64,000 nt of DNA from Scilla litardierei (Eukaryota > Streptophyta > Magnoliopsida > Asparagales > Asparagaceae). The notes beneath the pieces are model-generated. The model made no database searches and had not been told where the DNA came from. It saw only the letters and a list, made by a program, of their open reading frames with translations. This document shows, piece after piece, positions 1 through 64,000 of this stretch (its first letter is position 1; each line of letters begins with the position of its first letter). Made by a program: the position numbers and the translations under genes. The stretch is from NCBI GenBank assembly GCA_030789695.1, contig CM061142.1, positions 354,739,486 through 354,803,485 of the forward strand. The letters are read 5' to 3'.

Positions 1-2574
1 GCAGACTCTTCCAGAACTGAGACGTGAACCTCGTATCGCGATCGGATACAATGCTCACAGGGACTCCATGCAAACGCACAATCTCCTACACAACATATTC
101 ACATCACTAATGGCACTAGAAAGGAAATACGAAAGAATGAGTTAGATCATTACCTCCATATATTTCCTAGCCAGTATTTCCGTCGATTGTCCTACTCGGA
201 ACGGTATGAAGTACGCAGACTTGGTCAGTCGATCGACGATGACCCAGATTGCGTCATTCTGTTTGGTGCTCCGAGGTAAGCCAGTCACAAAATCCATCGT
301 GATGTGCTGCCATTTCCACTCCGGGATAGGCAGGGGCTGTAGTAGTCCGGCGGTGCGATGATGTTCAGCCTTCACCTGCTGACACACCAGGCATTTGGCA
401 ACACTCCGTGCCACACTTCTCTTCATCCCGTGCCACCAGAAATTCCGACGAAGATCCTTGTACATCTTCGTACCTCCAGGATGAATGGAGTAAGGCGAGC
501 TGTGAGCCTCATTCATCAACTCCTCTCTGATATCACCTGCAGGCACGCAGACCCTACTGCCGTACCTCAAAGATCCATCCTCGTGAATCACAAAATCTGT
601 CCGGAGTCCAGCTTCGACTTGCTCTCTGATCTTCCTCAACTTAGCATCACCAGCTTGAGCAGTCTTGATCCGATCAACAATCATCGACTGAATCTGCATG
701 TTCATCAACGATGAAGTGACTCCGGGAAGGACAGCTTCAACATCCATCTCTCGCAAATCCTGCTGCAATCTCCACTCGGCTGTGAGAATCATCACCTCTG
801 GCAGTCGGCTCAAGGCGTCCGGTACGACATTCACCTTCCCTGGATGATACTGAAGGTCGATGTTGTAATCTGCCATCAACTCCAACCATCTGCGCTGTCT
901 CATCAGCTCCTTCTGAGTAAATATGTACTTCAAACTTTTGTGATCGGTGAATATCTTCACCTTCTCACTAAGTAAGAAATGACGCCAAATCTTCAGCGCG
1001 AATATGACAGCGGCGAGTTCCAAATCATGGGTCGGATAATTCTTCTCATGGACTTTCAACTGTCGCGAAGCATACGCGACCACATGGTTGTGCTGGTGCA
1101 GAACACAACCAAGTCCCTTCCCTGATGCATCGCAGAAAATCTCAAAGCCTCCGCTTCTGTCTGGAATAGCTAAGATCGGTGCAGTCATCAGTTTCTTCTT
1201 CAAAGTACTGAAAGCCTGCTCACAAGATTCTGACCAACTGAACTTGACATCCTTCCGGGTCAACCTCGTCATTGGCTCAGCTATCCTCAAGAAATCCTTG
1301 ATAAATCTGCGGTAGTAGCCAGCCAATCTGAGGAAACTCCTGATGTCCGAAGCTGATCGCGGTGTAGGCCAATCACTGACTGCTATGACTTTCTCCGGAT
1401 CCACTGAGATGCCGGCTCCTGATACTACATGGCCAAGAAATGCAATTCTGTCTAACCAGAACTGCATTTGCTGAACTTGGCATATAGTTTATGATGGCGG
1501 AGCGTCTCCAATACCAATCTCAAGTGCTCTGCATGCTCTTCCTCGCTCCTCGAGTACACCAGGATGTCATCTATAAAAATCACCACGAACTTGTCGAGGA
1601 AGTCATAAAAGATGAGGTTCATGAGGTTCATGAACACATCAGGAGCGTTGGTCACACCGAATGGCATGACAACAAACTCATAGTGCCCGTACTTGGTCCG
1701 GAAAGCTGGCTTGGGCACGTCATCCTTCTTGACTCTGACTTGATGGTATCCGCTCCGAAGATCCAACTTCGAAAACACCTTCGATCCACCAAGCTGATCG
1801 AAGATATCGTTAATACGGGGCAGCTGGTACTTGTTCTTCACAGTGATCTGATTCAGCTCTCGATAATCGATACACATCCTCCTCGATCCGTCTTTCTTCT
1901 TCACCAGTAAGACGGGTGCACCCCAGGGAGACACGCTGGGATGAATAAAACCTTTCTGTAGCAGCTCGTCCAACTGCTTCCTCAGCTCCTCTAACTCAGC
2001 AGAGCCATGCGGTACGGTGCCTTAGAAATCGGTTGAGCCCCTGGCATCAGATCAATGCCGAACTCTAACGCTCGATCAGGCGGCAAACCGGAAATGTCCT
2101 CGGGAAAAACATCCTCGAAGTCTCGCACTACAGCTGGCTTCTCCGGCTCTGCTATCATAGATGCAACTGTCAATCTGTACGGCTGGGCCCGGAACTTGAC
2201 AGGTCCAAGCGAACGTCCCCCGCTGATGAACTCAAACACTGGGTGGCCAGGAATTTTAAACACCACTTTCTTCCGGTGACAGTCGATCGTGGCATAGAAA
2301 GCTCCTAACCAATCAATGCCGAGGATCGCATCGAAATTGGGTAGATCGTGGACGATGAAATCTGCATACAATTCGTGTCCACTAACTACCAATGGGCAAG
2401 GTCTATAACCAAGCACAACCTTCACCACACCATTCCCAGTCGTGATGTTCCAACACTTAGGAAGTGTGTAGGTGGGAATCGAGTGTTCGACTACGAACTT
2501 CCGTGACAGGATGCACATGGAAGCTCCAGAGTCGAACAGGGTCAGGGCGGGGTGAGAAGAAACTAGGATAACAC
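1..2574 (-). pseudogene. pol: Element A pol: protease, RT, RNase H, integrase (broken)
   Basis: The pol region of A makes the retroviral-type aspartic protease (DSGAS active site near 2535), reverse transcriptase (FIDDI catalytic motif near 1570), RNase H (FCDASG near 1130) and integrase (HPGG and CLVCQQ zinc-binding parts, MDFVTG with the first catalytic Asp, then SDRD with the second Asp in the last 85 bases). It starts at an apparent 3' splice site (2575/2574) and has no ATG ahead of the protease. Compared with element F there are two one-base deletions, near 2007 (after the RMA of the RT N-terminal region) and near 1466 (after KFSKC), each shifting the frame. An RNase H codon is also missing (KELMRQ against KELNMR in F). 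An apparent intron at 86-153 splits the integrase. The C-terminus is off the window. Confidence 0.9.
86..153 (-). other. Candidate intron 2 of element A (integrase)
   Basis: A 68-base segment begins GTAATG after the codon pair ATG GAG and ends TTGTGTAG. Taken out, the integrase frame runs on, in phase 0, from the YME residues into the conserved VRLHGVP stretch and the SDRD catalytic motif. Left in, it gives a stop after two codons. Element F has a GT-AG segment of 72 bases at exactly the same codon boundary. The 68 and 72 base lengths leave different frames, so neither readthrough nor frameshifting could explain both. Confidence 0.8.
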
Positions 2575-2661
2575 CTAAGGGGTAACAAGCAACTATATCA
2601 AACAAGGAAACTAACTAATCAAACATAAATGCAGAAAAGTAAAGACTAGGTCAAGGGTTAC
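2575..2661 (-). other. Candidate intron 1 of element A (gag/protease junction)
   Basis: An 87-base T-rich segment with donor CAG|GTAACC and acceptor CCTTAG|GT. It interrupts a glycine codon (phase 1) after the gag residues DVIAG. If it is retained, gag stops two codons later (NP then TGA); if removed, gag continues in frame into the protease DSGAS region. Element F has a 113-base segment at the same place and phase. Because 87 is a multiple of three and 113 is not, splicing is the one mechanism that would fuse gag to pol in both copies. Confidence 0.8.
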
Positions 2662-3820
2662 CTGCGATCACGTCGTCAACAGCTTCAGCCTCAACGGCTG
2701 ACATGGTGTAAGCTCGACGCACCGGGGGTTTGGCCTGCTGAAAGGCTCTCTCCTGCGGTGCCAGAGGTGGTCCTCGATGTCCGGGTGCATGCACTGGTCT
2801 CTGAGCGGGTCCAGGTGCAGGCGCTGTCCGCTGAACAGGTCCAGGTGCTCTAGCAGTCATAGGTCGAGAACCTCGGGGGCAGTCCCTCGCAACATGAGCA
2901 GACGATCCACAAACCAAACACTGATTCAGCATCTTCCTGCAGTCCTTCTTCAGAGGTCCAAGCTTGCCGCAGAAGTGGCAAGTCTGCTCAGCTCGGTTGA
3001 AAACAGGTGCGGCTGGCCTCTTGAACTGGGTGGTCTGGACTGGACGTACACCAGGCCTAGGTGCACTCCTCTGCATCTCCATCGGGCGCTTGCCCGCCTA
3101 TCGGGCCTTCTTCAGATTGGCCACGTGCTCCTGATTCTTCGCAGCCACCAGAACATCCTCATGAGTAGAAAAAGTATTCCCGGACAGCACACTCTGAATG
3201 TCCATGTCCAAGCCCTGCAGGAAACGGTGTGCACAGTTCTCAGGTTCCTTCACCATGGCAGGGGCATAGCGGCTCAGCATGGTGAACTCCGCCTCGTACT
3301 CGTCAACGGTCATGGTACCCTGCTCCAGGTTGATGAAGCGAATCTCCATCATCCGCTTCGCCGACTTGGGAAAATACTGGGCGTCAAATCTCTTGCAGAA
3401 AGTATCCCATGAAATCGGCTTGGTCAGCCTAGCCTCCTCCGCAGTCCACCAACTGCGAGCATTATCTGTCAGCTGCTTCCTGGCCAGATCCACCCATTCA
3501 TCTTTATGGATTCGGGCAAGGCCCAAATCATCCTCAGTGCTCTGACGCCACTCTTCGGCCGCTAGCGGGCCCTCTCGTCCGGAAAAGCTCTTCGGACGCA
3601 TCTCTCTGAACTGCTTGGCTCCCGGGGCGGGTGCAACTGGTGCGGCTGGCGCAGCTGGTGCAGCCTGGCGTCCCTGCTGGACTAGATGATGCTGAACCTC
3701 CAGCTTATCTCTCATAACTCCTAGCATCTGGCGGATGTCGTCCTCTCCACCTCTGGCAGCTCCGGTTCCGTTTCCGGCTCCGGCTCCGGCTCCGTGTCGG
3801 GTGATGCGTCTTCCGGACAT
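2651..3820 (-). pseudogene. gag: Element A gag (one nonsense codon)
   Basis: Capsid and nucleocapsid protein of the A retrotransposon, which packages its RNA in cytoplasmic particles. I start it at the ATG at 3820 (MSGRR), which lines up with the MAGRR start of F gag and directly follows a strong 3' splice-site-like tract; the longer open frame up to 4036 is LTR and leader. An Ala/Pro-rich N-terminal part is followed by the retrotransposon gag core (SWWTAEE, FDAQYFP, HRFLQGLD). Two zinc knuckles follow: the first has lost its histidine (CHFCGKLGPLKKDC), the second is intact (CLVCGSSAHVARDC). One in-frame TAG (complement of 3098-3100) separates the core from the knuckles. Without splicing the frame ends at 2651, inside the candidate intron. 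Confidence 0.88.
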
Positions 3821-3821
3821 C

Positions 3822-3848
3822 CTGCAAAAGAGAAAGAAAGCCCGAGTT
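3822..3848 (-). promoter_or_regulatory. 3' splice-site-like tract just before A gag start
   Basis: On the minus strand the bases before the gag ATG read as a pyrimidine run ending CTTTTGCAG, followed by G and the ATG. This is a textbook acceptor. It suggests that a leader intron running from the LTR is removed so that gag becomes the first reading frame; a possible GC-type donor (CAG|GCAAGT) lies in the LTR near 5237. Splicing itself is inferred. Confidence 0.5.
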
Positions 3849-3926
3849 AATCCCGTGTATACGATTATTCTAGATGTTTGGCTAATGATAAATGTTCTCG
3901 TTATTTTGAATTTTGCAGTTGCAAGG

Positions 3927-3944
3927 GACCTGCATGGGCCACCA
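3927..3944 (-). other. Primer binding site of A (tRNA-Ile type)
   Basis: The minus strand reads TGGTGGCCCATGCAGGTC, beginning 8 bases after the LTR end. It is complementary to the 3' end of a plant cytosolic tRNA-Ile (acceptor ATGGGCC, A, CCA, with T-stem CCTGC) as I remember that tRNA. The same 18 bases and the same 8-base spacer occur in B, C and F. Most plant chromoviruses use the initiator tRNA-Met site instead. Confidence 0.7.
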
Positions 3945-5399
3945 CTAAAACCTGTAACGCCCCGCTTCCTAAAAGACACTGGAAGCGAGAGCGTTACGCG
4001 GTCCGCTTGAACTGGAGTGACGAAGCTCGAGTTCAATAAGCGTCTGTGATTAAAAACACAGATGAGGTCCTTGCAACTACCATTCAGAAATAATAAGAAA
4101 ACACAACCAGCACAGATATAGCCACATCCAGAAATAAAGTTCGTACACAGAGTTTAACAATGCCACAGCTGGGCTACAAGTAGCAACGAGGAAGGTAACG
4201 TACTCAAAAGTAACTACAACGACTAGAAGAACCAAGAAAGCAGTAAAGGTGACGGGGTCCACTAGTCCTCTGCTGGGAGAGGAACTGCGTCAGGCGCGAA
4301 CTCCTGACTCTCCAACTCAGGTGTCTCGTACTGGTCCTCCTGGCACTCAAGCTCTGAACCTGACATACATCCACAAACATGAATGTATGTCAGCTAGGGG
4401 TCTGCAAGAAGAGTTAGCATCCCAAGGCGAAGTATACAACAAGTATATGAAATTTAGAAGCATTTAATAAATGAAACGACTGCAGCAATTAACATTTAAT
4501 ATTTCGGAGCAGAAAGAAACAATCCTAGCATGCAGTTCTAGTCGATGGCAAGTTCAAAATTAGATTCTCTGAGTTTGTTAGCATTTCCAAAATTCACAAA
4601 GACCAAGTTAGCGTTACAATGACCATGTCAAGACTTCACATCTAATCTAGGGTTCTCGCCTTTAGGTCGTGATGAGAAGGTCATTCCTCTCACGGGGGCT
4701 TACCGTGATTGACACTAACCCACCGCGTCGGGTGGTGCTCTTGAGGAGAGTACATTTCATACGCCCATTGGCCGCTCAACCCTAACCCCACCCAAATGTT
4801 TTGCCGGAACACGAGCCGGCCTAGTCGACTCACACGACATCACGAATTCACGATTCCGCCTTTGAGGTGAACGATCTCACGATGTCCATATAGTTAATCA
4901 TGTCAGGACTCACTGAATTTTACTGTTATCAATGTTAAAGTTTTATGGTGACAATTCTGCAAAATGAAAACGGGTCGAACGACCGTTTCCGTAATTTCAA
5001 TTAATGACGATTTCGTCCTTTCTGTTCAACTTGCTACAGAAACAATTTCTTTCTCTAGTTGTTTAAATTGGGGATATATCGTATGATATACCGTTGGATC
5101 CCAATTTTCGTCCTAGTCATTATGGTGACAGTTTCCTACTTTATTTCACGTCACAATTTCAGGTTATCCAGTAATACATGAAGGCGGCGTAAACGTGCCG
5201 AAACTTCTAAAAATCATAACAAATTATATACTTGCCTGTTTTTTGCGTTCTTGGTGTCGTTGGATTCGTCTCGACGAATACTATGATGTGGGAGGTTCGG
5301 TTCGCTGTTTTGGCAGAAAATAAAATCAGAATTGGTGTTTTTCAGTTCAGGTCAGATTCGTAAAAGTTCATACGACGTCTAATCATCATGTTTTATTAG

Positions 5400-6180
5400 G
5401 TTTCTCTACTTTACGGTGGGGGTTATGAGTTTTAGGGGATAGATCTACCAACCTGGAGTGAAGCGTGGGATCAGGTGACGCCAACGAGCAGTGGCGACGC
5501 GTGAAGACTCCGAAACAGCGAGCGTCGAGCGTCGGGTGGAGCGTTCTCGTCTGATCCGGGGCTGTCAACGCGCACACGACCTGAGTGTGAGCGCTCAGTG
5601 GCTGAGGAGGCTCGCTGCGGCCTGTTGCGGATGCATGGAGCCTGCCGTGGAGATGTTGGAGATGGCGCTGAGGGTGTTCGGATCTGTGGGGAGTTGCTGA
5701 AGGGGGATCACGGCTTGGAGAGCTTTGTGTGGCTGGAGATGAAGGTGGGGGCTCGGCCTGGAGGTGCACGGCCTGGGGGTGGGTTGCTTGGAGGCCGGAC
5801 TGGGGAGTGTTGGCCGTGGGGAGGAGGAGCAGACCACGGCCTGGAGGAAGGAGAAGTCGGGCGTAGGTGATGTGAAGAAAGAGGAGGAAGGGAGTAACCG
5901 GCTGTTGTGGGGTAGGGGTGGAAGAGGGAGATGATGCTCGGGTCTTGAAGATGAAGGAGAGGGGGTGGCGGATCTGGGGAGAGGAGGCCGTGGAGATGGT
6001 TGCGGTTTGTAGAGGAGGAGGGCAGGGGTGTCGTCTGCTGGGCGGTGAAGGGCTCGGAACAGTTGTAGTCGGAGGGAGAGGGTGGTTGCGACGTGGAAGG
6101 GCGGGTTTCGGCGCCGTCTGGTCGGAGGCGAGAGCTGGGCACCGGAGCTCTGGGAAAGTGAAGAACGGCGGCTTCTTAGG
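5400..6180 (-). other. GC-rich transcribed leader of A LTR
   Basis: This part of the LTR is much richer in G and C than its surroundings and gives long open frames on both strands, for example a Pro/Ser-rich frame at 5708-6142. It lies directly downstream of the putative TATA box, so it is best read as R/U5 leader and not as a gene. The B LTRs have a similar GC-rich leader of about 1.2 kb. No protein family is recognisable. Confidence 0.55.
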
Positions 6181-6510
6181 GTTTAAAGACTGGGCAAGGC
6201 TGCAGCCTTTGGGTTATAATAGGGTTTTATAAAAAGTGCTATAGTGTACGAATTAAAAATGATGAAGGCCTAGCCTGAGAACAGCCTGGGGGTTTTAAAA
6301 GAAAGCTTAGGGTTTTAATAGGGTTGTTTGGTTGTCAGCCTTAGGGATTTATAGGCTAGGGTTGTATGTACGAAGGGTAGGGCTCTGCTGTAGAGATATG
6401 ACGGTAGAGAGTGTGTACTATGGTTATAGGGTTAGGGTAGCCTAGGGTTTTAGTAGCTGAGGGTCATTTTGTAGGGTTGCGTGAGTTCCTAGGGTGAGGG
6501 TTAAGATGGA
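6170..6510 (-). promoter_or_regulatory. Telo-box-rich promoter region of A LTR
   Basis: On the minus strand the core promoter region carries many AACCCTA motifs (plus-strand TAGGGTT) on both sides of a TATAAAACCC box. AAACCCTA telo-boxes are a known plant promoter element bound by Myb-type factors. The promoter function is inferred from position. Confidence 0.5.
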
Positions 6511-6868
6511 ATTAGTTTTAGGAAATTTGTTTTTTTATAAATAGTAATTATTTTGTTTTTTTAATTATAATTAATAGGGAAAATTAATAGCAAACAAATA
6601 GGGTAGTTTGAATAATAATATTAATAGGGAGGTATTAATTGGGTTTAAATGGAAGATTCATTTCTAAATTAGCTATATCTTAATTAGGATATGAAAGTGA
6701 AACAATTTGAATTTGAAAATATTCGAAATTCTTAATACATCACTATTAACACACTATAATAAATAACTATAAGTATAATAATGAATCTAGGCATCCAAAG
6801 TTATAAATGGAAGACACATATATAATTAGAACATCACTCAATAGTATCTGAAAATACAGACCGTTACA

Positions 6869-7226
6869 CTTAGACCGACTAGTTGAGCTTCTACTATACA
6901 TCCTAACTTACTGTTTACAGTTAGTCGGTCAAAGCACAACGACCGACCGACTAGTTGAGAAAATAGTCGGTTAGAAGTTGTTCTTAAACCGACTAGCTGT
7001 ATTTGAATTCAGCCTATTTGATTTCACCTGTTAGTCGGTCAAAGAACACTTACCGACCGACTAGTTGTGAAACTAGTCGGTTGGCAAGTCTTCTTGGACC
7101 GACTAGTTCTCTATTGTCTGAACTTCTTCTTTTGGCTGTTCACCTCTTAGTCGGTTCATGTTGAATCACCGACCGACTAGTTGATGAACTAGTCGGTCAG
7201 TGATCCTTCTTTGACCGACTAGTTTG
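6869..7226 (+). promoter_or_regulatory. AGTCGGTC/GACCGACT palindromic array in E 5' LTR
   Basis: Remaining units of the five-unit array seen whole in the 3' LTR. Each unit is AGTCGGTC, about 13 bases, GACCGACTAGT, a 6-8 base loop, ACTAGTCGGTC, about 13 bases, and GACCGACTAG. The array ends about 60 bases upstream of the TATA box, the position of an enhancer in U3. Confidence 0.85.
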
Positions 7227-7287
7227 CTTCAGAATAGAGCCGTTGGAGCATTAAATGCCACGAATTTTGCTCTCTCTTTCCTCTATC

Positions 7288-7297
7288 CTATATATAC
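7288..7297 (+). promoter_or_regulatory. TATA box of E LTR
   Basis: CTATATATAC lies downstream of the palindromic array and upstream of a pyrimidine-rich leader; the same string recurs in the 3' LTR near 17743. Its role as core promoter is inferred from position and sequence. Confidence 0.65.
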
Positions 7298-8014
7298 TTG
7301 AAGGGCTGCTTTCATAGCATTCAAGGCTGATATTTATTGAAGTTTAGAGATCAAAGAGAAGCAATTAATTCTCATTCAAAGCTCTTTCTTTTCTCACTTG
7401 AATCTCTCCCTCACTCTTATTTCAAAAGAGAGATTCATTGATTGTGAGCCTTCCAAGCCAAGAGCTTGATCCAAGGTCACCAACAACCTCCTAGCCCTCC
7501 ATTGCTGGTCTACATCTTGGAGCTAGGGTTTGGTGTCTTCATCTTCCCCGAAATCCTCTTTGCCCTAAATCGTAAGTTTTACTCAAGGCATAGGTTTTTG
7601 TGGTAAGCATTTCATATTTCAATTTACTTTGAATATTGCAAGTTTTACTCTCGGTTGTGAGAGTTTATTTGTGATCCCGGTTTGTGGGAGTCATAATTTC
7701 ATTTGTGTATGATTTGATCTTGTAGATGTTTCTACAAGTATTTCATAGTGCAAATTTGAGTTAGAGGTTTCTAACTCAAGTATCCGGAGGGGATCCGGGT
7801 GTTTGGGACGTAGGATCACCGGGAACAAGTCGGGGAGACTTGGGTGGATCCGAACCCATTAAATTGTCTGTTTGCGATTGTTTTCTTTGTTGTCAATATT
7901 TACATTTCCGCATTGTTGGTTGAGTTTGCAAGATAATTAGGAATTATCTTCTTAATTATTTTAAAGTACTATTCACCCCCTAGTACTTGTGCAGTAGCTA
8001 CGTAGGACATTACA

Positions 8015-8030
8015 TTTGGTATCAATGCCA
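8015..8030 (+). other. Primer binding site of E (initiator tRNA-Met type, degraded)
   Basis: TTTGGTATCAATGCC follows the LTR at once. The intact D copy reads TTGGTATCAGAGCC, the usual complement of initiator tRNA-Met, so E differs by one base inside the site. Confidence 0.75.
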
Positions 8031-8041
8031 AGTACTTAGCT

Positions 8042-10285
8042 ATGTCTTCCAACGACAACAAAACCGTACGTCCACCTTCAGACTACAACACCTTCAGGAA
8101 CCGTGAAGGAGCTTCTTCGGTGATGGAAGGACACTCCTCGACTAGGCCTCCCTTCTTCAACGGTACCAATTACGGGTACTGGAAATGCCGGATGGAAACT
8201 TTCCTTCGGAGCGCTTCACTATGGAGAGCCACGTTGACGGAGTACGTCGAGCCCGAAGAAGAAGATTTCACGAAGTGGACTCCCGCGAAGGTCGCCACGG
8301 AGGTAACCAATGCCAAGGCAATGAACGCCTTGCAATGCGATTTGGAGCCCGAGGACTTCAATAAGATATGCACATGTAAGAGTGCATATCAAATATGGAA
8401 CTCTCTCCTCATCTTGCATGAAGGAACAAGTAGGGTAAGAGACTCCAAACTCACCGTTGTTAATAAATATTATGAGTTATTTCATATGCAATAGGTTGAG
8501 AAGATGAAGAAGTACTATGCTCGTTTCGTCGACATCACCAACGAGTTGGAGGCTCTTGGGAAAACCTACACCCAAAAGGAGAAAGTCTCGAAGATCATTG
8601 ACGGACTTCCTTCTTGTTAGGAGAAGCGTACCTTCGCCATCGAGGAAGGTAACGATATGAACAAATATACCGTTGTTCAACTAATGGGTACCTTGATGTC
8701 TTATGAGGTACACAAGGATAGCAAGATGAAGATGCAAGATAAGATGAAGTCTTACTTGAAGCAAGACGAGCCAAAGAAAAAGGCGGTTGCGTTCAAGGCC
8801 ACTCCATCTACATCTACATCTACCGATGATGAAGACTCGGAAGACGAGTTGGACTTGGAATCCATTGCCCTCATGGCAAAGAAGTTCAACCGATTCTTCC
8901 GGAAAGGTAATTTCAAGAACAAATCTAAATTTAGTTCTTCTAACGCCTGCACTCCTTTGTGTTTTAAATGCAATAAGCCAGGACACATGAAAGCGGATTG
9001 TCCTCAAAACAAGCACAAGGAGAAGTGGAAGGTGCCAAAGTTCGACAAGTCAAAGAAGTACAAGAAAGGGTACAAGAAAGGGCTTGTCGGGACATTCACC
9101 GACTCCGACGAGGACTCCTCAAGTGGAGAGTCGGATGATGAGAAAGTGGAGCAAGCACACATGTGCTTCATGGCAAGAGAGGAACATGACCAAGGATCTT
9201 CCTCTGATGATAGCGAGGATGAAGGCGATGAGGTAACTATGGATGAACTTAGATTAGCTAACGAGCAAATATGGTCTAAGTATTCTAAATTAGTTAATAG
9301 ATATACTAAGATAAAAGATGAGCTAGCTAGCATCCAAACCTCGCCTAAAACTATCATCATCAACAACGACACCGTTGTTGAAGATTTGAGAAATGAGATT
9401 GTAAATCTCAAATCTCAACTTGAGCATGTTCATATCGAGGAATCGGATGAACATGAGATGGCGGATTTGGTTTCTCGAAACTCAACTTTGAGTATTGAGA
9501 ATGAGAATCTCAAGTCTCGTGTTTGTGTACTCACATCGCAAGTGTCCACTTTGGATGCTTCTATGCATTCTCTCACCGAGAAGTATGAGTGCACATTAGG
9601 CCGAATTAATAAATTCAATAAAGGTAAGGACCATTTGGATAATATCCTAAATGACTTACATCCGACCAATCACTACATTGGCTTGGGGTATAAGATGGGA
9701 AATTCATCCAAATTGGCCACTACCTTATTTAGGCCAACTTCTGATGCCTCAACGAGTGGGAGCAAACACTCTATTGGTAGTTCATCTACCAATGGTGCTT
9801 CCACTTCGTACACACCCTCATTTGGAAAGAAACCCACTTTGGGTGGACCTTCAAAGAAGGGTCATGCTTATATTTACACCGATACCATCCCACGTAGGAA
9901 CATACATCCTACTCCACATGTTCACACATATGATGATTTTTATGCACCACATCCACGGGCACGTGCACACCATGTGAGACACCCTCACGCACGTGTTCCT
10001 CAACATGCATATGTTCACCCACATCATCATATGAACAATTATCATCATGCACCATTTAATCATGTGCCATATGCCTATCCACGACATGCATCACGTAGAA
10101 AGCAACAACGCATGCATGCTCCCAATAGGAATAGGGCTCCCAAAATATTCACTATTTGGAGCCCGAAGAATACAAGCATGAATGAAAAACAAGCTTACAT
10201 GAATTCATATTTTATAAATGTCGTGCATAATGATGATTTCATTGGGAAGTCTAAGTCCAATTGGACTTGGCTTCCAATGGTCTAA
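8042..10285 (+). pseudogene. gag: Element E gag (two amber codons)
   Basis: Capsid/nucleocapsid protein of a Sirevirus-type element. The frame opens at MSSNDNK, with the DUF4219-like start of copia gag (FNGTNYGYWKCRM), a UBN2-like part (CKSAYQIWN), an acidic stretch, and one CCHC zinc knuckle (CFKCNKPGHMKADC near 8958-9002). Next come a long predicted coiled-coil region (about 9240-9660) and an unusual His/Pro/Arg-rich tail (about 9890-10130). Two in-frame TAG codons, at 8492-8494 and 8618-8620, break it; the D copy has CAG and TGG there. The frame ends at TAA 10283-10285, and protease follows in another frame. The ATG is 27 bases after the LTR end and matches the usual copia spacing. Confidence 0.88.
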
Positions 10286-10338
10286 TCTTTTAGGACCCAA
10301 TGACCTTGGGTACCATGGAATGATATGTTTATCTTTAG

Positions 10339-13300
10339 GTACTCAAGAAAAAGAAACGGAGCAATAAATCCAAATTTAGCTCCAAGAATAATTGGATACT
10401 CGATAGCGGGTGTTCAAAACACATGACGGGTGATGCTCAATTACTCTCCGGAGTGGTGCCCATTGCTAATGGAAATCGAGTCGTCTTTGGAGGCAACGAG
10501 AGCGGAACCATCATAGGTGTTGGTAAAGTAGGTAATCCTTCTAAACCACTAATAAGTGATGTTTACCTTGTTAAAGGATTAGACCACAATCATATTTCAA
10601 TAAGCCAACTTTGTGACAAAGGTTACAAAGTTAGCTTTGCGAAAGGAATGTGCCATATTTTGAGAAAAGATAATAATGATTTATTATTTTCGGCACATGC
10701 CATAAGGATATATATATCCTAGATCTTCCGAAATCACATGAACAATGTCTCATTGCCAACACAAGTGAACAACACTTATGGCATCGACGTTTTGGTCATG
10801 TGAACGTTGGAACACTCTTTAAACTTTCCAAGTTAAATTCTATTAGAGGCTTCCCTAAGCTTGTCTTTCAAAAGAAAAGCTTTTGTGACTCTTGTCAACG
10901 AGGCAAGCTTCCTAAATCGTCTTTTAAACCTAAGAAAAGCATTTCTTCTAAGCGGCCTATAGAGCTATTACATCTAGATCTTTTTGGGCCAACTAGAGTT
11001 GCTTCATTAGGAAATGCACGATATGGACTTGTCATCGTTGATGACTTTTCTAGATTTAGTTGGGTATTTTCCTTAAGTAATAAAAATGATGCTTTTGAAA
11101 ACTTCACAATATTTGTTAAGAAAGTACAAAATCTCATTGGAACCACCATTGTCACTATTCGTAGTGATCATGGAGGGGAATTTGAGAATGAGTCTTTCTC
11201 AAATTTTTGTGATGAAGTTGGTATTACTCACACCTTTTCCTTCCCTCACGCACCTCCTCAAAATGGTGTTGTTGAGAGAAAGAATAGGACGCTAGTGGAA
11301 TGTGCTCGCACTATGCTTGATGATAGCCAACTTGGCCATCAATTTTGGGCGGAATCGGTACATACCGCTTGCTATGTGTTTAATAGGATACTTTTGAGGC
11401 CCGGCACCAAACAAACTTGTTATGAATTTTTGTTTGGTAGATTGCCTCAAGTTAAACATTTTCGAGTTTTTGGCGCAAAATGTTTTATTAAAAACACGTA
11501 TGGTAGTTTGGACAAATTTGATCCAAGATCCGATGAGGGGATATTTGTTAGATATTCCTCCTGTAGCAAAGCCTACCGGATATACAACAAACGAACCTCA
11601 ACGATCGAGGAATCACTTCATGTTTCATTTAATGAAGGTTTTGTCCCCACTAGAATTACTAATGATGATGACTCCATGGATGTCTTATGTGATTCTATTG
11701 GTAATTCTAATTCTATTTATTCTAATGTTACTAACCCTACTAATGAATCTTTTGAGAATGTTCCTAGTGATCAGGGAATTCCCAAACGGCTTCATACAGT
11801 TCGTGACCATCCCCATGAGCAAGTCATTGGCAACATCTTTGATAGTGTTAAGACGAGATCTCAAGTCAACTACTTCGCTCATTGTGCCTTTGCCTCCTCA
11901 ATAGAGCCAAAGAATATTAACGAAGCGTGCGAAGATAGTGCTTGGATCCTTGCCATGGAGGAGGAACTCATTCAATTTGAGAGGAATGAAGTTTGGGAGC
12001 TTGTTCCATTGCCATCGAAGAACCACACCGTTATAGGAACGAAGTGGATTTTCAAGAACAAGACCGACGAAAACCAAATCTTCGTCCGGAACAAAGCTCG
12101 GTTAGTAGCTCAAGGCTACCGGCAAGAGGAAGGTATTGATTTCGAAGAATCCTTTGCTCCGGTAGCTAGATTAAAATCTATTAGATTATTGTTATCTTTT
12201 GCATACCATAAAGATTTTAAACTCTTTCAAATGGATGTAAAAAGTGCGTTTTTAAACGGAGATGTTGTTGAGGAAGTTTATTTTTCTCAACCTCCGGGTT
12301 TTATAAATGAAAAATTTCCAAATCACGTTTTCAAACTTAAGAAAGCACTTTACGGTCTGAGACAAGCTCCTCGAGCTTGGTATGACCGTTTAAAGAACAT
12401 TCTTTTGGATTTAGGTTTTAAAATGGGAGAAATTGATTCTACATTATTTGTTAAGTATTCGAATAACGATATTATTTTAGTTCAAATTTATGTTGATGAT
12501 ATCATTTTCGGTGCTACTAACTTCACTCTTTGCGAAGAGTTTTCTAATGTTATGAAGGATCAATTTGAGATGAGCCACATGGGTGAGCTCAAGTATTTCT
12601 TAGGTCTCCAAATTTGCCAAATGAACGATGCAATCTTCATCCACCAAACCAAGTACACGGTGGAGTTGCTCAAGCGATTTGGAATGGAGAATGCCTCCGG
12701 GAAGAAGACTCCAATGAGCACTATTAAACATCTTGATAAAGATACGGGCGGTAAAGATGTAGACATTCGTCTATATCGAGGTATGATAGGAAGTTTATTA
12801 TATCTTACTGCTAGTAGGCCCGATATTATGTTTGTCATATGTGTATGTGCTCGTTATCAGTCTCAACCTAAGGAATCTCACTTACTAGCGGTAAAACGTA
12901 TTTTCCGTTATTTAAGTTACACAATTGACTTTGGATTACTTTATCCAAAGTCTAGCACATATGAGTTAATCTCATATAGTGACACAGATTATGCGGGATG
13001 CAAATCTGACAGGAAAAGTACTAGTGGCACTTGCCATTTTATAGGAAATTCTCTTGTCTCTTGGTTTTCCAAGAAGCAGAATTCCGTATCACTTTCAACC
13101 ATCGAGGCGAAATATATTGCCGTCGGTGCTGCGTGTGCGCAGGTTCTTTGGATGAGACACACTCTTAAAGACTTTGGTATAAACTGTGATACTTGCCCTA
13201 TCATGGTGGACAATCAAAGTGCAATATGTCTCTCTAAGAATCCGGTACACCATTCCCGTTCTAAATACATAGATGTCCGTCACCATTTCTTAGATGATCA

Positions 13301-13439
13301 TGTTGCTAAAAAGGACATCATTTTAGTGTACGTTGAAACCCAGACGCAAATCGCCGATATTTTCACGAAACCACTCAAGGAAGACTCCTTTGTGTGGTTG
13401 CGTCGAGAATTGGGGATTATGGGTGAATCCGAGATTTAG
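10339..13439 (+). pseudogene. pol: Element E pol: protease, integrase, RT, RNase H (one frameshift)
   Basis: The copia polyprotein. Protease has the DSGCSKHMTG active site at 10402. A GAG-pre-integrase zinc site follows ([17 protein letters not shown]), then an integrase core with [14 protein letters not shown] and VVERKNRT carrying the three catalytic acidic residues. RT has [21 protein letters not shown] and the catalytic YVDD (near 12490). RNase H has the TDYAGC and STIEAKYIA motifs and [12 protein letters not shown]. The 879-residue part from 10800 is fully open. A frame change at about 10690-10705 separates protease from integrase, so this copy would need repair there; all catalytic residues are present. 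Pol is not in the gag frame. Confidence 0.93.
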
Positions 13440-13691
13440 GATTTATATTTTGTTCAATAATCTTGCATGCTAATAAATTTCGTTTATATATGCTCATGCT
13501 AGAATTATTGGAATTTTCTGGAATTTTGGTTGAATTTTCGGAATTTATGCTCGAATTATTCATGAATGTCGTATTTAAGATTTTCGATGTTTTATGGGGT
13601 AGTATAATAATTAATGAGAGTATTACGATGTTTCGTCCAAGTGCGTGTAGGAGAGAACTCAAAATTTCTGAATTTTAAATTTTTGGACTCT

Positions 13692-13882
13692 CTTAGTCGG
13701 TTCATGTTCATTGACCGACCGACTAGTTACGTTCTAGTCGATCAGTGAATGAACACAGACCGACTAACTCATGCCTAATTTTTGGCCTCAGTTACTGTTT
13801 GCACTTAGCCGGTTCGAGCTCATTGGCCGACCGACTAGATCGTCATCTAGTCGGTCAGCGCTTGAACTGTGACCGACTAAAT
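13692..13882 (+). promoter_or_regulatory. Internal copy of the palindromic array before env-like gene
   Basis: Two units of the LTR array (13694-13766 and 13806-13882), including the homologous spacer ending CAGTTACTGTTTGCA, lie in the interior of E. They are 250 bases after pol and about 350 bases before the env-like ATG. The following stretch is pyrimidine-rich and ends in TAGCCCTAG-type leader sequence. This looks like a private promoter for the third gene; that is an inference. Confidence 0.7.
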
Positions 13883-14231
13883 GCATCGGGGACTGCTGTG
13901 TCTTTTCGCATTCCAATCGTTTTATTCAAGCCCGCATCGATTAGAACTCATTCTAATCGGTGCAAACTGGTCTCTCTCAGCCTAAAACCCCTGCAACCCC
14001 TTCGACTTCTCCTCTCCTCCGTCGATTGTCGGCCGTTTCCGACCAAGCTCGGCCGTCGATCTCCCTCCATCTTCGTTCTAGGGTAACTCTCTCACTCCCT
14101 GTCAGCTTTTAGCCCTAGTTTCCTATCGATTTCAGTTCGGTTTAGGGTTTGCACTAGGGTTTGATCTTCGACCTAATTTTAGCTTTCGATTTGTGTCGAT
14201 CTCGTTTGTTTGCGTGTGTCTCGTCTCGATC

Positions 14232-15795
14232 ATGGCGAAGACACGCATCCCCATCGAACCCTCACGCCTGTCACCCATGACCGTAGAGTCTCCGTCTACG
14301 GACCCCCCCGCAACACAAACGCCGATCCAAATCGACCCATCCATCGTCTTCTTCGCCTCCTCTTAAGAAGAAGAGGACGGCGATCGCTAAGCCTAGATCT
14401 CAACCCAAGCCTAGGAAACAGCCCGTGTCCCCAGCTTCATTCCGTGCTCCCACTCCTCCAGCTGATTCTGATTCCGACACGGAATATATTCCGGAGACCG
14501 AGCATACCGCTAGGGATCCTACTCCTCCACCTCGATCTAGCACTCGTCAGCCTAAGGGGAAGGCTCCCATGCCAGTAGGCGGTGTCGATATATCGTTATA
14601 TCGCGATGACCCGTTGTGTCTCGCGACATACAATCGTATCGAATACGGTCCACTGTTATTGGAGCACTTCGTTCAGTTCTCCGACTTCCCACATTTAGCC
14701 GATCTCCTTTCTCATAGCGGTCTTATAGATTCTCTTCGCCATGACCCTAAGGCGAATCCACACCCGTACCCCCGTCTAGTCAAGCTATTCTACGCGAATC
14801 GTGTCCGCGGTCAGTAAGACGAGACCCATTCCATTGAGACGACTGTCTTGGGGACACCGATTGTCCTCACGGTAGAAATCTTAGGGGATTTGATAGGTGT
14901 CTCCTCTTCTGGCCTTCTTCCTGCCGATATCTCTATCGATGACATTTCTGCTCTTGATCATGCCATGCTCGACGAAATGTTCCATGTGATCCCTCCTGCC
15001 ATGATTGGCATCCCTTCTAAATCCTTCAAGCCAAATGCATGGGTATTAAATCTTATCCTGAAGTTGTGCCTCCTTCCGAAGTACGGCTCATCGAGCTTGC
15101 CATCCCAGCCATTCCTTAAGCTGATCTACGCTCTCTTCATGGGGAGCGAGATCAATTGGGCTAGGATTATTCTTGATAAGATGGATTCTTTCAAATGTAT
15201 CCGAAAGTCCACGAAATCTGCTCACATTCCATACCCTTTCCTTTTGACACTTGTCTTTCGTCACTTCGGTGTCCCTCTCCCTCCTGATGATGAGCGTCCT
15301 CTTGGTCCCCCTTTGAATGCGACGGCCGTCAAGAAGTCTCTTGCGGCGCTTCGTCATGTTCAAAGGACGACTCCTTCAGCCTCTGCTTCAGCTGCTCCTC
15401 CTACTCCTACTCTCGCTGAGCTTGCATGTTCGTTGAGACGTGTGGAGTCTCGTTGTGCTCGTTCTGAGGCGATGCTAGCTCGCATCGGCTCTCATTTGGG
15501 CATTGAGATTCCTCCGTCTGTTTCTGACGATGATGAGATGGATGAGGATGAGCTCCAGGAGCTTGTTGGATCTGCTGCTCGTGCCCCAGAGGGTACATCT
15601 GCTGCTGCTGCTACTTCTACCGGTGCTCCCGAGAGCACACCTGCTGCCACCATTCCTCCGGTGGATACTTCGTCTGGTGCTCCTGAGACCACTCCCGTTG
15701 CGACTCTCCCATCTGTGGACACTCTTGCTGACCCAGTGATCACCACCCCTCCTGCAGAGCCTGCTGCTGCTGCTGACCCTGCCTCCACCTCCTGA
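14232..15795 (+). pseudogene. Element E env-like third gene (frameshift and stop)
   Basis: Sireviruses often carry a third gene of unproven function after pol, called env-like. Here it opens at ATG 14232 (MAKTRIPIEP), changes frame within about 14304-14370 near a run of seven C, then continues as a Pro/Ser-rich basic region. The family core follows: LVKLFYANRV, then IGVPS-like IGVSSSG, LLPKYGS and HIPYPFLLTLVF, as in the plant transposon-protein domain of these genes. One in-frame TAA (14815-14817) splits it. The C-terminal third is a predicted short coiled coil, then a Thr/Ala/Pro-rich tail. No clear transmembrane segment or signal peptide is seen, so an envelope role is not supported here. 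Confidence 0.75.
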
Positions 15796-16028
15796 GCCTG
15801 CTTGGAGGACTCTCGCTATGCACATTGGATGATATACCTGTTGTGAGTGAGTGGGGTAGGATAGTTTGGGTGGTTCTGGACTTTTGATGTATTTTGGATG
15901 TTCTGATGATACATTTCTTGATGTATGTTCATTTTGATATATGTACGATATATGTTGTATGATGTGCTCCGATCATTCGATCGTTATTTTGTATATTGGC
16001 AGATGTATACTTTTGATGTATCCATGTT

Positions 16029-16071
<43 letters not shown>

Positions 16072-16746
16072 CACACACACATCGTTTTGCCTTTTACTTC
16101 ATTTATGCACGTTATAATTTTTGTCTCTGATGTTGACTTCGTCGCTCGACGATTACTCTTGAATTAATAGAAATTATTTCTATGAAAATATAGAATTGTT
16201 TTCTATGCACTTAATTCATCAAGAATGTTGATATTGTAGAGTATATTCCATAACTCAATACGTGAAATTAATTTGAGTTTTGATGATTTTATTTTTCGAC
16301 TATCGACTATGGTCTTGTAGGCACGCTTTGATTTACTTCGTATTTTCCTTTGGTGTCACTTGGACCGTGGTCGTATTCTTCGACTCCCGTGCTTTTATTT
16401 GTAGTCATTGTTGTTGTCGTTAATCTCCTCCCGCTCTTTTTGCTTATGCCAAAGGGGGAGAGAATTAATAATGACGATGTGCTAATGATGATTTAAAGCA
16501 ATTTACCGTGAATCTAATTCGATATGTTAGATTCAGGGGGAGTTAAGATATAAAAATGGATTTCAAATCCGATATTTCATTAATTGGATTCACATTTTAT
16601 ACATTACTCGTCTGCTTGATGCGCATGATTAATATTTAATTTGGAATTAACGTGTCATCAATGCAGGGGGAGTAAGTAAATCTCATTTGAATCATTATTA
16701 TTGATTATTATTTATGTTGGGTTGTCATCACCAAAAAGGGGGAGAA
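15796..16746 (+). other. Element E 3' non-coding region with repeated polypurine tracts
   Basis: No gene is seen. The stretch has a TA/CA microsatellite at 16029-16082 and four GGGGGAG-type tracts at about 16446, 16534, 16664 and 16736, the last (AAAAAGGGGGAGAA) touching the 3' LTR and serving as the likely plus-strand primer. Several polypurine copies are a known Sirevirus feature. The block is homologous to 45780-46476 of element D. Confidence 0.8.
16029..16082. repeat. TA then CA microsatellite
   Basis: An uninterrupted TA run is followed by an AC run inside the 3' non-coding part of element E. No function is apparent. Confidence 0.9.
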
Positions 16747-18470
16747 TGTTGAGTATTGACTCCCCGGTTTTGGGTTTTGATGATGAACAAACATAAATAT
16801 CGTGTACTAACTCTTTGTGAGCGCAGTTATGGAGATCGTCGCCAAATTTCTATGAACATCAAAAGCGACGTCTCAAGACTTCTCAAAGCGCGTGATCGTA
16901 TGCTTGAAGCTTCGTTGAAGCTCAAGGAACATTATTGAAGTCAAGAAGATTCGATTGAAGCTTTTGAAGACAGTTCGTCAAGTTTTATTTATAGTCTTCT
17001 AACTTCATTTCGTAGAATGTTAAGCCTTGAGTAGGTCTTACGTTTTAATCTTCATAACGCTCATATCTTAGAGCTAGGATCTTATTAGAAGCCCATACAA
17101 ACTTTCCCGAAGCTTCGCGCTTCGATTCGCGGCTTCTTGTGCATGTTAGTTGGTTCAAGAAGAAGAACCAATCGACTAGATGTCAATCTAGTCGGTCGGC
17201 AAAGCTTCTTGAACCAACTAGAATGCCTTGTTCAATTCCAGCTCACTTACTGTTTATAGTTAGTCGGTCCAAGAAGGTTCACCGACCGACTAGTTGTGAA
17301 ACTAGTCGGTTTGGAATCCTTCTTAGACCGACTAGTTGAGCTTCTATTGTACATCATAACTTACTGTTTACAGTTAGTCGGTCAAAGCACAACGACCGAC
17401 CGACTAGTTGAGAAACTAGTCGGTTAGAAGTTGTTCTTAAACCAACTAGTTGTATTTGAATTCAGCATATTTGATTTCACCTGTTAGTCGGTCAAAGAAC
17501 ACTTACCGACCGACTAGTTGTGAAACTAGTCAGTTGGCATGTCTTCTTGGACCGACTAGTTCTCTATTGTCTGAACTTCTTCTTTTGGCTGTTTACCTCT
17601 TAGTCGGTTCATGTTGAATCACCGACCGACTAGTTGATGAACTAGTCGGTCAGTGATCCTTCTTTGACCGACTAGTCTGCTTCAGAATAGAGCCGTTGGA
17701 GCATTAAATGCCACGAATTTTGCTCTCTCTTTCCTCTATCCTATATATACTTGAAGGGCTGCTTTCATAGCATTCAAGGCTGATATTTATTGAAGTTTAG
17801 AGATCAAAGAGAAGCAATTAATTATCATTCAAAGCTCTTTCTTTTCTCACTTGAATCTCTCCCTCACTCTTATTTCAAAAGAGAGATTCATTGATTGTGA
17901 GCCTTCCAAGCCAAGAGCTTGATCCAAGGTTACCAACAACCTCCTAGCCCTCCATTGCTGGTCTACATCTTGGAGCTAGGGTTTGGTGCCTTCATCTTCC
18001 CCAAAATCCACTTTGACCTATATCGTAAGTTTTACTCAAGGCATAGGTTTTTGTGGTAAGCATTTCATATTTCAATTTACTTTGAATATTGCAAGTTTTA
18101 CTCTCGGTTGTGAGAGTTTGTTTGTGATCCCGGTTTGTGGGAGTCACAATTTCATTTGTGTATGATTTGATCTTGTAGAGGTTTCTACAAGTATTTCATA
18201 GTGCAAATTTGAGTTAGAGGTTTCTAACTCAAGTATCCGGAGGGGATCCGGGTGTTTGGAACGTAGGATCACAGGGAACAAGTCGGGGAGACTTGGGTGG
18301 ATCCGAACCCGTTAAATTGTCTGTTTGCGATTGTTTTCTTAGTTGTCAATATTTACATTTCCGCATTGTTGGTTTAGTTTGTAAGATAATTAGGAATTAT
18401 CTTCTTAATTATTTTAAAGTACTATTCACCCCCATCTAGTACTTGTGCAGTAGCTACGTAGGGCATTACA
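16747..18470 (+). repeat. Element E 3' LTR (complete, 1724 bases)
   Basis: Runs from TGTTGAGTATTGACTCCCC to GGGCATTACA. It starts right after the polypurine tract and is related to the 1721-base LTRs of D (same start, array, leader and end). U3 holds five palindromic units, then a TATA box near 17743, then the leader with conserved GGTAAGCATTTCAT near 18054. Confidence 0.92.
17147..17690 (+). promoter_or_regulatory. Five-unit palindromic array in E 3' LTR
   Basis: Units start near 17147, 17260, 17373, 17484 and 17602, a period of about 113 bases. Each holds four half-sites of AGTCGGTC or its complement, with the middle two forming a hairpin of about 14 base pairs. The variable spacers include the recurring TTACTGTTTACAGTTAGTCG. 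Confidence 0.9.
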
Positions 18471-21429
18471 ATAAGTACGAATCCGTATAAGGTATTCCCG
18501 AAGAGGCGAGTGTTACGTAGAAAGAGAGAAGGGAAGAAAGTAAAAGAACACTGCAGGTCACTGTGCATGTACAGGGAAGTACAAGTAAAGATCCATCACA
18601 GATAAAACACTGAGAAAAGCATATAGCCTTCACAAGCTCAAGACCAAAAACATCGGCTAACCGATTTCTATCCCACAAATAAACAAAAGTACAATATTTC
18701 ATTTTATTTATACAATGAGACAACCTTTTACATACACCATCTATACAAAAGAGAGAAGCTACACTAAGACAACTATAATATATACAACTCCAAGTCCAGA
18801 TCCAATTTATACAACTCCAACATCCTCATTGTCACAACCCTAAGTACAAAGGTCTACCCGAAAAAGAAACACCAAAGTACAAGTCTCACATCATACCCCT
18901 CGCCACCCAATCCTACAACTGTTCACCAACTCTAAAGCTCCAGCCTCTAACTCCAACCTCCAACTCACACAACCTGAAAGTCAACAGGGACACATCAATG
19001 CATGACCCAGTAGAAACTCCTAACACTCTTGTAGAACCTAGTTTTAGAACTGATCTTCCTATCTAGGGAGGGTGGTCTAACAAGTAAAGTTCATGGTACA
19101 TAAAAGTGATCACTTTCCAACATGCAAACTTAGTTATGAGAACTTGCAAAACATGCATATGAAAACACACTATGAAATGCAGGTATTGAAGGAAGAATAA
19201 GAACATCTTACCATGGGATAGCAGCATTAAAGTAAACAAAAGTAAGGAGACATAAGATAACAACATTTATAAATTAAAGACAATTACTATAAGTTGTTGA
19301 TTCACATGTTTGGAACTTGTGTAAATCGTAGGACGCTAAGGAGACGGACTTCACCCAGGCTGGGTGAAAAAGTGGTACCACTCCAGCGACACGAGCACTG
19401 GAGGGGCCTCTCGTAACTCTGTGCCCGACTGGACAAGGTACATGAGCGAGACTCATCTCAGTTTTTCTGTCGGACAAACGGAGAAAACCATCATTTACTG
19501 TCATGATGCGTCACGAGCGCACCAGCGACCTCTCTAGCCCTCTCAAACTCCCCTTCCGGGGTGACACATTGGGCGAGATAATCGTACTGCCGTCCGCTCC
19601 TTAACACTTAAAATTTACCAGTGTTCCCCCAAACCCACATATGGAGTCTCACCCATTTCAAAAATGGACCGAGCGCTCCCGATGTCAAATTCTCATCCTC
19701 ACTCTTAGTTTTTAGAACATTTTATTGTTTCATCGTCTAGCAGCCTCTACTACCGCTTTTACATCTTTCCATTACTTTCATCACTTGACCGATGTCGTGT
19801 TTTAGACAATGAACATCGTCTTTCCATTCACTTAATTACATCCTTTTCCAAAGTGAAAACATTTCATGAACATCCTCATAAAAACGTATCTCAAGAGCGT
19901 ACTATTGTGAGCATAAACAACATAAACAAATTTAACTTAAGTTAGACATATTTCTCATCATCATCATCACATAAGACATAATATATGAACGGATAAATAA
20001 CTGAAATTGAATAAAACATAAATTGACAAAGTATGGCAATTAACATGATCAAATTTAGCTTAAGACAAAAATACAAGATAACAATTTCTAAGCAAAGTTA
20101 ACACATGAATTTGTCTAAATTGTCACAACAGAAAGAATGCTACTGCCGACCCATCTACAGTCAGATTTAGCTTCTGGTCCCTTCTTCAAAGTTGTATATC
20201 TATGGGTTCTACATAATCACACCAAATTTAAGAGAATAAATCCAAGTATATGAATTATGGTGATTTTTCTCATAACAGGAACAATTTCAGTCTGCAGAAA
20301 CAGAAACTGGGGCATTTCCAAGTCCAAATTACTACCAGTTAAAGGCAGAGTAAAAATTTGAAAAAAGTATGGTGAAGATCTTGAAGCCAGCTTTCTAACG
20401 GCACCAAGATCATTACGTTTTATTAAGTGTGCAGGTTTTTCTACTCATTTTACTGAAGGGTGTTTATACTGTTTAAAAACAGACAAGTTTCAGAAACTGA
20501 ATTTTTACCCTAGTTTTCAGTTCGAATTTGCAAAACTTGTAAACATGAAAGTTATTAAGGACTTCAATATGAGCAACATATACTTTTTTCATGCATTTCC
20601 ATGTAGCCAATTAAGTGCAGCAAGCTACCAAAGTTTCAGCCAATTTTGTGTAAATTTCAGCATGTTGTTCATCTAGCTAATTTCACATAACATATTAACA
20701 TAAATGAAATTCCTATTCCTAAAACTAAATCCTAATATAAGTGATTGGAATTTCTACCTCCAAAAGTCCTCCAAAATTTTCTTTGGCCCTTCTTATTTCC
20801 TTGATGAATTGAACTCCTAGCTTCCTTCTTTAATCTCCTATCTTCAAGCTCCAAATTGGCTTCTAAAGATGGATTTTAGAGAGTTTTTGAAGGGAATTTT
20901 TGGTGGTGAAATGATGAGGGAAAAGAGGTACTTGGAAGTGTGTTTTGATGGAGGAAAAATGAAGCAAAGGAGAGAAAGAGGGGGAGCAAAATTTTGGCCA
21001 GAATTGGGAAGGAGAGGAAGAGTGAGAGAATGTGGGATTTTTTTTTTGTTTTTTGATTTTTCCTTGCCTAGATTTTAGGTCTCCCTACAACCCTCTCATC
21101 CTTTCATTTAGTCAAAGCCTAAGCCATGTGTCTCCTTCTTAATTAGCAAGATGACACCTAATAAGCTAAGGTGTCATGGTAAAACAATTTTGGAATTTGT
21201 GTTTTGCAAAAATAAAAATACATGTTGAAATACCATATCCACCTTAAATACAAGTATTCATCCAAATACTCCTATTTACTAAATTCAAAAGATGAGTTTA
21301 AAATCTTTTAAAATAATTTCCACATCAAATAATTAAAGTAAAAATACAAGCATACTGCCCAAAATAATACATACGCATTTACGCCAAAATACGTATAAAT
21401 ACGCGTACATTAAAATTGGGGTCATTACA
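18471..21429 (-). repeat. Element H LTR (gypsy; left end cut off by E)
   Basis: The right edge is a clear gypsy LTR end: plus-strand GGGGTCATTACA at 21429, followed by the complement of a polypurine tract. The left edge is not seen because E was inserted close to the start. The stretch is non-coding and holds the typical AT-rich leader segments. No palindromic array was found in it. The only TGTCAC string, at 18830, is not accepted as the LTR start because homologous-looking LTR text continues to its left. Confidence 0.7.
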
Positions 21430-21468
21430 TTCTACCCACCTTAAAAATAAAGTCCGCCCTCGGACTTT
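21430..21468 (-). other. Polypurine tract and hairpin of element H
   Basis: The minus strand has AAAGTCCG-AGGG-CGGACTTT (21449-21468), then TAAGGTGGGTAGAA touching the LTR. The 8-base-pair hairpin next to the tract is the H version of one seen in B, C and F. Confidence 0.75.
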
Positions 21469-22002
21469 CTATGCTAAAGGTCTGATCGGAGATTGAATAG
21501 TCTAAGGGTTTCCCTACCCTAGAAATACAAACGACGCTATATGTATATACTATACAATCATGTATACATGCACACTATCGTAGATTATACACATATATAT
21601 ACACATTCTTATCCAAGAATATAGGTATACATACAGACAAATCATCACAACACCTACATAGTACTATACATTCCACATTCATCCAGATACTCACAAATAT
21701 ATCTATATTGCATGAGAACACTCACATATATACACAGACTAATATGTGCACGCATACTAGTACACCTATACACATGGGCACATGTATCAATGTCGTACAT
21801 AGCAATAAGTAGAAATATGTATAGATACACCCAAGGCATTAATATACACACCAATATTTATACACTTATTCACTCAACACATATGTACTTACATAAAGAT
21901 TCACATAAGAATATGATCAAAGTCATATACTATTTCATGGATACATATAGATATCTCTAAATACATACACCTTTATATGTAATCACACACTCCTTGTATT
22001 TA
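21469..22002 (-). other. Non-coding interior of element H, first part
   Basis: After about 70 bases of ordinary sequence this becomes low-complexity TA/CA-rich DNA (ATACACATATAC style). No gene is supported. On the minus strand it resembles the TATG-rich interior of element C at 48400-49800, which fits a non-autonomous gypsy element of the same kind. Confidence 0.6.
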
Positions 22003-23322
22003 TCTATATTATAATTGAGAGCTGTTTTTGAACTTTGTCCTATGTGGCAATGTCACATCAAGTTTTGGGGGGAAAATTTTTTGGGTTGGGGGAAAATTTG
22101 TTGGGAGAATACAAAAGCTTTTCTTTTTGAAATTGGCACCATCAGCATTTAATACTCTTCATTCAAAAATGACCAAAAAAATGAGACCCAAAAAACACAC
22201 ACACAAAATGAAACCCAAAAAATATGCAACTTAAATTACAAGTATGCAAAAGAGAACTTTATATCGGCTGAGCTTATTTCGGCTGACCCCAAAAAAATTG
22301 AAACCCAAAAAAAAATACAGGGAATGTGCGTTCAAATAGGCGGGCTGAGTTTTTTGGGCGTCAAGCAGAGGTCTAACCAACCTATCCGCGCCGAAGGCGC
22401 CCGCGCCGAAGGCGCCCGCGCCGAAGGCGCCCGCGCCGAAGGCGCCCGCGTCGAAGGCGCCCGCTAAATTTTTATACGCTAATTTGTTGTTCTGCGCCGA
22501 AGGAGCACCGAATTTATTGTTTCTTGCCGAAGGCGGTCGTGCCTCTAAATTTTTTTACGCTAATTTGTTCTTTTAAATTTTGGCTGTAGAAATATTTTTT
22601 GGGGGACAAAGTTTTCGCGGAAAAAAATCTTAAATGCACCGTGCCCACGGGCACGGGTTATGACTATCTATATTACAATTGAGGGCAGATTTTGAATTTG
22701 TCCTATGTGGCAATGCCACATCAAGTTTTGGAGGGAAATTTTTGGGTTGAAGAGAAATTTGTTGGGAATACACAAAAACATTGAAATTAGGAATAGCCTT
22801 TTAATATTAGTTATGAAAAAAATGTTGTGCACACACACACAATCTCATCTTGGGAATGAACGCGAGCTGTGGGAGAATGAACGCGGGAGATGCTGCCAAC
22901 TCATTGATCCGCGTTGAAAAACCATGTAAAATTTCGATCTCATCTGCTGATATTTCAGGGGAAACTAATAATTATTGATATTTGTTTAAAATTAGTGGGT
23001 CTAAGATTTTTAAATGAACAGTGTCCCCACGGGCACGGGTTATATGTATATGAAGCCCGCGCCGAAGGCGCCCGCTAAATATTTTTACGCTGATTTGTTG
23101 TTCTGCGCCTAAGGCACCCGCCCGCGTCGAAATTGTTGTTTTACGTCGAATTTGTTGTTCTGCGCCGAAGGCACCCACGCCGAAGGCACCTGTGCCACTA
23201 AGTATTGTAAGTTAATTTGTTTTTCTTTTAAATTTTGGCTTTGAAAAAAAATTTCGAGGAACAAAGATTGCGCAAGGGAAAATCTTAAATGAACCGTGCC
23301 CGCGGGCACGGGTTATGACTAG
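22003..23322 (+). mobile_element. Tandem cluster of non-autonomous Helitron-like units
   Basis: Begins A|TCTATATTATAATTGAG at 22003; a second start, TCTATATTACAATTGAG, follows directly at 22667. Three GC-rich hairpins of the GTGCCC/GGGCAC type occur at about 22641, 23022 and 23294, each before GGGTTAT. The last is the perfect palindrome CCGTGCCCGCGGGCACGG followed by GGTTATGACTAG|T. TC at the 5' end, a hairpin and CTAG at the 3' end, and A/T flanks are Helitron marks. The layout suggests one whole unit (22003-22666), a second (22667 to about 23049) and a 3' fragment of a third. No Rep/helicase gene is present. Low-complexity DNA of H flanks both sides. Confidence 0.65.
22387..22461. repeat. 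15-base GC-rich tandem repeat inside the Helitron-like unit
   Basis: Five copies of CGCGCCGAAGGCGCC, the last with one change. Each copy can fold on itself (GCGCC/GGCGC around GAA). Single copies recur near 23058 and 23162. Confidence 0.9.
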
Positions 23323-23973
23323 TATATCTACATACATACATGTTCACATGATATTTAAACACACCCTACTCAGAAGTCACAAAGATAGCATACTTACATA
23401 CACATACCTATGGGTATACCTAGATACATCAGAGTATAATTCAAGTATACATCCATATGTATTCATATCCAATATTTACTCACGGAAGTCTATATTTATC
23501 CACCTATACACGGTACAAATATACTTACATACAAGCCGTCAGCATAACATATATTCAATACAGTATATATATACACACACAACACTATGTATAAATAATA
23601 GCACAAGAATTATATCAGTACAATATCTACACACACACACACACACACTTGTACACACAAGAATATCCATATATAAATCTCATTCACATGTTACACTCAC
23701 ATATCATCACATAATATATAAGTACACACCAATATTGTATAACTTGGCATACCTACTCATGTATATCTATACACACCATTAGTAAGCCAATATATTTCAC
23801 ACACAACTTATGATACACCTCCAATAGTATCTATACTTATATATACATATCTCACTATATCAATTTACACAACCACATTCCCAGTATGCATACACATACA
23901 CGTCATCACATAGAGTCTCAACAATACCAACACACACAGATATTCACATAATGATATCTCCATCCAACACCGG
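23323..23973 (-). other. Non-coding interior of element H, second part
   Basis: Continues the TA/CA low-complexity DNA broken by the Helitron-like cluster, with an AC microsatellite near 23630. No gene is seen. The 5' LTR and primer site of H are not in the window; the sequence changes abruptly at about 23974, where element I begins. Confidence 0.55.
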
Positions 23974-25703
23974 TGTAAGCGTATCCGTTTACAGTTGATC
24001 GTAACCCCGGGAGTACACATAACCGGGACGTACGATGCTACAGTCTTACCGCAAGCGCACGGTGTAGCGGCGAGCGGGTATCGAACTCAGGGAGGACAAA
24101 TGACAGTGTCTCCTTCCAATCACCTAGCTATCAAGAAGATCGAGAATCGTTTGGGGTGAAAAATCACAATCATGAGAATGTTAAGAGGAAATATCAAATT
24201 AATAAAACGTCTAGGGATAGGGAATCCCTGCTACGGACCGTCTCTCATCATTTTGATTCATAAGTTTCATCATTGATAAACTTAAATGTGGGTGAACTAG
24301 TCGCAACTAAATGTAGAACCAAACTCATGCTCTCGCGCTATTGCCGGTCTATAGCAAACCTAGGATATGGCCCAATCTCTTGCAAACCCTAGCCTAAGCC
24401 ACTAGCGTGAAGAATGACATCATCACTAAATCGTGTCTCGAGCCCACTCTCGTGCAAACTCGAGCTACGACCTAGGTTGCGATAGTTCCTATTTGTCCAA
24501 TCTCTTGCAAACGGATATGGGTATAGATTCACAATTGAAAATCCTAGCTTTGGCCCAATCTCTTGTAAACCAAGTCTAGAGAGATCCAATTGTCAATCTA
24601 AATCGAATATCTAGGCCTTCCTATCAATTGGGACCCAATCTATTGCAAATCCCAATCGATATGAATCCCTAGCTATTCGTAATTATCAATCCCAACCTAA
24701 CACTAATCAATTCTAGCAACAATTTCACAAATTCATCACAATTAATACATATGGTCCATAGGGTTCATCCCTATGCCCTAAGACGATGGCACTATTCACT
24801 ATTCATCACGAAATTCTCAGAAAAATCAATAATAATATCAAGAGAATTCATTGCAAATAGAGTAGCCTTTAAATCTCCAAAAAGAAAGCCTAAATCTAAT
24901 TAATCTAAAAAGTTCTGAAAAGTTCTCAAAAAGGCTGCCAAAATCTCTCTTAACTAGGGCAAAAACTGGGTTTAAATACCCTCGAAAATCGCCCAGAAAA
25001 TCGTGACCAAACTGCCCCTGCGCAGCTCAGAAATCGCAACTTACGCAGCAGGCAGAGCGGCTCACTCGGCCGAGTGCCATTGTCACTCAGCCGAGTGACA
25101 GACCCTATAAGAAAACAGTAAGTCAGGGGGGTCTCAGGGTCTGTCTTCGGAGGTGACTCGGCCGAGTATATTTATCCGTTCGGCCGAGTGGCTTTATCGT
25201 TTGGCCGAGTGACTTTCGACAAGATCTTCGAAAAATACAGTAACTTCGGCCTTTTTCTGGACAATTTCTCTGTACCACTTGGGCGAGTGAGATTTCTCAT
25301 TCGGCCGAGTATACGCTGAAATTAGCTCTGTGTGCGTATCCATTCCGGTCGGCCGAGTGGGGCTTCTTGTTCGGCCGAGTGCTCCACTCGGCCGAGTGGC
25401 ATGCTGTAAAAGCCCAATCTTCTCCGTTTCTCGTCCTCGTTGCTCCTACGAAGTTCCTTCCTCTTCCACTCATCTTCCATCACTGAATGGCCCTCAAATG
25501 AGCCGCGGGTGACACTCCTTAGCGCTTGCGAATCACTTGATCTCAAAATCGCTCCGAATCGCTCCATATTTCCTGAAATACGACAAAAACAAGAACTAGT
25601 GAAAAGCATCGCAATATTGTCAAATAATCGTGAAAAACACGATATGAGCGATCAAAATGGCGTGCAAACATGCAGAAAAAAGGTGTAAAATATGGAGTGA
25701 TCA
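23974..25703 (-). repeat. Element I LTR (Athila/Tat-like, 3' LTR)
   Basis: On the plus strand it runs from TGTAAGCGTATCC to ATGGAGTGATCA, about 1730 bases, giving TG...CA ends. On the minus strand it directly follows GCTTGGGGGATTT, a polypurine tract of the kind seen in Athila/Tat elements. It has a TATTTAAACCC core near 24980 and a TCGGCCGA palindrome array about 85 bases upstream of it. The partner LTR is outside the window, so both ends are inferred from the termini and the tract. Confidence 0.55.
25066..25402 (-). promoter_or_regulatory. TCGGCCGA palindrome array in element I LTR
   Basis: About ten copies of a TCGGCCGAGTG motif in 337 bases. Several are the full 14-base palindrome CACTCGGCCGAGTG, for example near 25068 and 25389. 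The array lies just upstream of a TATTTAAA box, like the unrelated-looking AGTCGGTC array of the copia and gypsy LTRs. Confidence 0.85.
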
Positions 25704-27047
25704 AAATCCCCCAAGCTTACCTCTTGCTTGTCCTCGAGGAAGATAAGTAAAAGGCGAGCCCGATGGAAAAAATAATAAAAAACAAAAGATGGAAGAGATA
25801 GAAAATAAAGAAAGCAAGCAAAGAGAGAGGTGCTAGATCATTTTCTCTGGATGTGGGGTTTTCTTACTCATGTAGCACACGTCGAATGTAAAACTTACGC
25901 CAAAGATTTTTATCTCGATACCATAGTATATGGATGCATTCAAAATAGAAAACCCGAGAGTAGCAAAATAATATGAGATACGGAATCATTCTAGAATTAA
26001 CATCGTCTGAAGCATCTAAAGCGGTATACATAATCATAGACCACACACTTTCAATTGAATTCTTTCTATCTGGAGTATAAGAGATATCACACAATATTGA
26101 GCAATAAGAATAAAAAAGTGTGGTTTTCATGAAATGTATGCTAAGTGTCAATTCCTGGATTTTGTAAAACTTTTAGTGATCTCACCAAGTATAGAAATTT
26201 ACCTAGCTTAGGTTGTCATGCACTGTCGGGTTGTCACTCTCTCACACATCATTGGTTCCTCTCCCCCAAGCTTATATATAAGCGTGGCGGCATAAGATAA
26301 ATCTATAAACATATTCCCCATTTTGAAGCTCCATGATAGAACAAAAACAAAAGAGGGAAGAAGAAAGAAAGAATATGAGATGGGATCATGTGTAAACTTC
26401 TTTTCTCTCTTTTTTTCTTTTTCTCATTTTCTTGTTTTTTTTGTTTTTATTTATTTATTTATATATACAACTTTGATCCCAAATCAAAAGATAGAAAGAT
26501 ATACATATGTTTTTTTGATTTTGGGGGTAGTGGAGCATGAACTTATAAAGCGGGGGAATTGCCAATATAGGATCCGCTAAAGGGAGATTCACCAATGAAT
26601 TTAAATTGAGAATTAATGCTCAAGATCGGTGGAGAAAGAAATAAATGTAACACTCGGTTCACTCTATAAGACGTGCACAACAACTTTCAGCAGAGTAATG
26701 TAATCTACTCAGTTTAATCTCAGAAAGTAAACTAGTCCAGTTATATTAACCTAACATTCAATCATTCAACTTGAAAGTGAGGCGTACATTTTTCATGCAA
26801 TAAGAAGTGATATAAGAAAGGAAAGAAGTACTCCAGACATAAGCAATCAATGCATGAAGCTTGGTGTGTTTTCTACGAAAAGCATACATATGAATTATCA
26901 GACTTCAGCAAATAACAGAATTTCATCCATATTCATATACGAAAAGGTGGGTTACTATCTCAAATGCATAGCATGACAAAGCATATGATATCTAAAATAA
27001 AAACTACGGCGTGACAAAATAGCATGCATACAGAGATAAGCTAATCA
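25704..27047 (-). other. Element I 3' non-coding region, left part
   Basis: The minus strand reads through a 1.3-kb AT-rich region to GAGGACAAGCAAGAGGTAAG then GCTTGGGGGATTT at the LTR, a motif block familiar from Athila/Tat elements. Plus-strand open frames such as 26323-26580 are short and A/T-driven. No gene is supported. It ends at the C insertion (AATCA, 27043-27047). Confidence 0.6.
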
Positions 27048-29809
27048 TGTAACGACTGGTTTTCATGTATTTGGATTATCTATATTATATATATATGTTT
27101 TGGTGGATTTTCTCTTCATGTGCGGTTTTCGTCTCCATAGCTTTCATTTCAATCGCTTCGTCGTGATTTTCTAGCTTCTTACTTAGAGTCGTTGATCTTG
27201 GAGTAAGTTGCTCATGACGAACTTCAAATCTCTCATATTTTAGAGTTAGAGTGATCTTAGAAGCTATAGGAATCTTCCCGAAGCTTCGCGCTTCATTTCG
27301 GCACTTTTCGTGCACCTTAGTTGGTTCAAGAAGGGGGACCAACCGACTAGATTCCAATCTAGTCGGTCAGGAACTCTTCTCAAACCGACTAGTTCATTGA
27401 ATCAATTATTCAGGAGTTACTGTTTACTTTTAGTCGGTCTAAGAACAACCACCGACCGACTAGATGTGAAACTAGTCGGTCAGAACTTGCTCTCAGACCG
27501 ACTAGTTCCTTTGATTAATTTTACCTAAGTTACAGTTTCTGTTTAGTCGGTCTAAGTTCATCTTTCGACCGACTAGTTGTTAAACTAGTCGGTTAAGTTT
27601 TGTACTCAGAACGACTAATTCTGAGTTCTTCTGTACAGTCGAGTTACTGTTTATCGTTAGTCGGTCCATGAACACTCATCGACCGACTAGATTACAAACT
27701 AGTCGGTCGATGGGCCTTCACAGACCGACTAATTCACTTCCCAGATTTCTTCCTTCTTTCGCTGTTTGGTTTTAGTCGGTCACAGTTGAACAACCGACCG
27801 ACTAGTTCCCAAACTAGTCGGTCAGCCACCCTTCGTTGATCGACTAAATCACACAGAAACCCTAATTTTTGGGCGGCCGCCGGTTCATCTCTATAAATAC
27901 ACCCGATCGTTTCTCTTTCTCTCTTTCATTTCCCTTGGCCATTTCCCTTCCCCTAGGCCTCTGATCTTCCCCAACCTTCCTCTAGCCCTTCCTCCTTCCT
28001 CAAGAGCCTCTCCCCCTCTCCATTTGGGCCGGCCACCTCCTCTAGGCCGTCGGCAAAACCCCACAAAATCCCTTTTCTCCAGATTTCTCCATCCATTCCA
28101 GATCTGAACCGTGGTTCCCCGGATTGTTTCTTCCATCGCCGTGCTTGCTCGGCATCGTTCTTCCGCTAACGATTCGGTAATTAATCGATCTCTTAATATT
28201 CTCATGACCCATTTGTGTTTTTGTGAAACCCTAATAAAAATGGAAGTTAGAAATATTGTTCTAATGTTGTTTTGCCATGGCAGAGATCTCATCCCCGTAG
28301 GTTACCATTTTGTGACGTGCCTCGTTGATCGTCATCCTCGGTGCTAGGCAAGTGAAACTTGCTTCCTAGGGTTTTAGGCCATGTTTTAGGCCACTTTTGT
28401 ACCGTAGCGTAAAAGAGACTAGACAGTGAAATGATAGCTGCCTAGACGTCTATTTGATCTAGTTTGACAACGAAACTAGATCCGTCACCTCAATTGATCT
28501 AGCTTGACAACGAAGCTAGGTCCAACCCTTTTAACTTGTTGTTCATGTATATTAAACTGCCATGTTTAATTCCTTGACTGTACGCCTTACTACCTGCCAT
28601 GCCATGCTATCCATGTTGAATGTCGCATTCGTAGCACACGCTACAATACTTGTGTTTCCTGGCTCGTGTTCCAGAAGCGGGCCATGTGTGTTGGTTGATA
28701 GCCAATGCCCGATCTACTAGTTTTCGGCTAGGCACCTGCTTTTAGCAGGAACAATCCTACGCCAAATTGTGAACCTAAAAACAAGCTCTTATGCGGGGCA
28801 ACCCTGGCTCATTTACTGAGCATCGTGTGCAAGGACCCTGGCTTGTTTACGTGTGGGAGGGGTAAGGGTTAAGCGGCCATTCAACTGGGAGTCTGCCCAA
28901 TCAGCAACTTCAGTTGTAAGGCGTAAACTCTGGGATTGGGGTAGTGTTAAGCGGCCAATCAGTGTGAATGTCAACAGTTCAGCTGTAAGGCGTAAACATC
29001 TACAAACAACTTGAAACGTTACTAGTGAAAAGATTGAGATTGTTAGTAGCTTGGATACTTCTGTCATGCCATGATAATTGTTCTCTTGCACTATTGTTAC
29101 ACCATGTCTTACTTGTGCACGACGTGTTTACTTGACGCGATTTACTTGACTTGTACTTGTCCGTGTTTATACTTGTAAAACTTGTTATCCATGCTATACT
29201 TGTTACTTGTTGCTTGCACCTTACCTTATTTGTTACTCACATACTAAACTTGCCATGCTATGCATCATACTATAACTGCTAGGTTGCTAGTTTGCCTCCA
29301 CTTTTATTTCCTTGCTCAAGTCTTGTTATACTTGCTGACATGTGCCCCTTTACTCTTTTGGGTGACACATGTTAGATCCCGAGCTAGAGACCGTTGCAGA
29401 GGATGTAGTGTTGCTGGCGCTGAGCCAGTGGTTGCCGAGGAGGAGTTTGTGGTCATTGGTGACTAGTCTTAGAGACCGCTTGTGTTCTCTTCCTTTGTTT
29501 AGGCTTGCTGTTAGTTGTCGGCGGGTGGCACCTTTGCTTGTATGTTGTACTTTGTTGGCCATGTATGGGCCTTAGCTTTTCCTTTTGAGCCTGGTGGCTT
29601 TTCTGTGATATTGTAATTTATTTTATGGATATTCTGAGATTTAATAAATTGCTTATTGTCTCATTTCATTATTATTATCGTTGTTTCGTATTGCATTGCA
29701 AGGACCTACCAATTGAATTTTATACGCTTATCAGACTGCAGCTTCACACCTCCACGTCTGAGCGGACCTTCTCACGTCTCGCCTCCACATTTTTGGGAAG
29801 CGGGGCGTG
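27048..29809 (+). repeat. Element C 5' LTR (last 3 bases at 38938-38940)
   Basis: Starts TGTAACGACTGG and runs to GGGGCG|TG, where B was inserted; the final ACA resumes at 38938 after B and its duplicated GCGTG. U3 has the five-unit palindromic array and a CTATAAATAC box (27891-27900). The leader has a possible donor (TTCGGTAATTAATCG, near 28175) and two roughly 77-base direct repeats with GGCGTAAAC near 28860-29000. Confidence 0.9.
27317..27848 (+). promoter_or_regulatory. Five-unit palindromic array in C 5' LTR
   Basis: Units near 27317, 27429, 27543, 27657 and 27773, the same count and period as in copia elements D and E. Spacers such as GAGTTACTGTTTATCGTTAG match copia spacers. The array ends 43 bases before the TATA box. 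Confidence 0.9.
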
Positions 29810-30397
29810 TGTCACGCCCCGCTTCCCATTACACTTGGGAGCGAGGCCGCAACGAAGGTTCGCATGTGCTTAAAACAAGAAGGAGATATTTTTTTCCTTC
29901 CTCCTTGGTTTAAGCACATTACGCGTCTGTGATAACACTTGCAGGTTCTTGCATGCGACTCAAACAACACAGATAATTAATTTATTACAATCTCAAGTCT
30001 CAAACAGATTTACAACAATGAAAGTAGAAAAAGCGGAAGGAGGGTCTAAAGCCCATACAAATATTGAAAGAGACAACAATTACAAAAAGATAATGCGAAG
30101 ACACAAAGCTTCTCAGCGACGGAACATAACGGCAAGATACTCCTGGTCAACTTGTTCAGTCTCTAAGCAACTCCTCAGCAAACCTGTCTAATACCTGAAG
30201 TATATTTAACAAGACAAGGAAATATACGTCAACGAGGGTCGCTCGGCAAGATTTAGAATGGTAAAGAGAAACTTGACCCTCGGCAAGGTTTTACAAAACA
30301 TTCCATGGCAATATGAATGACGAAAAAGAATTTACATAGTTAAACATGTCAGCATGAGAAAGGTATGAGCACGTCAAACAGGGTGCACAAATGGTGG

Positions 30398-30650
30398 CAT
30401 GGCGAGTGTGGTGTATACAACAATTATCATGACGAGAGTGGTGTGTACAACAAATAACATAGCAAGTGTAGTGGGTACAGCAAGTAGCATAACAAGTGTA
30501 GTGTGTACAACAGTTATCATGGCAAGAGTGATGTGTACAACAAGTAGCGTAGCAGGTGTAGTGTGTACAACAGTTATCATGGCAAGAGTGATGTGTACAA
30601 CAAGTAGCGTGGCAGGTGTAGTATGTACAGCAATGGGTATAGCAAGTGTA
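30398..30650. repeat. 30-base minisatellite in B left LTR
   Basis: About eight imperfect copies of a 30-base unit of the form GTGTAGTGTGTACAACAG plus TTATCATGGCAA, arranged partly as 60-base doublets. The unit length is a multiple of three, so it gives spurious repeat proteins on both strands. It is also present at 35197-35449. Confidence 0.85.
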
Positions 30651-31752
30651 GTGCATAAAGTAACAAGTACATGGCTTTTAGAATGCACAAGTAAAGGTAC
30701 GACATTAGCAATGTACAAAGTAAAACATGACATGAACTTAGTCAACAGTTTACACAATCACGATAGTAGCTGAAACAAACAAGAGTGCCAATCTGTACCT
30801 AATCTAGTGACAAGCCCAGTGTCTGAGGGGGAGGTGACCAGCATCACACTCAAGTCAACGGGAGCTACCCGTGACTCTATACTCACCGACCCGGCCAGGT
30901 GTCGGTCAAGTTCACCACTAGAGTGTAATCCAGCTTTCCAGCCTCTACTACACTAGACTACCCCACCCAAGTGTTCTGCTGGAACACGAGCCAGCCTAAT
31001 CCATAATACAAGCACGAGCTTGTCAACTCACATGACATCACGATTACACTATTTCGCCGCTTGGACGCATGAATCTACAAGTTCACAATTCGAGTATTCC
31101 ATAAATCCGTTCCGTTGATATCCATTCACTTAAGTAGTAGACAATATTGTGCAAAACAATTTTTGGTTTAACAATTCATTGTAACGATGTTTTTAAAAAC
31201 GAGGAAATTGTGCACTTGCATATCAGAAAGTCACAGGTCCAATCAATTAAAAGCAAGACATGTAAAAAGTGCACTTGCCTGTTATAGACGATTCTGGTGT
31301 CCGGGCATAAGTAACAAGGGGTGCGATATATCTGCCAATGGATATGTGATATTAAGCTTAAGGAAATAAGTATAAGATCTAATTTATGAAAATACTGTTT
31401 ATAACATATTTTCTATACCTATATAGTCTACTAAACTATTAACATGAAGGTGCCACTGTCATAGAACCAATTACGTACTGTTAACACTTACAACTAAGTT
31501 ACTAACATCTTATTTAACCAACTGCGATAGACCAAACTTGTACACCATGTCACTAACAGCTTAACATTTTATATACATATACTTAACTCTCACACCAAGT
31601 AACTTATATATACTAACATCCCCTATTCCAAGAACTGGACATCCTGACTTATGCACTTAACCACTGTCATCTCAATGCTCAGCATCAGTACACTATTGAT
31701 GTTATAAAACTAATATCAATAAACTAACCTTATAAAAATAATTCCAAAGCCC

Positions 31753-33006
31753 TTACCTATCTTTCGTTACAGGAGAGCTTGAGAGGGGAGAATTGAGAGG
31801 GCGGCAAGGGGCGGCGGCGAATTCGACGAAAGGTCGGAGATCGGAGGGCGTTCCTGGGTTGCGATGGAGGCGGGGATCCGCGATCTCCAGGCGGCATGGC
31901 GGTGGCGTGGAGAGATCTCGGATGGATCTGATCCGGCGGCGACCACGGCTCTCCGGCGATGCGGTTGCGGCTAGGTCAGTTGCGGCGGTGGGGCGGTCGA
32001 AGCCGAGGAAGGGGCGGAGTAGGAGGTTACCGAGGAGGCGGTCTGGCCTTGGGCGGCTGCCGGTGGGAACGAGAGCGGCGGGCTGGGTTACTCTGTTCGG
32101 AACAGGGGAAAGGGGCAGATACAGGGGAGGGGCTTTGGCCGCTTGGTGGTGCCGGAGCGGTGACGATGCGCCGGCAATCTTGGTTGGTCGGGACAGGCGG
32201 AGGGATGCCGAGGTGTGTGGTGGGTGTCCGGAGTTGGGTTTTGGGAGGGGCGCTGATCGGAGAGGGGGGAGGCCCGGTGAGGCGAGATGAGGAGGCGATG
32301 GTCGGGGAACAAGGGAAGGCGTCGGAGGTTGGGTTGTGGGCTGCTGAAAGTGGTGCAGGGGTGGCGTGATGGTCGGAGGTAGGGGAGCTCGCGGCAGGGC
32401 CTTGGGCGCTGGGTGGTTCGTGGAGGCTGTCGGATGTGGAAGACGGCGGCGGTGCAGGTGCGATGGGTCGAAGGCGATGGGTGATGACGTCGGTGGTGAA
32501 AGGTCGAACGGTTGTCGGGTCTTCAAGGCAGAGGAGGTGGCGGTTTGGGCAGTTGATCGGATGGTGCGACGGTCAAAGCCACTGTGGGCGGTCGTGACGT
32601 TCGGGTGAGGATCATCTGTTCTCCCCATGAAACAGGGGATGTCGTCCTGGGCGTGGCTGAGAGGGGGTTGGGAGGCCGGCTGAGAGGGGGTTGGCGTGGA
32701 TGTAGGAGGAGGAGGGGTAGGGCGGAAGCTATGTTGATGGGGAGAAGAGAATGGTGATGGTGTGGGTTGTTGGCCGGAGCTCGGTGATTGCGGGGTTGTG
32801 GTCGTCGGAAGCGGGTGGAGGAGTGGTCGGTGTTTGCGAGGCTTAGGGGCGAGTTGGGTGATCATCGTGTGGTGCTGTTGGCGTTGGCGTGGAGAAGGAG
32901 AAGAGATGAGCGATCTGCTTGTCTCGTGGGGAAGAAGAAGTCGGGGCAGTGAGCAGCTCTCATGCGTGGGAAAAATGAGCATAAGGGGGGCGGCTGCTGA
33001 AGGCAC
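31753..33006 (-). other. GC-rich leader of B with a 417-codon open frame
   Basis: The frame is Pro/Ser/Thr-rich, matches no family I know, and ends at a possible donor (GATAG|GTAAGG). In the right LTR the same region is split by an extra G in the run at 37186-37190 and by a stop, so no selection for a protein is visible. I read it as untranslated leader of the LTR transcript. Left and right copies otherwise match closely. Confidence 0.55.
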
Positions 33007-33014
33007 TAGGGTTG

Positions 33015-33190
33015 AGGAGAAAATATAAAGCCTAGGGTTTATATTGGCTAGGGTTTGTTTTATAGGAAAAAGTAGGCTGCTGTATGAGTAGGGCCTTAGG
33101 GTTTAACTTTAGGGTTTATATAATATAGAAGTATTCATAGGGGGTGCCAGCACGACTTAGGGGCTAGGGTTTAAATGTTAAGACTAAGGA
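33015..33190 (-). promoter_or_regulatory. Telo-box-rich promoter region of B left LTR
   Basis: Repeated plus-strand TAGGGTTT (AAACCCTA on the reading strand) surrounds TATATTAT/TATAAA-like strings just upstream of the GC-rich leader. The same block is at about 37820-37985. Layout matches element A. Confidence 0.5.
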
Positions 33191-34128
33191 GGAACCCATT
33201 TGAAATATAATTAGGATATCAGGAAGTTGTTAGGATCTGATATAAGAAAATAATATTATTAAGATATTAGGAATAGATTTTTGGATAACCCCTCTAATCA
33301 AGGTATAAAAATCAGATGGGATAATTTATTCGGATAAGGTTTGATACGAAGATCGAGGGGGGTATGATAAGATCACTGGTTCGGATTTGTTGGGTTCAAA
33401 CTGGATTCATTAAGATAAGATCAGATTTAGTAAAACCAATTAAGATTGGATTCGATGAAGTAGGATTTGATCAGTTAATCTATTCTACATATTTGGGTTG
33501 TTAAGATAAGATTCATTAGGATGGAGTTTTGATCTAGAAAATCGATTTAGTCATGGTAATGGAATATAAGATTCGATAAAAATGATTTAGTTAGGAAGTA
33601 TTGGATATGATTTGGATATTGGATAGATTCTGTGGTTTAGGATTCATTAACTACGTTAGTTAGGAATCGATTTGGATAATCGACTTGGTTGAGATTCTTA
33701 GATTGATTCGATTACGATTTTGGTTAGTAAACCAACATCAAGATCTAATGGGTCGAGATTGGTTCGGACAATATGATCAATCATTAGGTTAAGATATATG
33801 TTGATTAAGAAATCGATAATATGATTCAGTGGATTGATATTTGATTATGATCAGTTTGAATCAGGATTAGATTTGATTTAGATAATTGACATGGTCAAGA
33901 TATTTGGATTTGGAGAATTCGCATAATTAAGACGATCAGATGATCTCATCCCTGCGATCAATGTTGACCGAAAATTAAATAAGATATTAACGCGATCGCT
34001 AAGTCGCGCTCTCGGGCTATGAGAATAATAATAATAATCATAGAAATCATATATATTAATACAACTAATAAATCATCATACTAGTCGAATACATGACAAA
34101 TACGTATATACAGAAACAGGCCGTTACA

Positions 34129-34605
34129 TCCTACACACCTTACAAAAAAATTCCGTCCTCGGAATTTAATAAAGCTAACGGGAGGTGTAATGACCTACCG
34201 AATCAAATGAGTTTTAAGATAGGCAAGGATATGGTCGATTCAAATGGATAGCATGAAGGAGAAAGGTGATGACATAGATGTCACAATGGGAAATAAGTGA
34301 ATCAAAATAAGGAAAAGTGTACGACCAAAATGAAAGGGTGACTAGGGGACATCATTATGGGTCTACTACAAGGTATCCTATAGCTATTGACATAAGAATA
34401 TAATGTTGAAAAAGGCCACAAAATCAAGGGTGAGATTATTGGGTCAACTAATAATTCGAAATCTAAGTCGTACTAGGATTTTCTAAAGAACAAGGCTGGG
34501 ATAGAGTTCAAAGAAGAGTGTTCTTAAGGATCAAGATTGTAATCTTATCTAAGTTGTTTAGAGTGTTTTGCATATGCACGACCTGCATGGGCCACCACTA
34601 AAACC
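34129..34605 (-). other. 477-base interior of element B
   Basis: From the 5' side it has the 8-base spacer and primer site (34580-34597), non-coding DNA, the hairpin AAATTCCG-AGGA-CGGAATTT (34148-34167) and a purine-rich tract (GGTGTGTAGGA) touching the 3' LTR. Only the parts needed in cis for reverse transcription remain. Confidence 0.88.
34580..34597 (-). other. Primer binding site of B (tRNA-Ile type)
   Basis: Same 18 bases and 8-base spacer as in A, C and F. Confidence 0.72.
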
Positions 34606-37600
34606 TGTCACGCCCCGCTTCCCATTACACTTGGGAGCGAGGCCGCGACGAAGGTCCGCATGTGCTTAAAACAAGAAGGAGATATATATTTTTTCCTTCC
34701 TCCTTGGTTTAAGCACATTACACGTCTGTGATAACACTTGCAGGTTCTTGCATGCGACTCAAACAACACAGATAATTAATTTATTACAATCTCAAGTCTC
34801 AAACAGATTTACAACAATGAAAGTAGAAAAAGCGGAAGGAGGGTCTAAAGCCCATACACATATTGAAAGAGACAACAATTACAAAAAGATAATGCGAAGA
34901 CACACATCTTCTCAGCGATGGAACATAACGGCAAGGTACTCCTGGTCAACTTGTTCAGTCTCTAAGCAACTCCTCAGCAAACCTGTCTAATACCTGACGT
35001 ATATTTCACAAGACAAGGAAATATACGTCAGCGAGGGTCGCTCGGTAAGATTTAGAAAGGTAAAGAGAAACTTGACCCTCGGCAAGGTTTTACAAAACAT
35101 TCCATGGCAATATGAATGACGGAAAAGAATTTACATAGTTAAACATGTCAGCATGAGAAAGGTATGAGCACGTCAAACAGGGTGCACAAATGGTGGCATG
35201 GCGAGTGTGGTGTATACAACAATTATCATGACGAGAGTGGTGTGTACAACAAATAACATAGCAAGTGTAGTGGGTACAGCAAGTAGCATAACAAGTGTAG
35301 TGTGTACAGCAGTTATCATGGCAAGAGTGATGTGTACAATAAGTAGCGTGGCAGGTGTAGTGTGTACAGCAGTTATCATGGCAAGAGTGATGTGTACAAC
35401 AAGTAGCGTGGCAGGTGTAGTATGTACATCAATGGGTATAGCAAGTGTAGTGCATAAAGTAACAAGTGACATACATGACTTTTAGAATGCACAAGTAAAG
35501 GTACGACGTTACCAATGTACAAAGTAAAACATGACATGAACTTAGTCAACAGTTTACACAATCACGATAGTAGCTGAAACAAATAAGAGTGCCAATCTGT
35601 ACCTAATCTAGTGACAAGCCCAGTGTCTGAGGGGGAGGTGACCAGCATCACACTCAAGTCAACGGAAGCTACCCGTGACTCTATACTCACCGACCCGGCC
35701 AGGTGTCGGTCAAGTTCACCACTAGAGTGTAATCCAGCTTTCCAGCCTCTACTACACTAGACTACCCAACCCAAGTGTTCTGCTGGAACACGAGCCAGCC
35801 TAATCCATAATACAAGCACGAGCTTGTCAACTCACATGACATCACGATTTCACTATTTCGCCTATTGGACGCATGAATCTACAAGTTCACAATTCGAGTA
35901 TTCCATAAATCCGTTCCGTTGATATCCATTCACTTAAGTAGTAGACAATATTGTGTAAAACAATTTTTGGTTTAACAATTCATTGTAACGATGTTTTTAA
36001 AAACGAGGAAATTGTGCACTTGCATATCAGAAAGTCACAGGTCCAATCAATTAAAAGCAAGACATGTAAAAAGTGCACTTGCCTGTTATAGACGATTCTC
36101 GTGTCCGGGCAGAAGTAACAAGGGGTGTGATATATCTGCCAATGGATATGTGATATTAAGCTTAAGGAAATAAGTATAAGATCTAATTTATGAAAATACT
36201 GTTTATAACATATTTTCTATACCTATATAGTCTACTAAACTATTAACATGAAGGTGCCACTGTCATAGAACCAATTACGTACTGTTAACACTTACAACTA
36301 AGTTACTAACATCTTATTTAACCAACTGCGATAGACCAAACTTGTACACCATGTCACTAACAGCTTAACATTTTATATACATATACTTAACTCTCACACC
36401 AAGTAACTTATATATACTAACATCCCCTATTCCAAGAACTGGACATCCTGACTTATGCACTTAACCACTGTCATCTCAATGCTCAGCATCAGTACACTAT
36501 TGATGTTATAAAACTAATATCAATAAACTAACCTTATAAAAATAATTCCAAAGCCCTTACCTATCTTTCGTTGCTGGAGAGCTTGAGAGTGGAGAATTGA
36601 GAGGGCGGCAAGGGGCAGCGGCGAATTCGACGAAAGGTCGGAGATCGGAGGGCGTGCCTGGGTTGCGATGGAGGCGGGGATCCGCGATCTCCAGGCGGCA
36701 TGGCGGTGGCGCGGAGAGATCTCGGATGGATCTGATCCGGCGGCGACCACGGCTCTCCGGCGATGCGGTTGCAGCTAGGTCAGTTGCGGCGGTGGGGCGG
36801 TCGAAGCCGAGGAAGGGGCGGAGTAGGAGGTTACCGAGGAGGCGGTCTGGCCTTGGGCGGCTGCCGGTGGGAACGAGAGCGGCGGGCTGGGTTACTCTGT
36901 TCGGAACAGGGGAAAGGGGCGGATACAGGGGAGGGGCTTTGGTCGCTTGGTGGTGCCGGAGCGGTGACGATGCGCCGACAATCTTGGTTGGTCGGGACAG
37001 GCGGAGGGAGGCCGAGGTGTGCGGTGGGTGTCCGGAGTTGGGTTTTGGCAGGGGCGCTGATCGGAGCGGGGGGAGGCCCGGTGAGGCGAGAGGAGGAGGC
37101 GATGGTCGGGGAACAAGGGAAGGCGTCGGAGGTTGGGTTGTGGGCTGTTGAAAGTGGTGCAGGGGTGGCGTGATGGTCGGAGGTAGGGGGAGCTCGCGGC
37201 GGGGCCTTGGGCGCTGGGTGGTTCGTGGAGGCTGTCGGATGTGGATGACGGCGGCGGTGCAGGTGCGATGGGTCGAAGGCGATGGGTGATGACGTCGTTG
37301 GCGAAAGGTCGGACGGTTGTCGGGTCTTCGAGGCAGAGGAGGTGGCGGTTTAGGCAGCTGATCGGATGGTGCGACGGTCAAAGCCACTATGGGCGGTCGT
37401 GACGTTCGGGCGAGGATCATCTGTTCTCCCCATGAAACAGGGGATGGCGGCCTGGGCGTGGCTGAGAGAGGGTTGGGAGGCCGGCTGAGAGGGGGTTGGC
37501 GTGGATGTAGGAGGAGGAGGGGTAGGGCGGAAGCTATGTTGATGGGGAGAAAAGAATGGTGATGGTGTGGGTTGTTGGCCGGAGCTCGGTGATTGCGGGG

Positions 37601-38932
37601 TTGTGGCCATCGGAAGCGGGTGGAGGAGTGGTCGGTGTTTGCGAGGCTTGGGGGCGAGTTGGGTGATCATCGTGTGGTGCTGTTGGCGTTGGCGTGGAGA
37701 AGGAGAAGAGATGAGCGATCTGCTTGTCTCGTGGGGAAGAAGAAGTCGGGGCCGTGAGCAGCTCTCATGCGTGGGAAAAATGAGCATAAGGGGGGCGGCT
37801 GCTGAAGGCACTAGGGTTGAGGAGAAAATATAAAGCCTAGGGTTTATATTGGCTAGGGTTTGTTTTATAGGAAAAAGTAGGCGGCTGTATGAGTAGGGCC
37901 TTAGGGTTTAACTTTAGGGTTTATATAATATAGAAGTATTCATAGGGGGTGCCAGCACGACTTAGGGGCTAGGGTTTAAATGTTAAGACTAAGGAGGAAC
38001 CCATTTGAAATATAATTAGGATATCAGGAAGTTGTTAGGATCTGATATAAGAAAATAATATCATTAAGATATTAGGAATAGATTTTTGGATAACCCCTCT
38101 AATCAAGGTATAAAAATTAGATGGGATAATTTATTCGGATAAGGTTTGATACGAAGATCGAGGGGGGTATGATAAGATCACTGGTTCGGATTTGTTGGGT
38201 TCAAAATGGATTCATTAAGATAAGATCAGATTTAGTAAAACCAATTAAGATTGGATTCGATGAAGTAGGATTTGATCAGTTAATCTATTCTAGATATTTG
38301 GGTTGTTAAGATAAGATTCATTAGGATGGAGTTTTGATCTAGAAAATCGATTTAGTCATGGTAATGGAATATAAGATTCGATAAAAATGATTTAGTTAGG
38401 AAGTATTGGATATGATTTGGATATTGGATAGATTCTGTGGTTTAGGATTCATTAACTACGTTAGTTAGGAATCATTTGGATAATCGACTTGGTTGAGATT
38501 CTTAGATTGATTCGATTACGATTTTGGTTAGTAAACCAGCATCAAGATCTAATGGGTCGAGATTGGTTCGGACAATATGATCAATCATTAGGTTAAGATA
38601 TATGTTGATTAAGAAATCGATAATATGATTCAGTGGATTGATATTTGATTATGATCAGTTTGAATCAGGATTAGATTTGATTTAGATAATTGACATGGTC
38701 AAGATATTTGGATTTGGAGAATTCGCATAATTAAGACGATCGGATGATCTCATCCCTGCGATCAATGTTGACCGAAAATTAAATAAGATATTAACGCGAT
38801 CGCTAAGTAGCGCTCTCGGGCTATGAGAATAATAATAATAATCATAGAAATCATATATATTAATACATCTAATAAATCATCATACTAGTCGAATACATGA
38901 CAAATACGTATATACAGAAACAGGCCGTTACA
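34606..38932 (-). repeat. Element B right (5') LTR
   Basis: 4327 bases with the same ends as the left copy. Differences include one more G at 37186-37190, a few substitutions in the minisatellite and leader, and small indels. It carries its own minisatellite (35197-35449), GC-rich leader (36590-37830) and telo-box promoter (37820-37985). Confidence 0.92.
35197..35449. repeat. 30-base minisatellite in B right LTR
   Basis: Same array as in the left LTR, same number of units, with several base changes. Confidence 0.85.
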
Positions 38933-38940
38933 GCGTGACA

Positions 38941-41076
38941 GGTTTTATTGGTGGCCCATGCAGGTCCGTTTGCAAATGCGAACTATCGGAACAATGATAA
39001 TAATTATAGAATGTCCATTAAATGAATTAGAACATCCAAATTATAAGCCCGGAGTCTAGGTTTTTAGCGTTCCTATGTCTTAGGTGGCTGGTAGACGTGT
39101 TAGAGCACCTGTCCCAGCTTGATAGGAAATCCATTAGGTCAGGACTATAGTGAGACTTAGTTAGAAGTTTGTGCTTGCTAGTTAGAGGCCCCTGATTGTT
39201 TGTTAGACTCCATGCTAGTGATTGATATGATAGTCTTAAGAGTTACCTTAGTGGTTCCTGTCTAGCTCTGACCATGATAGATTCCTAGGATTTCTTTAGC
39301 CGTTCGCTTGGGTTCATCGATTTTGGGCCCAACATAACATGATCTCGATTCTCTTAGAACCTTCCCGGAGGCCTCTAATATATTCTAGCCATTAGGAAGC
39401 CTTAGTGTTAAGTTTTTCTTGACCTTTAGTCAACCGATGATTAGGACTCTCTGGTTCAATTTTTTCCTGGTCACTACACTTCTGTGTTACTGACCGTGGG
39501 TTTTCATCATAGTTTTCTTGAATCGTAATTTAGGTGCATGCCTCACACAACCACATTCATTGCCCTCGATTCACAAGATCCCCTCCTTACTATTATCGTT
39601 GACCTTTCGAATCTTTTACGTTGCAAATCTTGATTCTTCCAAAGTCGTTTTCAAATTTTCCTTATTAAAAGTTTCCACTCGATTTAAATTTTGTTTTAAA
39701 CCTTCTTTCAGTATATTTCCATTACTTCCGTTTGAGCTAAAAGTCATTCTTAGATTTTGAAGACTATTTGGTCGTAATTTTAAATTACTATCTTGTAACT
39801 ATTTTTCTAACATATATCGTCCGCACTTGATTTTAAACTTTAGTACTATTTCGATAATTCGACATACCGCCTTTTCTAAATTGCGAAATTCATTCTAGCT
39901 ATTTACCATACGTACTTTAAAATACTTCTTTCAAGATAAATGGAACTCCAATTAATTTATGAATATATACTAATTATAAGTTGTCGTACCCGTACTTCAA
40001 AGTCATTATACCAACCCGTTCTTGTGGCAAATCCTTGTTTCCCCTAAAAGTATTTTCGATGTTCCTCTTTCGCTAAGTTTAAAATTTTTCGCAAAATTTT
40101 AATATATATATTAGATTTCATACTCTTTCGCGACTTAAATTTATTTGTTCTTTCCTAAATGTTGAAACTTTTGTCGAGATTTTTGATTATTAGTTTATAA
40201 TATTTTCCAGCCTAGATTTTCATATCGAGATAAAGGTCTTGCCCCTTTTCATATACCAATTTTATTCTGAACCATACTTCTGTTTTTCCTAACCTGAATT
40301 ATAATTTTCTTTTCTTACTTATGCCATTTAAACTTATTCGAATACCGTATCGTGCTTACTTCTTATGTACCTTTCAAGTTACATGGGACTTCAGCTTTCA
40401 GCAAGTCGATTTTATGCTCAACGTTTTCCCTAGTTCAGATTTTCGTAAAATTACTTTTCGAAACCATTTCCTGATTTAGACCTCCATAATTCGGTTTTAA
40501 AGATTTATTACCAATTTAATAATTCTATATATATCCTCCCACTTACTTCCACACAACTAAGATGTTATTATCTTTCCATTCATCATACATATTTCTAGAG
40601 ATGATTTCTAGAATAGAACTTCAATTATTTTTATATATCAGTACTATGTTCGTTGTGCTCGTGCTTTAAGACCCGTGTATAAATCAGTTTCTGCTGGCGA
40701 ATCCGGATTCTCTAAAAAGTATTTTCAATACGGTTTATTTGGAATTTCTCTTCAGTTTTAAAACTTGGAAAAACATTTGGCATGAGCATAAACCATCTAC
40801 ACTATATTTGATCTGATTTCATTCCTTGAATCTCGAAACTTTTCCAAAAATTTTAAACTACTGCCGCATAATATTTTTCTAACCCATGTCCTTTATATTC
40901 ATGTGAATGATTTACTTTTACTCGTGATAGCTTTATATGAGCTAAATAAACCATTCTTCTTATTATGTATATACGACTCGAACTTGTTTCGAACGACTCA
41001 TTTTATCGACCGGTTTCGTACTCTTCGTTTTAACTTATATCTTTTACACATTATTTTCCATGTATCCTAATAGAGC
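38941..41076 (+). other. Element C leader and non-coding interior, first part
   Basis: Starts with the spacer GGTTTTAT and primer site TGGTGGCCCATGCAGGTC (38949-38966). The next ~60 bases are homologous to the leader of F, then the match is lost. The remaining ~2 kb is T-rich with no gene; the frame at 39518-39760 has no recognisable content. It ends at the D insertion (AGAGC, 41072-41076). Confidence 0.8.
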
Positions 41077-42797
41077 TGTTGAGTATTGGACTCCCCGTAT
41101 TTGGTTTTGGATGATGAGCAAACAAAAATAAATCATAAACTAACAATTTGTGAGCGCAGTTATGGAGATCATCGCCAAATTCAAGAGAACACTCAAAGCG
41201 ACATCTTAAGACTTCTCAAAGCTCGTATTCAATGCCTAAAGCTTCGTTGAAGCTTTTGGACCTTTTTGGAAGTCATGAAGATTTGATCGAAGCTTTCGAA
41301 GACCGTTCCTTAAGGTTTTATTCATAGTCTTTTAGCTTCGATTTATAGAATGTTAAGCCTTGAGTAATTCTTACATGTCTATCTTCATATCGCTCATATC
41401 TTAGAGCTAGGATTATCTTAGAAGCCATTAGAAACTTTCCTGAAGCCTATCGCTTCTTCCCTCGGCTTTTAGTGCATCTTAGTTGGTTCAAGTAGAGTCA
41501 CCAACCGACTAGATGACGATCTAGTCGGTCGGCAACTCTTCATGAACCGACTAGATGTCCTAACTCATTTCAGCTCAGCCATGTCGATCAATTAGTCGGT
41601 CAAAGAAGGTTCACCGACCGACTAGATGACGATCTAGTCGGTTAGGAATCCTTCTCAGACCGACTAGTTGAGCTTGCCTCTGTACAGCCTGAGTTACTGT
41701 TTACAGTTAGTCGGTCCAAGAACATTCATCGACCGACTAGTTGTGAAACTAGTCGGTCAGCATTTGTTCTTAGACCGACTAGTGTAACTTGTATTTAGCT
41801 TCGTGCATTTCACTCTTAGTCGGTCAAAGAACACTCACCGACCGACTAGTTGGCAAACTAGTCGGTTGGTAAGTCTTCTTAGACCGACTAGTTCATGTTG
41901 CCTGGAAATCACTCTTTTGGCTGTCGAGCTATTAGTCGGTCCATGTTGAATCACCGACCGACTAGTTGATGAACTAGTCGGTCAGTGATCCTTCTTAGAC
42001 CGACTAGTCTGCTTCAGATTTAGATCCGTTGGAGTTTTGAAAGCGACGTTTCTTTCTCTCTTTTCCCTTGATCCTTTAAATACCTGAAGGGGTTATTTCA
42101 TAGGATCCAAGGCTGCTATTTCCAGAGTTCTATTGATTCAAAAAGAGAAGCTTTCAACTCTCATCTTCAAGCTCTCCCATTCTCAAGAATCTCTCCCTCA
42201 CTCTTATTCCTCAAGAGAGATTCATTGATTGTGAGCCTTCCAAGCCAAGGGCTTGATTCTAGGTCATCCATCTTATCCCTAGGCTTCCATTGCCGGTCAT
42301 CTTCTTGAAGCTAGGGTTTGGTGACTCTTCCTCCATCAAAATCCTCTTTGCCCTAATTTGGTAAGAAATCTCAAGGCATAGGTATTTTGTTGGTAAGCAT
42401 TTCATTTCAGTTATATTTGAATTGTATACTCTCGGTTGTGAGAGTTTTTGCGTGATCCCGGGTTGTGGGATTCACGGTCATCGATTGTTGGTCGTTTGCA
42501 CTTGTGAGGTTTTCGCAAGTGGTCATATTGGAAATCTTGAGTTAGGGTTTCTAACTCAAGTATCCGGAAGGGATCCGGGTGGTTGGGACGTAGGATCACC
42601 GCGAACAAGTCGGGGAGACTTGGGTGGATCCGAACCCATTAAACCATTGTGTTTGCGTTTGCATTATTTCTTGATTGTAGTTATTCCGCATCGTTGTTTG
42701 TTAATTGCACGATAATTAGGAATAACACTCCTTATTATTTAAAAGTACTATTCACCCCCCCTCTAGTACATGTGCAGTAGCTTCCCAGGGCACTACA
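41077..42797 (+). repeat. Element D 5' LTR
   Basis: From TGTTGAGTATTGGACTCC to GGGCACTACA, 1721 bases. It has U3 with a five-unit palindromic array (41479-42010), a TTTAAATAC box (42075-42083), a leader with GGTAAGAAATC near 42360 and GGTAAGCATTTCAT near 42392. Confidence 0.93.
41479..42010 (+). promoter_or_regulatory. Five-unit palindromic array in D 5' LTR
   Basis: Units near 41479, 41591, 41707, 41817 and 41932; it ends about 65 bases before the TATA-like box. The block just upstream (TCTTAGAAGC...TTTCCTGAAGCC) is also homologous to the U3 of gypsy element C. Confidence 0.9.
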
Positions 42798-42812
42798 ATT
42801 GGTATCAGAGCC
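42798..42812 (+). other. Primer binding site of D (initiator tRNA-Met)
   Basis: ATTGGTATCAGAGCC follows the LTR directly, the standard copia primer site. Confidence 0.88.
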
Positions 42813-42902
42813 AAGGTTCAAAGCTACACATAGCCAAAGTTCAAAGCTATTACGAACAACGACTACAACGTCTTCAAGAACCGCGATGGAGCTTCTTCAG
42901 TT

Positions 42903-45119
42903 ATGGAAGGACTATCCTCAGTCAGGCCTCCACACTTCAACGGTACCAACTATGGGTACTGGAAATGCCGGATGCAAATTTTCCTCCGGAGCGCTTCACT
43001 ATGGAGAGCCACCATGACGGAGTATGTCGAGCCTTCAGAAGAAGATTTCGCGAAGTGGACTCCCGCGGAGGTCGCCGCGGAAATTGCCAATGCCAAGGCA
43101 ATGAATGCCTTGAATTGTGCATTGGAGCCTGAGGACTTCAACAAGATATGCACATGTAAGAGTGCATATCAAATATGGAACCAACTCCTCATATTGCACG
43201 AAGGATCGAGTACGGTAAAAGATTCTAAACTCGTCGTTGCTAATAAAGAATTTGAGTTGTTTCATATGGAGCAGGGCGAAACCATGAAGGAATATTACGC
43301 TCGCTTCGTGGATATATCAAACGACTTGGAAGCTCTTGGGAAGGTCTATTCCCAAAAGGAGAAAGTCGCGAAGATTATCGACGGTCTTCCATCATGTTGG
43401 GAAAAGCGTACCTTCGCCATCGAGGAAGGTAATGACATGAATAAATATACCGTCGTACAACTAATGGGTACCTTGTTGTCTTACGAGGTACGCAAGGATA
43501 ATAAGATCCGAATGAAGGAAAAGATGAAAGCGTACTTGAAGCAAGATGAGCCAAAGAGAAAGGCGATTGCCTTCAAGGCCGCTCCATCTACCGATGATGA
43601 AGAATCGGAAGACGAATTGGACATGGAATCCATTGCCCGTAGGGCAAGGAAGTTCGATCGATTCCTCTGAGAAGGTATATCTTTGAATAAATCTAAATTT
43701 AGTTCGACTAATGCTTCTACTCCCGTGTGTTATAAATGCAACAAGCCAGGACACATCAAACCGGATTGTCCTCTCTACAAACACAAGGAGAAGGGGAAAG
43801 CATCGAAGTACGACAAGTCGAGAAAGTACAAGAAAGTACTTGTTGGCACATTCACCGACTCCGAAGAGGATTCCTCAAGTGGAGAGTCGGATGATGGAAG
43901 AGTGGAGAAAGCAAAACTTTGCTTCATGGCTAATGAGGCAAAAGATCGAAAGTCCTCCTTCGATGATAGCAAGGATGAAAGCGAGGATGGTAGCAAGGAT
44001 GAAAGTGGAGAACCTACTATTGATGAAATGAGGTTAGCAAACCAAGAAATTTGGTCTAAATTTACTAAATTAGTAGATAAATATAATAAGACCAAAGATG
44101 AACTTGTTAGCCTCCAAACCTCTCCTAAGTCTACCATCACCAACAATGACACCATTGTTGAGACACTCGCCAATGAGAAAGCAAGTTTGCTTACTCATAA
44201 TGGCTTGTTGAGAAATGAGGTGAAGAACCTCAAATCTCAACTTGAGCATGTTCATTTTGAGAAATCGGATGAACACAAGATGGCGGATTTGACGTCTCAA
44301 AACTCAACCTTGAGTTTTGAGAATAAGAATCTCAAATCTCGTGTTTATGCACTCACATCGCAAGTATCCACTTTGGATGCTTCGATGCATTCTCTCAAAG
44401 AGAAGTATGAGTGCACGTTAGGCCGTATCAATGATTTCAATAGAGGTAAGGGCCATTTGGATAATATCCTAAATGACTTACTTCCGGCCAAACACCACAT
44501 TGGCTTGGGGTATAAGATGGGAGACTCATCCAAATCGCCTACCACCTTTGTTAGGCCGACATCCGATGCCTCGACGAGTGGGAGCAAACACCCCATTGGT
44601 AGTTCTCCTACCAATAGTGCTTCCACTTCGTACACACCCCCGATTAGAAAGAAACCCACTTTGGGTAGACCTCCAAAGAGGGGTCATGCATTTTTGTACT
44701 CTCATGCTATGCCACGTAGGAACACACATCCTACTCCACCGGTGCATGCTAATAATGATTTTTATGCTCCGCACCCACGAGCACGTGCGAACACTCATAT
44801 GAGACACCCACATGCACGTAATCATGCTCATGCACATCCTAATGCTTATGTTCACACATCTAATCCTCATGTGAATGCCTACTCTCATAATCATCCTCAT
44901 GCATACACACCTCATGCTTATCCACGTATGTATGCTACACCACATCATGGATCTCATGCTCATCATAATGCTATTGCTAGATCTCATGCTCCTAGGCCAC
45001 ATGCACCACATAGAAATCAACCTTTTGTGCATGCAACCACTAGGAAGAGGATTCCCAAAATTTACACTATTTGGGGTCCCAAGAACACTAGCAATCATGA
45101 TATGAATGTTTATGTGTAA
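42903..45119 (+). pseudogene. gag: Element D gag (single in-frame TGA)
   Basis: Same protein family as E gag: FNGTNYGYWKCRM start, UBN2-like part, one CCHC knuckle (CYKCNKPGHIKPDC near 43732-43770), acidic stretch, long coiled-coil region (about 44000-44440) and a His/Pro/Arg-rich tail (about 44700-45050). It is open apart from one TGA at 43668-43670, where E has a CGG codon, just before the knuckle; the frame is the same on both sides. Compared with E it ends earlier (TAA 45117-45119) and the following sequence keeps remnants of the E gag tail. I give the ATG at 42903, which is the E MEGHSSTRPP position; an upstream start may have been lost. It is the only protein the element could make. Confidence 0.85.
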
Positions 45120-46476
45120 TCCTATATTAATGATGTTATTTTGAATAATGATTATGTTAGAAAGTCAAGTTCCTCTTGGACTTGGTTTCCGAAGGGTTAG
45201 TTCCTTTAACTCTTCAATGCTTGGTACCATGAGTTTATGATCATGTTATGGGTACCAAGGCATTTGTTTATAAAATTGATTTTGACTACATTAACTCATG
45301 GGTTACAATTATTTTAATTTCGTATTTCAAATTTGTTGTCTAACCCATTGGATCCAAAAGGGTTTTTGGATACCAAAATGAAGTTTTCTAGGTTCAATCC
45401 ACCGTGGGATACCAACCCTACCAACTCCTCGTTTTGCGAAGACTTTCATTCAAACGGAGTTGATGGTGCTTAGGTAATGCACCAATGTAGGGGGAGCTTA
45501 ATGTTGTAAGTATAATATTACATTTGGTATCCATGAGGGTTGAATGCATGCTTGGTTAGAATCTATTTCTTTACATTGGTATCATTTTGTTTCTCCTAGC
45601 ATGATAGAATTGTGAATGCCATAAATGCTTTGAAATTCATATCTATTTTTGGCATGACATGTTTTTAAAAGTTATTATGATGATTTTCGTATTACTTTTA
45701 TCACCTTGTCACTTCTCATCGCACACTTCACTTAGTTTTGATGTGCTTTTACTTTATGTTCATTTTCGATCGATATTGTGACATTTGATATTCTATGATG
45801 TGCACCACTCTTCTGATGGTTCATTCCTTTGTGCACATTTTATGTATGTCTCTGATATTGATTTCGTCGCTCGACAATTTATTTTGATTCAATAGCTTTA
45901 GTTGTATGAAAACATAGAATTGTTTTCCATGCACTAAAATAGCTATAATTGTTGATATTGGAGAATAAATTCCTTTCATCAATACGTGAATTTACAATTG
46001 GTATTTTGATGACTTCATTTTTCGTTTTTCGACTAAGGTCTCTTTGGCACACCTTTAATATGTTTTGGTATTTTACTTTGGTGTCATTGGACCGAGGTCG
46101 TATTCTTCGACTCCCGTGATTCATGTATTATTTGGCCATGATTTGTTATCTTTGACTTCCTCCCGCACTTTTTGGATTATGCCAAAGGGGGAGAGATATA
46201 ATAATGGCGGCATGTGCTAAATGATAGTTTAGCATGAATCTAATTTGATATGTTAGATTCATGGGGAGTTAAGAAAATATAAATGTAAAATATAAATGTA
46301 CTTCAAATTCGATAACTGGATTTGTGTTTTTAATTTTCTCGCCTGATTGATGCATATGTTTATTATTTCATATGGAACTAATGTGTCATCAATGCAGGGG
46401 AGTAAGTAAACTTCATTTAGTACATTATTATTGATTATTATTTATGTTGGTTTGTCATCACCAAAAAGGGGGAGAA
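45120..46476 (+). other. Element D 3' non-coding region and polypurine tracts
   Basis: No gene. Polypurine-like tracts occur near 45490, 46184, 46262, 46397 and 46464; the last (AAAAAGGGGGAGAA) touches the 3' LTR. From about 45780 the sequence matches 15960-16746 of E. The pol deletion must lie between 45200 and 45780. Confidence 0.82.
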
Positions 46477-48197
46477 TGTTGAGTATTGGACTCCCCGTAT
46501 TTGGTTTTGGATGATGAGCAAACATAAATAAATCATGAACTAACAATTTGTGAGCGCAGTTATGGAGATCATCGCCAAATTCAAGAGAACACTCAAAGCG
46601 ACATCTTAAGACTTCTCAAAGCTCGTATTCAATGCCTAAAGCTTCGTTGAAGCTTTTGGACCTTTTTGGAAGTCATGAAGATTTGATCGAAGCATTCGAA
46701 GACCGTTCCTTAAGGTTTTATTCATAGTCTTTTAGCTTCGATTTATAGAATGTTAAGCCTTGAGTAATTCTTACATGTCTATCTTCATATCGCTTATATC
46801 TTAGAGCTAGGATTATCTTAGAAGCCATTAGAAACTTTCCTGAAGCCTATCGCTTCTTCCCTCGGCTTTTAGTGCATCTTAGTTGGTTCAAGTAGAGTCA
46901 CCAACCGGCTAGATGACGATCTAGTCGGTCGGCAACTCTTCATGAACCGACTAGATGTCCTAACTCATTTCAGCTCAGCCATGTCGATCAATTAGTCGGT
47001 CAAAGAAGGTTCACCGACCGACTAGATGACGATCTAGTCGGTTAGGAATCCTTCTCAGACCGACTAGTTGAGCTTGCCTCTGTATAGCCTGAGTTACTGT
47101 TTACAGTTAGTCGGTCCAAGAACATTCATCGACCGACTAGTTGTGAAACTAGTCGGTCATCATTTGTTCTTAGACCGACTAGTGTAACTTGTATTTAGCT
47201 TCGTGCATTTCACTCTTAGTCGGTCAAAGAACACTCACCGACCGACTAGTTGGCAAACTAGTTGGTTGGCAAGTCTTCTTAGACCGACTAGTTCATGTTG
47301 CCTGGAAATCACTCTTTTGGCTGTCGAGCTGTTAGTCGGTCCATGTTGAATCACCGACCGACTAGTTGATGAACTAGTCGGTCAGTGATCCTTCTTAGAC
47401 CGACTAGTCTGCTTCAGATTTAGATCCGTTGGAGTTTTGAAAGCGACGTTTCTTTCTCTCTTTTCCCTTGATCCTTTAAATACCTGAAGGGGTTATTTCA
47501 TAGGATCCAAGGCTGCTATTTCCAGAGTTCTATTGATTCAAAAAGAGAAGCTTTCAACTCTCATCTTCAAGCTCTCCCATTCTCAAGAATCTCTCCCTCA
47601 CTCTTATTCCTCAAGAGAGATTCATTGATTGTGAGCCTTCCAAGCCAAGGGCTTGATTCTAGGTCATCCATCTCATCCCTAGGCTTCCATTGCTGGTCAT
47701 CTTCTTGAAGCTAGGGTTTGGTGACTCTTCCTCCATCAAAATCCTCTTTGCCCTAATTTGGTAAGAAATCTCAAGGCATAGGTATTTTGTTGGTAAGCAT
47801 TTCATTTCAGTTATATTTGAATTGTATACTCTCGGTTGTGAGAGTTTTTGCGTGATCCCGGGTTGTGGGATTCACGGTCATCGATTGTTGGTCGTTTGCA
47901 CTTGTGAGGTTTTCGCAAGTGGTCATATTGGAAATCTTGAGTTAGGGTTTCTAACTCAAGTATCCGGAAGGGATCCGGGTGGTTGGGACGTAGGATCACC
48001 ACGAACAAGTCGGGGAGACTTGGGTGGATCCGAACCCATTAAACCATTGTGTTTGCGTTTGCATTATTTCTTGATTGTAGTTATTCCGCATCGTTGTTTG
48101 TTAATTGCACGATAATTAGGAATAACACTCCTTATTATTTAAAAGTACTATTCACCCCCCCTCTAGTACATGTGCAGTAGCTTCCCAGGGCACTACA
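46477..48197 (+). repeat. Element D 3' LTR
   Basis: 1721 bases, same ends and length as the 5' copy with few differences, so the insertion is recent. It carries its own five-unit array at 46879-47410. Confidence 0.93.
46879..47410 (+). promoter_or_regulatory. Five-unit palindromic array in D 3' LTR
   Basis: Same units as in the 5' LTR, with a few substitutions inside half-sites (for example CCGGCTAG near 46905 and CTAGTTGGTT near 47257). Confidence 0.9.
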
Positions 48198-48202
48198 AGA
48201 GC

Positions 48203-49822
48203 ATCATTACATCATTACACGACCGTTCTCATGCTTTTCGATCATTCTATTCGTTACGCTTTTGATTTCAATTTCTTTCCTTTTTATTTAACCAATAGAG
48301 CTTGTCGACGCCCGTGTCAACCTTAATATAGTTTGGTGGGCCCCATTAGAGTAATTTGATGTGTCCTCATAGACTATTAAATTTCATGGTGCATATGAAG
48401 TTGTATGTGTGTTGGTATTGGTATATTGTGTGTAGGTAGTTATGTATTAGCTGCATGAGTATAAGTGTGATATACATATGATGGTAGGATTATAATTGTT
48501 TGATTGGTATTACTTGTTTTATGAGATGTCGTATGTGTGTATACCATGAGGTATACCCGACTACTGCACGTATTAACTAATGGATGAAGTAAATGTATTG
48601 ATGTACCAAATTATAGATGGATGGATATGGTATGAATATATGATACATGTATGTGACTATACGATGACATCATTTATTAGGGAGAGTATTGTAATTATAG
48701 GTGTGCTGATGTTTGTAATAATATCATGGTATATGAAGTGATTGAAATATGTGATATTACCTGATTAGATATTAAGGGTGTTTGACATTTTGATATGTAT
48801 ATGGTTATGTTGGTAGACGTGTATGCATTAGATAGTATTGGTATATGTATGGATGCTGTGTTATGTATATGGAATTATTCTGCTATGATTTTTAGTCTCA
48901 CTCAAGCTTGAGTGGGTATACTCTATGTACGTTGGTGTATTTGTAGGTGGTTGGTGTATAGTGATGGATGATGTATGTATAATGTTTGGATTGTTTGTGT
49001 CCGGTTGTGTTACACACATGATTGTGGGTCACTAAACCAGTATATAGTTATAGGTGTTGGTCTTTTGGTATAGTTAATTATTAGGGGGCTTGCTTGCGTG
49101 AATATATATATGTGCTAGCTAAAACTAAGTGTGTATGTGGGCTGAGTATATATTGGTAAATATGAATGAAATGTTAGCGTGTGTGGGTGTGCACCATGCA
49201 CGGGTAAGTATGTGCCTAATTATAAGTATTGGTGACCATGGTGTGTGTGTGTGTGGCGTGTCGTGAATATAGTTATAGGACCGTATGTGATGTGAAAATA
49301 TGGTGAAGTATCTGTGTGCGTTGAATGACTATAAATTGTGAAATTATAATGATTGTGGAAGTATATTAAATATAATAACTTGAGTTTAGAATGGTGTGGT
49401 GTGATTACATGTGTTGACGTGTTTGGTATTGGATGTATACTAGGAGATATAGGGAGTAGTGTATTCTTATTGCCTTATTCATAGGTAGCTACCTAACGTA
49501 GAGTGTTACGATGGTATTTACTGGTGTGAACTATTTAATTGGTTGTGAGTATATGGACTAATGTTTGGTGCTAGATAAGTGATAGCTATATAAGGGATGT
49601 ATGTATATATGTGTATATGATGGAAATACGTGCATGCTTTTGACTGACTATGATTGGAATAAGTGTATGATGTGTGTGAATATATATATGTATACATGTT
49701 GGTAGTGTTAATGTTTGACTACCTAGTGCATATATAAGCACTTGTAATGAATATATATATCGAGTTGAAATGTTAATGTGATATTGATTGAGGGTAGTTA
49801 CCAGAGCGACTAGATATGTTAG
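48203..49822 (+). other. Element C non-coding interior, second part
   Basis: Low-complexity TATG/GTGT-rich DNA with a GT microsatellite near 49233. No gene. It is similar in style to the complement of the H interior, pointing to a shared kind of non-coding gypsy element. Confidence 0.7.
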
Positions 49823-49860
49823 AAAGTCCGAGGACGGACTTTATTCTAAGTTGGGGAGGA
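49823..49860 (+). other. Hairpin and polypurine tract of element C
   Basis: AAAGTCCG-AGGA-CGGACTTT (49823-49842), then AGTTGGGGAGGA (49849-49860) touching the 3' LTR. Confidence 0.82.
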
Positions 49861-52635
49861 TGTAATGACTGGTTTTCATGTATTTGGATTATCTATATTA
49901 TATATATATGTTTTGGTGGATTTTCTCCTCATGTGTGGTTTTCGTCTCCGTAGCTTTCATTTCAATCGCTTCGTCGTGATTTTCTAGCTTCTTCCTTAGA
50001 GTCGTTGATCTTGGAGTAAGTCGCTCATGACGAACTTCAAATCGCTCATATTTTAGAGTTAGAGTGATCTTAGAAGCTATAGGAATCTTCCCGAAGCTTC
50101 GCGCTTCATTTCGGCACTTTTCGTGCACCTTAGTTGGTTCAAGAAGGGGGACCAACCGACTAGATTCCAATCTAGTCGGTCAGGAACTCTTCTCAAACCG
50201 ACTAGTTCATTGAATCAATTATTCAGGAGTTACTGTTTACTCTTAGTCGGTCTAAGAACAACCACCGACCGACTAGATGTGAAACTAGTCGGTCAGAACT
50301 TGCTCTCAGACCGACTAGTTCCTTTGATTAATTTTACCTAAGTTACAGTTTCTGTTTAGTCGGTCTAAGTTCATCTTTCGACCGACTAGTTGTTAAACTA
50401 GTCGGTTAAGTTTTGTACTCAGACCGACTAATTCTGAGTTCTTCTGTACAGTCGAGTTACTGTTTATCGTTAGTCGGTCCATGAACACTCATCGACCGAC
50501 TAGATTACAAACTAGTCGGTCGATGGGCCTTCACAGACCGACTAATTCACTTCCCAGATTTCTTCCTTCTTTCGCTGTTTGGTTTTTGTCGGTCACAGTT
50601 GAACAACCGACCGACTAGTTCCCAAACTAGTCGGTCAGCCACCCTTCGTTGACCGACTAAATCACCCAGAAACCCTAATTTTTGGGCGGCCGCCGGTTCA
50701 TCTCTATCAATACACCCGATCGTTTCTCTTTCTCTCTTCCATTTCCCTTGGCCATTTCCCTTCCCCTTGACCTCTGATCTTCCCCAACCTTCCTCTAGCC
50801 CTTCCTCCTTCCTCAAGAGCCTCTCCCCCTCTCCATTTGGGCCGGCCACCTCCTCTAAGCCGTCGGAAAAACTCCCAAAACCCCACAAAATCCCTTTTCT
50901 CCAGATTTCTCCATCCATTCCAGATCTGAACCGTGGTTCCCCGGATTGTTTCTTCTGTCGCCGTGCTTGCTCGGCATCGTTCTTCCGCTAACGATTCGGT
51001 AATTAATCGATCTCTTAATATTCTCATGACCCATTTGTGTTTTTGTGAAACCCTAATAAAAATGGAAGTTAAAGATATTGTTCTAATGTTGTTTTTCCAC
51101 GGCAGAGATCTCATCCCCGTAGGTTACCATTTTGTGACGTGCCTCGTTGATCGTCATCCTCGGTGCTAGGCAAGTGAAACTTGCTTCCTAGGGTTTTAGG
51201 CCATGTTTTAGGCCACTTTTGTACCGTAGCGTAAAAGAGACTAGACAGTGAAATGATAGCTGCCTAGACGTCTATTTGATCTAGTTTGAAAACGAAATTA
51301 GATCCGTCACCTCAATTGATCTAACTTGACAACGAAGCTAGGTCCAACCCTTTTAACTTGTTGTTCATGTATATTAAACTGCCATGTTTAATTCCTTGCC
51401 TGTACGCCTTACTACCTGCCATGCCATGCTATCCATGTTGAAATGTCGCATTCGTAGCACACGCTACAATACTTGTGTTTCCTGGCTCGTGTTCCAGAAG
51501 CGGGCCATGTGTGTTGGTTGATAGCCAATGCCCGATCTACTAGTTTCCGGCTAGGCACCTGCTTTTAGCGGGCACAATCCTACGCCAAATTGTGAACCTA
51601 AAAACAAGCTCTTGTGCGGGGCAACCCTGGCTCATTTACTGAGCATCGTATGCAGGGACCCTGGCTTGTTTACGTGTGGGAGGGGTAAGGGTTAAGCGGC
51701 CATTCAACTGGGAGTCTGCCCGATCAGCAACTTCAGTTGTAAGGCGTAAACTCTGGGATTGGGGTAGTGTTAAGCGGCCAATTAGTGTGAATGTCAACAG
51801 TTCAGCTGTAAGGCGTAAACATATACAAACAACTTGAAACGTGACTAGTGAAAAGATTGAGATTGTTAGTAGCTTGGCTACTCCTGTCATGCCATGATAA
51901 TTGTTCTCTTGCACTATTGTTACACCATGTCTTGCTTGTGCACGACGTATTTACTTGACGCGATTTACTTGACTTGTACTTGTCCATGTTTATAGTTGTA
52001 AAACTTGTTATCCATGCCATACTTGTTACTTGTTGCTTGCACCTTACCTTATTTGTTACTCACATACTAAACTTGCCATGCTATGCATCATACTATAACT
52101 GCTAGGTTGCTAGTTTGCCTTCACTTTTGTTTCCTTGCTCAAGTCTTGTTAGACTTGCTGACATGTGCCCCTTTACTCTTTTGGGTGACACATGTTAGAT
52201 CCCGAGCTAGAGGCCGTTGCAGAGGACGTAGTGTTGCTGGCGCTGAGCAAGTGGTTGCTGAGGAGGAGTTTGTGGTCATTGGTGACTAGTCTTAGAGACC
52301 GCTTGTGTTCTCTTCCTTTGTTTAGGCTTGCTGTTAGTTGTCGGCGCGTGGCACCTTTGCTTGTATGTTGTACTTTGTTGGCCATGTATGGGCCTTAGCT
52401 TTTCCTTTTGAGCCTGGTGGCTTTTCTGTGATATTGTAATTTATTTTATGGATATTCTGAGATTTAATAAATTACTTAGTGTCTCATTTCATTATTATTA
52501 TTGTTGTTTCGTATTGCTTTGTAAGGACATGCTAATTGAATTTTATACGCTTATCAGACTGCAGCTTCACAGCTCCACGTCTGAGCGGACCTTCTCACGT
52601 CTCGCCTCCACATTTTTGGGAAGCGGGGCGTGACA
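49861..52635 (+). repeat. Element C 3' LTR
   Basis: 2775 bases from TGTAATGACTGG to GGGGCGTGACA. Closely matches the 5' LTR. Its TATA box is changed to CTATCAATAC (50704-50713), against CTATAAATAC in the 5' copy. Confidence 0.92.
50130..50662 (+). promoter_or_regulatory. Five-unit palindromic array in C 3' LTR
   Basis: Same five units as the 5' LTR, with one half-site lost near 50584 (TTTTGTCGGTC). Confidence 0.9.
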
Positions 52636-52640
52636 AATCA

Positions 52641-53217
52641 CCATGTCATCATCATCACAGAAAAGTCATCTCTAGCAAAAGATGAAAGAAATAAGGATAA
52701 AAGAAAATAGAAACTACTACGAAATGCAGCACACTCAAAAAGGTAAGAAAACTTGATGCATGATAAAAAACGAAAAAGTGGGTGAAAATGAGTGCAAAAA
52801 GCGGAAAATGTGAGAAAGGCAAAAATTAAAGTATGACAAAAAGCAAAAGCGTGAGAACTCACTCCCCCAAGCTAAAGTGCACAGTGTCCTCAATGTGCGA
52901 AGTGTGGCACACCGAGAGACGTGAAATGGGGGGGGGTGGGTGAGGATGCATGCATGATGAAAATAAAAGAAAAAGGAAATGATATGCTAATGCAGGTGGT
53001 GCATGCAGAGGTCAAAATGGTGCAGAATATCAGTGTCCCCAAAAATAAGCTCCCTCACTCCAAAAGAGATATAAACAGAAATGAACAAAAGGTACCAAAA
53101 CAGTGTGTGGAGGAGGGGATCAAAAATCATCAGGCTCCAAAAACGGCCAGCAAAACAGCAGAAATATAGAAGGCATCCAGTGTGTGCCTAGGCTGGTGGT
53201 GGTGGACCAGCACCGTC
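52641..53217 (-). other. Element I 3' non-coding region, right part
   Basis: Lies between the I reading frame and the C insertion. The minus strand has CATTGAGGACACTGTGCAC then CTTTAGCTTGGGGGAGTGAG (52858-52877), the block typical of the region after the last gene of Athila/Tat elements. The rest is A-rich with no gene. Confidence 0.6.
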
Positions 53218-53521
53218 CTATGGCGGAGGTGGTGGTGGAGGTGGTGGGCGTGGTAGCTGCTGGGTTGGTGTCAGTGGTGGAGGCAGACGCACCAGGATTT
53301 GGTTCAGGCAAGCTTGAATACTCAGAAGAATGGCGACGTGGGTCTGCACAGAACTAACTGTGGCGGAGAGAGCCCTGAAATCCCCTCTAAGTCCACTAAC
53401 AGCCCCCTCAAGAGCACGAATGCTCTGAACTAGAGTGTCAGGGGGTGGTAGAGCAGAGGGACGCACAGGTCTAACTGGTGAAGTGCGGGGCTGTCTCATG
53501 CGTGCAGTGTAGAGGACGAGT
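53218..53521 (-). pseudogene. Element I reading frame, C-terminal part (split by F)
   Basis: C-terminal ~100 codons of a Pro/Ser/Thr-rich frame whose N-terminal part is at 63250-64000. Without element F and one copy of its target duplication the frame is continuous. This part has a predicted heptad-like stretch (from LVQSIRALEG to about NQILVRL) and a proline tail ending at TAG 53218-53220. Its position after pol and before the polypurine tract fits the env-like or extra frame of Athila/Tat elements. I do not recognise a specific family. Confidence 0.5.
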
Positions 53522-55970
53522 TGTCACGACCCGCTTCCCTAAAATGGAGGCGAGATGTGAAAAGGTCCGCACGAGAGTGGAGCTGTGAAGCCCCAAACCC
53601 GATAAGCGTCAATAAAACATAAACAGGTCCCTGTAACCACAACAGAACAACAATAATAATACAAGGAGATACTGAAATAAAAATCTCACATCTCATGAAA
53701 TGTCCAACATGAAAATAAGTCCAACATCCAGAAGAGCCACCAGGCTAAAAGAAAAGAGTCTAAAGGCCCAGAACAAGGCCAACAATCGCAACAACATAAC
53801 AAAGTATAGGTGCTACACACCGATAACAAAACAACTGTCTAAACAAGAGTAAAACACAACGAAGACACTAGGACTGGTCCCCAGTGTCCACGTGCTCCCC
53901 GTCAAGCACAAGCTCGGGCTCGGCGTCAGCAAACACCTCGTCCTCAACAAGGTACTCAGGCTCAGGATCTAACATGTGTCACCCAAAAGAGTAAAGGGGC
54001 ACATGTCAGCAAGTCTAAAGACTTGGGCAAGGAAACTGAAAGTAAGGCAACTAGCAACCTAGCAGTTATAGTATGCATGACATGGCAGTTATAACTTGAG
54101 TGCACAATCAAGACATGGCAATACAATTTGTACAAGAGAACAATCATCGGGACAAGACAAGAGTAGCCAAGCTACTATCAATCTCAATCAATTCACTATT
54201 CACGTTATTTGTAGAAGTTTACGCCTTACAGCTGAATGGTTTCACATTCGCTGATTGGCCGCTTAACAACTACCCCAAAACCCAGAGTTTACGCCTTACC
54301 ACTGCAGTTGCTGATCGGGCAGACTCCCAGTTGATTGGCCGCTTAACTCTTACCCCCAATACCCACACGTAATGGAGCCAGGGTCCCCGCACATGAGCTC
54401 AGCAAGTGAGCCGGGGTTGCCCCGCACATGAGCTCGCATTCTTAAACATTTGGCGTAGGGGTGCACCTAGCCGGAAACAAGCAATTCGGGCATTGGCTAT
54501 CAACCAACACATGGCCCGCTTCTGGAACACGAGCCAGGAACACAAGCATTCGTAGCATAGAAGCTACGCAATCACAAAAGCACTTAAAGAATGCAATGAC
54601 ATGACAATTAATTCGCGTACCGTTAATGGAAAGTAAACATGACATGGTAATTATGCAACATGCTATATGTCGGAACTAGCTTCGTTGTCAAGCTAGTTCC
54701 CCAAATTTGCGCCTAGGCGAGTATCATTTCGTCGCCTAGCCTCTTTTACGCCTACAACAAGCAAATGGCCAAAAACATGGCCTAAACCCTAAGTGGCAAG
54801 TTTCACTTGCCTAGCACCGGGGATGACGACCACTTCGTCACACGGATGCCAATCTACGGGGAAATCGCTGTTATGGGGGAACAATCATCAAACAACATGA
54901 AATTTTATTAGGGTTTCATAAAATACCAATAGGTTATAAAAACACCAAGGGATCGATTTCTTACCGAGAGGAAGCGGAAGAAACACTCCGGAGAACCCTA
55001 GGATCAGATCTGGAAAGGATTGGATAAGTTTTGGAGAACTAGGGTTTTTGGGGATTTGGGGATTTGATGGAGATTTTGGGGAAGATGAGAGGTGGAAAGA
55101 GTGGATGGAGGGTTTGGATGATGATTCTAGGGCTTGGAATGAAGGAATGAAGCTTGGAGGAAGATGGGGGCTCAATGGGGGAGATTTTAGGGTTTTGGGT
55201 CGAGTGGAGGAAGAAGAAAACGTTTGGGATGGGTTTAAATAGAATGGGCTGGCGGCTGCCCAGAAATTAGGGTTTTAACACAGGTTAGTCGGTCAAAGAG
55301 CAACCACTGACCGACTAGTTTGGCAACTAGTCGGTCGGTCGACCAACGCAGACCGACTAAGAGCAAACAGTAACTTTTGAACGAAAATAGGATTTAGAAT
55401 TAGTTGGTCCATGAACAAATACTGACCGACTAGTTTAGCATCTAGTCGGTCGATGAACGTTCTTAGACCGACTAAGAGTGAACAGTGTTGATACTAAAAT
55501 TTAGATGATGAGTTAGTCGGTTAAAGAAGCATTGCCGACCGACTAGTTTGCAACCTAGTCGGTCAACCAACATTCTTAGACCGACTAACGATAAACAGTA
55601 ACTCCTGAGAAATTTAGAAAGCCAACTAGTTGGTCCAAGAAGGATTGCCGACCGACTGGATCGTCATCTAGTCGGTCGGTGCCCCTTCTTATACCGGCTA
55701 ATGAGCACAAAATGTTCCGATACGGAGCGCGGGGCCCCGGGATCGATTCCTAAGACTCCTAGGCTTGATCTAATAGTAAGATACGACCGTTGTGAAGTCC
55801 GTCACGAATGACATACTTCGAAATCGACGATCCTAAGGAAGAAACGAGAAAATACGACGAATCGATCGAAAATGAAAGCTACGGAGACGAAAACCACACA
55901 AGAGGAGAAAATCCACCAAAACATATATTATATTATAATAAATCCAGATACAAGAAAAGCAGTCGTTATA
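53522..55970 (-). repeat. Element F 3' LTR
   Basis: Plus-strand ends TGTCACGACCCGCTTCCC and GCAGTCGTTATA; the right LTR has TTACA at that end, so TATA is a mutation. Homologous to the C LTR over U3 start, array and the GGAACACGAGCC and GCGTAAAC blocks. Confidence 0.93.
55285..55701 (-). promoter_or_regulatory. Four-unit palindromic array in F 3' LTR
   Basis: Units at about 55285-55361, 55398-55475, 55513-55588 and 55628-55701. Spacers such as CGATAAACAGTAACTCCTGA are the complement of those in C. On the reading strand the array ends about 33 bases before TATTTAAACCC (near 55244-55252). Confidence 0.9.
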
Positions 55971-56008
55971 TCCTCCCCAACTTAAGAAAAATTCCGTCCT
56001 CGGAATTT
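55971..56008 (-). other. Hairpin and polypurine tract of element F
   Basis: On the reading strand AAATTCCG-AGGA-CGGAATTT (56008-55989) lies just after the pol stop, followed by TTAAGTTGGGGAGGA touching the LTR. Confidence 0.85.
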
Positions 56009-56016
56009 CCGAATAC

Positions 56017-59000
56017 TCACGAGTCCGGAAACAAAAGTGGGAAACGCTCTCGCATCTCATACTCATTCTCCCAAGTAGACTCTCCAGGTGAGCCGTGTCG
56101 CCACATCACCCTCACAAGATTGACAATCTTGTTCCGAAGTGATTTCTGACGCCTGTCCAGAATCTGCACTGGATGCTGGTCATACGTCATATCGGGGCGA
56201 ACGGTAATCTCCGAAAAATACACAGCATGAGATGGATCGCTAATGTATCGACGAAGCTGCGACACATGGAAAACATTGTGAACTCCTTCCAAAGATGGCG
56301 GCAAGGCCAAGCGATAAGCTACCTCGCCAACCCTCTCCAAAATGTCAAACGGTCCAATGTATCGCGGGCTCAACTTCCCACGCTTCCCAAAACGAATCAC
56401 GCCACGATTCGGGGAAATCTTCAAGAACACATGGTCGCCCGGCTGAAACTCCAAAGGACGACGTTTAGCATCCACCCAATGCTTAAAACGGTCCTGAGCA
56501 ATCCTCAACCTCTCCCGAATATTCCTGACGATATCCACGGCCTCCACGATCATCTCAGGTCCCAACAACTCCCGATCACCAACGTCATCCCAACTCAATG
56601 GCGATCGACATTTCCTCCCATAAAGAGCGGCGAATGGCGCCATGCCAATACTCGCCTGGAAGCTGTTGTTGTAAGAGAACTCCACCAAATGCAGATGGTC
56701 CTCCCACGAACCCTTGAAATCCAACATGCACGCCCTCAGCATGTCTTCCAAAATCTGAATCTTCCTCTCGGACTGGCCATCCGTCTGCGGATGGTACGCC
56801 GTGCTGAAACTCAGACGCGTATCCAAGCTCTTCTGCAAACTCTGCCAGAACTGAGATGTGAACCTCATGTCCCTGTCAGACACGATACTCACGGGGACTC
56901 CATGAAGTCGCACAACCTCCTGCATGATTCACGTTACATCACTATCCAAACTAGGAAAAAGGAAATAAAACGGAGAGTAAAAGAATTTTACCTCCATATA
57001 TCTCCTTGCTAGCGCCTCAGTGGACTGTCCCACTCGGAACGGAATAAAGTGCGCAGATTTGGTCAATCGATCTACGATCACCCAAATCGCGTCATTCTGC
57101 TTCGGACTCCGAGGTAGTCCAGTCACGAAATCCATAGTGATGTGTTGCCATTTCCACTCCGGAATCGGAAGCGGTTGTAGCAACCCGGCCGTACGCTGAT
57201 GCTCCGCCTTCACTTGCTGGCAAACCAAGCACTTGGCTACACTCCGAGCCACACTCCTCTTCATACCATGCCACCAATAATTCAGACGAAGATCTTGGTA
57301 CATCTTGGTGCCACCAGGATGCACAGAATACGGCGAACTGTGTGCCTCCACCATCAGCTCCTCTCTGATATCCCCAGCTGGCACACACAACCTGGCTCCG
57401 AACCTCAGCGAGCCATCCTCATGAATCAAAAAGTCAGTCCGCAGACCGGCTTCCACATGCTCCCGAATCTTCACCAGCTTCGGATCCTCAGCCTGGCCAG
57501 CCTTAATCCGATCCACGATCGTCGACTGTACCTGCATGTACATCAACGAAGAAGCCTCCCCAGGAAGAACAATTTCCACACCAGACTCGCAAAAATCCTG
57601 CTGCAATCTCCACTGCGAGGTCAAAATCATCACCGCTGGAAGCCTACTCAAAGCATCCGGAACCACATTCACCTTGCCAGGGTGAAACTGCAAATCAATC
57701 TCATAATCTGCCATAAGCTCCAACCATCGACAATGTCGCATGTTGAGCTCCTTCTGAGTGAAAATATACTTCAAGCTTTTGTGATCGGTGAAAATCTTCA
57801 CTTTCTCACTCAGCAAGAAGTGCCTCCAAATCTTAAGAGCAAACACAACGGCAGCCAACTCCAAATCATGCGTCGGGTAATTCTTCTCATGAACCTTAAG
57901 CTGACGAGACGCATACGCCACAACATGTCCGTGCTGATGCAACACACAACCGAGACCCTTGCCAGAAGCATCACAAAAGATCTCAAATCCACCTCTGTGA
58001 TCAGGCACAACAAGAATAGGGGCAGTCGTCAGCCTCTCCTTCAGAATACCAAAAGCATTCTCACAATCACCCGACCAAACGAAAGCAACATCCTTCCGCG
58101 TCAACCTGGTCATCGGCTCAGCAATACGAGAAAAGTCCTTAATGAATCGTCGATAATAACCAGCAAGTCCAAGGAAACTCCGAATCTCAGACGCAGACGA
58201 CGGAACATGCCACTCCCTGATGGCCCGAATCTTCTCGGGATCCACTGAAATACCATCTCCAGTCACCACATGCCCGAGAAAAGCAACTCTATACAGCCAG
58301 AACTCGCACTTCAAAAACTTAGCATACAAACGATGCTTCCTCAAGATCTCCAACACCGTCCTTAAGTGCGAGGCATGCTCTTCCTCCGACTTCGAATAGA
58401 TCAGAATGTCGTCAATAAAGATAACGACAAACTTATCCAAAAAGTCGTAGAAAATCAGGTTCATCAGATTCATGAAAACTGCGGGCGCGTTAGTTACGCC
58501 GAAAGGCATAACCACAAACTCATAGTGTCCATACTTCGTCCTGAACGCTGTCTTCGGAACATCATCCCTCTTCACCTTCAACTGATGGTAACCACTTCTC
58601 AGATCCAATTTAGAAAACACACTCGAACCTCCAAGCTGATCAAAAATATCATCGATGCGAGGCAACGGGTATTTATTCTTAATGGTCACCGCATTCAACT
58701 CCCGATAGTCCACGCACATGCGACGCGAACCATCCTTCTTCTTAACCAGCAACACCGGTGCTCCCCACGGAGACACACTAGGATTAATATAACTCTTCTG
58801 CAAAAGCTCATCCAACTGCTTCCGCAACTCTTCCAATTCTGCAGGTGCCATACGATACGGTGCCTTCGAAATCGGCTGTGCACCTGGAACAAGATCAATA
58901 GAAAATTCCAAAGCCCGATCAGGTGGCAAACCAGACATCTCCTCGGGGAAGACGTCGCCAAAATCTCGCACCACAGCTGGCCACTCCATCTCCATCTGCA

Positions 59001-59411
59001 TAGCCACAGCCTCCATCGGCCTGGCCCGAAATCTGACAGGACCAAGCGAACTGCTACCATGACTGAACTCAAATACTGGATGTCCGGGAATCTTGAACAC
59101 CACCTTCTTTCTCCTGCAGTCAATCGTAGCATAGAAGCTCGCAAGCCAGTCCATCCCAAGAACTGCATCATAGTTGATGATGTCGTGGACAATGAAATCA
59201 ATGAAAAGCTCATGTCCACAGACCACCAACGAGCAAGAATTGCAACCACGATGCACCGAGACCACACCATTCCCTGTAACGATATTCCAACTCTTGGAAA
59301 GAGGGGACGTCGACAAGGAATGCCTCTCCACGAAGCTTCGAGAAATAATGCACATCGATGCACCAGAGTCAAAGAGGACTCGTGCAGGAAATGTGCACAC
59401 CAAAACCACAC
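56017..59411 (-). CDS. pol: Element F pol: protease, RT, RNase H, integrase, chromodomain
   Basis: A full chromovirus polyprotein in two exons (59411-56992 and 56919-56017). Protease has the DSGASMCI active site (near 59368). RT has [17 protein letters not shown] and the catalytic FIDDI. RNase H has [15 protein letters not shown] and FTDHKSL, then PDALSRL. Integrase has a zinc part ([19 protein letters not shown]), catalytic MDFVTG in the first exon, and SDRDMRF and GQSERKIQ in the second. The end (NVFHVSQLR, then MWRHG...[14 protein letters not shown]) is the degenerate chromodomain of Tekay-type elements. There is no ATG before the protease, so it depends on fusion to gag. HCRW replaces the usual QRRW in RNase H. 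Otherwise no defect is seen. Confidence 0.93.
56920..56991 (-). other. Candidate intron 2 of element F (integrase)
   Basis: 72 bases from GTAAAATTC to CATGCAG, with a pyrimidine run in the middle, lying after the codons for YME and before the VRLHGVP motif (phase 0). Retained, it reads through as hydrophobic codons to a TGA at 56929-56931. It is at exactly the same codon boundary as the 68-base intron of A. Splicing would reunite catalytic Asp 1 with Asp 2 and Glu of the integrase. Confidence 0.82.
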
Positions 59412-59524
59412 CTAACAACCAATTAACAATCGAACCCTAGTCTAGCAAACAACCATGTTCAAGCAAACAACACAATCTAACAATCAAAACCAGCTAGGAG
59501 AGTAACAGCTAGATTGAGGATTAC
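59412..59524 (-). other. Candidate intron 1 of element F (gag/protease junction)
   Basis: 113 bases with donor CAG|GTAATCC and acceptor TTGTTAG|GT, T-rich, splitting a glycine codon in phase 1. Retained, gag ends 11 codons later at TGA 59484-59486. Removed, gag and pol are one frame. Same place and phase in A. Confidence 0.85.
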
Positions 59525-60656
59525 CTGCGATAACCTCATCCACAGCCTCGCTCTCCGCAGCGGCCATCAGAAAAGCCTGCCTCCTCGGCGGAACAGCCTG
59601 CCGAAAAGCCTGTCCCTGTGGAACAAGAGCTGCTCCACGTCCAGCAGGAACAGACGCTCGCTGTTGCAGCGGTTGTGCTGCAATAGGTGCCCTTCGCAGC
59701 TGATTCGCATGCCGACAATCCTTCGCGACATGGGAAGCATCACCATAAACCAGACGCTGGCCCAAAAACTTCCGAAACTGATCCTTGACGTGGCCAGGCT
59801 TGCCGCAGAAATGGAAAGACTTCAGAATAGGCCCTCCTGGCCTCTTAAACTGAGCAGACTGATTAGGCCTGAATCCAGGTCTAACCACAGCTCTCGCCTG
59901 TTCCACAGGCCTCTTCCCAGCACCAACAACAGACCCCCTCCTCTGGTTCACGAGCAGCTCCTGCCTCTTGGCTGCTACTAGAACCTTCTGATAAGACTCC
60001 CGGTCAGAAGATGTCACAAAACTCTGGAGCTCCGAAGCAAGTCCCTGCAGGAACCTCTGAGCTCTCTCCTCAGCGTCCTGCACCATCTTTGGTGCAAACC
60101 GACTCAGCCTCATGAACTCTTGGTGATACATGTCCACCGACGAGCTCCCTTGCTTCAAATCGATAAAACGCTGCAGCATCTCCTCCCTGGCAGCTTTCGG
60201 AAAGAACTCACCCTCAAATCTGGCCTTGAAGGTAGCCCAAGCTATCGGCTCCACCAACATCTTCTCTTCCGCATCCCACCAATTCCGAGCATTATCCTTA
60301 AGTTGCCTCTTCGCCAAATCAACCCATCCAGCCGGGGTGATCTTGGCCATCTTCAGATTGTCCTCGATGTTCTGAATCCACTCATCGGCAGCCAGAGGAC
60401 CCTCAGACCCATCAAAATATGCGGGACCTAGCTCCCGAAATTGCTTCGCTCCTGGCTCAGAGCGAGGGGCATCCGGAAGAGCCCGGGCAGCTCGAGCAAG
60501 TGGAGCATTCTGGACTTGCAGAAGCACGCCCTGCTGCACTTGCATCATCTGGAGCATCATCCGCATCATCTCACCGCTGGTGGGTTCCCGCTCAGGCTCC
60601 TCATCATGAGGGAGCGCACCACTGCCCCCACCACGGGTGAAACGCCTTCCTGCCAT
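59484..60656 (-). CDS. gag: Element F gag
   Basis: Capsid/nucleocapsid protein, 390 codons if unspliced. It opens MAGRRFTRGGG at 60656, right after CATTAG. A retrotransposon gag core follows (KQFRELGPAYFDG, NARNWWDAEE, FEGEFFPKAAREEM, RFLQGLA), then a basic region and two zinc knuckles. Both knuckles are damaged: the first has lost its first and last cysteines (FHFCGKPGHVKDQF) and the second has Tyr for a Cys (LVYGDASHVAKDC). The frame is open. Unspliced RNA would give free gag; RNA spliced at 59524/59412 would give gag-pol, which is a plausible way to set their ratio. Confidence 0.92.
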   Translation of the reverse strand: MAGRRFTRGGGSGALPHDEEPEREPTSGEMMRMMLQMMQVQQGVLLQVQNAPLARAARALPDAPRSEPGAKQFRELGPAYFDGSEGPLAADEWIQNIEDNLKMAKITPAGWVDLAKRQLKDNARNWWDAEEKMLVEPIAWATFKARFEGEFFPKAAREEMLQRFIDLKQGSSSVDMYHQEFMRLSRFAPKMVQDAEERAQRFLQGLASELQSFVTSSDRESYQKVLVAAKRQELLVNQRRGSVVGAGKRPVEQARAVVRPGFRPNQSAQFKRPGGPILKSFHFCGKPGHVKDQFRKFLGQRLVYGDASHVAKDCRHANQLRRAPIAAQPLQQRASVPAGRGAALVPQGQAFRQAVPPRRQAFLMAAAESEAVDEVIAGNPQSSCYSPSWF

Positions 60657-60800
60657 CTAATGACACAGAGAACGAATCAGATTAGACTCATAGCTTATGA
60701 CATCGGACGTCGAACTTAGTTTATTGGACATTCTAATATTATTATCGCTATTTCAAAAATCGCAGTTACAGAAGGACCTGCATGGGCCACCAACAAAACC
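60657..60800 (-). other. Element F leader with tRNA-Ile primer site
   Basis: Between LTR and gag lie the 8-base spacer, the primer site TGGTGGCCCATGCAGGTC (60792-60775), and a short leader ending in CTCTGTGTCATTAG before the ATG, which could be a 3' splice site. The leader is homologous to that of C. Confidence 0.75.
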
Positions 60801-63249
60801 TGTCACGACCCGCTTCCCTAAAATGGAGGCGAGACGTGAAAAGGTCCGCACGAGAGTGGAGCTGTGAAGCCCCAAACCCGATAAGCGTCAATAAAACATA
60901 AACAGGTCCCTGTAACCACAACGGAACAACAATAATAATACAAGGAGATACTGAAATAAAAATCTCACATCTCATGAAATGTCCAACATGAAAATAAGTC
61001 CAACATCCAGAAAAGCCACCAGGCTAAAAGAAAAGAGTCTAAAGGCCCAGAACAAGGCCAACAATAGCAACAACATAACAAAGTATAGGTGCTACGCACC
61101 GATAACAAAACAACTGTCTAAACAAGAGTAAAACACAACAAAGACACTAGGACTGGTCCCCAGTGTCCACGTACTCCCCGTCAAGCACAAGCTCGGGCTC
61201 GGCGTCAGCAAACACCTCGTCCTCAACAAGGTACTCAGGCTCAGGATCTAACATGTGTCACCCAAAAGAGTAAAGGGGCACATGTCAGCAAGTCTAAAGA
61301 CTTGGGCAAGGAAATTGAAAGTAAGGCAACTAGCAACCTAGCAGTTATAGTATGCATGACATGGCAGTTATAACTTGAGTGCACAATCAAGACATGGCAA
61401 GACAATTTGTACAAGAGAACAATCATCGGGACAAGACAAGAGTAGCCAAGCTACTATCAATCTCAATCAATTCACTATTCACGTTGTTTGTAGAAGTTTA
61501 CGCCTTACAGCTGAATGGTTTCATATTCGCTGATTGGCCGCTTAACAACTACCCCAAAACCCAGAGTTTACGCCTTACCACTGCAGTTGCTGATCAGGCA
61601 GACTCCCAGTTGATTGGCCGCTTAACTCTTACCCCCAATACCCACACGTAATGGAGCTAGGGTCCCCGCACATGAGCTAAGCAAGTGAGCCGGGGTTGCC
61701 CCGCACATGAGCTCGCATTCTTAAACATTTGGCGTAGGGGTGCACCTAGCCGGAAACAAGTAATTCGGGCATTGGCTATCAACCAACACATGGCCCGCTT
61801 CTGGAACACGAGCCAGGAACACAAGCATTCGTAGCATAGAAGCTACGCAATCACAAAAGCACTTAAAGAATGAAATGACATGACAATTAATTCGCGTACC
61901 GTTAATGGAAAGTAAACATGACATGGTAATTGTGCAACATGCTATATGTCGGAACTAGCTTCGTTGTCAAGCTAGTTCCCCAAATTTGCGCCTAGGCGAG
62001 TATCATTTCGTCGCCTAGCCTCTTTTACGCCTACAACAAGCAAATGGCCAAAAACATGGCCTAAACCCTAAGTGGCAAGTTTCACTTGCCTAGCACCGGG
62101 GATGACGACCACTTCGTCACATGGATGCCAATCTACGGGGAAATCGCTGTTATGGGGGAACAGTCATCAAACAACATGAAATTTTATTAGGGTTTCATAA
62201 AAATACCAATAGGTTATAAAAACACCAAGGGATCGATTTCTTACCGAGAGGAAGCGGAAGAAACACTCCGGAGAACCCTAGGATCAGATCTGGAAAGGAT
62301 TGGATAAGTTTTGGAGAACTAGGGTTTTTGGGGATTTGGGGATTTGATGGAGATTTTGGGGAAGATGAGAGGTGGAAAGAGTGGATGGAGGGTTTGGATG
62401 ATGATTCTAGGGCTTGGAATGAAGGAATGAAGCTTGGAGGAAGATGGGGGCTCAATGGGGGAGATTTTAGGGTTTTGGGTCGAGTGGAGGAAGAAGAAAA
62501 CGTTTGGGATGGGTTTAAATAGAATGGGCTGGCGGCTGCCCAGAAATTAGGGTTTTAACACAGGTTAGTCGGTCAAAGAGCAACCACTGACCGACTAGTT
62601 TGGCAACTAGTCGGTCGGTCGACCAACGCAGACCGACTAAGAGCAAACAGTAACTTCTGAACGAAAATAGGATTTAGAATTAGTCGGTCTATGAACAAAT
62701 ACTGACCGACTAGTTTAGCATCTAGTTGGTCGATGAACGTTCTTAGACCGACTAAGAGTGAACAGTATTGATCCTAAATTTAGATGATGAGTTAGTCGGT
62801 TAAAGAAGCATTGCCGACCGACTAGTTTGCAACCTAGTCGGTCAACCAACGTTCTTAGACCGACTAACGATAAACAGTAACTCCTGAGAAATTTAGAAAG
62901 CCAACTAGTCGGTCCAAGAAGGATTGTCGACCGACTGGATCGTCATCTAGTCGGTCGGTGCCCCTTCTTATACCGGCTAATGAGCACAAAATGTTCCGAT
63001 ACGGAGCGCGGGGCCCCGGGATCGATTCATAAGACTCCTAGGCTTGATCTAATAGTAAGATACGACCATTGTGAAGTCCGTCACGAATGACATACTTCGA
63101 AATCGACGATCCTAAGGAAGAAACGAGAAAATACGACGAATCGATCGAAAATGAAAGCTACGGAGACGAAAACCACACAAGAGGAGAAAATCCACCAAAA
63201 CATATATTATATTATAATAAATCCAGATACAAGAAAAGCAGTCATTACA
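60801..63249 (-). repeat. Element F 5' LTR
   Basis: 2449 bases, same length as the 3' LTR with scattered substitutions. It has a TATTTAAA box (62514-62521) and a leader with donor-like TCG|GTAAGAAATC (62244), matching the C leader at TTCGGTAATTAATC. Confidence 0.93.
62565..62980 (-). promoter_or_regulatory. Four-unit palindromic array in F 5' LTR
   Basis: Same four units as in the 3' LTR with a few half-site changes (AGTCGGTC against AGTTGGTC near 62684, and CTAGTTGGTCG near 62722). Confidence 0.9.
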
Positions 63250-64000
63250 CGGGTCCAGCAGGGAAGTGGGGTAGTGGTGCTGTGCTCACTAAGTGATGCC
63301 CAGCCTCTGTGAGAGGGTGGGACGCAGGAAAGGTCGAAGTGGAAGCAGCAGCGGTAGTGGAAGTGAAAACAGACAACGAGGCAGTGTGAGAGGTCAGTGA
63401 CGCAGACGTGGGGACAGATGTCACGACACTCTCAGAAAAGACTGCGGTAGTTAAGACTGAGAAGTCGACGGCTGGGGAGGCTGTGAAGGGCACAAAAGAT
63501 GACTTCCCAGGAGTCGAGAACAACAATCGGGATAGGGTCTCTACTGCGACGGTGAAAGAGGACTCATCGGTCTCTAAAATGGTAGTGGGACGCTCGGGGC
63601 TGGCAGCGGAAATGGGCTCGGCAGAAAGAGGCACAGGGGTGGTGGTGGACGGCTCAGCTAAAGTGCTCCCGACACTAACAGACGTGTGGACAGAGGTGTC
63701 GGGAGGTGTATACAGATCATGAGCAGGCTAAGGGATCACGGGGTCGACGGGTGGAACGAGGGGCTCCTGCTGAGCATCCTCGGGCTCAAGCACGTAGGCG
63801 GTGGGGATAAGGAGATCCATCACTGGAATCCAGTCTCCACCGTCAGGTCCAATATGTGTCCGAGCAGGGCTTGAGAGAACCATGTAGTCAGCGTCGAAGG
63901 GACCATGCAGCCACACCCATCGCTGACGAACATGGGGACGAAGCATCTTCATCCGGGCCGTAACATCTATAGAAAGTGTAGTGGGGCCGGGAGGTCGACG
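63250..64000 (-). pseudogene. Element I reading frame, N-terminal part, runs off right edge
   Basis: The frame is open from the right edge to 63250 except for one TAG (complement of 63728-63730). The N-terminal part has aromatic and charged residues (RWVWLHGPFDADY, HIGPDGGDWIP); the rest is a low-complexity Ser/Thr/Val/Ala/Pro stretch up to the F insertion. No signal peptide or membrane segment is evident. It is joined in frame to 53521-53218 if F is taken out. It is probably the extra or env-like gene of an Athila/Tat-type element; I cannot name a family. Confidence 0.5.

What the first reader, a model, noticed from the sequence alone, without database searches (positions are those of the whole stretch)
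59412..59524. Intron-like segment at the gag/pol junction of chromoviruses F and A
F (59412-59524, 113 bases) and A (2575-2661, 87 bases) both have a CAG|GTAA...TTAG|GT segment splitting the same glycine codon in phase 1. Interior sequence and length differ but splice sites, position and phase are kept. Retention ends gag a few codons on; removal fuses gag to protease. One length is a multiple of three and the other is not, so neither stop readthrough nor one frameshift type would work for both. Pol has no ATG before the protease. This would make intron retention the switch between gag and gag-pol. Ogre elements are known to have an intron between protease and RT, and some copia elements splice to make gag RNA; I know of no description of this position in Tekay-type chromoviruses.
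Basis: partly seen in the sequence, partly recalled or inferred. Interest (0 to 1): 0.93.

Follow-up and report, generated by a model that had tools for sequence, protein, structure and literature searches.

The report
Two introns inside a plant retrotransposon
A very abundant plant jumping gene carries two small introns that cut its coding sequence in two places, and sister copies lacking exactly one or both of them indicate that the introns are spliced out, so splicing probably decides whether its RNA makes only the coat protein or also the enzymes.

Summary
In detail: F 59524-59412 (113 nt) and A 2661-2575 (87 nt) are GT...AG segments splitting the same glycine codon between gag and protease. 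In the window's own 3.68-Gb genome every readable sampled copy keeps GT and AG: intron 1 in 40 of 40 F and 30 of 30 A, intron 2 in 16 of 16 F and 17 of 17 A. F intron-1 lengths fall in all three classes modulo 3, and 70 of 70 intron-1 copies stop if unspliced, so recoding fails. Further families carry intron 1 at the same codon, and sister copies lack exactly one or both introns, in all four combinations, as reverse transcription of spliced RNA would leave. Yet F-type junctions with intron 1 number 9255, without it 35: the replicating RNA seems almost always unspliced. Retention as Gag/Gag-Pol switch is likely but unshown (no RNA data), and not obligatory, since intron-less lineages exist. New variant of a known kind (Ogre).

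The parts
53522..63247 (-). element F; LTRs about 53522-55968 and 60801-63247 (BLAST limits)
   Evidence: LTR pair 98.65% identical over 2448 nt
59525..60656 (-). F gag exon (from ATG 60656 to the first base of the split glycine codon)
   Evidence: Pfam Retrotrans_gag 8.1e-17; ORF
59412..59524 (-). F intron 1, 113 nt, phase 1, GTAATC...TTAG
   Evidence: 40 of 40 F copies keep GT and AG
56992..59411 (-). F protease, RT, RNase H and first part of integrase
   Evidence: Pfam RVP_2, RVT_1, RT_RNaseH, Integrase_H2C2
56920..56991 (-). F intron 2, 72 nt, phase 0, GTAAAA...GCAG, inside integrase
   Evidence: 16 of 16 readable F copies (of 20 fetched) keep GT and AG
56017..56919 (-). F end of integrase and C-terminal tail, to the stop
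   Evidence: Pfam SH3_Tf2-1 3e-28; ORF
2662..4153 (-). A gag stretch (upper limit is a stop-to-stop limit; holds an in-frame TAG at 3100-3098)
   Evidence: Pfam Retrotrans_gag 6e-21
2575..2661 (-). A intron 1, 87 nt, phase 1, GTAACC...TTAG
   Evidence: 30 of 30 A copies keep GT and AG
154..2574 (-). A protease to first part of integrase (RT matches in pieces in different frames, so broken)
   Evidence: tblastn of F pieces
86..153 (-). A intron 2, 68 nt, phase 0, GTAATG...GTAG
   Evidence: 17 of 17 readable A copies (of 20 fetched) keep GT and AG
1..85 (-). A integrase after intron 2, cut by the window's end
   Evidence: 89% of 28 residues like F

Best explanation
Both segments are spliceosomal introns of a Ty3/gypsy chromovirus-like group. 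Unspliced full-length RNA is the genome that is packaged and copied; if translated, it gives Gag plus a short tail (2 residues in A, mostly 12 in F). Splicing of intron 1 joins Gag to protease in frame; splicing of intron 2 joins the two halves of integrase. Only the doubly spliced mRNA gives complete Gag-Pol; RNA spliced at intron 1 alone would give Gag-PR-RT with an integrase cut, from recall of the fold, between its first and second catalytic acidic residues. Splicing is therefore partial, and retention sets Gag above Gag-Pol. Now and then a partly or fully spliced RNA is itself reverse transcribed, leaving copies that lack exactly one or both introns. Shown in DNA: positions, frames, conserved splice sites, exact intron-less sisters, rarity of intron-1-less junctions of F type. 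Inferred: splicing itself (from the exact absences), packaging of unspliced RNA (from 9255 against 35), the protein ratio (no data).
For: GT and AG in all readable copies sampled. F intron-1 lengths 111-114, modulo 3 = 22/4/14 for classes 2/0/1, 40 of 40 stopped when unspliced; A intron 1 30 of 30 stopped. Exact absences with both flanks of the same family: F-type P4 = L201 (gag side 92/100, PR side 285/300 to F), X-type P3 = L200 (77/80, 58/60 to L112), X-type L158 without intron 2 (244/250 and 244/250 to L153, which has 69 nt there). All four states (intron 1/intron 2) among 19 places read for both: +/+ 3, -/+ 5, +/- 7, -/- 4. 37-row tree: at least 9 changes for intron 1 and 2 for intron 2. 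9255 intron-bearing against 35 intron-less F-type junctions. The intron-2 site reads without gap in 97 of 120 listed relatives (recount), so removal restores the usual protein. Pieces of gag and pol on either side of both introns are under purifying selection. Proteins of elements elsewhere end just past the same two sites: P0005 at intron 1, P0008 at intron 2; their DNA was not seen.
Against: No transcript was seen. Intron-less sister lineages exist, so retention is not required for amplification of the wider group. Whether each presence/absence change is a loss, a gain or recombination between families was not separated; L141's gag side looks less F-like than its PR side. Intron-1 interiors of families X and Y cannot be aligned to those of F and A better than shuffles do (25 to 196 of 500 reach the score), so parallel gains at one site are not excluded. 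A intron 1 does not drift faster than its exons. Family X intron 1 is not notably T-rich (33%).
Confidence: 0.77

Rival explanations
1. The introns are real but spliced constitutively, and Gag excess (if any) is made otherwise; they persist because a separate, unspliced RNA pool is packaged, as described for barley BARE.
For: Splice sites close to the recalled plant consensus; BARE keeps a translated pool apart from an uncapped packaged pool (PMC3735527, passages). Intron-less sister lineages read gag and protease in one frame and have several copies.
Against: Any unspliced RNA that is translated can only give Gag, in 70 of 70 intron-1 copies. No direct evidence for or against.
Confidence: 0.17
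2. Gag-Pol is made by recoding (stop readthrough, frameshifting or hopping) or by internal initiation, and the segment only resembles an intron.
For: Ty3-type elements elsewhere use -1 frameshifts or a stop codon (PMC10085805, passages).
Against: Non-overlapping frames in F, two stops in A; all three length classes within one family; no ATG before DSG; exact intron-less sisters; a second such segment in the middle of integrase.
Confidence: 0.02
3. Presence/absence reflects repeated insertion of intron-like DNA at AG|GT sites (intron gain), or exchange between families, not loss of spliced introns.
For: Both borders of intron 1 read AG|GT; interiors of intron 1 differ beyond alignment between F/A and X/Y.
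Against: Interiors are related between F and A for intron 1 (0 of 500) and for intron 2 in 8 of 15 pairs of six families (at most 5 of 500 shuffles). L158 lacks intron 2 inside a family where 18 of 20 further copies have it.
Confidence: 0.04

Closest known systems
Ogre (Ty3/gypsy, Tat lineage)
   Same: An intron parts two ORFs and is spliced from a subset of transcripts so that the whole polyprotein can be made (PMC6317226, passages).
   Different: [quoted passage not shown] here intron 1 lies before the protease and intron 2 inside integrase, in a chromovirus-like group.
BARE1 and EVADE (Ty1/copia)
   Same: A splice event near the gag/PR border controls Gag against Gag-Pol; BARE1 intron 104 nt and U-rich (PMC3735527; PMC12786077; passages).
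   Different: Opposite sense: there splicing gives the Gag-only mRNA; here splicing gives Gag-Pol and the unspliced RNA gives Gag.
Sunflower Tyran and Varan
   Same: LTR elements with unspliced genomic RNA and isoforms from which introns are spliced (PMC7730604, passages).
   Different: Their spliced isoforms carry short ORFs such as truncated GAG; no intron before the protease or in integrase is described in the passages read.
CRR (centromeric chromovirus)
   Same: A chromovirus (recalled) with spliced transcripts (one sentence in PMC3735527).
   Different: [quoted passage not shown] here nothing coding is removed.
Tekay/Del chromoviruses
   Same: Domain order PR-RT-RH-IN and, from recall, the form of protease and C-terminus.
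   Different: PMC6317226 says most groups encode the polyprotein in a single ORF; no intron is mentioned for Tekay in the passages read.

Membership tests
Spliceosomal intron | GT...AG borders kept across copies while length is free | tested here: met
Spliceosomal intron | precise absence in related copies (spliced RNA copied to DNA) | tested here: met
Spliceosomal intron | spliced transcripts | not testable with these tools
   no RNA data on hand
Ogre | intron between protease and RT | tested here: not met
   intron 1 precedes the protease; PR and RT are one open frame in F
Ogre | Tat lineage (second RNase H, non-chromovirus) | not tested
   a second RNase H was not looked for; Pfam lists one stretch each of RT_RNaseH and the overlapping RT_RNaseH_2
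Tekay chromovirus | Ty3/gypsy domain order PR-RT-RH-IN | tested here: met
Tekay chromovirus | chromodomain at the C-terminus | tested here: inconclusive
   PF00385 not reported at 1e-3 for the F tail; SH3_Tf2-1 found; several relatives carry PF00385
Tekay chromovirus | tRNA-Met primer binding site (recalled) | tested here: inconclusive
   sequence after the 5' LTR not recognisable by eye
BARE/EVADE type splicing | splicing yields the Gag-only mRNA | tested here: not met
   the unspliced, not the spliced, sequence ends gag

The most novel reading that the evidence does not exclude
A chromovirus group runs a two-intron programme: unspliced RNA is genome and Gag message, intron-1-spliced RNA would supply PR-RT with a dead integrase, and doubly spliced RNA the full set. 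The introns mark translated RNA so that it seldom replicates; leaks of spliced RNA into replication found new lineages with fewer introns, giving all four intron states side by side in one genome.
Probability: 0.4. Interest if true: 0.87.

Novelty: new variant of a known kind. Interest (0 to 1): 0.75.

Why it matters
How plant retrotransposons make more Gag than Pol, and how they keep translated and replicated RNA apart, is an open question; a 2025 review calls plant LTR elements generally intron-free (PMC12786077, passages). Here a family with 9255 F-type intron-bearing junctions offers a natural experiment: sister lineages with 0, 1 or 2 introns in one genome, and an intron-less fraction that may record how often spliced RNA is reverse transcribed.

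Tried and rejected
Recoding and internal initiation: rejected by frames, stops and lengths. Decay of a single element: rejected by conservation across copies and two families. Searches in viral contigs and genome contigs found no relative, as expected for a plant element. A intron 2 was printed two bases short (151-86; 68 nt) is right. In one search the border of L145 was misplaced by the script; its donor AG|GTAAATTC is visible in the printed row. open_frame_aa reads through stops and was not used. Nine paper searches gave no title or abstract about an intron at the gag/PR border or in the integrase of a chromovirus, nor did the passages read of six papers; most full texts were not opened, subscription journals are mostly not held, and two papers sought were not held. 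No structure prediction and no RNA-family search was run. A search of the genome with P0009 and with F intron-2 DNA did not complete, nor were counts of X-type junctions other than the intron-2-less one.

Full report
Observation. On the minus strand, element F has gag from ATG 60656, then CAG|GTAATCC...TTGTTAG|GTGTGG, with the segment at 59524-59412 (113 nt). Element A has CAG|GTAACCC...CCCTTAG|GTGTTA, with the segment at 2661-2575 (87 nt). Both split the glycine of D(E/D)VIAG in phase 1. Unspliced, F adds 12 codons and A adds 2 before a stop. Frame tables exclude a single frameshift in F, since the gag frame closes at 59486 while the pol frame still has a stop at 59439, and put two stops in A's path.

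A second segment. The pol ORF of F breaks inside integrase. There ATGGAG|GTAAAA...CATGCAG|GAGGTT gives a 72-nt segment (56991-56920), and A has ATGGAG|GTAATG...GTGTAG|GAGATT, 68 nt (153-86); both are phase 0. Flanks read ..RRYME|EVVRLHGVP.. In 97 of 120 listed relatives (of 5618 found) the same place is continuous with no extra residue; the other 23 are mostly truncated or rearranged there, some of them continuous by eye. One relative, P0008, ends seven residues past the site (..LARRYLQ VCLLVFS), as an unspliced read would. P0009, a close relative in the same clade (100/96), is continuous there. From recall, this place lies between the first and second acidic residues of the integrase active site.

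Age and constraint. Between F and A silent sites are at or near saturation in six pieces (pS 0.64-0.88) while pN is 0.08-0.32, so coding on both sides of both introns has been under selection since a distant ancestor. F and A introns are 44-48% T; the exon stretches beside them 20-34%; in other families intron T ranges from 33% to 46%. With 6 nt trimmed from each end, F and A interiors align better than 500 of 500 shuffles for both introns. The gag protein P0005, from a JGI contig of 1579 bp, ends ..DDVITGITRPSLYFR; A read unspliced gives NP*PSLYFS, so a third element probably shares the start of intron 1; its DNA was not seen.

Copies in the same genome. The window lies in a 3.68-Gb assembly. 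Intron 1: 40 of 40 F copies (the 40 best of 332 candidates) and 30 of 30 A copies (30 of the 40 listed, from 2603 candidates) have GT and AG; lengths 111-114 and 86-87. Intron 2 of 20 F and 20 A copies: 16 F (3 without match, 1 partial) and 17 A (3 without match) are readable, all with GT and AG, lengths 71-73 and 67-69. F intron-1 lengths modulo 3 are 22, 4 and 14 for classes 2, 0 and 1; all 70 intron-1 copies stop inside when unspliced; for intron 2 all 16 F and 16 of 17 A do. These samples were drawn with intron-1-bearing DNA and so favour intron-1-bearing copies.

Other families and intron-less sisters. The Asparagus protein P0001, continuous across the gag/PR border, was searched in the same genome; of 86901 candidates 75 were scored, 25 aligning in one piece and 50 split, around residues 351-364, into a gag and a PR part. 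Of 20 split places fetched, 19 could be read (not L122) and all 19 show GT...AG at the same glycine codon (in L126 with the last exon base changed); they form family X (10), family Y (5), L123, L126/L127 and L111. Of 15 one-piece places fetched, 14 could be read (not L138) and all 14 run through without the segment. They include F-like (L134, L141, P4), A-like (L133), Y-like (L132, P1, P2) and X-like (P3) copies. This search favours intron-less copies, since they give longer alignments.

Intron 2 in 20 of these places: present in 9, absent in 11. For the 19 places read for both introns the states (intron 1/intron 2) are +/+ 3, -/+ 5, +/- 7, -/- 4. In 20 further X-like copies, 18 have a 69-nt intron 2, one is interrupted inside it (L165) and one gave no match (L181). 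L158 belongs to the X copy L121, whose protease-RT is 98.6% identical to L112; it lacks exactly those 69 nt, with 244 of 250 and 244 of 250 flanking bases equal to L153. P4 lacks intron 1 with 92 of 100 and 285 of 300 flanking bases equal to F; P3 with 77 of 80 and 58 of 60 equal to L112. On a 37-row protease-RT tree, intron 1 changes state at least 9 times and intron 2 at least twice (rows of unknown state left out); L141 lies among F copies (99/98). Such exact absences are what reverse transcription of spliced RNA leaves. Recombination between families and parallel gain were not ruled out case by case. Interiors of intron 2 are related in 8 of 15 pairs of six families (at most 5 of 500 shuffles); those of intron 1 only for F and A (0 of 500) and weakly A and L111 (6 of 500) among 10 pairs of five families.

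How rare are intron-less F-type junctions? With up to 3 mismatches in 30 nt, 9255 F-type donor junctions carry intron 1 and 35 F-type junctions lack it; reversed controls 0 in each. The 35 include more distant copies such as L134, and copies more than 3 bases off either pattern are missed. X-type junctions lacking intron 2: 12 with up to 2 mismatches, some of which may be other families; the matching intron-bearing count was not obtained. So by these patterns the RNA that reached DNA in F was unspliced at intron 1 in about 99.6% of surviving junctions.

Mechanism. If unspliced RNA replicates, and if it is translated, it can give only Gag; Pol lacks an upstream ATG and recoding cannot bridge the gap. 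Gag-Pol therefore needs splicing of intron 1, and complete integrase needs splicing of intron 2 too. Partial splicing is thus the simplest route to both proteins. Steps shown: anatomy, conservation, exact absences, rarity. Steps inferred: splicing in living tissue, which RNA is packaged, protein ratios.

Known systems. [quoted passage not shown] A 2025 review states that plant LTR elements generally lack introns, naming Ogre and EVADE as exceptions (PMC12786077, passages). BARE1 splices 104 nt to make a Gag-only RNA, and that paper notes CRR splicing that removes rt and Bagy2 splicing for env (PMC3735527, passages). Sunflower Tyran and Varan have spliced isoforms beside unspliced RNA (PMC7730604, passages). 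Two introns, one before the protease and one in integrase, with all four intron states in one genome, appeared in none of the listings and passages that I saw (searches named in Tried and rejected). The best protease match is from Asparagus officinalis (51% over 94%); for integrase the best E-value is from Tanacetum coccineum (49%), while Iris pallida has the highest identity of the named listed proteins that cover at least 95% of the query (63%). An Asparagales monocot is therefore only a guess.

Noticed in passing
window 27047-29809 and 49860-52632: LTR pair (97.4%) of another element on the opposite strand, 76-81% like F's LTRs in pieces, whose interior gave no tblastn match to the F protein pieces: probably a non-autonomous relative that might use F-type proteins.
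   Followed up: partly
window 29810-34128 and 34606-38932: A 4.3-kb stretch duplicated at 98% inside that element, each copy with a 30-nt tandem repeat array.
   Followed up: no
window 41077-48198 and 6869-18471: Two related copia-type elements (by reading of the ORFs; LTR pairs 99.2% and 97.3%), about 80% alike.
   Followed up: no
window 2661-2634, 59524-59497, protein P0005: The first 28 nt of intron 1 are alike in F and A (19 of 28, splice consensus included), and P0005's tail fits similar letters: a possible conserved intronic signal.
   Followed up: partly
L165: Family X intron 2 interrupted by DNA that by eye resembles the start of F's LTR: perhaps an insertion of a related element into the intron.
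   Followed up: no
window 56923-56925: F intron 2 ends with an in-frame ATG just before the acceptor; the two nearest ATGs before A's acceptor are not in frame.
   Followed up: no
window 3098-3100: In-frame TAG in A's gag, besides RT read in pieces in different frames: A itself is defective.
   Followed up: no
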